Source: Amphibalanus amphitrite
Taxonomy: Eukaryota > Arthropoda > Thecostraca > Balanomorpha > Balanidae
Reading direction: 5' to 3'
Assembly: GCF_019059575.1 (NCBI RefSeq)
Contig: NW_024882929.1
Coordinates: 100,047-164,046, forward strand
DNA: 64,000 nucleotides
Shown: positions 1 through 64,000 of the stretch, piece by piece
How the letters are laid out: each line of letters opens with the position of its first letter
Position numbering within the stretch: the stretch's first letter is position 1
Made by a program: the position numbers and the translations under genes
Notes under the pieces: model-generated
What the model saw: the letters and a program-made list of their open reading frames with translations, nothing else
The model's database searches: none
What the model was told of the DNA's origin: nothing

Positions 1-3000
1 GTTGAACGGCGTGAGACGTTGCCGAAGCCGTTGCAGTCGCGGGTTGTCGATGTCGATGAGGCTCTTGGAGTTCAGCACTGGAACGAGCGGTCGGTGGTCT
101 GTGACCACCTCGAACTGCTGCATGCCCGAGAGGTACATGCTGCACTTCCGACAAGCCCATGCAACTGCCAGCATCTCAATCTCGCAGACGGCGTAGCGGG
201 ATTCCACATCGGTCAGGAAACGAGACCCACACTGGATCAGTTTCCATCGTCCATCTGCATCCTGTTGCCGCAGACAGAAACCCAGCCCTCGTAGGCGAGC
301 GGCGTCGGTCTCCAGGACTGTCCGGCGCCGCGGGTCAAAGAAGTCGAGGACTGGTGGCGAGACCAGCGCCTTCTTCACATCACTGAAGGCTTTGGAGTGC
401 AGCGGCGTCCACACCCACTCGTTCTTCGGTCGCAGGAGGTGTCTCAGAGGCTCGGCGGCGGCCGAGACGTCTGGTGAGAAGTCACCCAGCTGGTTCACGA
501 GACCGAGAAACGATCTGAGGTCCGTGAGGCACGCCGGCTGCGGAAACTCCGCGATGGCTCGCACCTTCTTGTTGTCTGCGGTGTAGCCTGTCTGGTCAAT
601 CTTGAATCCGCAGAACTCCACCTCATTCCCAGCGAAGGAACACTTGTCTGGGTTCAGGGTTATCCCGTGGTCGTCACACCTCTGCAGGATGTTCCACACG
701 TGCTCCAGGTGAGCTGAGTAGCTCGAGTCGTACGCCAGAATATCGTCTACGACTTTGCATGTCTGAGAGATGTCACCGAGAGCAGCGTCGCCTCTTCGGT
801 TGTACTCGTCTCCTGACGAGATCAGACCCATGACGGCACGTTTGTAGCGGAAACGGCCCCATGGCGTGATGAAGCACGTTTTGTCCTGGTCCTCCTCGCG
901 GATGGGGATCTGGTGGTAGCCAGACTTGCTATCCAGCTTCGTGTAGAAGTTTGCACCGCTGCCGATCGAGGCCACAGCGTCGTGCGGCGACCTGACTGGG
1001 TACGCTGGCCTCTTGACGAATCGGTTCAGCTTGGTGAGGTCGACCGTCAGACGGCAGCCAGAGACCTTGCCGTCCGGCGACCGCTTCGCCACCGGCACGA
1101 TGGGGTGGCACCACTCGGTCGGATGCTCCACCGGCTCGATCACGTCACTCTCCAGCAGCTCATCCAGCTGGCGCCGAATGTCGTCACGCCAGCAGAACGG
1201 TACACTGCGAGCTGTGGAGACGGCAACTGGTGTGGCGTCTTCAGTCAACTCGATGGCCATTGAGCCTCCGGACATCTTGCGCAGCTTCGAGGTGACGTCA
1301 AACACACGTGGGAAGGCTTCCTTCATCGCTGAGAAGTGCTTCCGTCGTTCTTCAGCCGATGGCACGCCTTTGCTTACATCCCACGTCGGCTTCAGCGGGT
1401 GCACCTTCTGCGCCTTCCCGGCGTCTTCAAGTGCAGGAGCAGAGCCTCGTTTGACCACTCTGCGGGGTATCTTGCTCTTCCCTGGCATGGTCTTCAGGGA
1501 GCAGACCGCTGGAGCTGGTCTGGAGGTCTCCTCCTCGTCTGAGATGGCAGAACAGATCTGCTGTGGGAACTCCTTGTGCAGTATTCCCAGTCGAACAGCG
1601 TCGTGCCACGACAGCAGCGAGCTGTGCAGCTTCTTCACCACAGAGACGGCTATCGTCCTCTTGATGCTTCCCAGCTGCAGTGCGACTTGGCACGCTCCCA
1701 GGCAGGGCAGTTCTCGTCCGTCCGCTGCGAACAGGCTTCCAGAGGGCGGCGTCAGCTTCTTGACGTTGATGCCCATCTGCTTCGCTGCCTCCAGAGAGAT
1801 AACAGACACCTCAGCGCCTGTATCTGGCGTCCATGTCGTTTGCTGCCTGCGACCGTCACTCCGATGCAGCAGAATCTGGATCTGCGGAGCACGCGTCGTG
1901 TGCAGGCCTTGGATCATGCAGTCTCGGTGCTGCTGGTCCACTGTCTGTCTGGCAGGTGCAGATGCCGCTCGCGCCTTCATTGTGACGAGCGACACACGTC
2001 TGCCTCCATCGGACCTCCGCTGGGTCCGGTCTGTGCTCGCCGCCGGAGCGCGCGAGCGACTGGCGCTGCGACCGCGGCAGACAGACGCGAAGTGGCCTAC
2101 CTTGCCACAGGCTCGGCAGGTCCTCTTGACGGCCCTGCAGTCGCCGGCGCTACGGTGAGCTTCACCACCGCAGCGGGGGCACGTCTTCTCAGCCGACCGG
2201 TCTCTCGGGCGACCGCGGCTGCGCTGGTACTGAGAGACCTTCGCCAGGGTCGAGCCAGCTGGCTCACGAATGGCTGAGCTGTTGGAGGCGGCATTCTCTG
2301 ACGCTCGGGCGATATCAACTGCCTTCTGAAGCGTGAGATCCGGCTCTTCCAACATTCTGCGGCGTGCTTCTTCGTCTCGCGTGCCGACAACGACTCGATC
2401 TCTGAACCTGTTGTCCTGGCAGTGGTGACAGAAATCACAGAACGATGCAATCTCTTTCAATCCACAGAGAAAATCATCCACTGTTTCGCCCGCTTCCTGT
2501 ACTCGCATGTAAAAATCTCTCCGATCGATGATGACGTTACGCTGGCGGCGCAGATGCGTCTGCATCGCCGTGATGATGGTGTTCATGTCAGCGTCTTCGG
2601 GGATTGGCAGGCCGTACCTGACCACCCTGGTCCAATCATCATCAAGCAGAGCGAGTAGGGCTGCCTTCTGCTCGGGCGGGGCTAGCCTGTTGACGCCAGT
2701 CAGCAGACTGTAGCCGTGAAATTTCTGTCGCCAGGATTCAAACTCCTTCAGTGACGCCGATGACGACAGCTGTGGAGCGGGAGTCGCTGATGCCGGCAGT
2801 CTGGGCGGTAGACTGACGGCTGCGCTCGTATCGGCTGGGGAAGCCGCTGCAGTAGCCGCGGCTGCAGCGCCGGCCCCTGCCGCCGGCCCGGCCCACATCC
2901 GTTCCATTACGGCCACCATACGCTCCTCCCGCTGCTGGCTTTGCCGCTGAGCTTCTTGAGCCAGCTCCAGTTGCTGGGCGAGGAGTTGGGTGAGGGCTCC

Positions 3001-3030
3001 CAGGTCTACCGGCTTGCCTTCCTCCGTCAT
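1..3030 (-). CDS. gag-pol polyprotein, partial (Ty3/gypsy)
   Basis: This is a retroelement polyprotein that would assemble a particle (gag) and copy the element's RNA (pol). The frame opens at an ATG at 3028-3030, with first residues MTEEGKPVDLG, about 75 bases inside the LTR. Base 1 falls in the same frame after 1010 codons. Parts in order: a gag region with a glutamine-rich N-terminus; a zinc knuckle CRACGKVGHFASVC (about 2080-2120); a protease active site DTGAEVSVIS (near codon 400); and a reverse transcriptase with WCHPIVPVAKRSPDG, FYTKLDSKSGYHQI and the catalytic box VVDD (near codon 759). RNase H-like sequence with TDHRPLVPVLNSKS follows near the left edge. The catalytic box reads VVDD where many relatives have Y-x-D-D. 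Gag and pol share one frame, so no frameshift signal is needed between them. Confidence 0.88.
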   Translation of the reverse strand, partial: MTEEGKPVDLGALTQLLAQQLELAQEAQRQSQQREERMVAVMERMWAGPAAGAGAAAAATAAASPADTSAAVSLPPRLPASATPAPQLSSSASLKEFESWRQKFHGYSLLTGVNRLAPPEQKAALLALLDDDWTRVVRYGLPIPEDADMNTIITAMQTHLRRQRNVIIDRRDFYMRVQEAGETVDDFLCGLKEIASFCDFCHHCQDNRFRDRVVVGTRDEEARRRMLEEPDLTLQKAVDIARASENAASNSSAIREPAGSTLAKVSQYQRSRGRPRDRSAEKTCPRCGGEAHRSAGDCRAVKRTCRACGKVGHFASVCRGRSASRSRAPAASTDRTQRRSDGGRRVSLVTMKARAASAPARQTVDQQHRDCMIQGLHTTRAPQIQILLHRSDGRRQQTTWTPDTGAEVSVISLEAAKQMGINVKKLTPPSGSLFAADGRELPCLGACQVALQLGSIKRTIAVSVVKKLHSSLLSWHDAVRLGILHKEFPQQICSAISDEEETSRPAPAVCSLKTMPGKSKIPRRVVKRGSAPALEDAGKAQKVHPLKPTWDVSKGVPSAEERRKHFSAMKEAFPRVFDVTSKLRKMSGGSMAIELTEDATPVAVSTARSVPFCWRDDIRRQLDELLESDVIEPVEHPTEWCHPIVPVAKRSPDGKVSGCRLTVDLTKLNRFVKRPAYPVRSPHDAVASIGSGANFYTKLDSKSGYHQIPIREEDQDKTCFITPWGRFRYKRAVMGLISSGDEYNRRGDAALGDISQTCKVVDDILAYDSSYSAHLEHVWNILQRCDDHGITLNPDKCSFAGNEVEFCGFKIDQTGYTADNKKVRAIAEFPQPACLTDLRSFLGLVNQLGDFSPDVSAAAEPLRHLLRPKNEWVWTPLHSKAFSDVKKALVSPPVLDFFDPRRRTVLETDAARLRGLGFCLRQQDADGRWKLIQCGSRFLTDVESRYAVCEIEMLAVAWACRKCSMYLSGMQQFEVVTDHRPLVPVLNSKSLIDIDNPRLQRLRQRLTPFN

Positions 3031-3094
3031 TGCGAGAAAAGCGCGCTAAAACCGACGAAAAAATGCTATATTTAATGATAAAAAGTAAATTATA

Positions 3095-3106
3095 CCGATC
3101 GCGCCA
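3095..3106 (-). other. tRNA primer-binding site
   Basis: The minus strand reads TGGCGCGATCGG immediately after the LTR's terminal AACA. A TGG start complements the CCA end of a tRNA, as expected for a first-strand primer site. I did not assign the tRNA. Confidence 0.6.
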
Positions 3107-3386
3107 TGTTATGGTTTTACATTTAAGTCTACGTTAATAATGGTTCGATAGCAAATTAATTATCGTCGCGATTCCACCGCCCCAGATGCACACGCGCACT
3201 CCCGATGTGAACTGTATTGAGTCCGGCTGACGACTGCACAACAATACTCTTTACTCCAGGACGCCGGAAGCTGCCGGGCGGCACAGCCTACCATCAGGCG
3301 CCGGCCGGCGCCGCGGCGGTTGGCAACAGCTATCAGCTGACTGCGCCGGCATAGCTCGTGCCGGCTCAGTAGCACGCATCACAACA
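3107..3386 (-). repeat. 5' LTR of the gypsy element
   Basis: On the minus strand this 280-bp block begins TGTTGTGATGC and ends CCATAACA, so it has the TGTT...AACA termini typical of LTRs. It lies directly upstream of a primer-binding site and the gag start. The matching 3' LTR is outside the window, so the borders rest on the terminal bases alone. Confidence 0.7.
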
Positions 3387-4686
3387 GTGGCCGGGCGAAT
3401 GAAGGCGCCCTTCTGGCCTCCTTAAAAGATAATATTTCACATACATATGACACTTTCATCAGTTGAAAGGTACCGCTACTACAGACCAATATACCCTGAC
3501 TACAGACACATTGTGGGAAATAGAATAAGAAGCATGATTTTAACGTTCCTTTGAGGACAGACCGATATACGAACAAACTAACTCCCCTATACTCTTGTTG
3601 GACCACCCTCTAGCACCCTCACCCCTTCCCCCAACCCCACCATCATCTCATCACGCCTCCCACCACACAGTGGCGCGCCACACTCGTCAACAGGGCGGCA
3701 TAATTGACTCCCGACAGTATGATTACAGAGTCCCGACGGCGGCGATCGCAGGTTGTCATCCTAACTACCAGCTGTCAGCAGAAGCTGCCGCTGCGGACTG
3801 CCGCAGCCTCCAATCGGCGCCAAGGCGGCGGATAATAACAGGTCCAAAGACGGGCGGCCGTGGACGGCGTGACGTCACGTGGGTAGCAGACGGAGAGGGA
3901 GGGGGTAGTGCTGATCGGAAAGAGTGGGAGAGACATTAAAGTATGAAGAGTAAAAAGAAAGAAGCAGGGAAGATGGAAATATTGAAAAGATAATGAAAAA
4001 AAAACAAGAAGACAAGGTTACCGTTTTATTTTTCAAAATATTCGAAGGCATAGTGCTTAACGTCCAACTCACAAAATTTAAGAGCGAGCCCATAACCCAT
4101 AAAAGAGGCTGCTATGAATATGCACCGACGAAATAAGTAGGAGAATGGAAGAAAAAAAGGAGAAGGGAAGGAGGGAAAACCAACAATAACAATGCTTCAA
4201 ATATCAATAGAAAAACACAATTCTAATTTCTAACGAATAGGGTTTGTCTGATTTTCAAACAACCTGCGGTTACAAGATAAATGAAAATGTAAGGTGGCGC
4301 GATTGCACTCAAAACACACGGAACACCCCAACCCCAAAAGAAAACCACAGTGACACGGAGGGACCACATCACAACACAGCCGGCCACGAGCACGGACGGC
4401 CACACGAGCCCGGTCCGAGCCGCGGCGGCGCGCGGGGGCGGCACCACAAAGCGGTCCGGCTGTCAGTGACGGACACAGCGCCGGCCGGGCGGCCGACAGC
4501 CCACATAAATCATCGTCCAACACTAACAGAGCGCGCTCCGCCCGGCCTGTACCCGCACCATCCGTCACCGGCGTGACCCGTGTCACCAGAGCGGTCTGTG
4601 TCACCAGCGCCGACTGTGTCACCAGCGCGCCCCGATGCACGAACACCACTCGGACATACATCGGTTAGGGACTTGGACATACGTTG
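3387..4686. other. Unassigned intergenic stretch
   Basis: No gene or element is recognised here. The stretch goes from mixed sequence through a CpG-rich patch (about 3660-3890), an A-rich part (3930-4240) and a GC-rich part (4370-4660). Near 4577-4635 there are three imperfect copies of a unit of about 18-19 bp built on GTGTCACCAG. Open frames here have no recognisable protein features. Confidence 0.5.
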
Positions 4687-4694
4687 GTCAGGGT

Positions 4695-4968
4695 TAGTGA
4701 TGTGAATTGCAGATAATCAGTATATCGATGCCCAACCAAATGCCACCCATTACCCAAAATCATGGGTAAATGCCATAAATCAAACGCACTTGGGAGTTCG
4801 AGAGAAATGCCAACTTCTTACACCAAAGTCAAGGCTCTTTATACACCAGTGATGATTCATAAAGCAACAAAAAAGCAATGGGATTGAAATACCAGATAGG
4901 GCAGATACCAACTTGACGTCGGTTTGTTATCGGTATACCAAAAAATTGGCGCGCGATTAGCATCTCTA
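4695..4968. mobile_element. hAT-type MITE
   Basis: This 274-bp non-autonomous element has imperfect terminal inverted repeats: TAGTGATGTGAAT at the left and, read inwards on the other strand, TAGAGATGCTAAT at the right. It is flanked by a near-perfect 8-bp target duplication, GTCAGGGT at 4687-4694 and GTCCGGGT at 4969-4976. The 8-bp duplication and TAGnGATGCnAA ends point to hAT. The interior resembles the element at 56350-56612, including CGGTATACCAAAA near the right end. No transposase is encoded. Confidence 0.8.
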
Positions 4969-4976
4969 GTCCGGGT

Positions 4977-5433
4977 GACAGGCACAAAGCGGCCAAAATG
5001 ACAGGAGCAAAGCGGTTGGACGGCCATTATGGGGCCACATATCGGCTAATGCACCCCGGGGTACATACACTAGCCGGTGATGGGGAGCAGAACAGTGCCA
5101 GTCATCCACAGAGCTGTGTTCACAGAGACCGACAGAGAGCGGCCAAATAAACTGGCCAGGCGATGTGGGTGTTCTGCGGGGTGATCTGATGGACGCAGCG
5201 GTGACTGGCGGTAAGGGGCGTTCGGGGTCTTATGGAGGGAGGTGGGTGAGGTGATATGTCACCCGTCTGTGACATGGGCGGACAAGTGAAGAAACAAATA
5301 AGCTCAGGACCCATTAAACGTCGTGACATAGCCTGACCTTTAAGGAAGTGATATAACCTGACCTTTTAAGATGTTTGACGTCCGTTTCAGCCGATCGTTT
5401 GTCGCCGCTTGCCTCAGTGGTTGCGATAGATCT
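4977..5433. other. Unassigned intergenic stretch
   Basis: Nothing recognisable lies here apart from a small duplication, GACATAGCCTGACCTTTAAG against GATATAACCTGACCTTTTAAG, near 5326-5370. Confidence 0.45.
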
Positions 5434-5497
5434 TTTTGTTTGTTTGTTTGTTTGTTTGTTTGTTTGTTTGTTTGTTTGTTTGTTTGTTTGTTTTGTT
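5434..5497. repeat. (TTTG)n microsatellite, tail of the SINE-like repeat
   Basis: A nearly pure run of TTTG repeats directly abuts the dispersed repeat at 5498-5793. Read on the minus strand it is an (AAAC)n tail, as expected at the 3' end of a retroposed repeat that has since expanded. Confidence 0.85.
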
Positions 5498-5793
5498 GGG
5501 TTAGGCCCCAATGAGACCATTTCAGAGCCGGGAGGATGATAGGATATAGGGGGAGACATTGGTCTGGGCAGGCACCCTAGTGAGTCGCCGGGGCTGAGCC
5601 CATCCAGAGGACAGGCCACCCAGCCCCAAGGCACTCACTGCACCCGGCTACGGGTTGCGCTCCCTCGGGAGCAGCGGTGCCGCTCCAAGGGAGCAGCCCG
5701 CATGAGATAAAGTTGCCTGTCCAGCCCGGAGGGAGGTTGCGGGGTGTAGGAGAAGGATTTCAGTATTCTGAGGATAGAAGCATGGAACGGTGA
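5498..5793 (-). repeat. SINE-like dispersed repeat, copy 1
   Basis: About 295 bp match the repeat at 49043-49362 on the opposite strand at roughly nine bases in ten by eye. Shared landmarks on the minus strand are ACCGTTCC at the start, GAAATCCTTCTCC, short GC-rich hairpins around GCTCCCTTGGAGC and GCTCCCGAGGGAGC, and CTCACTAGGGTGCCTGCC. It ends TAACCCAACAAAACAAAC and runs into the AAAC tail. No clear tRNA A and B boxes are visible, so it may be a SINE with another type of head or a LINE-derived 3' piece. Confidence 0.75.
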
Positions 5794-5914
5794 TCAATAG
5801 ATCTCACTCTCATTACATTTGGCACTCCACACTTACAGTCTCTCACTCTCCGTACGTTCGGCACTCCACACTTCAACTTACACAGTCCTCCACGAACAAA
5901 TCGCTGTAAGCGTA

Positions 5915-6746
5915 GGGTGAAGTCGTATAAGAGTACGCACTTAGTGGATTTCTTGCTCTCATTTGTTTAATATTTGAAAGAAAGAAATCGCAAATAGGGA
6001 ATATTAAAGTTCATTGAATTAGCCATCAACCCATGGGACAACGATCCTTCAGCGTAAATGGAAGTGGTCTAAAACTGACATTTTCTGAACCGCTGCAGTT
6101 GCGTACTCTTACCATATGGGGTGTGTAAGAGTACGCACGCCAGGCGGGTGGAGTACGCAAGCATATGAACACACACCTATGCAGCTTGTACTGTCCAAAT
6201 GCTTAACTTCAAACTCAGAAGGCATTTAAGTAAGTTAATTCTAGTATCCAAAAAGAAAAACATACCTACAAAACAAACGTCATTGAGCGATAGATTAATA
6301 ATTTTATATTTCTGTATATTCGATTTAATGTATAATTCTGCGTACTCTTACCCTCCTGAACAGTGCGTCCTCTTACCGTACATGCAATTCGCGCACAAAA
6401 CAACCCCGAAACGTTGTGCAAAACTTCGCAAACAGAATATTGCACTGCACAGTATTTCCCCAGATAACCTCACAAGTTTCCCACAACAATCACGGAAATG
6501 TACCTTATCTCAACTGCCAAGTATCAAAATTATTGTACCATACCATAATAATATCATAACGCTCGAAAATAATACTCATCGCCTTAAACTCAACAGCGTC
6601 GCCGCTCAACGCCCACGTTCCGTTGGTGACAAGCACGCACTGGCGGCTTCATGTCACTTCATGAACTCGACAAACCCGCGTTGCTAAGCAACCGAAACAG
6701 CTGATGCGTACTCTTATCGCCCGCGTACTCTTACCCGCCCTTACCC
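5915..6746. mobile_element. TA-flanked TIR element with repeated 12-bp motif
   Basis: This is an 832-bp candidate non-autonomous mariner-like element. Its ends are inverted: GGGTGAAGTCGTATAAGAG at the left and, on the other strand, GGGTAAGGGCGGGTAAGAG at the right. Both are followed by TACGC and both are flanked by TA (5913-5914, 6747-6748). The motif GCGTACTCTTAC or a one-to-two base variant occurs seven times in either orientation: about 5928, 6101, 6125, 6340, 6365, 6706 and 6723. The pair at 6101-6136 forms a perfect 12-bp hairpin arm. A 162-codon open frame inside (6199-6687) has no recognisable domain. Confidence 0.65.
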
Positions 6747-6748
6747 TA

Positions 6749-8470
6749 TCACGCATAAAGCCACACTGGGAAAACCTGTCAGCTGACAACACGTAACTTC
6801 ACTTGCAACACCTCTATACTGACGAACACATAGCACCACCTCTTGAAACACAAATTTCTGTCCGCTGCCGACTGCAGGCTGCGCTGCCCTTGAACGCCAT
6901 CTGGCGGCGACCTTGACCGAGGTGACCGGTCATGGGGCGAGTGCCAGTGGCGGCTGCAGGGGCGCCCGGCGAAACAGCCACACAATGCTGATGGACGGAC
7001 CAAGACATCGGTGACGTCCGTGCTGCAATAAGCAGTTTGACACTGACCAACCGATACTGGGCTTAGACAAACGTGTTCCGGCAGGATACATTGGTAACTT
7101 GAGTCCATGCACCGCCTAACCGATATAACGGGGAGTCTGTAAATCAAATACCAACAAAGCAAACTGCTAAGTAGCGGGGGTGACCACAGCAGGCTTGTTC
7201 ACCATTTCAAAGCTTCAAACTCCACTCCCTGCCGGATCCAGCAGTAACCTGCCACGCTAAGCGCTTCTGACCTCACTCTGTCAGTATTACCGTCTTCTTA
7301 CCGGGATCTTACCGCATTACACTGTGCTACTGAACCCAGCGTCTGTCCACCTCATCCTAACCCCTGGGCCAACTCCTGGACACCAAATCCTCATCTTAAT
7401 CCCTATCCCGGGGCTAATCTCTGCCCTCAGCCTCCGCCGTTTACGGCACACTACCCTCCTTGTCCCGACGCGGATCTATGTCAAGAAGGATCTCTGCGGA
7501 TCTCTGTGGATCACAGCGGATAGCGGTGTCAGCTCCGGCAGGTACGGCGGTCACAGACGTCGTCCGGCCGCTTTGATGTGCCGCTCCGCTGTCGGATTAG
7601 AGACTGGCGCCGTGCCGGACGCGCCGTGTTGGCCGCTCTCCGGACAGACAGATATCCGCCGTGATCGTCTCATCTCGGACAGCTGGGTGATGGCCAGTGA
7701 CTGATGGTACTCAAAGTGTGTGAACACAGAGAGGATCAGAGAGGTCGGGTGGTGCGTGCGGATACAACGCAGCTCTTCTGAGTGTGTGACGGAATGGTGA
7801 GGAAATTAAAACGTAGCATTACTCATCAATGAATAAACGGGTAAAATGGAACGGCTGTAGAAGTTCAACTAGAACTATTAGTCTACGCGGACGACTTTTC
7901 TGTCCGACGTTGAACATCACGTACGTACGTAACACCATCACGTTACATCACGTTGAACATCACGTACCTACCCAAGAAATCCCTAAATTATAACTTGAAG
8001 TAAAAAATGGTAATCGATCACGGATCAGTGATGCTCTTCAAGCATCTAATTAACATTTTTCCTTGCATTTGGCACAACTGAGCTCCTTTTTTCTGACAGC
8101 CACCACCTGCCTTTGCCGTCTGGCACCTTCTAAGGACAAATCTGAACATCACCGTGTAGCTGTTACGTGATGCAACTACTACCACTATCACGACAAGCAA
8201 TACATCACGGAGAAAGTCACGAAATGCACTCACCGGGAGCCGGGACATGCATATTTATAAAGCTTATCCAGGCACATTACATGTTAACGAACATGGAAAA
8301 TGCGGGTTGCATCAAAACATTGCAGCTCCTGTATGTTGAGTACTGTTATCAAAATGGCAAACATGTTTGTTAGGGGTTGCATGTCGACATTCAATGAGGT
8401 AGCCTTTTCATGTAATTCGCCTCCTAGCCGAGGGGGTGTACCGTCTCATCATTACCATTAACCGTACTTC
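6749..8470. other. Unassigned intergenic stretch
   Basis: I see no gene here. There is a small repeated phrase at 7915-7970 (ATCACGT(A/T) and CATCACGTAC repeated), and otherwise mixed unique sequence. Confidence 0.45.
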
Positions 8471-8880
8471 ATCAGCACACACCGCCGCCGAGCACGGCAA
8501 ACATGGCGCCGGCTATCACGTGATGCCGCCGCGCCACGTGTCGTAACTCATGTCGCCGGTCACGTGACCGGGTCACCGTAACTCACGCTGTCAGCGGGGG
8601 CCGCGGAGACCTCCCCGGCGCCGCCTTTGCGCTGTAACGAATCGTCACGTCAGCAGCTGTGACTCCAATAGCATGTAAAATCCACCTTCGCGCGCTTTTT
8701 TCCACCGCGTCGCGCCACCTACATCGCGACATCGCGTGACGTTCATCTGAATGCACCTCCGCACTGCGGCGGCGACGGCGACGGCGGCGACAAATCATTT
8801 CATCGGTCCGGTGACGTCACAGGCTCCGGTGGCCGGCGGGCGCCATCAATCACAGCGACGGCCGTTTTTGTAATGGTCCG
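8471..8880. promoter_or_regulatory. CpG-rich patch with CACGTG boxes
   Basis: This CpG-rich stretch carries three CACGTG E-boxes within about 60 bases (near 8516, 8534 and 8561); the first and third sit in TCACGTGA. A TGACGTCAC site near 8812 adds a CRE-like element. Such a cluster in a CpG-rich patch can mark a promoter or enhancer bound by bHLH-ZIP and CREB-type factors. No transcript or start site is visible, so the role is inferred from motif density alone. Confidence 0.3.
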
Positions 8881-10945
8881 ACGATAATTTTATATGCCAT
8901 TTATTCTTGTCGTGTCGTAAAACTGATTTACGGCTGGGGCGGCCGGCCTCTGACGGACGGAATGCGGCCAAACAGAAGCGGCGCGATGACTGCACGCCGC
9001 CACCGCCACCGCGGCGGGCAGCTGCACCACTGGTGCAGAGCTAGTGCCACCACTGGTGCCGACGCCAACCCGGCTACTGTGGCAGCCTGTGGTGGTGCAT
9101 CTGCCATCAGTGGTGCCAGCAGTATCACCAGTGGCATCACTAGTGGTGGTGCTGCCATCGCTGCATCGCGGGCGGGGGCCTATCATGGTGATTCATGTCT
9201 GCCGGTTTATCTGTCTGTCTGACTGTTCGTCTACCTGTCTGTAATCTGTATGTCTGTCTGTGTCTCTGTTGGTTGGTCTGCGCTGTGGGGGTATTTTCGT
9301 CAATGAAGAATCGTCAGTACCATGACTAAACTGTTTCTATATATGCTTTCTGTCTCCTCATCGCAGATTTTACCAGAAAACAGATGCCAGTGAGGAGTAG
9401 GTACAAATATACACAATTTATCATGTGTTATCGAATATATTATTGACCATCTTCATCTTGTGATAAATGTAAGCTTTGGTGGAAGTCCACCGTCCTGAGT
9501 CGCGTATCTCTGGCAGATCTGAGTTCATTTTCCATTCCTGCCAATCGGTCGTCCATCTCCCGTCGGCTGTTCCTGTTCATCACTCACTCCCTCATCTGCA
9601 TCAGTTCCAAAAACTGTCAGCCGGTGAGATGCCACGTGACAAACTCAGCGTGACTCTCACAGTGTGCACCTGCCATCACTGCCAGCTCACCAAGATAAAG
9701 TGACGTCTCCGGCGGACAATTTGAAATGTAAAAACCGCCTGCTCGGCTCGCCACTGTCAATGTCCGTTGCATTGTTTTACGGTGGTTACGTCGAATTTAT
9801 GACCGAAACTTCAAAGCACCAATGCCGACAAGAGGTGATTCCAATAATTTAGTGGCTCCGTCCTTCGGCCGTCCGCCGCGACGAGATGCATGCCGTAGAC
9901 AATGCAGCTCGATAAATTCGACTTGTCCAATGGCCATTGGTCCGTTTTTACGGCCCATTTCTCTGCCATTGCACGGGAGGTCAAACTGCCATCACATGAC
10001 AGACCGAAGGGGAGTTTTTCGTTTGGTTTTCTAGTCTGCAGAATGTGCCAAAGGAAAGTGATTAATCAATGCGACAACAAAGAAAGGCCGCCGCCGGCAC
10101 TGCGGGCTCGGCGGTGCCACCGACATTCGGAGCTATTTGTTATATCTTGTGCTGCAGCTCCACATGACATGACCCGGTCACGGACACAGGGGGCGTTGAA
10201 CCCGCAGAAGACGGACGGCCTGTCCAGGCTATTGACAGCCACATTTTTAACAGACGGGTTTCTGAATGCTCTCTTAGTCTTCGATGACAGGTTTCTTTTA
10301 ACAAGTAGCAAGCAGGGAGGTGAGCTGACCGATATTTCGTCACAGCTGCCTACCTTTCAAACTACCAGCTTCCGCTACGGCTTCCGCGAAAATCCAATGC
10401 CATCATCGATCCTTGGACGTCGAGGATGACTCCCTTCTTTCCAGTTTCCCTTTCTTGCCCTAAGCTTACCTTTCTTTAGGCCTAGGGTAAAACTGTTTCC
10501 CAAAATACTAACGGGACGGCTACTTCTTATTTTCACATCCATTCCTTGTCTTGCTTTCCTTTCTTCCAGTTCCATATTAAGGATAAATGGAACTTCAACT
10601 AAACATCTATTAAACCCCTTCCTACCCTCGCTCCCCCCTCTGCCCGACCCCAAGGGCGTGTTCCTCATCCATCGCGGAGTGTTGTTCCTCATCCACCGCC
10701 GCCGCCTGCCCCTGACGCACTTCCCATGGATCAAAGCGTCCGGTCGGGGCCGCGGCCATTGTGATCGGAGCGGCTCTGGAATGGGCCGTCACTGTCACCC
10801 GCCCGTACCGTGTGTCAACGTCACTGCCCCAGTGACGTCACTGGTGGAGACTGCGTGACGTCACTGGTGACTGAGCGACCAATAGTGACTGCAGTCCGCC
10901 CTTCAACGCTCCTTACAACTAGACGGACAAAGCGTTGACATTTAA
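8881..10945. other. Unassigned intergenic stretch
   Basis: This holds a low-complexity GGTGC/CACCACTGGTG-rich patch (about 9000-9165) and a CTGTCTGTCTG patch (about 9208-9262). At 10825-10870 two TGACGTCACTGGTG phrases lie about 30 bases apart. A 175-codon open frame at 9902-10429 shows no known domain and is probably chance. Confidence 0.45.
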
Positions 10946-11423
10946 AGGGACCCTCCCACCTTAACATTAGATTTGAGTTGAGATAGCCAAAATGGGGTCC
11001 CTGGCTCACAATTACCGGTTTCGGCACTCACAACATCGAGAAATGCCTTAAATCGGAAATATTGAATTTCAAAATTGCAGCATTTTGATTCAGAGGGGCT
11101 AATGCTTAGGAATACCCCTCTGAATGTGTGACGTCAGCGCAAATATCTAACGATTTGTAAATGTTTGACTAAAACGTTTTGTAGCACGCGGTGGTATATG
11201 CTATTTGCGCGCAACATCTGCCGCAAACGCCGCACTTCTAAAATAAAGTCGCTAGAAACAGCGGAGATACCAAAAAAGTAAACAAAAGTAAAAGTCTAAT
11301 ATCTTGAAAACCGGTGAATATTTTTCGGTGAAATTTGGTATATATTCGTTTTCGCTCTTTCTGAACCGAGCGACATCACTTTCATGCCAATTCATAAACC
11401 TTTTTGAAGGTGGGAGGGTCCCT
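10946..11423. mobile_element. TTAA-flanked MITE 1
   Basis: This 478-bp element is bounded by a perfect inverted repeat of 17 bp, AGGGACCCTCCCACCTT and its reverse complement, each next to TTAA (10942-10945 and 11424-11427). A TTAA target is typical of piggyBac transposases. It encodes no protein. Its right TTAA doubles as the left TTAA of the next element. Confidence 0.75.
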
Positions 11424-11427
11424 TTAA

Positions 11428-12197
11428 AGGAAGGGTGCCACCTTTTGGACACAACGCAGTTTTTACAAGATTAGCCTCACATGAACCTAAAAACCGGCTT
11501 CACTTACCTATGCTCGAGACGGTCAGCATTGAATCCGCACGTGAAGTTATCATTTGCGAGTTTTGCTGCCAGCATTCGGGCAGGCAAAAATCTTCAGCAC
11601 TATTTCCTCGTCGTGTTAAGGGTATTTTATAAAACATGAAATCAGCAAAGGTATGTATAAAAGTTATACTTTTGAAGCATGTTTTATCATTTTGAAAGGG
11701 TATATTTTTTCTTTATGGTATACACTTAAGTTTTAAAATTTTAATTGGGAAGTTTTTCTAGTAAGTTGCATGAAGGGTGAAGGGTTCCATAGATCTCTTA
11801 AGCATTGTAAAGGAAAAACCTTTACCCGACTTATTTGATGTTCTTTAACTGTTGGCAAATATGGCCAACAGTTACCTACTTGGTTACCTACAACTTAGTT
11901 CAAATCATGTTATCTTCTTCCTTTTTATTTGTTCATCTTTTTGTCTCAGTTGCGCCATCAATGCAAATGGCAGAATGATATGTTGCCATGACAACAGGAT
12001 ATGCCAGCCGTCCTAGCTGCCACATCAAACGACCTTGAGTTGTAGTGGTGATAAAAACAACGATCTTTTTTTTGGCCAATGTATTAAATGCAATGTTTCG
12101 GTTTTTTGTATATTGTGGACGCGCTAACCACGTCTAAAAATTCAAATAAGTAAAATAGATTCATAGAACAAAAATTTCGGAAGGTGGCACCCTTCCT
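11428..12197. mobile_element. TTAA-flanked MITE 2
   Basis: This 770-bp element has inverted ends AGGAAGGGTGCCACCTT and AAGGTGGCACCCTTCCT, flanked by TTAA at 11424-11427 and 12198-12201. The TIR differs from that of its neighbour, so this is another family using the same target type. It is AT-rich and non-coding. Confidence 0.75.
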
Positions 12198-12201
12198 TTA
12201 A

Positions 12202-12737
12202 CATGCAGTTCAGATGGTCTTTTACAATTGGGATAATTATACGCTGACAGGTAGATTTGGATTGAAGGTGCTAAGGTCAACGCGCAATATCAGAGGAATT
12301 GAGTGAGGCCATCATCGGTCTAAATAGTTTTGCCATGATCTACCATGTAATGCGACTATGAAGAATTACAGTCGCATAGTACTGTAATTCTCACAAAGGA
12401 ATAATTCAAGAAGGCGTTATAACAACTGCGTAACTACTTACAGGGAGAAACGAAACATTCGAAAACCACCTTATTCTACACATCCTCTAAAGCTTCCGAA
12501 AACAGACCCTGTTCCCCCTTTCCTCCTAGCCCCTTAGCTGCCCACTTTGTAGCACATTCTCTCCTCTGAATAAACCACACACAGGGCCTCTCTGGTGAGC
12601 AGTCACGATTGCCCGCTGTCACCGAGACAGATGGGCGCCTCAGGGATGCAGATTGTCTCCGCTAACTGAATATCGACGTGGAGATACCGCAACTGGGACT
12701 GACCTGGGGCCTGCTGACCTGACCTGCAGACTGATCC
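12202..12737. other. Unassigned intergenic stretch
   Basis: Nothing recognisable is visible, except that TGACCTGACC-type phrases begin near 12713 and recur to 13285. Confidence 0.4.
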
Positions 12738-12753
12738 GGAGGATGACCTGACC

Positions 12754-12894
12754 TTTTTTATTAACTTTTTTAACACGTGACACTTTCATTTGTATATTTT
12801 TCCTTCACATTTTCCACACCTTCCACATAGGTACATCTTTTATCCTGCCCCGCCCCGCATCGCCCCACGAATTACACATCTGCCCTTCCTCGCT
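12754..12894 (-). mobile_element. Short retroposed fragment with 16-bp target duplication
   Basis: A 141-bp insert lies between perfect 16-bp direct repeats, GGAGGATGACCTGACC at 12738-12753 and 12895-12910. On the minus strand the insert ends in AATAAAAAA directly before the repeat, like a polyadenylated 3' end. A long target duplication plus an A tail is the signature of LINE-driven retroposition. It is too short to name the source transcript. Confidence 0.6.
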
Positions 12895-12910
12895 GGAGGA
12901 TGACCTGACC

Positions 12911-12941
12911 GTATTGTCAATATTGCGAATATTGACAATAC
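12911..12941. repeat. Perfect 14-bp hairpin
   Basis: GTATTGTCAATATT, loop GCG, AATATTGACAATAC. Its right arm is also the outer end of the larger hairpin that the hAT element at 12966 splits. Confidence 0.85.
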
Positions 12942-12965
12942 AGTGTGGCCTGCCAGCAATGCAGG

Positions 12966-13257
12966 CAGGGGCGGATCCAGAAAATCTCCAAGGGAGGGGC
13001 CATTAGAAACCAGGAGGCCCCCATAATCCCACCTGTTGGAGGCCCCATCTTCCCACTTGTTGGCCCCCCCCCCCAAAAAAAATGCGTCTATTGAGCTTAT
13101 CTAGCTGTTCAGGCAACATCTCAACATGAATAGCCACTTTATTTTCAGGAGGCCCCCTTTTCAGCTTTTTAACTTTTTATTTTATTTTTGAAAAAAAAAT
13201 CGGCCAAGGGGGGGGGGGCATGGCCCCCATGCCCCCCCCCCCTTGTATCCGCGCCTG
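12966..13257. mobile_element. hAT-type MITE inserted in a hairpin
   Basis: This 292-bp element starts CAGGGGCGGATCCA and ends TGTATCCGCGCCTG (inverted, near-perfect). It is flanked by an exact 8-bp duplication, AATGCAGG at 12958-12965 and 13258-13265. The ends and duplication length are those of hAT. The interior has C and G homopolymer runs and no coding frame. The element at 26769-27013 shares the GGCGGATCCA end. Confidence 0.88.
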
Positions 13258-13348
13258 AATGCAGGTCAGGATGACCTGACCTGCATTGCTGGCAGGCCAC
13301 TCACTCACTGTATTGTCAATATTCGCAAAAAAATATATTTTTCGGTTT

Positions 13349-13401
13349 CTCTCTGTCTCTGTGTCTCTGTCTCTCTGTCTCTGTCTCTGTCTCTGTCTCT
13401 G

Positions 13402-13489
<88 letters not shown>

Positions 13490-13494
13490 CCTCT
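13349..13494. repeat. (TCTCTG)n to (TC)n microsatellite
   Basis: A compound repeat: CTCTGT-type hexamers for about 55 bp, then nearly pure TC. Open frames across it on both strands are translations of the repeat, not genes. Confidence 0.95.
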
Positions 13495-14859
13495 GCCCCA
13501 ACACTGTTCCTCTGACTTCTGAAGGTGACTTCACCGTCCTCAGCCGCGATTCCTCGGCGGCGGCGGTGCCTGTCCGCCCCCTAATAACCATATTCCTCGT
13601 GTCGCTCCACGTGACATGTATGATTGACGGTCCGCCGTGTGACGGATGCCCTGACTAGTTCGTACCGACTCGGTCGACATCAGCGGGCAGCCTCGAATGT
13701 CGACGCAGCTGCACCGACACGTCACAACTGTCAAACCGAGATCGAGCTAATCAGTAAACTGGCGCCGCTGAAAAATGACCGACACGTATCTGATAGGTAA
13801 GGAAAGCGCGCGCCGATTTAATTTAATGCTAAACAGTAGATAGCGATGGTCGCGGAAGCTTGGGGTGTATCATATAGCGAAGGATATAGTCTACATACGT
13901 TGTTACGAAATTACGGGAACAAAAACTTTGATACAATAACTTACTGTGACCATTTATCAGTGGGTACTTCGTTTTTTCATGTCAACCCGACACGATTCAT
14001 TGCTTAATGCTTATGTTCAATTTCTCGGAAAGGCCGTCTTATTTTTATTAGGCTTCCGATATTTTAGCTAAATTTTCTTATTGTCTTTCTAAAATTCGAT
14101 GGCGCGGGCTCTAGTTCAATGCGTATCGTACCCCACCAGGTTGTCTCGCACTATCCTCTCTTTCATTACCGAACACGTCCTCCCTACCGTTGCCTTTCGG
14201 CTTTCAGCTCCTATCCATTCCACGCCGCTCTCAAGTCCCAGCCGACCCCGCAGCTCGCGTCGCCCGGGCGTGCGGCGGCTGTCGGCACGGATCGCTCGCG
14301 CGCCACTGCAGCGCCCCTAGCGGCATAATGCGCAACGACAGCGCCGGGCGGCGAGCAATTTTCGCTTGTCAACTCGATTTCAAAGGTCGCCGTGGCGACG
14401 CGGCGAGATCAAAGGGAGCCGACGCCGGCGATCTCTCGCGCGCAAATTGACCGACAGCGCGCGGGGCACGAGCGTCGTCAGCCATGTCGAGCGGGAGGGC
14501 AGATCTGCAAAGTGGTGGTGGCGGGAGGTGAACGCGGGGGCGAAACAAGGTGGCCGGCAGACGTTGCGCGGGGAAGTATTTACGATGCTATGCGATCTCG
14601 AGCTTCGTGTTTGTGATGATGGAAAATGTTTCTCTTTTTACAAAGATGCCTGTGGAGACATAAGGAATAAAATATGAACGCAACTTGTCTTATTGCATCC
14701 CAAGAGAATATTATATCTAGCGATTTGGCTGAGAGAAAATTTGGCATTGGAACTGGATAAAGGCAAATTTTATGAAGTTTTCTGATAAGGAATATATGAA
14801 CAGGGATGAACGTGGGGAACGCAAGTAAAATAAGCATGTGTCTATAATCGTGGAAAACG
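13495..14859. other. Unassigned intergenic stretch
   Basis: No gene is recognised. A GC-rich patch (about 14220-14560) has several overlapping open frames without domain features, as expected for GC-rich DNA with few stops. Confidence 0.45.
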
Positions 14860-15574
14860 TAATCGCCCATAGGCGTAAGAACAGGGGGGGGGCCGGGGGG
14901 GCCATGGCCCCCCCACTTTCGGAGGTGGGGGGGCCAGCAATGTTCACTGGCCCCCCCACTTTTTGCTGACTTAAATGTCTGTCTGTACCTACCACTCGGT
15001 ACCCTAAACACCAGAACTTGACGACTATTCAGCTTGCCCTTTAATGAAGATTCCCTTTTGTTCTACAGAGTTATTGACCGCAATTTCCTTCACTCAATGA
15101 AAAAAAAAAACATATCAGAGACAAAACTGTGAGTCCTGATGGCAACATTTTGTTGAATACGAGGCGCGGGACAGCGAGCACTGAAAAGGTATAAGACAAT
15201 ACTAGCGCGGTGCAGGAGAATGCGTATACAAACGACCAGCGCTTGACCGGATCTGCTTGGAGTCGACATAGTTCGTCAAAGGCGTAGTAGTTGGGGGCCA
15301 GGGTGACCACTGACCGTGCCCCCTGCCTCGGTTCAAACAGGCTAGGGGGCCAGCAATGTCTGTATCTGCCCCTCCCCCTTCCACTTTCAGTGCAGTGGCG
15401 GTCGCACAGGGGGGGATCAGGCCAGGGCCATACCCTTCCCCCTCCAAAGGCTAATCAGGGGGCCATCATATCATTTGGACCCCCCAAACAACCAATGGGC
15501 CCCCATGGGAGTATGGGGCTCTGGCCCTTATTCGATTGTCACGAGGCTCAAGCAACCCACGCCAGCTATTAACA

Positions 15575-16595
15575 GCTCCCATACCAGTCTTTGAGGGTCC
15601 TACACTGATCTCGGAGGGCCCTTCAGTGGCGGTCAAGCGCCCACATTGACCGCTGAGAACCCACATTGACCTCTGAGGGCCTTCCACTGGCATTTGAGGG
15701 CTCCTAAACCGGTCTCAAAAGCCCAGTCGGCGTCTGAGGGCCTCACTCTGGCCTCTGGTGGCCTCATTTCTGTCTCTGGGGTCACAAGACTAACCTTTAG
15801 GTGCCTCTGAGGCCCAACACTGAATTCTGAAGACCCGATGCCGGCCTCTAAGGGTCCGCATCGGCCTCTGAGGATCCATCCTGGCCTTAGGGGTCCAACG
15901 CCGGCCCATGCCGGTCTTTTAGGGCTCCACACTGACCTCTAAGGGCCCATGCTGGCCTGTAAGGACCCACATTAGCCTCTGAGGGCCTTGCACAGGATTC
16001 TAAAGACCTGATGCCGGGGTCTGAGGCCCATATTGGTTTTTGAGGGCTTTCTGCTGGTCTCTGGGGTCCAACATCGGTCCATGCCGGTATTTTAGGGTCC
16101 CACACTGACCTCTGAGGGCCCATGCTGGCCTGTAAGGACCGACATTAGCCTCTGAGGGCCCCGCACTGGATTCTGAAGATCTGATTCCGGTCTCTAAGGG
16201 TCTGCATCGGCCTCTGAGGGCCCACCTTCGCCTATGAGGGCCCTCCGCTGGTCTCTTAGGGTCCCACACTTATCTCTAAGGGTCCATGCTGGCCTGTAAG
16301 AACCCTAGCCTCCGAGCCCCCCCCCCCCCCCACTTCATACTGAAGACCCGATGCCGGCCTCTAAGGGTCTGCATCGGCCTCTGAGGGCCCATATTGGCCT
16401 TAAAGGGCCATCTGCTGGCCTCTGGGGTCCAACACCGGCCCATGTCGGTCTGTTACGGCCCCACACTGACCTCTAAGGGCCCATGCTGCCCTGTAAGGAG
16501 TCAAGGACCCACATTAGCCTCTGATGGCCCAAGTCAGTCGGCATCTAAAGGTCTCAAACTGCCCTTTGCAGGCCCTGTACTGGTCTCTGAGGGCC
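15575..16595. repeat. 21-bp minisatellite with higher-order repeat
   Basis: This is a degenerate tandem array whose unit resembles TGGCCTCTGAGGGCCCACA(N)2, about 21 bp. A longer repeat of about 165-176 bp is superimposed: the phrase GAAGACCCGATGCCGG or variants recurs near 15829, 16003, 16175 and 16341. Because 21 is a multiple of three, the minus strand stays open over long stretches and reads as repeated heptapeptides (for example ALRGQCG). These frames are by-products of the repeat. The array resumes for about 65 bp right of the piggyBac insertion (17653-17720). Confidence 0.85.
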
Positions 16596-16599
16596 TTAA

Positions 16600-17648
16600 C
16601 CCTCGCCGGCCGAGGGGGGGGGGGCGGGTGCAGCCCCTCCATAGGTTTATTTTTCGCGATAGCTCCGAACACGCCGGCGATAGAGAGCTGAAGCTTGGCA
16701 TACCTGACCTTTCAATCAAGCCGGATCTTTTGACACCAACCGCATTTTCGGGTCAGATCAGGTTATGACCTCATAGATCAGACCTATGAGGTCATAAGTG
16801 AGCCTCTGCACGGTCTTCAGATGTCGCAACTTCGCAACGCCCTCACTGCCAGAGGAGCTTTCACAGGGAAATGAACCTTGCAGGACTTAGTATCCATTAG
16901 GAGTGTCACAACTTGTACATCTCGGATTTTCCTTAAGGTCATATGAGGTCGGGTCATTTTCGTGACCTCACCATTAGGCATAAGTCAATGGGGATAAAAT
17001 GAAAACTCTTTTTCTGGTGCCGGGAACGATCTCCAACTATCTCAAGCACACCGAATCGTGATTTCATGCACTCCTTGCAAGATTCGATGCGTCACTTTTG
17101 CAATGTTGACCTTGCGCGACGTCATTTATGTCGTTATAAGGGTCATATTAGTTTTTCGTCAATAACTCCCGATCAAATTGAGCTAGCGAGTCGGGAAAGC
17201 CACCAATGGACTCAGGAAGACCCGAAAAATCGAATGGTATGCGACATGACCTCCTTCGACCAATTTCGTGACCTAGGGGCGCTGACCTGACCGTGACCCG
17301 AGGTCAACACCCTAAGTTTACCTCACCCAAACAAAAATAATATCATCCGACGCGCCTGGGAGAGGCGAACACGATGATGGCAAAATCGCGGCTCTGCGGC
17401 CGTTTTTTGCGAAGTTATTCGCCAAAAAAGGAACCATACCTTTGGGCACTTGACCTGACCCAAAGGTCACCGATTGATCTAGGACATTAAAATCAGGTAT
17501 CGATCGCTGCGTCTCGTAATGGCGCACACGCTCGTTTTTTTTCCCCGCGGCGCGCTAGCTCCACCTGGGGCGAAAAGGCGAGGGGTCGTAACCGCCCCCC
17601 CCCCCCTCTGCCGGAGCGTATGTAGAAAACCTATAGGTCCGGCGAGGG
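16600..17648. mobile_element. piggyBac-type non-autonomous element
   Basis: This 1049-bp insert begins CCCTCGCCGG and ends CCGGCGAGGG, a perfect 10-bp inverted repeat, and sits between TTAA sites at 16596-16599 and 17649-17652. TTAA targets plus ends starting CCC are the piggyBac signature. It splits the 21-bp minisatellite. The interior has an inverted repeat GACCTCATAG/CTATGAGGTC near 16767-16793 but no transposase frame. Confidence 0.85.
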
Positions 17649-18142
17649 TTAAACTGGCCTCTGAGGGCCCAGACCGGCCTTTAAAAGTCCCACACCGGCC
17701 TCTGATGTCAATCAGCCCAGTTGTAGTGGTCGCTGAAATAAAACCTCTTAAAAACGTTACAGGCCTGGCTGAGCCTAGCTGGGCCGTTCATGCTGTTTTT
17801 TATAGGTATAGGTATTGAAAAGACTCGCTTTGCACGTTTCAAGCTCGCTCGTAATGAAAAAGGCGCTGGATGCCTCTGGAATTTGCATGGGTGTCAACGG
17901 CTGCGGAGGACAGGGGAATGCGTCCATCAGTTTGAGTTTCTGGACGGGAGTCTTCCTGAAATTTTAACCTATTTTGTTTTGTTTTTGTCTCTATTTTTTT
18001 ACCTCTGAGCATGTTTGCGAAAACAAAGTGGCCGAAATCCGAGGAGAAATTGGATTTTGGGGGTAGGTTAGGTTTTAGACCTCTGGGAGCCTGCCCCCCC
18101 CCCCCCCACTTTCGAAAACGTTCCTACGCCTATGTAATCGCC

Positions 18143-19076
18143 AATCAGTATATCAAAAAGAGCTCTTCACCGATGTCAATGCCCCTTCCTACGTCACTCC
18201 GCGCTGCACGGTGATTGGCTGACGGGTCCTCTTCACCGACATCGCCCGCGGGCATGTCTATCGCCACGCACGTAACATCATAACTCGCCACTAAATGTAA
18301 CTCCCAACTCGTAACTCGTCCCTAAATGACAGCACGGCCGTCCCAACCTGTAATATTGGCGCCGAACAGCGCCTCGGGCCGGCATCGTAACGGCCCACAG
18401 AGTGGTCCGACGAGGGTGTATAGAGAGACAAAGCGTTGCGCCCGTTTTCAAACTCATGTGGCACGAGGAGGGGAGGGGAGGCCGGGGAGGGGAGGCAGCG
18501 GCTATGTCATAACTTGTCCTAACAGCAGGGTTAGACCGTGGAAGAGTCATCAGAGGCTCGGTTAGGCGAGCTTCAAAGAGGATTGGTATGATCGGTTCGC
18601 ATGTACGAAATGGGGTTTGTGGAGCCGATGGGCTGTGCCCGCTGAAATGTGTTGATTTAATGATAGGCAGGAGGGCCATCTATCAGGAGAATTTATCGAC
18701 GGAGGCCGTTCAATGGGTATGTTAACCCATTTCGATCGGGACCGATAATGGAACGATGCCGCTCACTGGAACGTGTAGGCGTTCTGGCGTACGGTCAGTT
18801 TAAAATAATTTCTAATAAAATATACATAGCGATTAGAGAATAGCATAACCATCACAGGCATATGCAATGTAAAATGCATACAGCTATCAGAAACTTGAGA
18901 TGCATAGGCATGTCACATTTCCTCTAGTCAACCACAAGGGACTTTAGGGCAATTGTCAAAATTCATTAAATGTTTCATATGTGATGTACGTTGACATTGC
19001 TCACATAACATACAATCTACAAATGTGACGTATGCGGATGAAAACCCGCTGATTGCGGATTCTGTGTGAAATATAT
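18143..19076. other. Unassigned intergenic stretch
   Basis: No gene is seen. A GC-rich part (18180-18560) is followed by AT-rich sequence. A 133-codon minus-strand frame at 18278-18679 shows no domain. Confidence 0.45.
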
Positions 19077-19084
19077 GTCTATGT

Positions 19085-21035
19085 ATTTACGTCATGGGGC
19101 ACATCCACATAGTTCAGTGGCTATTCCGCACCCTGCAGTCGCAAAGATAAAAAAAACGGTCATTTAGGTCAACATGCACACATGCACACGCACTAACCCA
19201 CACACGCCTGCTCTTTAAAGTACACCTAGCCGACGCCGCCCCGCTGCTTCATAAGCAGGTGTTGCCTGAGTTCTTTCTTAAAGCCTCCAGTAAAGTTTCG
19301 CAACTCACGTGGCAAAGCATTGTAGGTGGTAACGATCGAGTGCTTAAAACGACGCCTGCCTGACTCCGATCGACTCGCCGGCATGACTAAATGGTCGGCG
19401 TTCCGTGTGGTACGATGGTGAACATCACCACGAGTGACTAGGTCGCTGGCGATCGACTCGGGCTCCGATGTCACTAACATGCGCTTCAGTAGGATAAGAC
19501 CGCGGTATAGATACAGGTGCTCTGCAGTAAGCCAGTCAAGACGGTCCAAAACGTCGCTGATGTGATCGTACCTCCTTCGACCGGATAAGACACGGGCGGC
19601 AAAGTTCAACACCTTCTGAATGCGCCTCATCTGGGTCTTGTTACACACGCCGTATACGACCAAGCAGTATAAAATGCGCGAAATGACAAGTCCCTGAATG
19701 AGCGTCAACAGGGTTGACTGAGGCAGACTGTGCCTGCTGTGGCTCAATCCGCACAGGATGCCAGTGCATTTTTGCACAACGCTGTCTACATGCGGGGTAA
19801 AAGTCATATGCTGGTCGAAAGTGACACCCAGGTTTAGGACGGCGGCGGAAGCGGCGACTTCGGCATCCATTAACTTGATGTTGACTGTGGGGAGACGTTG
19901 AATGTTTTGTCGCGAGCCAAGAATGATGAACTGGGTCTTTTGTGCGTTAATTTTGATGCCGTTTTTGCCGAACCATCGAGAAAGGAGGGCCAGGTTGTGC
20001 TCCATGTGCTGCACCAGGGAGCCGATGTCGCCGATCCCACCGCTGACTGCCACCTGGGTGTCGTCAGCGTATTGCACGACGTGAGCGCCCTCCGTGTACA
20101 AAGGTAAATCGTTGGCATAAATCGAAAATAAAAGCGGTCCGAGCGCTGAGCCCTGATACGTGCCGATCGGGTTAGGAAGCGCCTCTGAAGTCACAATCCG
20201 CCCTGAGGCGGCATCCTGAAGCTGCACCCGCTGGTAGTGACCGTCAAGATAGCTGCTAAACCAGCGGGTGTCGACGCCATATAGTTGAAGTTTGTGCAGC
20301 AGTGGGTCATGTGGAATCACATCAAAACATTTGGAACAGTCGAGAAGACATAAAAGCGTGATTTGACTGCGGTCCATAGCCGTAAACACGTGATCAGTGA
20401 CGGATAAAAGCGCCGTGTCGGTCGAGTGGTTATATCTAAAACCGTGCTGAGATGACGAGAAGAGGTGATGAGCGGCGAAGTAGTAAAAGAGCTGCTCGTA
20501 GACAACGCGTTCGACGATTTTCGCTATGGTGGGTAAAATAGAAATGGGCCGATAGTTCGCGACCTCGGTAGACTTGGACGATTTCTGAATTGGATGAACA
20601 AGCGCCACCTTCCATGAGTCCGGGACACGATGCGACACAAGACTGCTGTTTACAATGCGAGTGATGACATGACAGATTGAAGGCAGACAGATCTTAATGA
20701 AGCGGATACACAGTCCATCGGCGCCACACGCGGCAGAGTTACTCATTCGGGAAAGCACACGACACAGGTCATCTGGTGAGATGGGCGCCACCTGGAACCG
20801 GCCGGTGGCCACCCGAGGTAGGCGGACCGGCAGCTCCGGTCCGGACGTGTCCACCTGACGGGCCGTGTCGGGGCCTACAGACACAAAGTACCGGTTCAGC
20901 GCGTCTACGTCTGCGCTGGGAGCAGACCGGGTCGGCCTGCTCGAACCGATGATAGGCCGCGCCACGCGCCACATACCGCTCGGTCCCACCTCCCGCAGCC
21001 GCCGGTCCAGCTCCTCACGGCTGTCGCGCCGGATC
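19085..21035 (-). mobile_element. 5'-truncated LINE (Jockey/CR1 group), copy 1
   Basis: A non-LTR retrotransposon lies on the minus strand, cut at its 5' end so that no endonuclease remains. The 3' untranslated part (19085-19225) shares the phrase GGAATAGCCAC with the 3' end of the LINE at 35960-38560. Flanking GTCTATGT at 19077-19084 and the GTCTATGTCTATGT run at 21036-21056 are a plausible target duplication. 5' truncation is usual for LINEs because reverse transcription stops early. Confidence 0.85.
19226..21034 (-). CDS. LINE reverse transcriptase, 5'-truncated but open
   Basis: This encodes the reverse transcriptase part of a LINE ORF2, which copies element RNA at a nicked target. The frame is open from the truncation point (first residues IRRDSREELDRR) to a TAG at 19226-19228, about 600 codons. 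RT blocks are visible in order: NYRPISILPTIAKIVERVVY; QHGFRYNHSTDTALL; DCSKCFDVIPHDPLL; TYQGSALGPLLFSIYAND; and the catalytic box YADDTQ near codon 321. A C-terminal region with QKVLNFAARVLSGRRRYDH is shared with the plus-strand copy. No true start codon is known because the 5' part is missing. The lack of stops suggests recent insertion. It is probably not functional alone without the endonuclease. Confidence 0.92.
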   Translation of the reverse strand: MRRDSREELDRRLREVGPSGMWRVARPIIGSSRPTRSAPSADVDALNRYFVSVGPDTARQVDTSGPELPVRLPRVATGRFQVAPISPDDLCRVLSRMSNSAACGADGLCIRFIKICLPSICHVITRIVNSSLVSHRVPDSWKVALVHPIQKSSKSTEVANYRPISILPTIAKIVERVVYEQLFYYFAAHHLFSSSQHGFRYNHSTDTALLSVTDHVFTAMDRSQITLLCLLDCSKCFDVIPHDPLLHKLQLYGVDTRWFSSYLDGHYQRVQLQDAASGRIVTSEALPNPIGTYQGSALGPLLFSIYANDLPLYTEGAHVVQYADDTQVAVSGGIGDIGSLVQHMEHNLALLSRWFGKNGIKINAQKTQFIILGSRQNIQRLPTVNIKLMDAEVAASAAVLNLGVTFDQHMTFTPHVDSVVQKCTGILCGLSHSRHSLPQSTLLTLIQGLVISRILYCLVVYGVCNKTQMRRIQKVLNFAARVLSGRRRYDHISDVLDRLDWLTAEHLYLYRGLILLKRMLVTSEPESIASDLVTRGDVHHRTTRNADHLVMPASRSESGRRRFKHSIVTTYNALPRELRNFTGGFKKELRQHLLMKQRGGVG

Positions 21036-21059
21036 GTCTATGTCTATGTCTATGTCAAT

Positions 21060-21424
21060 CTAACCGCATTATTCATTGAAAATTTTATTCACTAAAGTGA
21101 TATCTTTCTGTCGTCTCTATGGTTTCTTACACAATACCTCAACTACGTTTAAAATTATTCCCAGAAAGTTACGTTCACTACATGTATCTCAAAGCTCAGC
21201 ACGAAAGCTACGCAGTGGCACGCGCGTTTACGTGCGATTTATGCGATAATCGTCGTGCATAAGTCGCCTGTAACATGCAATAAGACGCATTATTGCGTGC
21301 AATTTGTCAGAATGTTTCCGGGGATTTGTTATGTCGGGTCAGAATGAATCACGCATTGTGAAGTTTTAGAAACCGGCAGGACGACGTTTGAAACGAATGT
21401 GTGAGTCTGACTGGAGCTGTGACC
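21060..21424. other. Unassigned intergenic stretch
   Basis: AT-rich unique sequence with GTGC/GCAC-type phrases (21205-21300); no gene is seen. Confidence 0.4.
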
Positions 21425-21432
21425 TCTCAAAG

Positions 21433-21682
21433 CATAGGCGCGGGAGCCGGGGGGCAGTGGGGGCAGCTTGCCCCCCAACTCTGGGGCCGTGGGGGCGGTG
21501 CTCCCACAGCTTTGAGACGGAATACCACACTTTTTTTGCAAATGTTTCCTTTTTTTGTTGAAAAAGCCGAGGGGTGAAAAATAAGTGGCCTAAAACCGGT
21601 GAGAAAACTAGATTTGGGGGTACCCTAGGTTAATCTCTATTATGGTGTGCCCCCCAGTCGGAAAGTAGTTCCCGCGCCCCTG
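21433..21682. mobile_element. hAT-type MITE, short relative of the 3.3-kb composite
   Basis: This 250-bp element starts CATAGGCGCGGGAGCC and ends AGTTCCCGCGCCCCTG (inverted with a few mismatches). The 8-bp target duplication is TCTCAAAG at 21425-21432 against TCTCAAAA at 21683-21690. Its interior matches the right end of the element at 14868-18134. It does not code. Confidence 0.8.
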
Positions 21683-21690
21683 TCTCAAAA

Positions 21691-22195
21691 AATAGGTAAA
21701 CAGAACAGGAGAGCCAGCAGTGAACTGTGAAGCCTTGTTACATCAACTCCCATGGAGCGTCATAAGCAATAGGATGTTAGATGAAAAATGACACCCATGC
21801 TGCAAGCAAGTAGTCAATTACATTTAAATTGCTGCCACGTGTGGTAACTTAATGAGCTGGTAACCTATTTGCAATCGATCACTTGCCTTTCCCTGAACAC
21901 TTAATAAACTCGTGCTCAATGGTAATCGTGGTCATGCCGTACGCATTAGGCAGGCCCATGTCGTACCCTATCTCCCTGTGTGTCCAAGTGCACAGATGAC
22001 GTCACACGAAGGGGCGGAGTCGGGGGCGGAGCCTGGCGCAACGGCCGCCATATTTGAATTTGTTTTATTAGAATGTATTCTATATTTTGGGTTTCAGTCA
22101 ATTGTTATCGATAGTTTTATGAACGGTCAGCTGTAATATGTGATTTATCAAGAAAAAAACACATATTCTGCTTGCAATTTCGATTTAAGTACGAC
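21691..22195. other. Unassigned intergenic stretch
   Basis: Unique sequence with no gene recognised. A TGACGTCAC site lies near 21997. Confidence 0.4.
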
Positions 22196-22264
22196 CCGCG
22201 CCTAGATTCGAACGCACGATCTTTGGATTACGGCGCAAGCATCCTAACCACTACACTACCGCGG
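22196..22264 (-). tRNA. tRNA-like sequence (pseudogene or SINE head)
   Basis: On the minus strand a polymerase III A-box-like phrase TAGTGTAGTGGTTAGGATG is followed about 30 bases later by a B box GTTCGAATC (22205-22213 region). The spacing suits a tRNA. The CCGCG start can pair with CGCGG at the 3' side. The anticodon arm is not clean and no isotype can be assigned, so a decayed tRNA or a tRNA-derived repeat is likelier than a working gene. Confidence 0.4.
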
Positions 22265-22265
22265 C

Positions 22266-24875
22266 GGCGTGGCGGCCGGCGGAAGGGAGGCTGCGGAGGC
22301 ATGGGGGCTTTTTTGCCCATTTTTGGAAAAACGAAAGGGTTTAGTGAAAAACGTTTCTTAGATAATTCGAAGAAAAATGTCTCGGCTTTCCGATGGTGCA
22401 CTTAGTTTTGTGCTAACTTTAGCAGAGGTTGTTCTACAGCGCTTCAAAAATCGCCCATTTGCATAGGACTTAAACGGGACTTCAAGACTTGCCCCCAGAT
22501 GACGTCACGAGCTGACGTCACGATCAGGTAGAATCGCCGGACGACCCTACCTGGTATATAGGGCCTTGGCATTAGGGCCCATTTAAACTAGGGCAGTCGT
22601 CTTAACTACGTCATTAAGCAGCTAACCGTAGAGCTCACCCCCACACTCACTTTCAGCAGAACCGCTCTTGGCCAACGACATTGTCACCAACTTTGACGAA
22701 ATTACGAGCTTGGTATTTAGCAGCTGATTCCCTTGACGCCAACAGCACGTGGATGGGTTCCTACGGGTCATCCGCTCAGCCGAAAATCGAGTCGCGCCAC
22801 GCCTTCAAAGGCATGGGACGAGCTTCGAGCGTTCAGCGATGGGAGGTCGCCAACACATCGATCGATTCACCTTCAGAGTCTCGAGTTTAAACTTCTTGTG
22901 GCAGGTACCGAACTTGTGTCCAGTTCAGAGTTCGAAATGTCGCGAAACTCTGCACGCTCGAACGGGAAGCGTGTCATTTTCGCCACTTCTCAATCTCGTA
23001 GACATCCAGAGTATCAAGCGCCAACCCTTCAAGCTCGAGACACTCTAGCAGCCTCCCCATGCAGGAGGAAGGGTGGGGGCAATTCTGGCAACCAGTCGAC
23101 AAGTTGGACACTGTCCGTGACAGTTTGACAGGCGTCCGTGACAGTTTGGCAGTCGCGTGACGTTCAGAAGTGATGGTGTGACGGTAAGGTGACGTTATTC
23201 GGCACAGAGTTGCCCCGAGTTGGTGACACTTCGGTGACAAGGGTAGGCCAAATGGAGAGCGGGAGGGGAAAAGTGAGTGAGGGGAACGCATGGCAGGAGA
23301 ATGATCACGACCATTATTAGAAAAGCATTGGGCAGTGAGAGATATTTTACCAGAAAGACAATAAAAATGAAAAATAAAAATATGTGGTGGTTAAGGTCTG
23401 TATGAAAATGATCACTATAAAGCCACGACGAATAATAAAAATATTTAAACATGGTCTATATATTCGATGACAACCAAACGACAAATTTTCGTAAGATAGG
23501 TATTGGTCAGGCGAAGTTCGACAGCCCTTGAGAGTTAACAGGAATTACTGATAGATAATTCTAGGAGAAGTGGCGATCATATTAGACATTTATGTAGGTC
23601 CCGGCCACTTGAAAAGTAAATGCATTACGCAAATGAAACTGGTCTGGCTGGAAATGTCAATCGACTTGATATTAAGCTGTCTTAAGTGGTCATTCTTGCG
23701 ATCTCTTAAACATATCGAAATAGGTAAGAAAAGGCTAGAGCGTCTTTTTAGGGCTCAATGAAGCGCTAAGTCGTAGCCCCTAAAATATTTTCGAGACTGT
23801 AAGATTTGATCCTAGCCATGCAGCATTTCACGCTGCCATTGAAGGGGCACCAATTCACTCCAAGTCCGCTCGTGTCAGACGTCTGGTTTCCATCAGGTCG
23901 TCAACAGATTGGTCTGGGACCCCTGGTCAGTGTTTGTGGCCGCCTGTCCGGAAACTGATTAAGAGTTTGACGCCGGCGATGGTTCTGTGAACTCCGTGGC
24001 TCCGTGGAGCGTCTGTACTCTGTTCAGAGGTGGCCGGACCAGAGCAGGGTATATTGTATTGTATTGTATTTTACCTACTGTATTGTACATTCATGAACGA
24101 TCCACATTCTCAAATTGCGTGACGATTACTGCTTATTATGCCCTCTTATGCCCCCTTTTGGTACAGGGGGCTTCGGAATCTGGAGATTGCAGACTGAGTG
24201 AGTAGTGGCAGTGGGCCTCGGAAGAAAGTCACAAGGCACGTGCGGTCCGGGTGACTTTGATGGCGGTAAACCCACATTTTCACGGAAGGGGCAGTGTGAT
24301 GAAATTATGAGAAAACGCACAAAACAGATTGCACAAACGTATGTCCTTTTCAACGGTTATCGTAAATTATTTTAACCACTTAATTACGTGTTTTTGATAG
24401 CGGCAGTTAACAGACTTCAAATTACCTTACTTTACACCATATATCATGCAAATATATGGCATAATTGTCCCGTCACCGTGTCTAAAACTCATGCATCATC
24501 ATACCTTGGCACATTCGCTCAAACCCAAGGCTACATTGCAAAGTTTCGAAACTTCCACTGAATTATTAATTATAGCATCAACGCGCCAGCTACACCACAT
24601 TTGGGCCATTCAGGCACTTCCCCGCACTCAAGCTGAAATGGATTGAAAATGGACAACCAAGGCGGGAAATTCACTGGTTACCCCTGGTTAGATAACATTC
24701 AGAAAGGCGTTGTGGACCAAATTTTTAAGTGACGGTCACTTCAGGCGCACATATATGTAAAATACATTAAACCTTGAAAGTTGACAACAAAGGATGCAAA
24801 TGTAATTAAAAGTTTGTTGGGCTGATTGTGATGCAAAAAGCACCAATGCATCGACGAAAATCGAAGAAATCGAGG
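22266..24875. other. Unassigned intergenic stretch
   Basis: No gene is recognised. Small features: two TGACGTCACGA sites at 22499-22526; a duplicated GTCCGTGACAGTTTG at 23114-23147; and a TATTG pentamer run at 24051-24070. Confidence 0.45.
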
Positions 24876-24877
24876 TA

Positions 24878-25090
24878 CAGGGACCCGCAGTTGCTACTGT
24901 ATAGCGACCCTGAGTAAATTGTCCCAGCACCCTCACAGGGAACAACGATAAACTGTCAGAGAGTACTCACAGGAAACCTCAGCTGCTCTTGTACAGGGAC
25001 CAGCAGTCGATATCAATGTTATCGGTTGTTACTGGACAGGACAGACGGTTAGACTTGGGGTTCGTGTACAGTAGCAACTGCGGGTCCCCG
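24878..25090. mobile_element. TA-flanked MITE
   Basis: This 213-bp element has near-perfect 24-bp inverted ends: CAGGGACCCGCAGTTGCTAC with CTGTA at the left and the same sequence with one change at the right. TA sits at 24876-24877 and 25091-25092. A third, partial copy of the end (TACAGGGACCAGCAG) lies inside near 24994. A TA duplication suggests Tc1/mariner. It is non-coding. Confidence 0.65.
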
Positions 25091-25092
25091 TA

Positions 25093-26768
25093 CGACACAT
25101 TTCACACCAAACTTTCGCTCAACAGAACGCGGAAAGCTGTTGCTCCATGGTTTATTCTGCTCCCCTCTTCACTGCCCTTCCCCCATACGCCCACCCACTA
25201 CTGCCCATCCACCCCAGTGCCAGCAGGTGTGTTACATTCGTCTGTGACGCGTCACGTATGTCGCGCTGTCACCCGTGTTTACTGTCACAGTGACAGGACC
25301 CAGTTGTGTCGGACCCCAGGGGGGGGGGGGTCGTCCTGCGCGCATTAGCGGGTCGTCAGTTCATCTGGTCGCCGCAGGGCAAATGTTGGTCTTGTCGCCA
25401 CCTGTGACGAGACCCGGGTCGTTAGTGGGCAGCTTTGGCGGTGGTGGTAGTAGGGAGGGGTTGGACGACTATGGTGCAGTTTGGTGGACTATGGTCTTCC
25501 TGTATAAGAAGGAGAGATAGGAGTTAAGAATCGACGAAGGAAATAAATGGGTTGTCCATCAGCTTAAAAAGCAGCAACATTTCATAGGGAAATAGGTGAA
25601 AATTCGGAAAAGTTGGATATAAACACGTGGCATGGCCATTACCAACTCTTCTGGATTTTCGCGAATTCACACATGTGCCCTTTATATCGCATTCGGTAAC
25701 AGCCTCCAAAACATTGACCACTGTTCCCCAGCCACCATACCTGACGACGCCTCTGTGCCAGTCATTGCAAAGCAGCTAAGCTCGCACCCCAAAAGGGAAA
25801 CCGCCGCACACTCAACACTGTGTGACCGTCATTACTCAAACATCCTCCACAAACCGTACCGCTAACGCGACCACTCGACAAATCCAAACAGCTGCAGAGG
25901 CGGCGTCCCTTTGTTCTCACCTCAGCATTGTTGACAGACTTTTAAAGGCGTCAGGTGTCGGATTTCAACAGGTGTTGGCGACCTGTCCAAGGCTATAGAA
26001 CTCCAGGTAAGGACACCAGCCTTTTGACCTTGAACGCCGCCGGCCGGCCGATGATGTCATTGGAGGCAAGCCGGCTCGGCGGACACACAAGGCGAATGCA
26101 TAACGGAGGGGCGTTGGAACGTTGCGGGACCGGGGAGATATTTTAATGTGGTTACATAGACGGGTGCAATAACGGCGATCCGATCCCGTCTCTGGCGAAT
26201 CTAGATGGGTCGTAAGGACCCAGGCCGAATCTGACCGTCTATTTATAGGGAAACGGGGTGGGTGAATTGACAACCGATGGCTTAAGAGATGATGAGGAGG
26301 GATCCCGTCGTCAATTGTTGTTTGACAGACAACACATGTTGTACTGGGCGTATGACCATCAGAGGTAATGCCTGAACGTAGGCAAGCATAATTGTTCTGT
26401 CACACTGTTTAGGAATATAAAATGGTAATGGAGATCATTGAGGATATGATCTCTACATTTCGGGAATTCACTAATTACTACGGCCCATAGGGGCACCGCC
26501 GGAGCTGTTGTTTTGCCATCGGTCCCAGGCAACTCCAGGGAGCTGCAGTACCCGGCGGCCAAAGCGGCCACCTCGTCGACTCGCAGGTCCTGTGGGATTC
26601 CGTGATGCTTTAGTGCTTAAGCACTAAACTCTGCGGGTGAATTCACCCACAGAAGCACGGGCATAGCAATAGGATGTGGGGCTAGGTGTCTGTCCACCTC
26701 TTCATTGAAAGAACAACGTATACAGCGTCTGGTCCCGCCGAAGCTCGGTATCGACCGTGACTTATTCA
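25093..26768. other. Unassigned intergenic stretch with palindromes
   Basis: No gene is recognised. A G-run sits at 25319-25330. Two palindromes lie side by side: TTTAGTGCTTAAGCACTAAA (26609-26628, perfect) and GGGTGAATTCACCC (26635-26648), the latter extended by CTG/CAG. Confidence 0.5.
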
Positions 26769-27013
26769 CAACTGGCGGATCCAGGAAGCGGTCTTGGACA
26801 CTGCGGGGGGGGGGGGCTTACCCCAAAAAGGTTTCTCGGAATTAATTTAAAAAACTCGGATTTCGATTCCTTGCGCACTGCTGTGCAGTGTGATTAGCCA
26901 ACATTTCCTCAGAAAAGTTGTGAAGTTTTCTTTTATTCTCGAAAAGCGATTTCGGGCGCTGCCATTGTGGGGAAGACATTTGCCCCAAATGCCTTCCCTT
27001 GGATCCGCCAGTG
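26769..27013. mobile_element. Old hAT-type MITE
   Basis: The ends are inverted: CAACTGGCGGATCCAGG at the left and CTTGGATCCGCCAGTG at the right. They share the GGCGGATCCA core with the element at 12966-13257. No matching 8-bp duplication remains and the interior is AT-rich with a G-run near 26804, so it appears older. It is non-coding. Confidence 0.6.
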
Positions 27014-27016
27014 GGT

Positions 27017-27275
27017 TGCCCCACTCCGAGCTTGACTAAAAACGTCTTCAAACCCCACCAGAAACCGATGGTAAGGTGAATTTAAATCCAATAACTCATC
27101 TCTGTCTGCCCGCCTAAATATACAACACATGGTACGACACCCGGCCCTGTCGCTATGAGCCGATCGTGATATTTTCGGCTTTCCCCATCCCAAGCTCGAT
27201 TAGAAACGTTCTCCTTCCCCACCCGATTGCTGTCAATTCAAATTCAATACCTCATCTCTGTCTGCCCGACCATTA
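27017..27275. repeat. Diverged tandem duplication, about 170 bp period
   Basis: Two blocks at about 27017-27109 and 27185-27270 share phrases in the same order: AGCTTGA/AGCTCGA, AAACGT, CCCCACC, AAATCCAATA/AAATTCAATA and CTCATCTCTGTCTGCCCG. This is an imperfect direct duplication directly right of the hAT element. Confidence 0.6.
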
Positions 27276-28279
27276 CCCATTCATTGCACACCGTTCAGCG
27301 CCCGGCCCCGCCAGAAGTATCCTAGCGCGCTGAGCAGTTGCCTCCAGCCGCGTCATCGCGAGGCCCCGCGCGGCCAATAAATTAATACATTGCGCGAATA
27401 GCCGTGTCGCCCCCCTGGACCTGTCACGGTTAGCTGTGAGTGGTATAAGTCTTGGTCGGCATTCGCTGGGAGAATTGTGACACAAGCGCGTACACGAGTG
27501 GTAGGTAGCTTGCTGAGGGTGTAAGTTTCATGCAGCTGGTACAGAGATCAAGAAAGAGTCCCGGTCTGTCGGTTAAAGTCGAATTGGTCAAAGATTGGCC
27601 GGATCTGTAGTAACTCCAAATGATGGCAAGACTGCAACAATGCAAAATCTAGCACCACATTCGAAACATAGGAGAGCGCACACATTACACATAAATGGCT
27701 TATAACTACACAGCCGCATATCTTTGTGGAATAACTGCTGGATATATTGCATGTGTCAATGTCAATGTCTATGTTAAAAATTGTCCATGACATCATCCAG
27801 CCTTCAAAAAATCACTACCATTACTAATTCCAGTCATTTCTGGGCGGTTCACCACCGCCCATAATTCTCCGAATGTCGTGTATTTTCCCAATTTGTCAGG
27901 CTCGTGCATTACACTGCGGTTGTACTCGCGTATTTATGGGTCGGCGCCGGCCGCGGCTCCCATGTACAATTACCCATTCGTCTCCATAAAGGCGCCATTA
28001 GCTGTGTTGCAAAGAGTTACAGGGCGCACTAACGGCACCTGGTGGCCGAAATGGGCGGCATTCCCGCGAGGCCTTTGTCAGGGAGAGATTGGAACGATCA
28101 TTATATCGTAGAAGGCCACCAATGATAGGACTCTAGTGAGAAGGATGCCGGTGGGCGCTGTTTACGAAATCTTACGGATTCAGGTAACTGGCGTATGGCA
28201 GCTACCGAGATGGTTTAGTATCATGCGAGTCCGGTGTACAGCTTATGGAATGCCAGCTGCAACTTTCGCGTTAGAGCTA
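27276..28279. other. Unassigned stretch with CpG-rich patch
   Basis: No gene is seen. At 27930-28100 a CpG-rich non-repeat patch carries TTTATGG, CCATAAA and TACAATTACCC-type motifs, compatible with a homeodomain-bound regulatory element, but this is only a motif impression. Confidence 0.3.
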
Positions 28280-28607
28280 CACTAAGAAAACAGTATCCCC
28301 ATTTTCGGTCTCAGAGACCAGTTTTCGGGCTAATGTACCATATTCAAAACAGACAGCACATTTCGAGAATACTTTCTGAGCAACGCCACATGGGCTCATA
28401 CGATCCCTTAAATCGGTATCATTGATCGCAGAAACAGAGCTCAGTCAGTACCCATTATCGGTGTCAAGCTTCAAAACTAGTCTCACTATGAAACCAGTTT
28501 TCAGCCCGATCCCCATTTTCGAGCTCACCTGAATCCAGTTTGAGGGCTCAAATTGTGTGGTGAAGCCAATATTAGGGCTCACGTCATCGCTTTTCGGGGC
28601 TTCGGTA

Positions 28608-28822
28608 AAAACTGGATTGCGTCAGCTGGCTGGCCAGCTGGCGACGCACGAAATGTATTTAATTTTAGATATAAGCGCGGTAGTAGGATGGACATAAATA
28701 TTTCAAATGGCTTTAAATGAAAAATTGATTGGTAAATATTTATTCTTTTATATCTAGCATTGATATGTAAGAAGCTCTGCTAGCGCCACCATACGGCGCC
28801 AGCTGGCAAAAAATCCAGTTAA
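28608..28822. mobile_element. Small TA-flanked inverted-repeat element
   Basis: AACTGGATT near the left end and AATCCAGTT near the right end are inverted and flanked by TA. GTCAGCTGG and CCAGCTGGC follow inside. The left end also contains a local palindrome around GGCTGGCCAGC. It is about 215 bp and AT-rich in the middle. Confidence 0.4.
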
Positions 28823-29319
28823 TACCAGAGCCCGCTTTTCGTCCGATGCAGCCCCTCCTCCCCCCTCCCCCGTGTCCAGCAGCTGCGAATAAGACGAAGC
28901 CGCGGACAAACTTTTTTTTTGCTCGGCCAGCCTAGCGCCAGTCTCGAGCGGTGGGACAGTTAACCCGGCAATTTTGGCCGGGATGCAAAAGTTACGTTAA
29001 ACCGGTTTATGTTAACCCGGGAGCAAATAACAACGTGGGACTTGGGAGCCTATCTTAGGTGTGGCAAAGCTAACGGATTACTTACTTGTTGCCGAAGTGC
29101 CCAAAGAAGGTACTGGAACCGAAAACACAACATTGGTTCATGTATTTATTAACATTCATACACACAGTCATACTTGTGCAAGGTGTCAGTGTTCGGTTGT
29201 GGGGTGTAATAGCCAGGGAAAAAGTTCTATGAACTGAAAAACCCGGCGCCTATTACTTCGAAACATGGTTGTGTATTCAACATGAACTGCAAGGAGTGCA
29301 GACGACATTGCCTGTGCTA

Positions 29320-30400
29320 ACTTAACGTCTCACGGGCAGCGCCGCGCTCTGACACCTTGGTCCCAGGTGCAGGGTCCCAGAAGCGGCGGCGTTTCTGACC
29401 GCAAATCGCCGGAGAGCCGGTCGACGCCGTTGAGGGGACTGAGCAGGCCGCTGCCAGCTCCACCTTCACGTCCGCGCAGCGCAGCTCGGTGTCCGGCGGC
29501 GGCTCATCGCGCGGGCCGCACCCGTCCGTCCGCTGCACGAGCCGCTTTTCGATCCGACAGCGCAACACCGGCACGCCATTGTGCTGGCTGAGCGGCGGCA
29601 GCGGCACGTAGGCAACAAAACAGTAGAAATCGATGGGCCTGGATCGGCGTTGCCAGCAACGCCGGCAGCGGCGCGGCGGGAGGCGCCAGTGCCGCCGTCG
29701 GGGACGTGTGCCCTTCGCTGCGCTCTTTCGAGTTGGCCGGCCGGCCGCGCGGCGTAGTCCTTTTGACACGGTGCGAGAAGAGCCGGATGAAGGTGGACTT
29801 TTTATTGGCGTTGCTGGTACTCACGCCGCCGGCGTCCAGTTTGGGCGGCAAGTCCGAGTACCAGGAGTCGGACAAGTCCCGCGCGAACGCCGCCAGCCGG
29901 TCGTCGTCACTGCTGGCGGCGGCCCGCCGACGGCGCTGCCTCAGAATCGGACGAGTCGGTGGTACTGAGCACCTCGCGGACGGGTAGCTGGGAGTGGGCC
30001 GGCCGCGGCCCCTGCCAGGCCGCGCAACCTTCACCGGCGCAGCCGCCTTCAAACTGCCCTTGCTGGGCGGCGGGTTAGTCGGCGGAGGCGGCAGCGGTGC
30101 CTCGACGTCAGTCCGAGTCGCTATCACTGGGCGGCCGCCGCGGAGACGGCTTCTGTTTGACCCGCAGCCGGCCTGGGCCGGCTCGGCGCCCTCGGCCGGC
30201 GGCGCGCGCCGTTTCGAGCGTTTCACCTTTTCACTGTTACTCTCGCCTGGTCCTCAGCGTCGAGCGGCTCGGCGCTGTTCGGTTTCATGTGGCCCATGCT
30301 GCTGGGAAACTCGGGTGGGGACAGCTTTCTGACTGGAGTGCCGTCGAAGATGGAGGAGACGGGGGTGCTCGCAGAGTCCTTGCCTAATGCCCATGATAGA
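29320..30400 (-). pseudogene. Decayed GC-rich coding sequence, possible retrocopy
   Basis: The minus strand reads like protein in pieces that change frame. Pieces include SASTPVSSIFDGTPVRKLSP; VEAPLPPPPTNPPPSKGSL; STTDSSDSEAAPSAG; STSNANKKSTFIRLFSHRVK; and IDFYCFVAYVPLPPLSQHNG up to a stop near 29325. Short acidic-serine tracts (SDSDSD) and basic, proline-rich parts resemble nuclear regulatory proteins; an AFF-family-like origin crossed my mind but no diagnostic domain is visible. At least two frame changes are needed to follow it, so if it was a gene it is broken. It follows the LINE remnant on the same strand. Confidence 0.3.
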
Positions 30401-31420
30401 GCCGAGGCTCCACTGGACGCCCAGCTTAATCGGGCTATCGCCGCCCTCCTTCTATGGTGGATTCTTCGGCCCCCTACAGCCACTAGGGCCATCATATACT
30501 CCCAGATGGCGGCACCTAGGGGATGAGGGGGGGGGGTGTCTGGGCCACTTGTCCACCTCGTGGCGTCGCCAGCGACGCCTGCGAGTCGGAGCAAATGATT
30601 ATGGGGTCTTCCTCGAAGGACGGGTGCTCCAGGAGATGTTGCTTTGCCGTCTTGAGCGCCACCATCTCAGATCGGTAAATGGAGCAAATCCTCCCCGCCG
30701 CCTCCCGCAGTACCAATGTTGTACTGTCTGGGTGCTCGGTGAGGACCCCAGCGCCGCCTTCCTATTACTCCCCCGGTCGCAGACCCGTCGACCCAGGCCC
30801 ACGTCGCACGCTGGGGGAGCGCTCCCAGGCACGCCTCCGCAGCACTCCTCCTCGCTGTCGCGGACGCCCCGATCGGCAGCCGGTCCAGGTGGACCGTGAC
30901 GCCGTCTGTTGGCGTCTACGGGGGCAGTCTCGTGGATAAGCGCGCCTCGGCGGGCAGCGCCACTCCATTGGTCCCACACCGCTCCCCCGCGCTCTCTCCA
31001 GCCGGTCACTGACTTCAGTCACGGTTGGGGGGGGGGGGGGCTTCCGCCACGACGCGGCGGGTCCTCCGACGGGAGGGAGAGCGCCTTCGCCAGTAGGCGC
31101 GATGCCAGCGCATCCCTCCTCATCTCTCCATCGGCACGACGCCCGCCTCGGCCCTCACGGCGAGTCTTGGAGCATGGAAATCGGGCAGCCAGTGATGACT
31201 CATGCCACCATCAGCATCTCCGCCTCCAGGACGCCAAGATGTGTGGCCGCAGCCGCAGGCAGCCACGCCGACCCCGCTGCCCGCATGCCCAAGTAGTCTC
31301 GAATCGCTGACACTTCTCCTGAAACAAGAGTGGTGTCGTAAACTTAAACCCCTTGCTGGCGCCCGCCAGCCGCGACAACACCGCCACACCAATTTTTGTG
31401 ACCCCGGAACTTCCGTCCCG
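30400..31420 (-). pseudogene. LINE ORF2 remnant with RNase H domain
   Basis: This is the C-terminal part of a non-LTR retrotransposon ORF2 on the minus strand. Pieces in order: EAEMLMVA (near 31205); RLLAKALSLPSEDPPRR (31110-31060); TVHLDRLPIGASATARRSAA then TWAWVDGSATGG (about 30900-30770); LREAAGRICSIYRSEMVALK; and IIICSDSQASLA (about 30600-30560). DGSA, the glutamate of SEM and SDSQ are the RNase H catalytic surroundings. LGAAIWEYMMALVAVGGRRI follows in another frame. Several frameshifts and stops break it, including one inside RNase H near 30750 and a stop after EAEMLMVA. It is unlike the two open LINEs in this window, which have no RNase H. Confidence 0.75.
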
Positions 31421-31789
31421 AGCCTTATTTCACGGCACGATGCTACAGTGCGCTACACGTATTGTGGTATTCAGCTTCCATGGAAACATCAACTAATTTG
31501 GACGCTCAAACATGGGAGTCAGGGGTGGTTAAGGCCCAGAGCGTTCTGTCTGGTTTATAAAACCTTGGCCAGCAGATGTAAACGTGCTTTTTGTATAAGT
31601 GGCTTAATTTGGACGCAAAAGGGCACTAACCTTCGGCGCAAATAATGCAGAAATTTCAGCGCAAATTGCAAAATAGCTTGCGCCGAACTTCGGCGCATGA
31701 CGGCTTCACGGGCGTCCGGCGTACCATATGGATGTTTTCCAGTTTGGGCTGCAGGTTTTAGCTCTAGGTTTTAGACTGTAGGTTTTGGG

Positions 31790-31900
31790 TTGGGTTGGGC
31801 TGGGCTGGGCTGGGCTGGGCTGGGCTGGGCTGGGCTGGTTGGGGTGGTTGGGTTGGGTTGGATTAGGTTAGGTAAGTTTAGGTTAGTTTAGTTTAGGATA
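31790..31900. repeat. Pentamer array (TGGGC)n to TTAGG-like
   Basis: About eight to nine copies of GGGCT (31797-31837) grade into GGTTG-type pentamers (31838-31862) and then TTAGG-like phrases (GATTAGGTTAGG, TTTAGGTTAG; to about 31896). TTAGG is the arthropod telomere repeat; a short degenerate run like this is an interstitial sequence at most. Confidence 0.75.
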
Positions 31901-33000
31901 CAGTTGTAGATATGAATACCTATTTTTTGTAAGTTGAATTACTTTTTTCATTTTGTAGCATCATATGCCTTCCATCTTTGAACTGCCATATTCAAGCACC
32001 AGAATAAGTATGGACTTGAACCTTTTCCAGTCTGGATGCCTGTATGGAAGTTGTGCAAAATCATGCAGTTGAAGGTATTGTAACCACAAATAAGAGCTCA
32101 TGACTCAAGTCTCAACTTGTCCATAATTGGTTATCTTGATGTATACTTGTAGACCCTTCCTCTTACTTGGCACACAGGCATGGTGTCACAGTGTTCTAAA
32201 ATTGGATTTCAATTGGGTGTCTCAACAAAAAAAAAAAAATCTGAAGACAAAATGAGATAGATTTAGCCTTTCCGCAAAACTGCATAATGCCATTTTTTAC
32301 CTCAGATTTTGTCAGAACCTTCACAGGATCTGAAATGAAATGATGTAGAGTAGATGCATCAACTGTCAAGTCATGGGTAACCTGGCAGCTGGCTGTTGAA
32401 TCAAACTTTTGACATATTTTTTAGCAAAGATGAAATAAAGCCACTTGTCATATTTTTAGGATGAAAATATTTTCCCCATCATGTGTGGTTATTCACCTAA
32501 AATTCTGAAACATGGAACACTGTGATACCAGCATTCCATCATGTCAACCAGCATTCCGCAGCATGTTAGCAGAAGCAGCAGCATGTTATAAGTATATGAA
32601 AGATCCAAATAGGTTGTAGGTTGGTAGGTATTGGTACTAAGTTTAACTTAATAGGTTAGTAGGCAAGGTTAGGAATAATTTTAGTTGAGCATCAAGATAA
32701 CCAATTACGAACAAGTAACAAAATCCTTACCTACCCTTGAAAGCATTGCTTCAATCACATCATCACGAAGAACCAGACAAAAATTTTGCACATTCTTACA
32801 CTATTTGACATCCTGAATCCAGATATGATGCTTTCATGTGGCGCAAATACAAGAAAAACGAATAATCAAACCCGTGCGTATTCGTATCAACGGCGCCACA
32901 ATTGTAGATCAGACCTTTTCTGAACAAATGCCACCACAATTTTAATTGATAAGGGATTAAAATGGCATGAGCATCAACATCTTGATTTTTTCTAAAAGAT
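31901..33000. other. AT-rich unassigned interior of the 5-kb candidate
   Basis: AT-rich sequence with no recognisable frame. ACCAGCATTCC and CAGCATGTTA phrases recur at 32526-32588. Confidence 0.4.
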
Positions 33001-33450
33001 AGCGATAACTGATAACTAATAACTTACCATTCATTTTGAAATCACGGCGGTAGGTACACCAACACATGGCACTGAAAACAGCAAAAGACGGAATGGCGGA
33101 ATGTCGTATGGAGCCCTAAAACGCAGCTCGAATTGAGCCCGAAAAGGAAGACGAACTGATGCCACTTTCGGGGCTAATGTACTTTGAGCCCGAAAAGGGC
33201 GCCTAACTGATCCCGATTTTAAAATCATACAGATTTGAGCCCTGTTTTGGCACTCATATGAGCCCTTATTCAAAAATGTTCTCAAAGTGTTTTCTGAGTG
33301 TACAATGAAATCGTTCCAGTCTGAGGAACTCAATTTAGAGCATCAGAGTCGAAATCCTTATCGTTCGTAAGAACAAGGGCAACAATGATAGGAGAATTGA
33401 TGTACAAAACTAATCTTACCGCAAAAAAATAATTGTATGCAACAACTCAC

Positions 33451-33571
33451 GAACAGTCAATTCAGTTTCAGTTATGCGCAGCTTCAAGTCATTCAGAGTC
33501 CGTTGGGAAAGTCCGCACGAGAGGTAACCACCAAACTTATCCCCGCGTGAGTTAGGCTCATTTGCGGTGGC
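33451..33571 (-). CDS. Possible internal host exon
   Basis: On the minus strand a good splice acceptor (TCTTGTTTTCAG before GCC) is followed by a 121-base open frame and a good donor (GTTC then GTGAGT). The frame reads ATANEPNSRGDKFGGYLSCG, then a segment ending in LKLRITETELTV that could be helical. It does not resemble a known domain to me. It lies just outside the right end of the 5-kb candidate element. No partner exon is recognised, so it may be chance. Confidence 0.3.
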
Positions 33572-35958
33572 CTGAAAACAAGACTCGCAATGAGCTGAAC
33601 ATTTGAGACAAGTGCCGAGTAAAAACCGACTTTGGTGATGAATGTCCCGATTGTTAAGGGACATTAACGCGACTTTATGGTATGTCATTTGTCATGGTCC
33701 ATGCCAGGAAAATTACTAAGAGGAGGTTTCGCTTATTCTATACGATATAATCACCAGTTGCGAGATTTTCCATTTGCCCGCTTACTGGGAGTCTGTTGAG
33801 TCGATAAGATAGGAATTCACCGCTTGATATTCTCATAGCTGTACATGAATATGAATCAGTCTTCGTTGATACCATGTCAAAACGATGGTAGGCATTCCAC
33901 AAATAACGCCAAAAAGTTTATCATTCTAGCTCAGCGTTTGCACATTCTTACCCTGTTGTGGACCCAAACGGAGAAGGCTAATCTTGCCTTTCTGATCATA
34001 CATCTGCTGGAAACCTTCAGTGGGAAAAGTCAACGAAGTTCAACACTGCCAGAATGTTTTTTTTTCTGTTGAGAAACGGTAAAATCCGTGTAGCACATGC
34101 ATGCCACTCAGCCTCAGCAGATTTACAAACAACGCGAAAAAAAAAACAACCGAACAACTGAACAAGAATGTTTCTTGCACCTGCTACACGTTCGCAGTTC
34201 TTGACTCCATGTAAAACGCATTAGTGCACTGAAGAACACTTATGGTAGCCCGCAAACAGCGACCGATATCGCCCAAGAAACGGTTTGGCTTGTACCTGCA
34301 TGCGCTTACACACTACCGACATGCCGATTACGAAAGGAAGCCCTTGGTTGCAAATTGGATACACCTGTGATACAAGTCAATTGCGAAATTTCCAGACGAA
34401 GTGGGATACTCAGCGATACGGAAAAAAGTTTATGCATGTGTGCTTACTACTCTCCGGCAAGAAATCTCTAACATAGCCTGGAGCCCTACCAGCACTATCT
34501 TGTAGTGTATTTGAAGGTATTTGAAGTTCAAATCGCATGACTCCTTGGTTCTTAATGCCTACATTCCTATCGGTTGCATCCTGTCCCCACTATCCCCACA
34601 CCTCAAAGCCCACTGACAGTAGCTCACCAGGTGAACTCAGTCCCGTTTATCCCAATGCCCCGGCCAGTCGCTCAGCACGTGCCACTTTCTCTGTGGGACG
34701 TCCAGTGACGGATGTGACGGGCGGCGGTGACGGATGTGACTGATCTGACGGCTGTCGGCCGGCGCCGATGACCGATCGACGCCCCGCTGACCCGTCATGG
34801 GTACAGAAAGCGACCCGTCGCGGGGAGAGAGGAGAGGCGCCTACAAGAGGACGACCGGCACTATCAGGAGGGCCAGCAGGTTTGGTGCGATGTGGGGAAA
34901 AGCCAGCAGAATGTCTGACGTCATTGATGGATACATGACGCCATGTGGTAAATGTTGAGAGTTGCGAGACGAAAGAGTTTGGACGCTTTTTTGAAAATTG
35001 AATGCATTTCCACGAAAACATAAACACTGTATAGGTGTCAAAACACAATGCTGACAGCTGCATATAACTTTTAAGCATTAGTTTCTGTCCACTAATTAAC
35101 AGCGCTCTCCGCTGATCTCATTATCATTAGTTACCGACAACTTGCCAAATAAGTTACGATGAGTAAGTTATTAAATAACAGCACAAGAGCTAATCCAGGC
35201 ATTACCAGTTTCTTATCAATTTTCGGCACTGGCCATCATCTTCTATTAGTATTCCTGATGCCCACATGCCAACCACATTTATCACTATTGACTGGCGATG
35301 CCTACAAGCCATAAATTACAGACAATGGCCATCAATCATTGAACGGTGATTTTCTGCAGCTAGATGTTCCGATAATGTTCATTGCTGAGGCGAATCAGGG
35401 TTCCGACAACTGCGGGTCGCCCCTAACATTAGTCACTACTGGCCATTCTGCTGACATGATGCAAGAATAAATGGAATTGAATAAATTGAGAATTAAATTG
35501 ATTATTTTCAATTTGTAATTCACTTTCAAGTCATCTCGAGATGATCTCGTACTCCGAATGGTTGGACGTAAAAATATTATCTTCATAGCAAGAGTGCCCT
35601 CGCTTCCCCCACACTAGCAAGCAGCAAGGTCCATCCGGCCCCTCTTTCAGCCAGGCAGAGGCTGCGAAACATCCAGTGTAACCGGCATCAGCCCTGCCCT
35701 CCTCTCTCCCGTTCCCTGTCCCTCGTGCCGCCCCCACGCTGCCGCCACCGCAGCTGCATTGAAAGATGATAAATCACCTCCGACTATTAAATCGTGATTC
35801 ATATACCCCTTTGTCGGCGCCGCCAATCAGCCCTCATTCTTATCTTTGCCGACAAAATGATTGGCCAGCCAGAAAAGCGCCGTTATTTTTACCGCGCTGA
35901 TGGTTCCATCCCTCAGCTGCCTCGATGAACTGTGATAAATCACCCGACCAAAACGTGC
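33572..35958. other. Unassigned stretch with GATA-rich patch
   Basis: No gene is recognised. At 34695-34750 GACGGATGTGACGG phrases repeat. At 35740-35950 a CpG-rich patch carries TGATAAATCACC twice (near 35767 and 35933), CTTATCT, GATTGGCC and CCAATC, which could be a GATA/CCAAT-type regulatory element. Confidence 0.35.
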
Positions 35959-35959
35959 A

Positions 35960-38560
35960 CTCTCTGCCAGCGGTACCCCGCACAAGAAGAATCGATTGTC
36001 GATTGTCGGCGACATCAACATCAACACAAGAGACACCAACAGCACATCAGCTGCGAGACTCCGGGAGTTTTTCGCCGCCTACTCCATGGAGCAGCACGGC
36101 AGCGGACCGACATTCCGATCATCTGGTTCCGCGATCGATATTATCTGCACGAACCGGGGCGCGGAGCGAGTCGGCACGGTACACTGTCATTACAGCCCAC
36201 ATGACTGGTCCCGGGCCACGATCTCGCTGCCTGACCTGCAGCCGGCGCGGTGCGCGGTGACGGGCCGGTGCTGGCGGCAGATGGACGCGGCGGACGTCAA
36301 CAACCGGCTAATGAATGTGGACTGGAGCCCAATTTATGACAGTGCCGACCCTGCAGCACAGTGGGACTACTTCCTTTCAAAGACTATGCCTATTTTAGAC
36401 AGTGCAGTTCCCGTGAAGCGAGTTAAAATACGGAACCCTACGGCACCCCCCGTGACAGCCGCCACAAAAGAGTTGATGGCCCGTCGGCGGGCAGCGCTGC
36501 GTGTCTCGGACCGTGACAGTTACCGGGAGCTCAACCGTCAGGTCAGGTCAGCCGTCCGTCGCGACACACGGGAGGACATTGAGCGGCGGGTACGGGAGAA
36601 CGGACCGAGCTCGCTGTGGCGCAGTGTGCGGCCCGTCATATCTGGGAAACGGACCACCAGACAGCTGCCAGACACAGACGTGGACAGTGTGAACCAGTAC
36701 TTTGCGAGTATTGGTACCGCCACTGCCCGGCAGGTGGACACGGCGGGCCCGGCGCTGCCCGTGCGACTGCCGCGAGTGTCCACTGGCCGGTTTCAGCTGT
36801 CACCTGTTACGCCGGGGGAACTGCGGCGTGTGATAGGCCGTATGCGGAGCAGTGCGTCGTGTGGAGCAGACGGACTGTGCGTACGCTTTGTGAAACAGTG
36901 CATTGACTCATTGTGTCCTGTCATTACTCATATTGTCAACTCGAGCCTCATCAATCATACTGTCCCCAGCTCTTGGAAACTCGCTCTGGTGCACCCTGTA
37001 CAGAAGACGGATAAATCCACCGATGTGTCTAACTTCCGGCCCATTTCTATTCTTCCGACAATCGCGAAAATTACAGAACGCGTAGTTTATGAACAGTTGT
37101 ACTCCTACTTTACTAGTCACTGCCTATTCACATCTAGTCAACACGGTTTTAGATCGAACCACTCTACTGACACGGCGCTTTTAACTGTAACTGACAGAGT
37201 GTTCGAGGCCATGGATTCCCGTGAGGTAGCCCTTCTATGCATGCTAGACCTGTCAAAATGTTTTGATGTCGTGCCACATGAGAGACTCTTGGATAAGATG
37301 CGCCTGTACAATGTTGACACTCGGTGGTTTCAGAGTTACCTGACCGGACATTATCAGAGAGTTGTCGCCCAAGATCAGCGTGGCTACCGCACCATGTCAG
37401 CGTCACTGCCCAACCCTATAGGCACCTATCAGGGAACTGCCCTCGGGCCATTACTGTACAGTGTGTACGCGAATGATATGGCCCTGTACGCTGACGGTGC
37501 GACCATAGTGCAGTATGCGGACGACACCCAGGTTATCGTGAGTGGGAGACCCGGAGAAATTGGCACTCTTACTGCATCCATGGAACTCAATCTGTCACTT
37601 CTGTCGGCATGGTTTGGCAAAAACGGTATGAAAATTAACGCTCAGAAAACACAACTCATGGTCCTCGGGACTCGTCAAAATCTCAAGCAGCTCCCCACGG
37701 ATGGAATCAAATTTATGGGTGCCACTGTCTCCGGCTCTCCCACGGTGCGGAATCTGGGTGTTGTGTTCGACCAGACGCTGTCTTTTACCGCCCATGTTGA
37801 CGACGTCGTACGCCGCTGCACAGGCCTGCTGATTGGTCTTACGCACAGCAGACACCATTTACCTCGAACGACGCTCAGCACACTAGTCAATGGTCTAGTC
37901 ATCTCTCTCGTTCGGTACTGCATAAGTGTTTATGGATCGTGCAATGCTACTCAGATAGGGCGTCTACAGAAAGTGCTTAACTTCGCGGCGCGAGTGATAT
38001 CAGGGCGACGTAAATTCGACCATGTTAGCGACGTGCTGCGCGATCTGGAGTGGCTCTCTGCCCGTAATTTGTACCGCTACCATTCACTGACGCTTCTAAA
38101 GCGGACCCTGGTCACTGACCAGCCCGAGTCACTCGCCACTCACCTCATGTACAGACGTGATGTGCATCAGCGCAGTACGCGACAGGATGGCATGCTTCAC
38201 CTGACAAGTATTCGATCAGAAGCAGGAAGGAGGCGTTTTACCTACGCGACTGTGACTGATTTTAACACCATACCAGCGGATATTCGAGCCATGAACCTGA
38301 GCCGATTCAAAAAGGAGCTGCACAAGTACCTGCTGCTGCAGCAGATGCAGCAGCAGTAGAGACGCCTTGGACGACACTGATGTGATAGAACTGTATGTAT
38401 TGAGTATGATGTGCAATGAGTGTTGTGATGTTTGTATGCATGTGATCCGCTCACCTCATTCACGTCTAGTCTTTATATGTACTTGACACGGGCTCTGGAA
38501 TAGCCACACATGTGTGGAATGAACCTAAGAAGTGCAATAAATAAATAAATAAATAAATCG
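35960..38560 (+). mobile_element. 5'-truncated LINE (Jockey/CR1 group), copy 2
   Basis: A non-LTR retrotransposon on the plus strand retains the tail of the endonuclease, the whole reverse transcriptase and a 3' untranslated region that ends in an (AATA)n tail (about 38534-38560). Its 5' border is not sharp; coding similarity begins near 35975. No clear target duplication was found. It is related to the copy at 19085-21035, at roughly two-thirds protein identity by eye, so they are sister families rather than copies of one source. Confidence 0.87.
35975..38359 (+). CDS. LINE ORF2: endonuclease tail and reverse transcriptase, open
   Basis: About 790 codons run without a stop to TAG at 38357-38359. 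The first part is the C-terminal end of an APE-type endonuclease (LSIVGDININTRD, then SGSAIDIICTN), which in whole elements nicks the target. RT blocks follow: NFRPISILPTIAKITERVVY; QHGFRSNHSTDTALL; DLSKCFDVVPHERLL; TYQGTALGPLLYSVYAND; and the catalytic YADDTQ near residue 507. Then comes AWFGKNGMKINAQKTQ and a C-terminal region with QKVLNFAARVISGRRKFDH. It ends in a glutamine run, LLLQQMQQQ. The usual endonuclease start is missing through 5' truncation, so the frame has no genuine start codon. No RNase H follows. Its openness argues for a recent insertion. Confidence 0.92.
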   Translation, partial: TPHKKNRLSIVGDININTRDTNSTSAARLREFFAAYSMEQHGSGPTFRSSGSAIDIICTNRGAERVGTVHCHYSPHDWSRATISLPDLQPARCAVTGRCWRQMDAADVNNRLMNVDWSPIYDSADPAAQWDYFLSKTMPILDSAVPVKRVKIRNPTAPPVTAATKELMARRRAALRVSDRDSYRELNRQVRSAVRRDTREDIERRVRENGPSSLWRSVRPVISGKRTTRQLPDTDVDSVNQYFASIGTATARQVDTAGPALPVRLPRVSTGRFQLSPVTPGELRRVIGRMRSSASCGADGLCVRFVKQCIDSLCPVITHIVNSSLINHTVPSSWKLALVHPVQKTDKSTDVSNFRPISILPTIAKITERVVYEQLYSYFTSHCLFTSSQHGFRSNHSTDTALLTVTDRVFEAMDSREVALLCMLDLSKCFDVVPHERLLDKMRLYNVDTRWFQSYLTGHYQRVVAQDQRGYRTMSASLPNPIGTYQGTALGPLLYSVYANDMALYADGATIVQYADDTQVIVSGRPGEIGTLTASMELNLSLLSAWFGKNGMKINAQKTQLMVLGTRQNLKQLPTDGIKFMGATVSGSPTVRNLGVVFDQTLSFTAHVDDVVRRCTGLLIGLTHSRHHLPRTTLSTLVNGLVISLVRYCISVYGSCNATQIGRLQKVLNFAARVISGRRKFDHVSDVLRDLEWLSARNLYRYHSLTLLKRTLVTDQPESLATHLMYRRDVHQRSTRQDGMLHLTSIRSEAGRRRFTYATVTDFNTIPADIRAMNLSRFKKELHKYLLLQQMQQQ

Positions 38561-38681
38561 CAGCGGCGTTCAGAGGTGGGTGGTCGCCCTCGGAAACGAT
38601 GCAGGAGAGCGTATCCAAGATCTCGGCGTTGCCCGGGAGCTGTTCATTGTCAAGAGACAGGCAAAAATGTGAGACAACGAG
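38561..38681 (-). CDS. Exon-like stretch abutting the LINE tail
   Basis: The minus strand shows an acceptor-like ACTATCTTGCAG before CTC, then an open frame LVVSHFCLSLDNEQLPGNAE continuing ILDTLSCIVSEGDHPPLNAA up to the LINE's AATA tail. It could be a host exon hit by the LINE, but the plus strand is also open here and no continuation is found left of the LINE. No family is recognised. Confidence 0.2.
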
Positions 38682-40928
38682 CTGCAAGATAGTGCTGTTT
38701 CTCAACTGGCTCCTCCGCAAGACGGACACTAATCCGCGCTGGACAGAGGCACAACACGCCGATCAGAAACGCTGCCTCAGACGGTGGGGTATGTCCATGG
38801 TGATTTTTCTCAGTCGTATCGTGTAAACCATCGGGCTTTGAGAAGTTTTGTCGATGTTCTAGTGACGGGTGAAGGTTGCGTTGCAGAGTCGGGTCTGAGG
38901 CTCGACACTGGTGCTAATAGCTTGGCAAATCGCAACTGCACTATGGGGGAATGCCTGATTGCATATGGGAGTGCGGGCATACGTTTTGTTAATGACATCA
39001 AGCGCGCTACAGGTAACAGGAAACTTTTTGGCTGGATTGGAACTGTTTGCCATTCTATAGTTTTTGGCAATCAGCATAGAAAAAATAACTTCCCTATGCA
39101 ATACGGTAAGGTAAATGCCGATATAGTACGGAATGCTAAAATTGTTGGCAATTTGTCGGTGTTCATTCAAAAATGTATATTTCCTCTTCAGATAACAGTC
39201 CCATAAATTATCAAGTGCAGCATCAATGAGGAGAATCGCTATTAATAGTTCATTTTACCTGTACTTTAAAGGTTATCAGCATTGTCTTCCGCTAATTTCT
39301 AAGAATATAGCGCCAAAAAAAAAAAAACATTGGGGTACTTGAAAGTCAGCAGAGCGCATGCTTCCGCAATATAAATCACAGTGGACGGCGAAATATAGAG
39401 GTTTATCCATGGCATGACGTGCTTATGGCCATGCTGACTACGATAACCAGACTCATAATAGGCAAAGGAACCGGAAGCAATATTCAACTATGTATGATGA
39501 ACGCTATATGTATACTATGTATGAATAGGAACCTGAAACCAATCATAGTTTATATAAAAAAAAATGTTTCGCACTTACATAAAAATGGTTCCTTTATTCG
39601 GTGGGACGGCAAGACATCTGAAGATTTCGACTTCTATACCTACTCATCCACAAAGACCTCGGCACTAGTCAGTGTAGGAAACGGATACCTATTTATATGA
39701 CAAACCAAGCGTTATTCCTTGGTTTCATCGGCCTGTGTCGACTCCTCCAAATCCCATGCGCCCATTTGACATTGCCCGAGCCTCAGCTCCCGCCCGTTCC
39801 CCCTCACAGTAGGAGGGGCGGAACGATGGCAAACAGGCGGACGCATTTTTCATCCCCGCGCGCGCCGAGTCATCGCTCTTCGCGCCACTCCATCAGCGCG
39901 CCGTTTCTGCCGCGACAACCCTTCCCTGTCAGTAGGGGTGATGCGCTGTACAGACAGCCCATAAAATGAACCTAAGTGCATCATCCATAATTTGCGCGCG
40001 GCGGGGACGCGCGTTTTTGGCGTTTGGACAAAGGCACCGCGTGATGGATGGCAGCCCATGTATCATTGCTGCCATATCTGTGACGTCAGGGCTGGTTACG
40101 CACCGCTCATAAACATGGTGTAGATGATAGGGCCAGTGGAGGGACGGGTGGAACGAATACCAACGCTAAATAAAAGACGGGGAAGAGAAGGAGACTCATT
40201 TTTGACCGATTGAGCGGTTAGCGTTTAATCCCCCTTTCGGTGTGACATGGATTTTAAAAGCAAATCAGAGGACGAAATGTTCGTTGGCTTGATAATCCGT
40301 TAAATGCGTCCCAAATCTTTTCAAATGTTGAATGTACGACTGCATGAAAAGCAGGAGCCTGCAAAACTTGGAATTCACTATTCCCACATGACCAGCATGT
40401 GGTATAAATGGCCTCTGAAATAAAGTTGTATGACTTAACTAACTTTTGTTAACATTTCAGAAAATCCTCGTCCCATTGACGTCATGGCACGGCACGTTCC
40501 ACCAGTGACGTCACCAGACAGACTTGATTCACTGATGAAGAGGCCGGTCCGTCTAGGAGGATGTTATCTGGATGTACACGGTCATTAGTTACCAGAGGCG
40601 ACAGCGGTGACAGGCCGAGCACGGTAATTTGTGCCAGTGACGTTACATTAATCTGTGAGCCTGTGACGTCATTTAAGATCAGGTGACAGCGCAGAGCGGT
40701 GCCGCCGTCAGCAGAGGTGAAAAGTGGGACGGGCTGTCGCCACATGGGGTCGAGGGTGAATGAAATGTGGCCGGTATCTCAGCCAAAAGAACGCGCTTTA
40801 GGTGGCATTTCGATGCCACTGAGAGGCATTTTCTCTTCAGCCTGCCGTTTCATGTGAAAATAAACATTTCAGTCACCTTGAAATACACAAACTTGCTTTA
40901 TGAAATAGTTATGCGTCTAACCTGAATG
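38682..40928. other. Unassigned intergenic stretch
   Basis: No gene is recognised. TGACGTCA-type sites cluster at 40475-40680 (four within about 200 bases). A GC-rich patch lies at 39780-40020. Confidence 0.4.
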
Positions 40929-40933
40929 TGAGC

Positions 40934-41345
40934 TGTTCGTGTGAATCGTGGTCGTTCACTCTGATCCGGCACGGCAGACCAAAGTGTTCGTGCAATCATC
41001 CAGTTCACTAATAATTGCGTGTCTGATCGAATCGTTTCATTAACCGGAGGACCAAAAGAGTTCTTAGATGAATGTCTATTTCTGGATTACTCGTCACACA
41101 CTGCACCTCAATCGAATCGTACGACGCCGGCGCCGTTGCGCCGGCGGAGCCGCGCCGTCGTCGTCGTATCGCCGCGAACTGCCGAGCCGGCCGGCGGCGG
41201 CCGGCCCGGCGCGTTGGGGCCGGTCAGCACACATGTGCTCCAGATGACCCCCCAGGCCCTGCAGAGGACCACGTGGACGGCGGGCTCGGCCGTGCCCGCC
41301 GCGCGCTGCCGTCGCTGTGCGGCACTGTACGTTTTCTCTCGAACA
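40934..41345 (-). repeat. 3' LTR of the BEL/Pao element
   Basis: This 412-bp block begins TGTTCG and ends CGAACA on either strand and repeats exactly, by my reading, at 45216-45627. The frame at 41019-41474 is part of the LTR, not a gene. Confidence 0.95.
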
Positions 41346-41926
41346 TGGCCGGCCCGAATTTTCGCGTCGCTCGCGGAAATTCTAAACGTAAGAGAGAAAA
41401 CATTAACGAAACAACAAACAGCTGCTCGCAGGCAGCGTCTCCGTCCGTATCGTACAGCGATAAACGAACGCTAAAGCTAAGGCTGTAAAGTGTAAACTAC
41501 ATTGGTTGCGCCGCGCGTCGGTCCCAATCTAAGGCTGCTACACTCTAAGGTCGTAAACTACTAGCTCGTACAGGGCCGACCGGCTAAATGAGCCAGGAGC
41601 GACACTGCGGCAGTGTGAACGCTTAGGGCTGTCGGACGGCTCACAGCTGTTGGCTAATGGCTAAACACCAAACACAAATGACAATTGACCAGTGACAGAA
41701 AACAGAATGAGCGGCTCATTCTCACACACGCACACGTCGACCTAACACGAATGACGGACGCAGTTAACACTCACAAATGTCCAGACTCCGACGCTGCTCG
41801 GCAGCGGCTCACAGTGGTCGTAAAAGACTCACTAGTCGCCCCCACTCGCGCACACATCATCCGTCTGAGTCCATTTACTGCCCGTCACCATCGCACTCCA
41901 GACAACAGAGACGAGAGATCGGCCGC

Positions 41927-44900
41927 CTATAGCGACCAATGGCGGTGGCCATTTCGACCACCCGCACTCGGCCGACGGCGCCAGGGAACACGTTCACTGC
42001 TCGCCCCACAGGCCAGTGCCCGCGAGGCAGATCGTCCTTTGTCACCGGTACTAATTCGTCGAGCTGCACGTCTGCCGGGTCTGCGCGTCACTTCATCCGT
42101 GTGATGAGCGTCCGGAGGTGCGGCTCGGGGCCGGCTCGCCCACTTGGAAGGCTGTAGGTCACCCGTTAGCGGCGGCGCTGGCTGGGCTGACCGTTTCCGG
42201 CACGGCATGCAGGCAGGCGTGTACCGCTTCACAGCGGCCCTGTCACTGATGACCCAGAAGTGGTGCCGCAGGTGAGCCAGAACGTGCTCTGCGCCAGAAT
42301 GGGCGAGCTTCTTGTGTCGGTCGGTGATGATCAGCCGAGTGATGTCTCCGCGTGCAGGTAGAATCACCCGGCGCTTGACCTTGAAGTCGAGCTGGGCGTG
42401 GCGCAGCTGGCCCCCGACTCTTAGAAGGCCGTTCGGGTCCAGGAAGGGGTTAAGTCGGTGCAGCTGGCTGTTCGAGGGAAGCCGCCTTCCGTGCTGGAGA
42501 GCTTCGATTTCATCGCCGAACTGCTCGGCCTGTGTGCTGAGCAGCCAGACACGCTCAGCTTCTCTCAGCTCTTCAGCAGTCAGCGGTCCCGTCCGCCGAT
42601 CAGCTGCTGCTCGGCTGCGGCTGTTGTGAGCGAATCGGCGCGCCCACGCTGTCACACGCAGCAGCCTGAGCCATGATGAGAACCGGCTGGGGTTTATGGC
42701 CGGCTCCGCTCCCCTGGTGACGCAGGCTGGTGCTCTCATTTCGGCTGTTTCCTCGTCTCTCGGGCGCTCTGTCGGGCGGGGCGGCGCGGCGGGCCGGTCC
42801 TGGGGACGGCGCGACAGGACGGCGCGACCTTGGCCCCACTCTCCGCTCGGTGCCATCTCAGTCACCGAGCAGCCTCGGCTTCCTATGTTCGATGAGTTCA
42901 GTGATCCTGGCACGTGTTGCCATCGAGTCACTTCCGAAGCGTCCTGGGTTTCCTCGCTGACACGGATATGATGCACGTCCTTGTTGACTGGCAGGTTTCG
43001 ATCCGGCGCGCGGCCGGTGACCGTCCAGCCGAGCAGTGTTCTCACGGCGCACGGCGCACCCGGTGGTCCGTCGATCACCTCACGTGCCACGATCAGTTCT
43101 ATGACGTCAGCGCCCAGAAGTACTTCTACTGGACCTCGAGTCGCACTCGGCAGATCCAGGTCAGCGAGATGAGGCCACTTGCCCTTCTCCCGTGACCAGT
43201 CCATTGCGTGATTTGTCACACTCAGCGTCGGCGTCGTTTGGGCGTTCCGTATTTCGTGACGTGTGCCACCGCTGCTGACAGGCTCGATCACGAAGGACAC
43301 ACGGCGTGATCTGAGTCGTTCACTTCCGTTTATGGTACTCAGGACCAAACTGTCAATGGGTCCAGAGATGCCGAGACGGTCGCTCAGGCCTTCGGTCACC
43401 AGCGTTACCTGGCTCCCGAGGTCGAGAAGCGCTTGGGTCGTGCAGCGCCCAGCAGGACCATGCACCGTTATCGGCAGTGTCTGCAGCAGCACCTTACAGG
43501 GCGGCTCGACCACCGCAGTGCCGACATGTTTCACTGGCGACGGCGCGCTGCCGGCAGCACTGCGCCGTGGAAACACACGGCCTCCGTTGTGCAGAAGCGT
43601 GTGATGACGTTTCCCACAGTTCTCGTGTCCACAATTTGTACCGGACGGGCACGCGGCGCTGATGTGGTCTCGCACGAGACAATTGAAGCAGAGCCCATTG
43701 CGACCGGCGACCTCCGCCCTCTCGCTCGCTGTCAACTCCAGAAACCTGTCACAGCGCTCTAAGTCATGTGCCCCCTGACAGACTACACATGCCTCCTCAC
43801 TCGCGACCGGCGCTGCCTTTATTGCACTAATTTTCGGTTTTACGACCTCTCGGGGCGCGGCCGGCGCTAGCGCAGTTGCGTAAACACGCCGCTGCCGGCT
43901 CTCCCCACTGTTGACCTCGGCCTTGGATTGCTGGTGGCCCGTCAGGGTCAGGGACACGCGCCCAGCGGCCACGTAGCGGCGCAGCCAGCTGTCCAGGTCG
44001 GCCAGAGTGGGGCGAACGAGACCGCTGTGTACAGCGTGCTCGCCCCACTTCATCGCCAGCGCAGCGGGAAGCTTCGAGATCACGGCTGTTACATTGGTGG
44101 CAGCCGAGATGTCCGCGTCGTAGTGAAGGCACTGTAGCACACGGACCGCGGTGCGAAGGTCACGTGACAGCTCTGTCACAGCCGACATATCACCATCTTT
44201 CACCGGCCGCGAATCGAGCAGTTTTTTCATCGTCGCGTGAATGACCCGTGCAGGGTCACCGAACTCCTCCTCTAGCTCACGCAGAGCCTCACCGTACAGA
44301 GAGGAGTCGCACAACATACCGCGCACTGATTCCTTGGCCGGCCCGGTGAGATGAGCCTGGAGATAGGTCAGGCGCTCGACGTCAGTCAGGTCGTCTCGAT
44401 CGTGCACTAGAGCCCTGAACAGCGCGATCCATCTCGGCCATTCCAGAGCAGAGCCGCTGAACTTATCCAGGGTCACTCGAGGCAGCTGTGGAGTCGTTTG
44501 CTGTCTCACGGGCTGTAGCGGGCGTCGTGCTTCCTGCTGGTGACGGTCGTCGTATGGCCGCGCGCTCACCAGTTGTCCGTACTGGGAGGACTGCTCCGCC
44601 CAGTCCCGGGTGCGTGAGGACCTGTCACCCGGCAGCAGCGGCTCACGCAGCTGGGCGGCTGGCTCACTTGGAGCTGCGGCAGCAGGCCGAGATAGAGCCT
44701 GACGGTCGACGGCAGATGACTGGTGGTCATACTCCTCCTCCTCGAGCAGCTCCAGCTCCAGCTGACGGCGTTCAGCTTCGTCGGCGAGCTGTTGAGCTTC
44801 GAGAGCTGCCCGCTGTCGCGCCAGTTCTGCCTCCTGCCGCGCCCGCTCCGCCTGCGTCTCCGCCTCCTGCCGCGCCCGCTCCACCTCCTGCCGTGTCAGC

Positions 44901-45178
44901 TCCGCCTTTGCCGCGGCCGCGCGCTGGCCTTGCTCCGCTGCGAGCTTGCTTAGCGCGGCTCGGCGGCGGGCTGCGCTGATGGTGGACGACGCTGCGCTGC
45001 CGAAGGTCTCGCTGCGGGTATGACATGCCTGCGAGCTGCGCGTAGATTTAGCGTCACACCGTGCGACCGCCTTTGCGGTCGATTTCGCGTCGGACTTCGC
45101 TTCCGACATCGCTGCGTCGGACTTCGCTTCCGACATCACTCGTTCACTGCACTCGCGTCGGACTGTACGTCCATTCAC
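41927..45178 (-). CDS. BEL/Pao gag-protease polyprotein with integrase zinc region
   Basis: This is a retroelement polyprotein in one long open frame of 1083 codons. From the N-terminus: short MSEAKSDA repeats; an alanine/glutamate-rich coiled coil (about residues 80-150); a DUF1759-like gag region (LDKFSGSALEWPRWIALF, about 237-254); cysteine/histidine zinc fingers (CVVCQGAHDLERC and CFNCLVRDHISAAC, about 464-510); and a retropepsin-like protease (ALLDLGSQVTLV, near 585). An integrase zinc-binding region (KLAHSGAEHVLAHLRHHFW with CMPC) lies toward the C-terminus. The reverse transcriptase is not seen, so this is a broken derivative. An in-frame ATG lies near 45136; the true start is uncertain. 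Confidence 0.9.
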   Translation of the reverse strand: MNGRTVRRECSERVMSEAKSDAAMSEAKSDAKSTAKAVARCDAKSTRSSQACHTRSETFGSAASSTISAARRRAALSKLAAEQGQRAAAAKAELTRQEVERARQEAETQAERARQEAELARQRAALEAQQLADEAERRQLELELLEEEEYDHQSSAVDRQALSRPAAAAPSEPAAQLREPLLPGDRSSRTRDWAEQSSQYGQLVSARPYDDRHQQEARRPLQPVRQQTTPQLPRVTLDKFSGSALEWPRWIALFRALVHDRDDLTDVERLTYLQAHLTGPAKESVRGMLCDSSLYGEALRELEEEFGDPARVIHATMKKLLDSRPVKDGDMSAVTELSRDLRTAVRVLQCLHYDADISAATNVTAVISKLPAALAMKWGEHAVHSGLVRPTLADLDSWLRRYVAAGRVSLTLTGHQQSKAEVNSGESRQRRVYATALAPAAPREVVKPKISAIKAAPVASEEACVVCQGAHDLERCDRFLELTASERAEVAGRNGLCFNCLVRDHISAACPSGTNCGHENCGKRHHTLLHNGGRVFPRRSAAGSAPSPVKHVGTAVVEPPCKVLLQTLPITVHGPAGRCTTQALLDLGSQVTLVTEGLSDRLGISGPIDSLVLSTINGSERLRSRRVSFVIEPVSSGGTRHEIRNAQTTPTLSVTNHAMDWSREKGKWPHLADLDLPSATRGPVEVLLGADVIELIVAREVIDGPPGAPCAVRTLLGWTVTGRAPDRNLPVNKDVHHIRVSEETQDASEVTRWQHVPGSLNSSNIGSRGCSVTEMAPSGEWGQGRAVLSRRPQDRPAAPPRPTERPRDEETAEMRAPACVTRGAEPAINPSRFSSWLRLLRVTAWARRFAHNSRSRAAADRRTGPLTAEELREAERVWLLSTQAEQFGDEIEALQHGRRLPSNSQLHRLNPFLDPNGLLRVGGQLRHAQLDFKVKRRVILPARGDITRLIITDRHKKLAHSGAEHVLAHLRHHFWVISDRAAVKRYTPACMPCRKRSAQPAPPLTGDLQPSKWASRPRAAPPDAHHTDEVTRRPGRRAARRISTGDKGRSASRALACGASSERVPWRRRPSAGGRNGHRHWSL

Positions 45179-45215
45179 TCACTAGTTCACATACATCCGG
45201 CCCGGAGGACCAAAA

Positions 45216-45627
45216 TGTTCGTGTGAATCGTGGTCGTTCACTCTGATCCGGCACGGCAGACCAAAGTGTTCGTGCAATCATCCAGTTCACTAATAATTGC
45301 GTGTCTGATCGAATCGTTTCATTAACCGGAGGACCAAAAGAGTTCTTAGATGAATGTCTATTTCTGGATTACTCGTCACACACTGCACCTCAATCGAATC
45401 GTACGACGCCGGCGCCGTTGCGCCGGCGGAGCCGCGCCGTCGTCGTCGTATCGCCGCGAACTGCCGAGCCGGCCGGCGGCGGCCGGCCCGGCGCGTTGGG
45501 GCCGGTCAGCACACATGTGCTCCAGATGACCCCCCAGGCCCTGCAGAGGACCACGTGGACGGCGGGCTCGGCCGTGCCCGCCGCGCGCTGCCGTCGCTGT
45601 GCGGCACTGTACGTTTTCTCTCGAACA
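45216..45627 (-). repeat. 5' LTR of the BEL/Pao element
   Basis: The partner of 40934-41345 at an offset of 4282 bases. Next to it on the inner side the minus strand reads TTTTGGTCCTCCGGGCC, where TGGTCCTCCGGG is a likely tRNA primer-binding site (about 45200-45212). Confidence 0.95.
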
Positions 45628-45632
45628 TGAGC

Positions 45633-48600
45633 TATCCGCGAATAGTTGCGTCAATAAGGTAACATTTGCAACCGTGCCATTGCATCACCAACGCTCACAA
45701 TCCCCAGGTAAGTGCCTATACTACATGCAGCCCTTTCTGTACGGATATGGACCCATTATGCTCGCGCATATCCTTTCCCTGCATCAGCCGATCTACGTCA
45801 AACTGCGTCACTCTTACATTGTCACATTGCAATCTGGTAACAGCTTGACACATCACATCGTCTGTGGCACATATTATCTCGCGAATAATCCGCACCGTCT
45901 GTCCAAAGCCGACATAAACGGCCAATCCCATTCAAAACCTGTCCACCCGTCGCCATTGACCACGTGAGATGTTTGTGTCGGGAGCTCGGGACCTTCAGGA
46001 TTTGATGCGATTACGCTGGTGACAAGCGACCAAGGGAGTAGAAGGGTACGATAAAACAGAGACTTGTTGGTTTACTGGCGTATATATTTCGGTTTTTCTC
46101 ATAAGAGCAAATAAAAAATCGAGCAAAAATTGTCTAGATTTAATATACCTAAGACAAAACCATTCTCCATCAATGGTTGATGTCGGCTTCGGCTCCATTG
46201 AGGTAGTGTCGGATCAAGAAGAAATTGACTAACTAATTCAGCTGGAAGACAAAGTGAAGTCCAGCCATCTAGCTCAGCCCGATCCGTTCAATCCCTCTCG
46301 ACCTCGAAGCCCGTCACTCTCATCCAGCCCCCTCCCCGTCTCCCAGCCCCCCCCCTCCCTCCCGGGTACGATGGAACCCTACTTCCTGTCACCCCCATTC
46401 CCTTTCCAGACCGGTCCCTCGGGTACCGGAGCTGTCCTGTCGCCTCTCTCGGCAGGACCATCCGTCTCTGGGTAAGAGGGCCGGCGCCGCCGGCTTCTCG
46501 CCCCGCCCACCCTGCAGCCGGCGACACGCCCCCGGTCATTTGCACTTCTGGACCGCAGAGCTGGCGGATTTCGGGACCGAAAGAGCCGAAAGACAGAATT
46601 GTGAGAGAATACGCGTATTTAAGGATTGGCAAGGCTATTTCACAAAAAAAAAAGTCTCACAATCATATCACCTATTCAACTTGTTCAACTTATTAAAGGA
46701 AATATTAGGAGGCATTCGGAAGAAAATATCAATTTTGCTTGCATTCGGTGACCACGAATCGAGCTATCAACAGAAAAAAAAACTTCCTGAAGGAAGAAAT
46801 GCCACCATGTGAACATACCACATCACTGATTGATATTGAACATTTACCAGTCCACTGTGGAGACCAATGCATAATAGCCAGGCTCTTCCTTTTCTTTTCC
46901 AAGGACACCAATATGCATGTCCTGTTATACGGCCTTGATGCATGGCTAAGCCGACTAGATGAGAAAAAATGAAAACGGCATTCCAGTGTAGTTCCCTGGA
47001 TGTATGTACGTACAATGTGCACTCGTGTTTATCATTATTGTGTGTTATCGGTACGTTACCATAAAGGCGTGTTCCAGTTGATCCGTTTCCCGTTGGCCGA
47101 TCCCAATCCATTCGCCGCGTCGCCGTCCGGCTGCCGTGGGGGGGGGGGGGGGGGCAGACGGGAGCATGAGCCACATTAGGACTTGTCTTAGCACGCTGAT
47201 ATCGTCTTCAGTAACTCACATAATGTATCACAGAAGCACCGCAGGATTGTTGTCAACACAACACTGGTATCACATCACCTCAAACCTCGCCACACTTCTT
47301 ATCACAAGCAACGAATTACGAAAACAAACAAAACTTTCCACGGCAAAATCGTATTGCTAAGTGGGTCACGCATTATGGGTAATGGATGTCACCCGATCGC
47401 TGATTCGTCGATCTGAGTACGCACTGTAAGGAGGTGCCAGAAGGGGCCTGGGGCGGTGGGGGTGCGGGCGGCGCGAGGCGGGGGAAGGGGGGGGGGTCAG
47501 GGCCGAGCGAGCGCCTGGGACGCCCAGCAACAAGGAACCCGCGGCCATGCTGTGGATCAAAATTCAAAACCCAGGGTTATGTGTTACCAGGAAAGGCACC
47601 GTCACTGTGGTTCAAAAGAATATTGAACCGAGCCAGGGTAATTGAAAAAACATGCAGGGTGCATGTCTAAGCTCATATCATTTTCGGCACACTCAACTCT
47701 CAATCAAAGGAAATAATTGAATCTAAACTCAATGCACCAGACCGTGAAGTAAAGGCAAACGAATTGGATAGGACTTGACAAATGACCTACATTTATGCTA
47801 CCAGCTACACCCTACACCCGTGATTCTTTCACCATTCCTACGTCTCCATTTCAACAAAAAATTTATTAGTAAATAATGAAGTAAAATGCGATAACGACAA
47901 ACCTCCCTCCGACGCAGTAACATCACTGATTACATAGCCGGCGTCACGACGGGGGATCGTGACGCCGATTCCCACCGAACGTGCCCCGTCACGCGGTGTG
48001 ACGGTGATTAGTGTGATGGATGCGCGCGAGGGGCGGGGACGCGAGCCCACCAGTCATCCTTCGTCCCCTCCCTCCTAGCGGGGAGGCCTCCTACCAGGGC
48101 AGGGGCCCTCCTACCGGGGGAGTGGGGGGACAGCATGTTCTGGTATGTTCTGAAGATGGGTGCTGTGTTTGTTATGTTATTCATTATTGTGTCAATGGAT
48201 TCAGACAAATTTTGTGGGCAAACATGGAACATTTAATGAAGGATAAGAAATGAGGATGATTTGCATACTTGCCTAAATCTTAATATAGCAAAAGTTCCAG
48301 CAGTATTTTGTCAACGATATGAAGAGCCATTAAAAAGGAATAAGGATCACGTGACCTAGTTACGCTTTGATGCGCTTAGAATGAATAGAAGTCAGCTCCA
48401 CATTTCCAATTTTGTTATTTCATAACACGCATCAAAACACGGAATCCGACGCCCAAATCAACCTTCAAAAAGCCAAACCACGAGGCTCTGGCTGATTCTT
48501 CCCGTACATTATTTGCACCTCCCCTACCCTCTCGCGCAGTGTGATAAATCCGGCGCCGGCGCTCACCACCGCCGGCTCGTCGGTCAGGGTCGATTCTCGT

Positions 48601-49042
48601 CCGTCGGTCATCGGTCACCGGTGCCCCTATCGGCCGGCGCCGACCGCCGCTAATTCGGCCCGTAATCACTGCCCGGGGGCATACGGCGATGACCGATGAC
48701 CGTCATCCGTCATCAGTGTTTGCTGGCGCCGCCGTGCGCGTGTCGACAGAAGCAGAGGCGCCGCCAGGCAGCGGAGACGGGGGGAGACAGAGGCGAGGAT
48801 AGGAAGGTGGGAAGGCGGCATATAAGTATTGCGTATAGGAGTGTCCAGTGAGTAAAAAGGTGAGGGTAGGTATTGATGAGTGCCTAGAGCACAGGTAAGG
48901 AGATGGATATCGGGAGGTGGGAAGAAGGAAGGTAAAGAAGAAGCGGTTACAACTTACAAGGAAGGGTGTAACGAAAAGAAGAAGTAGGCATCAAGTGGAA
49001 CGGAAGCGTAGGTATGTAAGGGAAAGTGGGCGAAGGAAGAAA
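45633..49042. other. Unassigned intergenic stretch
   Basis: No gene is recognised. It has a C-rich patch (46320-46420), a G-run (47137-47154), a GC-rich patch (47440-47530), a CpG-rich patch (48540-48780) with CGGTCATCGGTCACCGG phrases, and purine-rich sequence (48770-49040). Confidence 0.45.
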
Positions 49043-49362
49043 CCACCGTTCCGTGCTTCTATCCTCAGGATACTGAAATCCTTCTCCTCCACGAAGCAAC
49101 CCCCCTCCGGGCTGGACAGGCAACTTTATCTCATACGGGCTGCTCCCTTGGAGCGGCACCGCTGCTCCCGAGGGAGCGCACCCCGTAGCCGGGTGCAGTG
49201 AGTACCTTGGGGCTGGTCGGCTTGTCCTTCGGGATGGGCTCAGCCCCGGTGACTCACTAGGGTGCCTGCCCAGACCAATGTCTCCCCTAATTCCTATCAT
49301 CCTTCCGGCTCTGAAATGGTCTAATTGGACCGAAAGGGCCTAACCCAACAAAACAAACAAAA
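49043..49362 (+). repeat. SINE-like dispersed repeat, copy 2
   Basis: The plus-strand counterpart of 5498-5793, with the same start (ACCGTTCC), the same GC hairpins, the same CTCACTAGGGTGCCTGCC and TAACCCAACAAAACAAACAA at its end. The tail here is short, whereas copy 1 has an expanded one. Confidence 0.75.
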
Positions 49363-50545
49363 GGAAGAAACAAATCGAGAACGGATTTGAAAAGTCAACT
49401 ATTCGATAACAACGAAACCAATCAAAAAATTATCCCGCATGAATTATTTCACCACCTCAATAATCGGCTACCACCATTCAACTCAATCGCATCAACCCAA
49501 TCTCTCAAATCTCGTGCCAAATCAGCACAGCCACCACCACCTTGCGGACCTCCCATCACTTTACCACCCAGTGCGTCGCTATCACCCAGCTACAACGGAT
49601 TGTTCGCCGGCTAATTAACACTTGTGACGTCATCCGCCCCCCACGCAGCTGACTGTCCGACTCAGCTGATAAATGACGTCGTTGGCACAATAGACAGCGG
49701 TGGTGCGATCTTTCCCGGCGTGTAGGACCCGCCCCAGCTGTCGACTGTTTCCTGACATTGTGCTCCGACCGACTGTGGCGGCTCCAAAACGGGCAGATCC
49801 GATCGGAGTTAAAACTCGGGACTTAGGATTTAGGATTTGGAGTTTGGCTGTTGAGGCTCGGAAAAGTCGAGAAAGCTCGGAAATTTATAAGAACAGTCTC
49901 AATGGGCAAATAACACACTGGTACTCCATACGTTTAACGGTTTGCAATACTAAAAGAAGGAACTAATTTTAGGAGAGGTCCCTGAGTCTTCAGGACCACA
50001 CCAGTTTTATTTTAGCTTCTAAGAACTCTGTACCGTAGCTAACCTAGCTGATACAAGTACCCGCTCCCCTTTCCCCACAACAAATGTGACCCGCATGCCC
50101 CCCCCCCCCCCAGCGGCCCTCAGCGGTCTGTCGCTGGGGCCTCCTCCATACTGCAGTGTCGCTCTCGACTCTGAGTAAGACCGATCACCAGCTGACGGCA
50201 CAAAGACGCCGGTAAGCCGCCGAAGCCGCCACCGTAAGCGCCGGTAAGCTGGCCAGACCGCCGCCACCACCGACCCCGCAGAGCTATCCGAGCCATCAGC
50301 GCTACCCCGGCTGCTGCTAAGCTAGATAGCAGTAGGTAGCTGTAGGTAGCATTGTTGTAGGTAGCTGCGGATATAGCAAGAGCTCATGCTTATGTTGTTT
50401 CTTTTTCTGTCTTGTGTCAAATGACGCTGAAAGGTCTGAAAGGGGCTGCAACAGTGAGCGATGGGCATATGCCGGTTGTCGTGTTAAATAATAATTTAGT
50501 TATTCTTTAAAATATCGTCCCATTTTATCACTTAAATTACATTAG
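49363..50545. other. Unassigned intergenic stretch
   Basis: No gene is recognised. A C-run lies at 50098-50112, and TAGCAGTAGGTAGCTGTAGGTAGC phrases at 50326-50370 form a short degenerate repeat. Confidence 0.4.
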
Positions 50546-50635
50546 AGTCACCAAATCATCTTTGTCGAGGAATATAGTCATCAAATCATCTTTGTCGATG
50601 ATTATGGTCATCAAATCATCATTGTCGATGAATAT
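50546..50635. repeat. 30-bp tandem repeat, three units
   Basis: Three adjoining copies of a 30-bp unit that begins (A/G)GTCA(C/T)CAAATCATC and ends with GTCGA(G/T)GA(A/T)TAT, with only a few differences. There is no unique spacer between units, so it is a plain tandem repeat. Confidence 0.9.
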
Positions 50636-51690
<1,055 letters not shown>

Positions 51691-52452
51691 GACGACTAAC
51701 CACCAGGCAGAAACCACCTGGCGGGGTATATTTGAAAAAGAGCGGGAGTTTTTTAACCATCATCATGGCTACTAGGACGCTGAGCGGGAGACGATCCAGT
51801 CGCTAAGTCAACATAATCTGAACAGTTTGTACCAACAATGGTTCATCCAAGGATGCAAATGAAACCTACACGCATATGAGACACATAACGCAGACCCCAA
51901 ACAGACCTGAATAAACATAACGAAAAGCAAGCGGATAATTTCGAGTGAGACCGCCAGTCCAGAGAGGAAAGCATGGCACCCATCCAATATCCCGTCACGT
52001 CATTGAAGTATCGGCGAAACTGCCGGTGACAGACACGGCCACTCCTTCTCAATCCCACTGACGGCTCCAAGACGCTCCCGGCGGTGATTCAGACGATGAA
52101 AGTGGGAACCGAAAGCTGGCCCGTGGAGGCAATGAATCACCGGAGACGCGTCGGAGGTCAAACGGAAGTGGGGTGCGCCTTTGAGGTGCGCCGCTTGGTG
52201 TGGAGTGACGCACAGACTAGTGTGGAGTGACATTTTCGTGATCGAGATCGCCTGGTGATGTGTTCAGTACTGTCCAGATCTGACACACCTTCGTTGGTGT
52301 GCCCCTGGAGGGTTTCCTATGCAAGGGTTTACGTCACTCTTCGTGAGGTTTAAAAGGGATGCGTGAGATGGGGTTTGGACGGACAGGGTGCAACATCTCT
52401 CGGAACGCTTGCGGCGGTTGAATTCCGTTTTATTTTCTGAGACGAGGTCATA

Positions 52453-52515
52453 GGCAGTCAAGGAAACGTCTCAGGCAGGCGAGGAGATATCTTAGACAGG
52501 CGAGAAAACGTCTTA
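52453..52515. repeat. 21-bp tandem repeat, three units
   Basis: Units GGCAGTCAAGGAAACGTCTC(A), GGCAGGCGAGGAGATATCTT(A) and GACAGGCGAGAAAACGTCTT(A) lie head to tail. Confidence 0.8.
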
Positions 52516-54114
52516 GTATATTGTTCAAAGCCTAGCTAGATTTAGAGTTGCAACATCACTTTCATCAATAGGTTTATAACAGACAAAACCAGGAGGCTTC
52601 ATACTGTACTCCGTTTAGCCTGCATCATTCAGAGAATATCGTCACCGATGCATCATTTATGTCATCCCCGCGCCGATCTCTGCCTTCATCCGTCTTTGGT
52701 GTGGCGGTGGTGGCGCGTCATTTCGTCTTCATCCGTCTTCTGGGCGCTGACCGATGGTCGCGGAAGCGCCACATTCGCCAGCTTTCTCTTCCTCTCCGTG
52801 TCGTCAGTATCACTTGTATTGCCATCAGGGATCCCCCGCGTGCTGACGTCATGGGCATTCGCCCGCTTATTGGTGGTGATTATCACCCACCATTAGTTTC
52901 CAATATGGCTGAATATCATCAATCCTAGCAGTAAAAAATATCGGTAATGGCTTATAAGAGCTGCATAGAATATACCTTGTCAGTTAGAGTTTGTACAACA
53001 AGCTAAAGCCCACAGCTCATCTAGAAATCAAAATGAGCTGATCCTGAATGGCAAATCGGTAAAAAGCAATTATGAGTATCATTGCAAGTTCTCCATTGTA
53101 AAACAATAACTATTGGACCAGTTCAAATATGTATTGTGCTCAAATACTCACAGATTGAACGATATTCAGCGACGTTTTTCTTTTGTAATGCATTCGATGT
53201 TAATAAATATAACATGACATATGACCTATCCATTCATGTCAGCTTCGATGGAATCATACGATACACTTACCTAGATTTAGCCCTATTATCAGATTAGCAG
53301 CTATTCATAGCCTGAAGGTGCGTCAATGCGATGCATTTCATCATATATCGTGGGTTGAAATTGAGATTCGCAATAATTTTATAGCGTACGAGCAGTTTAT
53401 GATCCCAATTTGTGATATTGATGCAGCGTTCTCTTTAATCAGGGGTACTATAAGACTGCAGCCCGACCGGCACATAAAACGATGCACTCACGTTAAATAT
53501 TACATGATTAGGTGAAATTTACGATCACATATCCTAAATCAAGACGCAAAGAAATCCGCTCATGAAATCACGTTTGGGTACAGCATAATGACTTTTGCCA
53601 ATTATAGTCATTGGTTGGTGAAGTGGCCAGTTATCTTGGACATTTGTTACCTTTATGGGGTTGGATCTGAATACTGAGCATGCATGAATCTCCTAGGATA
53701 GCAGACTCATATAAAAAATGTTATTATCAAATCGACACGTAACATTGCATGTATATATATTGATTTGTAATTAAATTGCAAATCATGCATGCGTTTCAAC
53801 GTCACTGTGCATTAAAAAATCGTAGTTCAACTGCAGATATCTTTTTAAGTCTGCTTATGTGATTGGCACAGGTCACTGCATAATTTTTGGACCCAATGAC
53901 TAAATCAGAAGCATTTACGCAAATCTATTGATCAAATTTATTGATCATATTGTTGAACCCTAAAATAAAAACTGTATCAACACAGCGGTTGTCACATTTC
54001 GAGCATCAGGCATAATCTTGCCGCAACGCAAATTGCATAAAATTTGACGACTAAGCACTCATCACAGAGGGTGACTCAGTGTTGGAACGCTGCACCCTGG
54101 TCGGCTTCTTTTGA

Positions 54115-54240
54115 TCTCCGCTGACGCAAACAATCAGCTGACGGGCCATCAGCTGACGCACACAATCAGCTGACTGATCATCAGCTTAAGCTAGCACCAG
54201 CAACAGCTGACAGCAGCAGCAGCTGGCGCATAAACACTCA
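54115..54240. promoter_or_regulatory. CAGCTG E-box cluster
   Basis: The phrase ATCAGCTGA or a close variant occurs four to five times within about 120 bases, followed by CAACAGCTGACAGCAGCAGCAGCTGG. CAGCTG is a bHLH E-box. The regular ATCAGCTGACG spacing also fits a degenerate tandem repeat, so a regulatory role is only a possibility. Confidence 0.3.
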
Positions 54241-54480
54241 TTTGTCTACCAAAGTCCACAGTACGTCTCTCAAACAATCTGAAGTCGAGACTCAGGCGGT
54301 GATTGGATTAGAAACAGTCTTAGTCACAAAGCGCCAGTGTATGCTATTTAGTCGCTGTTCAAATTCTTCTTTTCTTGGAGTAGGGCGCATATCAGACTTC
54401 CCTGATCCCTGCTTCTCAAAAAGCGCAATGCGAAGCCGAATGAGACAAGAAACGCCGCACCCCTAACATTAACTAGCACT

Positions 54481-54602
54481 TGGAGCGGCGAGTGACAAGG
54501 AATGGCGCGCCGTTGACATACATGGCGCACTGCTGACAGAACTGACGCGCTGCCGACAGACATGGCGCGTTGCCAATGGACGTGACGCGTGCTAATCGCC
54601 GC
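54481..54602. repeat. 20-bp degenerate tandem repeat
   Basis: Five 20-bp units from 54503 (TGGCGCGCCGTTGACATACA, TGGCGCACTGCTGACAGAAC, TGACGCGCTGCCGACAGACA and two more diverged), preceded by one related 22-bp unit. CpG and GGCGCG content is conserved between units. Confidence 0.8.
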
Positions 54603-56341
54603 AGAGCGCCACACCACGCCGCTTGTCAGTTGTCGGTGCCAATAAATACTGCGGCGAGATAGCTGAAACGAGGGCGATAGCGGATCGCAGGGTTGACAGA
54701 AAATGTAAGCAAAGTAGAAAAGTGAGCTCAGGTGCTGAGTCTTCGATTCTTCAGCACACCAGCCGGTGGCCATCCTTCACAACTCAAGTCATCACAACGC
54801 CACACTTGTGACCCAACCGTCTCCTGACCGGCCTTGACCTTCTGAACATCATGCATCGCTCGTTCCAGGGCAGTGCGCCCCATCCAAGGGGCAGCGGCAT
54901 CGGGCAGCGCAAAGCTAGGTAGTTTGTGAGGTAAACACCGGTGGGGTAGTCAGGCTGATTTGTTTGTGGAGCGCCGCCCGCACGGCGTTAGTCGGCCTGT
55001 GAAGGTGCCGACACTACCCCCCCCCCCTCCCCCTACCGGATGTGAACCCCGTCTGGTATGTACCGACACAGACACACATACAAACAAACACACATGCGCC
55101 CTTCGTCTGACTTACTGCACCCCGGACATGGACTGCGGTGATTAGGAAGATTAACGAGTCGGAAATACAATAAGTGACGATGTTTTAGTCAGCGGTGTGG
55201 TTCAGTCGCACGTTTAGGCGTTACGATTTCAACGTTGTCTTTATGGTTTCCTTTGCGACACAGGCGGTAAAAGGGAGGACAAATAAATAGGGCAGCATCG
55301 GTGTGCCACCAACTCACTGACTTTCAGCTGCCTTCAACAAAACTAAAAGTGAACCCAATAATAATTTTCTTGAGAACGGTTGCCCAAAAATATCTAGACC
55401 CAACGAATCACACATCATTTTTGATGGAATCTAAAAAGTAAAAGTACTGAGTAAGCACCCAGTCCTTGGCAACAGAACATTCAAAGAGCCGAAAGTTTTC
55501 GTTGCTCCGCTGTTATAATGCAGTGCGGTACTTCAGTTACAATGTGCTGGCAGTTTTTCCAGCGGACACGGGCACTTGGTAATTTAATTATCAGTTTATG
55601 ACTCTAGAAAACAGGGCAAGCTATTACCTTCGCGGATGGTAAACAAGTTTTCCCGTGCTGACGAAGTCTTAGTATAGAAAGTGGCCGTCTCAGAGTTTTA
55701 TGAGTGGATTGGATGAGTGCTAATAGCCATACACTGGCAAGCGATAGCTGATATACCGCGGAGTTTTATAGGATAGGAAGAGGCGCTTAATGGCTTGTTA
55801 CTGATTTATGAAGTGGAATGCCACTTTATAGACATGGGTGATAGAAGACAGCACATAAGCTCTGCTTGATGAAATTGCTGGCATTTTGCAACAAAGAATG
55901 GGTCGTAATATCCCGTTGATTTGCCACTTCAGAAATTAACAATGTTTAGATAGGAATAGCTCTACATGAGCCACCATGCAAATGAAACTAGGTAAAATGT
56001 AAATGTACAAAATATTATTTGCGAATGCGTGACAAACTAAAACCGGAAGGTGCATTAAAAAAATAAACACTTTGTTTTACTTTCGTCAACCATGAATGCG
56101 TCGGACATACCAACACCAACGCAACGCAAGAGAAGATGGCATACAGACAATGACATCATCCCTGGACTTGAACATCCCTGAGAAACAAATATTCACCTTC
56201 GGCAACAAAAGTAGGTGCTCCCACACAATTTACCCCACATCTCAGGCGGCCACCTTGATTACAGTTCCCCCTCAAATTCCCCTACTCGCCACCACCACCA
56301 CAACCGTGTCAACCCCCGTCTCCACCATCCTCGGCTCCACC
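54603..56341. other. Unassigned intergenic stretch
   Basis: No gene is recognised. A C-run lies at 55017-55028 and the stretch 55150-56090 is AT-rich. Confidence 0.4.
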
Positions 56342-56349
56342 ATCCTGAC

Positions 56350-56612
56350 TAGTGATGTCAAATACGGAAAATTCGAAAACTGATACCAAACCAAATACCA
56401 ACAGAGACAATACGAAAATACCGAAAACCAAATCAAATTGGAACACTGATAGAAATACCAACTTTCTACCAAATTTGGAGCATGTTATACATAAGCGATG
56501 CTTCCTAATACCAACAAAATACCAAATGCATAAGGTTTGAAATACCAAATATCAAGTTGGCATCGGTTTGGTATCAGTATACCAAAACGTTGGTATTCGA
56601 TTGGCATCACTA
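56350..56612. mobile_element. hAT-type MITE
   Basis: A 263-bp element with inverted ends TAGTGATGTCAAATA and, from the right, TAGTGATGCCAATCG. The likely 8-bp duplication is ATCCTGAC (56342-56349) against ATCCTCAG (56613-56620), six of eight matching. Internal phrases AAATACCAA and GTATACCAAAA recur and link it to 4695-4968. It is non-coding. Confidence 0.75.
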
Positions 56613-56706
56613 ATCCTCAGTCCTCACCATCCACCACTCTCCGGCAGTAGCGGCGGAACACCTTCAATTCAGGGGAGGGGGGTACTGCCAACTTTTGGTT
56701 CCATAC

Positions 56707-58974
56707 TAGAGATGCCACTTTTGAACCCGCGAACCCGCTTTCTGCGGGTTTTCAAAACCCGCAGGGTTTTTGGCGGGTTTGAGAAGCAAAACTTGTCGTG
56801 TGGCGGGTATTTGGCGGTCAGACTTAAGAACCTATATTTTTTTTTTTTTTTAGATGCAAAACACAATGCCAAGTGCATTTGCTCAGGTTAGCAATACAAT
56901 ATTCATCAAAACAGCTTTTAAAACAGAACCAAATATAGAAATATATCAAGGAAGCACATTTCAAATGCAAAACTGAAAACAACCAGCAATGGCATCCACA
57001 GTCTAGCAATGACCAAACCAAGGTATAAGCAACAAACTACAAAGCATAAATAATTGCTGATGAAAGCATTCCATAAAACATAAAAGAACCTGAAAGCAAA
57101 CTTATAGGAAGCTGAACTGAAGTCTATGTGCAGTGTGCACTAGATATACATTATGGAAGAACCCAGAATCAGAGCAAATGCCACATGCTACTTTATTTGC
57201 GTCCGGTCGGCATAAAAAAGAGCTATCAACTAAACAAAATTTGATGCAAATTCATTGATTACCTATCCTATGTTCTGTTCCACCCTATATTACGAAAATA
57301 ACTCACCAATTACCCTTACAAAAAATCAAAATATTGACTGGGCGGCCCAAATATAACGCAATACAATACTGGCGCACTTCCGACATTCTGACAAGGATTG
57401 GCATTTGACTGCGTCAATTTTGGTCTCTGAGGCAAAGGAAAGCTGTCATTGATGACGCAATAATTTTACAATCAATTTTTCTGTCTTGGTTTTTGAATAC
57501 CTCAAAATAGCAGTTAGACATGTTACATACAAAACCACGTAGCTGGTCGCATTTATTTCTTTTGTCTTTTTACGTGCTTATCATTTGTATGACGAGAGAG
57601 CCGGAGAACATTACCAAGACCATGTATGAAATTCAGGGATGCGGAGCCGTGGAAATTTCAGACGGCTCCGGCTCCGGCTCCGGCTCCGGAGAAAAAAATT
57701 CGGCTCCGGCTCCGGCTCCGGCTCCGGGTGAAATGTCATGGCGGCTCCGGCTCCGGCTCCGGCTCCGAGTAAAATGATCCGGCTCCGGCGGCTCCGGCTC
57801 CGGCTTCTACCCAGTACATCCCCTATGCGATCAATTAAATACGGGTGGAAGAAAAAAGGCGATGGGATTGGTACACGTTGCTTCTGTATTTGTATAACAA
57901 GGCTATTTTGAATACCACATTGTTTTACGCCTTGTACTGTCAAACCGAACTAGGTATATAATTGTTCCTGTTCTACTGTTATCTATGTTTCCTCTTAAGA
58001 AAAGGAGCCGGATCGCCCCCTTTTTTGACGGCTCCGGCTCCGGCTCCGGCTCCGGGCTATATTGTTTCACGGCTCCGGCTCCGGCTCCGGCTCCGGGCAA
58101 TATATGCCGGCTCCGGCGGCTCTGGCTCCGGCTCCGGCTCCGGCTCCGCATCCCTGATGAAATTATTACATTTAATTTAGTATTTACTGTCTCTTTATTT
58201 CTTAACCGGTTATTAACCTCTAAATGGTAAAACTTTAGCTGTTGTGTAAAATAACTTTATCAGAATGGCACATGAATATGCATTATACATCGGTGTTTTC
58301 GCAACAAGTTCGCACTAACTACGGCCGCAATAATTTAGTCGCTGTTACATTCTTTGCAATCAGCTGTTGGTGACGCTTCTGACGCATGTTTCCAGAAACG
58401 CGTGGTTCATTGGTGGTTAGTTGGTTTTTGCTGGGATTTTGCATGATTTGTTTTATGTGTAGATCGACTGGATACTTATTATTCACCGTGTCACTATTTA
58501 TTTTTAACTGGAAATCGCATATCTTTTATATCAACATTCATTTTGATAACAATATCATTCCAGAAGCCTAACATTGAGAGGGAGCCAGAGTAAAATTTTG
58601 ATCCTCAGCCAATGCTGAAGGGTAAGGTGAGAGAAAGATTTTACTGAACTCTTTTCAGAAAGGAATTTCAAATGTATTGATGCATTATTCGTTTTCCACT
58701 ATCCAGTGTGCACTTCCTGAGGACTTAGCATAGCAATTTCAAGTCCTTACTATTTGTTTGGCTGTCTTTTTCTGCACAGCAATGAAGCAAGTAAGGTTTA
58801 TATAGCTCTAGCATTGACCCAGCTGTATTTTTTTCTTGCAAAAGCAGGTTTTCAAAATTGCGGGTTTTTTGCGGGTTCGGCTCAGCCAAAATCAGCTTGC
58901 GGGTAGTTGTGGTTGGGCAAGGGGTAGCTACGGGGCGGGGCGGGTAATGAAATTGCAAATTTGTGGCATCTCTA
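56707..58974. mobile_element. hAT-type element, 2.3 kb including a nested insert
   Basis: It starts TAGAGATGCCAC and ends GTGGCATCTCTA (perfect 12-bp inverted repeat), between exact 8-bp duplications TTCCATAC at 56699-56706 and 58975-58982. Subterminal zones at both ends are rich in GCGGGTTT/AACCCGC phrases. Without the nested insert it is about 1.7 kb. The interior is AT-rich and I see no transposase frame, so it looks non-autonomous. Confidence 0.9.
57634..58156. mobile_element. Nested hAT-type element with (GGCTCC)n arrays
   Basis: A 523-bp element with a perfect 15-bp inverted end, CAGGGATGCGGAGCC, and exact 8-bp duplications ATGAAATT at 57626-57633 and 58157-58164. Both ends carry arrays of the hexamer GGCTCC broken into blocks by short AT-rich spacers (57661-57810 and 58030-58148). 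A unique centre of about 200 bp separates them. The glycine-serine and proline-alanine frames over the arrays are repeat translations. Confidence 0.9.
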
Positions 58975-58982
58975 TTCCATAC

Positions 58983-61900
58983 TTTCCATGCAACGCCCAT
59001 AGGGCTAATGTTGCGATGCCAAAATCAAATGGGGGCCCGGTGCCCCGGTGCCCTCCCCGTTCCGCCGTCTATGCTCTCCGGTCAGTCCCTCAGCAGCGTC
59101 CCGGCTCATCCATCACCGGTCTCCACGCCGCCCTGTCGTGTGCCGCACAGCGCACCGACAGACGCGACAAAGGCGGCGCACAGTGAGCGATCGTGGCGCG
59201 CTGTGACCGATGGTGGCGCGCTGAGACCGATCGCGGCGAGCGGTGGCGCGGCGGCGGCGGCGATCACGACGCATGGAAATGGTGGCTCGGGGGAGCGGTG
59301 TCGTCTGACCCCGTGTCATCCCCAGTGATAGAGCGGGATAGTGTGGGTTGGTGTAGGGAACGAAGGGGTATGTGGGAAAGAAAGGATGGCTGAGATATAT
59401 TGGGAACAAGACTCACAATTTAAGCCGATGGCTTTCGTTGTATTTAAGGCCAAGCTAGCGCGAGTCCTTGAGGCCAACAAGGAAACGCAACGTCATTTGT
59501 AAAGCAGACGGTATACGCGAGACGAGATCACTGTCGTGTCTACTAATTTCTTAGAACTACTTGCCGATCTTTTTCAGCGTATATTCCAAGGCATCTACAA
59601 AATAGAAGTTCCTAAACACAGAAGAACTCGTTGTTCTAGCTATCTCCTCGGTAAGAGGGAATAACGACCTCATCAGCAGACTCCTCCTGCCTCCACGACT
59701 TCCATCTGCCTCGTCTTCCCACTAACGCGCCATTTACACGCCTCTCATCTCCCCCCCCCCCGTGTCACCAGAGGAAGGCGTCGCCGCTCGTCGCCACCGC
59801 GCCGAGCATCGTCTAATTGTGCCGCAGCCGCCGCAATAAAACAGCCCGCCGCGCCGTAAACGCCCTCTTTGCGCCGTTATTAGGGACAAATAAATCGCCG
59901 CCAATGGAGTCGACGGCGGACGTGGCGCGTCTCGATGACAGCCGCGGCGAATTGTGACGCACTCGCGGCGAAATATGGCACGAGCGGCGCGTCGGCGCAG
60001 CCAGCCCGAAGGTGATTCTATTTATTGGAACGGCACGGGCGAGCCACCGTCTGCGCGGGAAGTGCTCGGTGATAAATGGCACGCGCAAAGACCACCCACC
60101 TGAAAAGGCTCTGATGCGTGGCTGGGAAATATGCACGGAAAATCCCAGCACTTGCCGTGCTGATTTATCGCTGATGAGTGAAAATCCCAAGCTCGCGCAC
60201 CTGACTTTTTTCCGCGGGCGAGCGTCTTCCATTTTCAAGATAGCGAAAGGTAAAAACTTTACAAACTTCGGAAAATCTGAATCGTGGTATTTCTGAGAAA
60301 CAAAACATCAATAAATAGAATCACTACCTATGCAATATGTGTGGAAAGCGTCAAACATTATTTTTACTTCATCATCCAACATTATTCTTCTAGCACAAAA
60401 ACATACCACTCTGGCATCAACTTTTAAGACATTCTTCAATACAAATTCAACAAAAAGTAAACAAGCCGCTAACCAGCTCCGCCAATCACCGCCGCCTCTG
60501 ACATGTCGTCAGCGGGACAGGTCATCCGTCATGCGTACCCTAATGACGCCCATTCCGATCAGCCGCGCCGTCTGCTGCCGTACCGCGCCACCGCACGCCA
60601 ACGATGCGCCATGCACGCCACATAGCCATCCATTCAGCCGCGTCTGCGACAAAAACCACGCGCCGACGGCATTCTCGGCGCGGTTAATTGATAACCAGCG
60701 GCGCACCGCGACCGGTAGGGACAATCACTTTGTCATCAGTAGGCGCGTCGGAAGGCGCACAGCGGTGGAGCATGTATGTCTGTCTAAGCTCTGAGGCCAT
60801 GCGACCGTCAGGTGATAGTTTCCTTGCCTAGATAGGCAGCAACACGATATCTTTTGTAAACAGTTTGATTGTCATATGCCATATGACACGTGACATTATC
60901 CTTTTGGACATAGCACCTCTAAAAAATTGTGAGAGCTAGGCTCATTGAGCTATACTCATTGTATTTGTTGCGCCGAATGTGCCAATGGTAGGAGAAGCAA
61001 ACACCGCAGGAATATTTCAGTGAATGGAGGTGAATTAGAGCCATTGACACCCATTCTGATCATCAGCCAGTATTTCTCAGGTAATGCATTATTAGTGTCA
61101 GCGGATATTAGCACAGTCGTTTAAGGTAGCCTCGCAATAATCGGTTAGTCGGCCAGTCATTCGCTATTTCTAACGACTCATGGGACAAAAAACGCAGAAA
61201 TGTATGCCTAATGGTTCTTTTCACTGCCAATTGCCATCCTGGTAGGTGACAATGAGCCAGTATCAGTAAAAAGGCCACATAATGCATCGACAAGGACAGA
61301 CATAAGAAACGGTTCTCACATACAAAATGCCAGCAGTTGATGAGCAAAATATTCAGCCTATTCCACGCTCATAACAGGCACAACATATAACTACTTCGTT
61401 GACCGTTATTGTTGTTGCTGTTGTTGTTGTGTTGTTGCTATTGTCGTCGTTGTTGTTGTTGTTGTTGTTGCTTTTTTGTTCGTCTTTGACGATCTTTTAT
61501 ATTTCTTTTCAGAAATGTATTAATATTGGTCGAACAAGATTGAACGCCCATCTGTTCTGACTATCCCGATACTACCTTCACCATTCTGCCTATTCCTCTC
61601 TTCTCCTATCATCCCTTTCCCTCCTCTTTACTAATTCAACCCCATCACATATACCCACAATCAGATTCTACCAATGACATACAGTAGCACATCACTAACC
61701 GCAAAGCACCGTCAGACTCCACATTAACCATCATCCCACCACCGCAAACGGAAACGCTGCGGCCCGAACACTCGGAACTGCGGCAGAAATCGTACAACAC
61801 GCGCGGTTGCTCCGGCCGCAACTGCCCCCGCGGGGATTTCATTAGTTTCCTTTGTGTGGTTTTAGCTGGTTAGGTTTGACTGACGCTCGGTTTAGAGGCA

Positions 61901-63390
61901 TGCAATGTGTGGGTGCAATGTGAGGTGAAAAATCTGGTTTCTTACGAGCTGTGACGAGTCATCACTATTGGGAAAGCTGCGATCGTTGGAAATGTACCAG
62001 GTGACCGGAACTTTACGGAATGTCAGGGTGTGCAATGATGCGTCAGCAATGTGGAAACGTGCATGACAATAAGACGTTATATAAACGTTAGGCGGAAATA
62101 AAATTCAGGATACATCTGCCAATACTTTTTTATTTTTTCCACATATTTTCATTGAACAATGGACCAGCAATCAGGTGAAGATGGCGTCAGCGAAATGTTT
62201 GGGTCAAGCACATCTCGGGTCCTGCTTCCCTCTGTTTCCCATCACCCAAAGTTATACAAAATGCGTCACTTACGCCGATGCAATGACTCAACCGTCCAAA
62301 GCCCGCCAGCCTTGCACCTCACTCAATACCGAACTCACCCATCTAGCGGTACATCTATGCGCCACCTGTACGAGTGCGTGACCCGGCTGTCATCTACCCA
62401 TCAAACTCACACACTTTCCTGTCGGCTAACAAAAATGGCCGCCGTTTGTCGGGGCGGCATTTTTGGCGCGGCTCCGTTTGAAGTGGCGCGGCGGTGTCTT
62501 TTGCTGAGCGGGCACGTCAGTTTGTATCACTCGGCCATGCGATGCTGGAGGAGATAGAGCCAGTGACGGAGGGACGGCTGAGGGCTGGATGCCCGGGTGA
62601 CCGGTCCGCTGCGCGTCAGCAGCCACCTCGGCGGCGGCGGAGCCTTTTTTGTGTGATGTGGAAGACGGCGGTATGTCTACCGTGGTGAGACAGTGCCACA
62701 AATGACACAGGTGTCAAAGTTTCACGGTGCCTACAGTGAAGGTGAGTGTTAGTCGTGGTGTGTGAGTCGGAAGTCGGTGTCAAATGCGCTGCATTGTAAA
62801 ACTTTGAAAGACGTCTAAAATAAATGCGAGGCGTCAAACGTACCTATATGCTGGATTTAATAAAATGTCATGCGGTGTCAATCGTACGAAATTCCTCCTT
62901 TAACCACCCATTAATACTCTTTCAAAAAGGTCGAAGACTGAAGCCGGCAGCTCAAACAAATGAAAAGCCACGTAACCTCTATGTTACCCCCTAAGTGAGG
63001 GTAAATTACATGCCACTTGCACGGCGCGTCCTGATAAAACACCCGTCTAAAATGTCGCCGACCCTGCTCAAACAGGCACTCCACGCCCACCTCCAGCCTT
63101 CCCAACCATTAGCGCGCTAAAAAACGACTCAGCCGCCGTCGGGGGAGCAGTAATGTCAACCATTTCTGTCAATAAATAACTCCTCATCGACTCCTAACTC
63201 CCGTTCGACCTTCCATATTTTCCAGTAGCCCTTTGGTATGCAAACCCGACAGTCCCAAATCTACAACGATTTACAATCGTCGGCTTCAAAGCGGCTTTCT
63301 GAGCGTCCGGTGTAAATCGTCATCAGCACCCCCCCCCCCCTGCACCGGTCTAATCCCCCCTGACAGGGCGGCGCGGTGTAATCGTTTACG
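58983..63390. other. Unassigned intergenic stretch
   Basis: No gene is recognised. It holds a GTGGCGCGCTG(T/A)GACCGAT duplication with a unit of about 20 bp (59183-59240), a CpG-rich patch with TTTATTGG and ATAAAT motifs (59760-60120), a (GTT)n-type patch (61407-61469), and a GC-rich patch (62430-62640). Confidence 0.4.
61407..61469. repeat. Imperfect (GTT)n microsatellite
   Basis: GTTGTT repeats interrupted by GCT, GTG and GTC variants. Confidence 0.85.
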
Positions 63391-63435
63391 CCTGTCAGCC
63401 GACGGTTGGTCTGTCAGCCGACGGGCTGTCAGCTC
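63391..63435. repeat. Short tandem duplication
   Basis: CTGTCAGCCGACGG occurs at about 63392 and 63411, with a third partial CTGTCAG at 63426. Confidence 0.7.
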
Positions 63436-63505
63436 GATCTGTCACTGTGACAGGCGGCGGCGGACGCCTGACTGCGCCTGTCAGAACGGGCGGAGGGAGG
63501 TGGAG

Positions 63506-63685
63506 GGACAGGTGAACAGGACACTGGACGGCAGGTCAGGGACGGGACAGGACAGGACAGGACAGGACGACAGGACAGGACAGGACAGGACAGGACAGGA
63601 CGGCAGGTCAGGACAGGATAGGTCAGGATAGGATAGGACACGGCAGGTCAGGGACAGGACAGGACAGGACAGGACAGGACAGGGG
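63506..63685. repeat. GGACA pentamer array
   Basis: ACAGG/GGACA pentamers, in places pure, broken by GGACGGCAGGTCAGG-type blocks near 63527, 63600 and 63642, which suggests a longer unit of the pentamers plus one CGGCAGGTCAGG block. Scattered further ACAGG copies reach about 63772. Confidence 0.93.
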
Positions 63686-64000
63686 GATAGTGATGGTGAG
63701 ACATACGGAAAGGAATAAGACAAAGCGAGACTGGTGCAGGACAGCACAGAGCAGGACAGCAGGACAGGATAGAAACCTTCAGAACAGGAGCCACAAACGG
63801 ACCAACAACAGTTCAGACAGGCGAGCAGGAATGGGCATTTCAAGGCATAAGCAAACAAGGGTATTTGGTTCCCCGCAAACGAAAGATAAAAGCTACCGTC
63901 CTGACCACATTTCAGCTAACTAAATACCGTACCTAAAGGTAATGACTACTGCTTCTTGAGGCGGTTTAATCGGGTTGCTTGTATTTTTCCCCAAGAACAT
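63686..64000. other. Unassigned right edge
   Basis: Beyond scattered ACAGG copies nothing is recognised. Confidence 0.4.

Follow-up and report, generated by a model that had tools for sequence, protein, structure and literature searches.

Positions 14868-18134 of the window (the whole 64,000-nucleotide stretch of Amphibalanus amphitrite DNA analysed here) very probably represent a non-autonomous, hAT-like transposon family that carries a minisatellite in its body and an ancestral TTAA insert in that minisatellite, and whose loaded form has been copied as a unit to many sites. This reading draws on the termini, the target duplications, the fixed site of the insert, the history that arms and insert have in common, and a difference of one array unit between two copies.

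If the reading is correct, 14868-18134 would be one copy of a large non-autonomous family that makes 8-bp target duplications, and the minisatellite array would belong to the body of that family. An ancestor would have taken a TTAA-targeting, piggyBac-like element into its array, and the loaded form would then have spread as a whole to many sites, with transposase presumably supplied in trans. Array length would have changed during the spread, once clearly by exactly one 173-bp unit, perhaps through unequal exchange or slippage. Two points are of general interest: tandem-repeat arrays can spread by riding mobile DNA, and an inert insertion of another transposon class can be carried and amplified by its host element.

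Structure of the composite element

An 8-bp target duplication, TAATCGCC, flanks the composite at 14860-14867 and 18135-18142, and the inverted ends (14868-14882 and 18120-18134) are identical at 14 of 15 positions. The parts of the composite, together with a related element downstream, are as follows.

14860..14867, no strand: target duplication on the left (8 bp), TAATCGCC; 28/39 other copies have perfect (8/8) duplications that differ from it in sequence
14868..14882, plus strand: left terminal inverted repeat CATAGGCGTAAGAAC; position 11 is G in most copies read
14868..15560, plus strand: left arm of the transposon; contains a diverged second left end, 15277-15380
15560..16595, plus strand: minisatellite array of 20-21 bp units with a higher-order period of 173 bp; left limit approximate
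16596..17652, plus strand: TTAA-targeting (putatively piggyBac-like) element, 1,057 bp including both TTAA; perfect 14-base ends
17653..17715, plus strand: remaining minisatellite units, which keep the register of the array on the other side of the insert; right limit approximate
17716..18134, plus strand: right arm of the transposon; genome search made with 17653-18134
18120..18134, minus strand: right terminal inverted repeat CATAGGCGTAGGAAC (minus-strand reading); 1,478 exact genome copies of the 15-mer
18135..18142, no strand: right 8-bp target duplication TAATCGCC, the same octamer as on the left
21433..21682, plus strand: 250-bp MITE, a separate uniform family with related ends, from its own family search and an end comparison

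An exact 8-bp duplication accompanied by inverted ends matching at 14 or more of 15 bases, at most 6 kb apart, was found in two cases in 2,943 order-3 surrogate windows. Two units in the real window pass this strict test, namely the composite and a unit at 57634-58156. A looser scan, tolerating one mismatch in the 8-bp duplication and asking for 10-base ends, gave 12 cases in the window compared to 3-7 in six order-2 surrogates; this is barely over chance, and the strict test was therefore adopted.

Autocorrelation of the array peaks at 20, 21, 41, 61, 173 and 82 bp, which led us to conclude that the array is real, with a unit of 20-21 bp and a higher-order period of 173 bp. The insert (16596-17652) has a perfect 14-base sequence, TTAACCCTCGCCGG, at both sides; when the flanks are joined at one TTAA, neighbouring array units come to lie 21 bp apart.

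The left arm itself contains a second left end at 15277-15380, direct and diverged (70 identities, 20 mismatches and 18 gap letters, a score reached by 0/1000 shuffles), and a third, weaker copy may begin near 15393. Position 15277 was considered as the start of an inner element and dropped: no right end with a duplication pairs with the second left end.

Copies across the genome

The assembly searched comprises 807,550,619 bases (807.6 Mb) in 2,644 contigs. The common 15-base end, CATAGGCGTAGGAAC, occurs exactly 745 + 733 = 1,478 times, whereas the reversed control occurs 1 + 0 times. A left-arm query (14860-15400) gave 1,013 candidates, 40 of which were scored: the window copy and 39 others, whose matches start at query position 5-9 (the terminus is position 9). 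From a right-side query (17653-18134) there were 1,553 candidates; among the best 40, which were scored and include the window's own copy, 39 matches stop exactly at 18134 and one stops 2 bases short. All 39 other scored left-arm places were fetched and, as the best-scored of 1,013 candidates, they are biased toward close relatives.

A perfect 8-bp duplication is present at both ends in 28 of the 39 other copies, or 29/40 counting the window (best of 1,013 candidates), and 28 distinct duplications are represented among the 29; the neighbours L048 and L049 have one in common. The other 11 fetched copies divide into three with unequal bases beside the right end (L023, 3/8; L033, 2/8; L052, 6/8) and eight with no testable right end in the fetched stretch (L024, L028, L031, L042, L043, L047, L054 and L057).

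The first-pass annotation had described one transposed unit with perfect duplications and inverted ends, enclosing a minisatellite that in turn encloses a TTAA insert. Each part of that description withstood comparison: other sites have target duplications of their own, and the nesting recurs in the window and in other copies. The same annotation had proposed a genome search for the two ends with 8-bp duplications at about 3 kb spacing and for copies holding the same minisatellite. Copies of both kinds were found: 28/39 have perfect duplications, and the array is present in perfect-duplication copies. In several copies the satellite lies inside the termini, between arm and insert, and transposes with them, and the claim of a satellite carried by a mobile element is upheld by the recurrence of arms, array and insert at other sites.

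It had also been foreseen that other copies might show the two ends to be separate short elements, in which event the 8-bp duplication would be a product of chance. A related 250-bp element with such ends is indeed present in the window and abundant, and the left arm holds a second left end. However, the same arms, array and insert recur with other perfect duplications in 28/39 copies, so that both ends recur as a pair. The 100 end places listed include 21 pairs of neighbours that point toward one another at up to 10 kb (1.4-8.2 kb), compared to 2 pairs facing outward and 0 facing the same way; the inner left end is without a matching right end and duplication; and the chance rate is that of the surrogate windows, 2 in 2,943. 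Together these observations render separate short ends extremely improbable.

A different possibility is that segmental duplication, or transport within some larger carrier, spread the copies, rather than their own ends. The bases CGTTGAC flank each of five copies (L024, L028, L031, L042 and L054); the three of these that were compared show 96-97% similarity across 2.1-2.3 kb including the flank, and are therefore part of a larger repeated unit. The neighbours L048 and L049, with their one duplication, also point in this direction. For the family as a whole such spread is nevertheless very unlikely, given 28 distinct duplications in the 29/40 perfect copies and the unrelated flanks of near-identical copies.

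Without foreign inserts the outer element measures 2.7-3.3 kb; it is thus a longer non-autonomous element, rather than a MITE. When IMG/VR and GTDB contigs were scanned for the ends, the array and the insert, there were either no matches or only matches in or beside phage or archaeal coding sequence, which were judged to be due to chance.

The TTAA insert

The copies were chosen by the left arm alone, with a query that does not contain the insert. Among the 39 other copies the insert is found at one site, with both ends in 32/39 and with the 5' part only in 5/39; the first 20 copies have it at the same site in 20/20 cases, three of them with the 5' part only. L041 is without the insert, and L043 ends before the insert site. 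The five copies with only the 5' part are those with the common CGTTGAC flank, and given that flank they probably go back to one event. The 5' TTAA is no longer intact in some copies, where it has become TCAA.

Pairwise distances between copies are correlated for left arm and insert (r 0.66), left and right arm (0.84), and insert and right arm (0.71), with 0/2000 permutations reaching the observed value in each case; 16 of 21 sequences were used, five being left out for incomplete parts. Arms and insert therefore have a joint history. The fixed site in nearly all copies, combined with the correlated distances, shows that the TTAA insertion preceded most of the observed spread and that the nest moved as a single piece. 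The insert is common to nearly all copies read, and is no late, private hit on the window copy; amplification of the whole nest had not been foreseen by the first-pass annotation.

The insert is also mobile in its own right. A search with the insert gave 7,082 candidates, of which 40 were scored. Flanks were read at 20 insert places: 9 are in the array site of the composite, 8 at one site in another repeat, and the remaining 3 each at a different TTAA site.

Further TTAA elements were seen in copies of the family. Some have hit a TTAA that flanks the old insert, on the 5' side in L019 and L042 and on the 3' side in C390, C2540 and C173; others lie elsewhere, in L016, L022, L035 and L041. In L016 (near position 890 of the oriented copy) and L041 (near 870) two different TTAA elements occupy the same left-arm TTAA.

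Single-TTAA arrays

If the insert arrived in a pre-existing array, the empty site should read as the two flanks joined at one TTAA, GGGCCTTAAACTGGCCTCTGAGG. This sequence has 79 exact places in the genome, and 849 with up to 3 mismatches, compared to 1 for the reversed control. The right side was read at 4 of the 79 exact places, and all four have a single TTAA in an unbroken array, which continues and is followed by other DNA instead of the family's right arm. On the left side, read at one single-TTAA place, 221 bp of array match the stretch of the composite that immediately precedes the insert site at 73%; upstream of that array is DNA that ends in TTAA and resembles another TTAA element. 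A sister lineage of this array thus has the insert-free state.

PiggyBac elements excise precisely at TTAA, and the single-TTAA arrays could accordingly be derived rather than ancestral, the insert having left and the TTAA having been restored. Against this, 79 exact places would require many excisions, or one excision followed by wide spread, and at the 4 places read the array runs past the site and then gives way to other DNA. We regard excision as unlikely.

No clean insert-free member of the composite family was found among the copies read. L041 has both family ends and a perfect duplication, and has neither insert nor TTAA; it was rejected as a clean empty site since the TTAA is missing too, and a deletion between units could have taken the insert. 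A short end pair, C12 (2,022 bp), tried as a possible insert-free copy, still carries the 3' end of the insert. We also gave up dating the insertion from the divergence of the array, since its best-matching stretches are 74-93% alike and the duplication is too short to discriminate.

Array length and recent movement

Among copies with perfect duplications, left arm and insert are separated by distances that lie near 520, 600-640, 690, 850, 1,020-1,035 and 1,070-1,100 bp. Five distances are larger (1,349 to 3,753 bp), with foreign DNA present in four (L016, L019, L040 and L044); the fifth belongs to L055. Array length was compared in 25 of the 40 copies, chosen as having no evident foreign DNA within the array; 24 of them have complete arms. 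For 17/24 of these the nearest neighbour by arm sequence has an array within 30 bp in length, against 26% in permutations (0/5000 reach the observed value).

Over 2,980 aligned bases L026 and L032, which have unrelated flanks, show 4 substitutions; their alignment also has four gaps of 1-3 bases and a single 173-bp gap, which is one higher-order array unit. Flanks are also unrelated in L034 and L046, separated by 5 substitutions and small gaps, and in L027 and L034, separated by 9 substitutions and small gaps. So few substitutions between copies with unrelated flanks show that the family has moved recently. Independent insertions of one array, some just a few substitutions apart, constitute a natural experiment on the gain and loss of units after copying.

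A broader notion is that minisatellite arrays pass between transposon lineages and that mobility is a main route of satellite spread in this genome. It is suggested by the presence of one array in at least two repeat lineages (the composite family and the single-TTAA lineage), by other transposon-like units that carry arrays of their own (57634-58156 and, as read by eye, a unit inside L041), and by the gain or loss of whole higher-order units on copying. We put it forward tentatively, as possible rather than probable.

The 250-bp element

The first-pass annotation took 21433-21682 for the empty form of the composite, a view that did not survive. A search with this element gave 1,886 candidates, and 39 other full-length matches were listed, 96-99% identical over approximately the same 250 bp. 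Short, non-coding, uniform and present in many copies, the element answers to the description of a MITE, and it constitutes a uniform family of its own, kin to the composite at the ends only. The further proposal of the first-pass annotation, a short MITE that took up or grew the array, stays a conjecture. Its duplication matches at 7/8 positions (TCTCAAAG/TCTCAAAA). The right end aligns with that of the composite with 77 identities, 19 mismatches and 23 gap letters (0/1000 order-2 shuffles), and the left end with 48, 11 and 9, respectively, a score that 5/1000 order-2 shuffles reach in this G-rich sequence. Such related ends would fit mobilisation of both by a common transposase.

Two further pieces from this search are one copy on C531, split by another copy: at G000:C531:459639-460154 the 250-bp MITE is inserted, in opposite orientation, into a copy of itself.

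Superfamily assignment

We infer the hAT-like and piggyBac-like identities from target size and termini. The 8-bp target duplication of hAT elements is present in the window and in 28/39 other copies. hAT termini follow the consensus YARNG; the composite has 15-base ends and begins CATAG, with T at position 3 where the consensus has A or G, whereas the terminus of the 250-bp MITE, CAGGG, fits. The TTAA insertion with duplicated TTAA that characterizes piggyBac elements is seen in the window, in other copies and at other TTAA sites. PiggyBac termini start with CCY, a start that the insert termini, CCCTCGCCGG at both ends in inverted repeat, also fit. Since TTAA is a target of other superfamilies too, Kolobok among them, the piggyBac assignment of the insert is putative. 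A Pfam scan of 10 ORFs, nine of them in the composite, gave no match to a transposase and one sub-threshold match (Dynein_attach_N, E 0.021).

Might the outer element belong to another superfamily with 8-bp duplications, such as P? P-type elements make target duplications of 7-8 bp, CATAG departs from YARNG at position 3, the duplications have no strong common motif, and no transposase was matched among the ORFs scanned; the related MITE, however, ends in CAGGG, which fits hAT. On balance we consider an origin outside hAT improbable, and retain the term hAT-like.

Comparison with known elements

Satellite-bearing non-autonomous transposons are established: they include, among others, miDNA4 of Xenopus tropicalis, listed as a Tc1-mariner MITE with an internal satellite motif (PMC9659126). 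MiDNA4 and the composite are alike in being non-autonomous DNA transposons inside which a satellite amplifies; unlike the Tc1-mariner MITE, the composite makes 8-bp duplications, encloses a second transposon and has an array of about a kilobase with a higher-order unit of 173 bp. A foldback element of Drosophila virilis, Tetris, has 220-bp repeats in long inverted ends and 3 structurally complete copies reported (PMC4079207). Tetris resembles the composite in its internal tandem repeats, its 8-9 bp target duplications, the ends it has in common with a MITE (DAIBAM), and in that no autonomous source was found; the composite differs from this foldback element in having one internal array and short ends.

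Helentrons belong to the rolling-circle class. In Crassostrea gigas they are reported to carry satellite-like arrays (PMC7492417). These Helentrons are, like the composite, non-autonomous mobile elements that disperse tandem arrays genome-wide; the composite, unlike them, has inverted ends, 8-bp duplications and an insert of another class.

Non-autonomous elements of piggyBac type duplicate TTAA, have termini starting CCC and occur in many copies. The insert resembles them in all three respects, and differs from other such elements in being mostly seen locked inside, and amplified with, another transposon (9/20 places read).

Our literature search found no paper that joins minisatellite, MITE, TTAA and piggyBac, which in itself says little. 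What the present data add is a combination: a family with 8-bp duplications, a higher-order minisatellite, a fixed and co-spreading element of another class, and array change by a whole higher-order unit.

Other nested elements

The window holds a second nest. Its outer unit, 56707-58974 (2,268 bp), is flanked by perfect 8-bp duplications, TTCCATAC, and has inverted ends of 12 bases, TAGAGATGCCAC. Inside it lies the 523-bp unit 57634-58156, with ATGAAATT duplications, ends CAGGGATGCGGAGCCG, and CGGCTC / 41-bp minisatellite arrays near both its ends. The family's array in L041 is interrupted (at approximately 2675-4662 in the oriented copy) by a further hAT-like unit, some 2 kb long and flanked by AAGTCGGC duplications, which was read by eye; it carries a minisatellite-like stretch of its own, beginning GGAGGGCGCCAATAGG (also by eye).

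Upstream of the composite, TTAA flanks a unit at 10942-11427 whose ends are AGGGACCC. The interior of this unit, 10946-11424, matches an insert at a TTAA in copy L035 at 94%, which makes it a mobile TTAA element of another kind. At 12930-13322 there is a larger inverted-repeat element, with arms starting TATTGACAATACAGTG (the outer arms were read by eye), and within it, at 12966-13257, a hAT-like unit of 292 bp with AATGCAGG duplications. Elsewhere in the window, 35939-38356, 19229-21037 and 41930-45178 comprise two RVT_1 reverse-transcriptase ORFs and one reading frame in which DUF1759 occurs together with an integrase zinc-binding domain.
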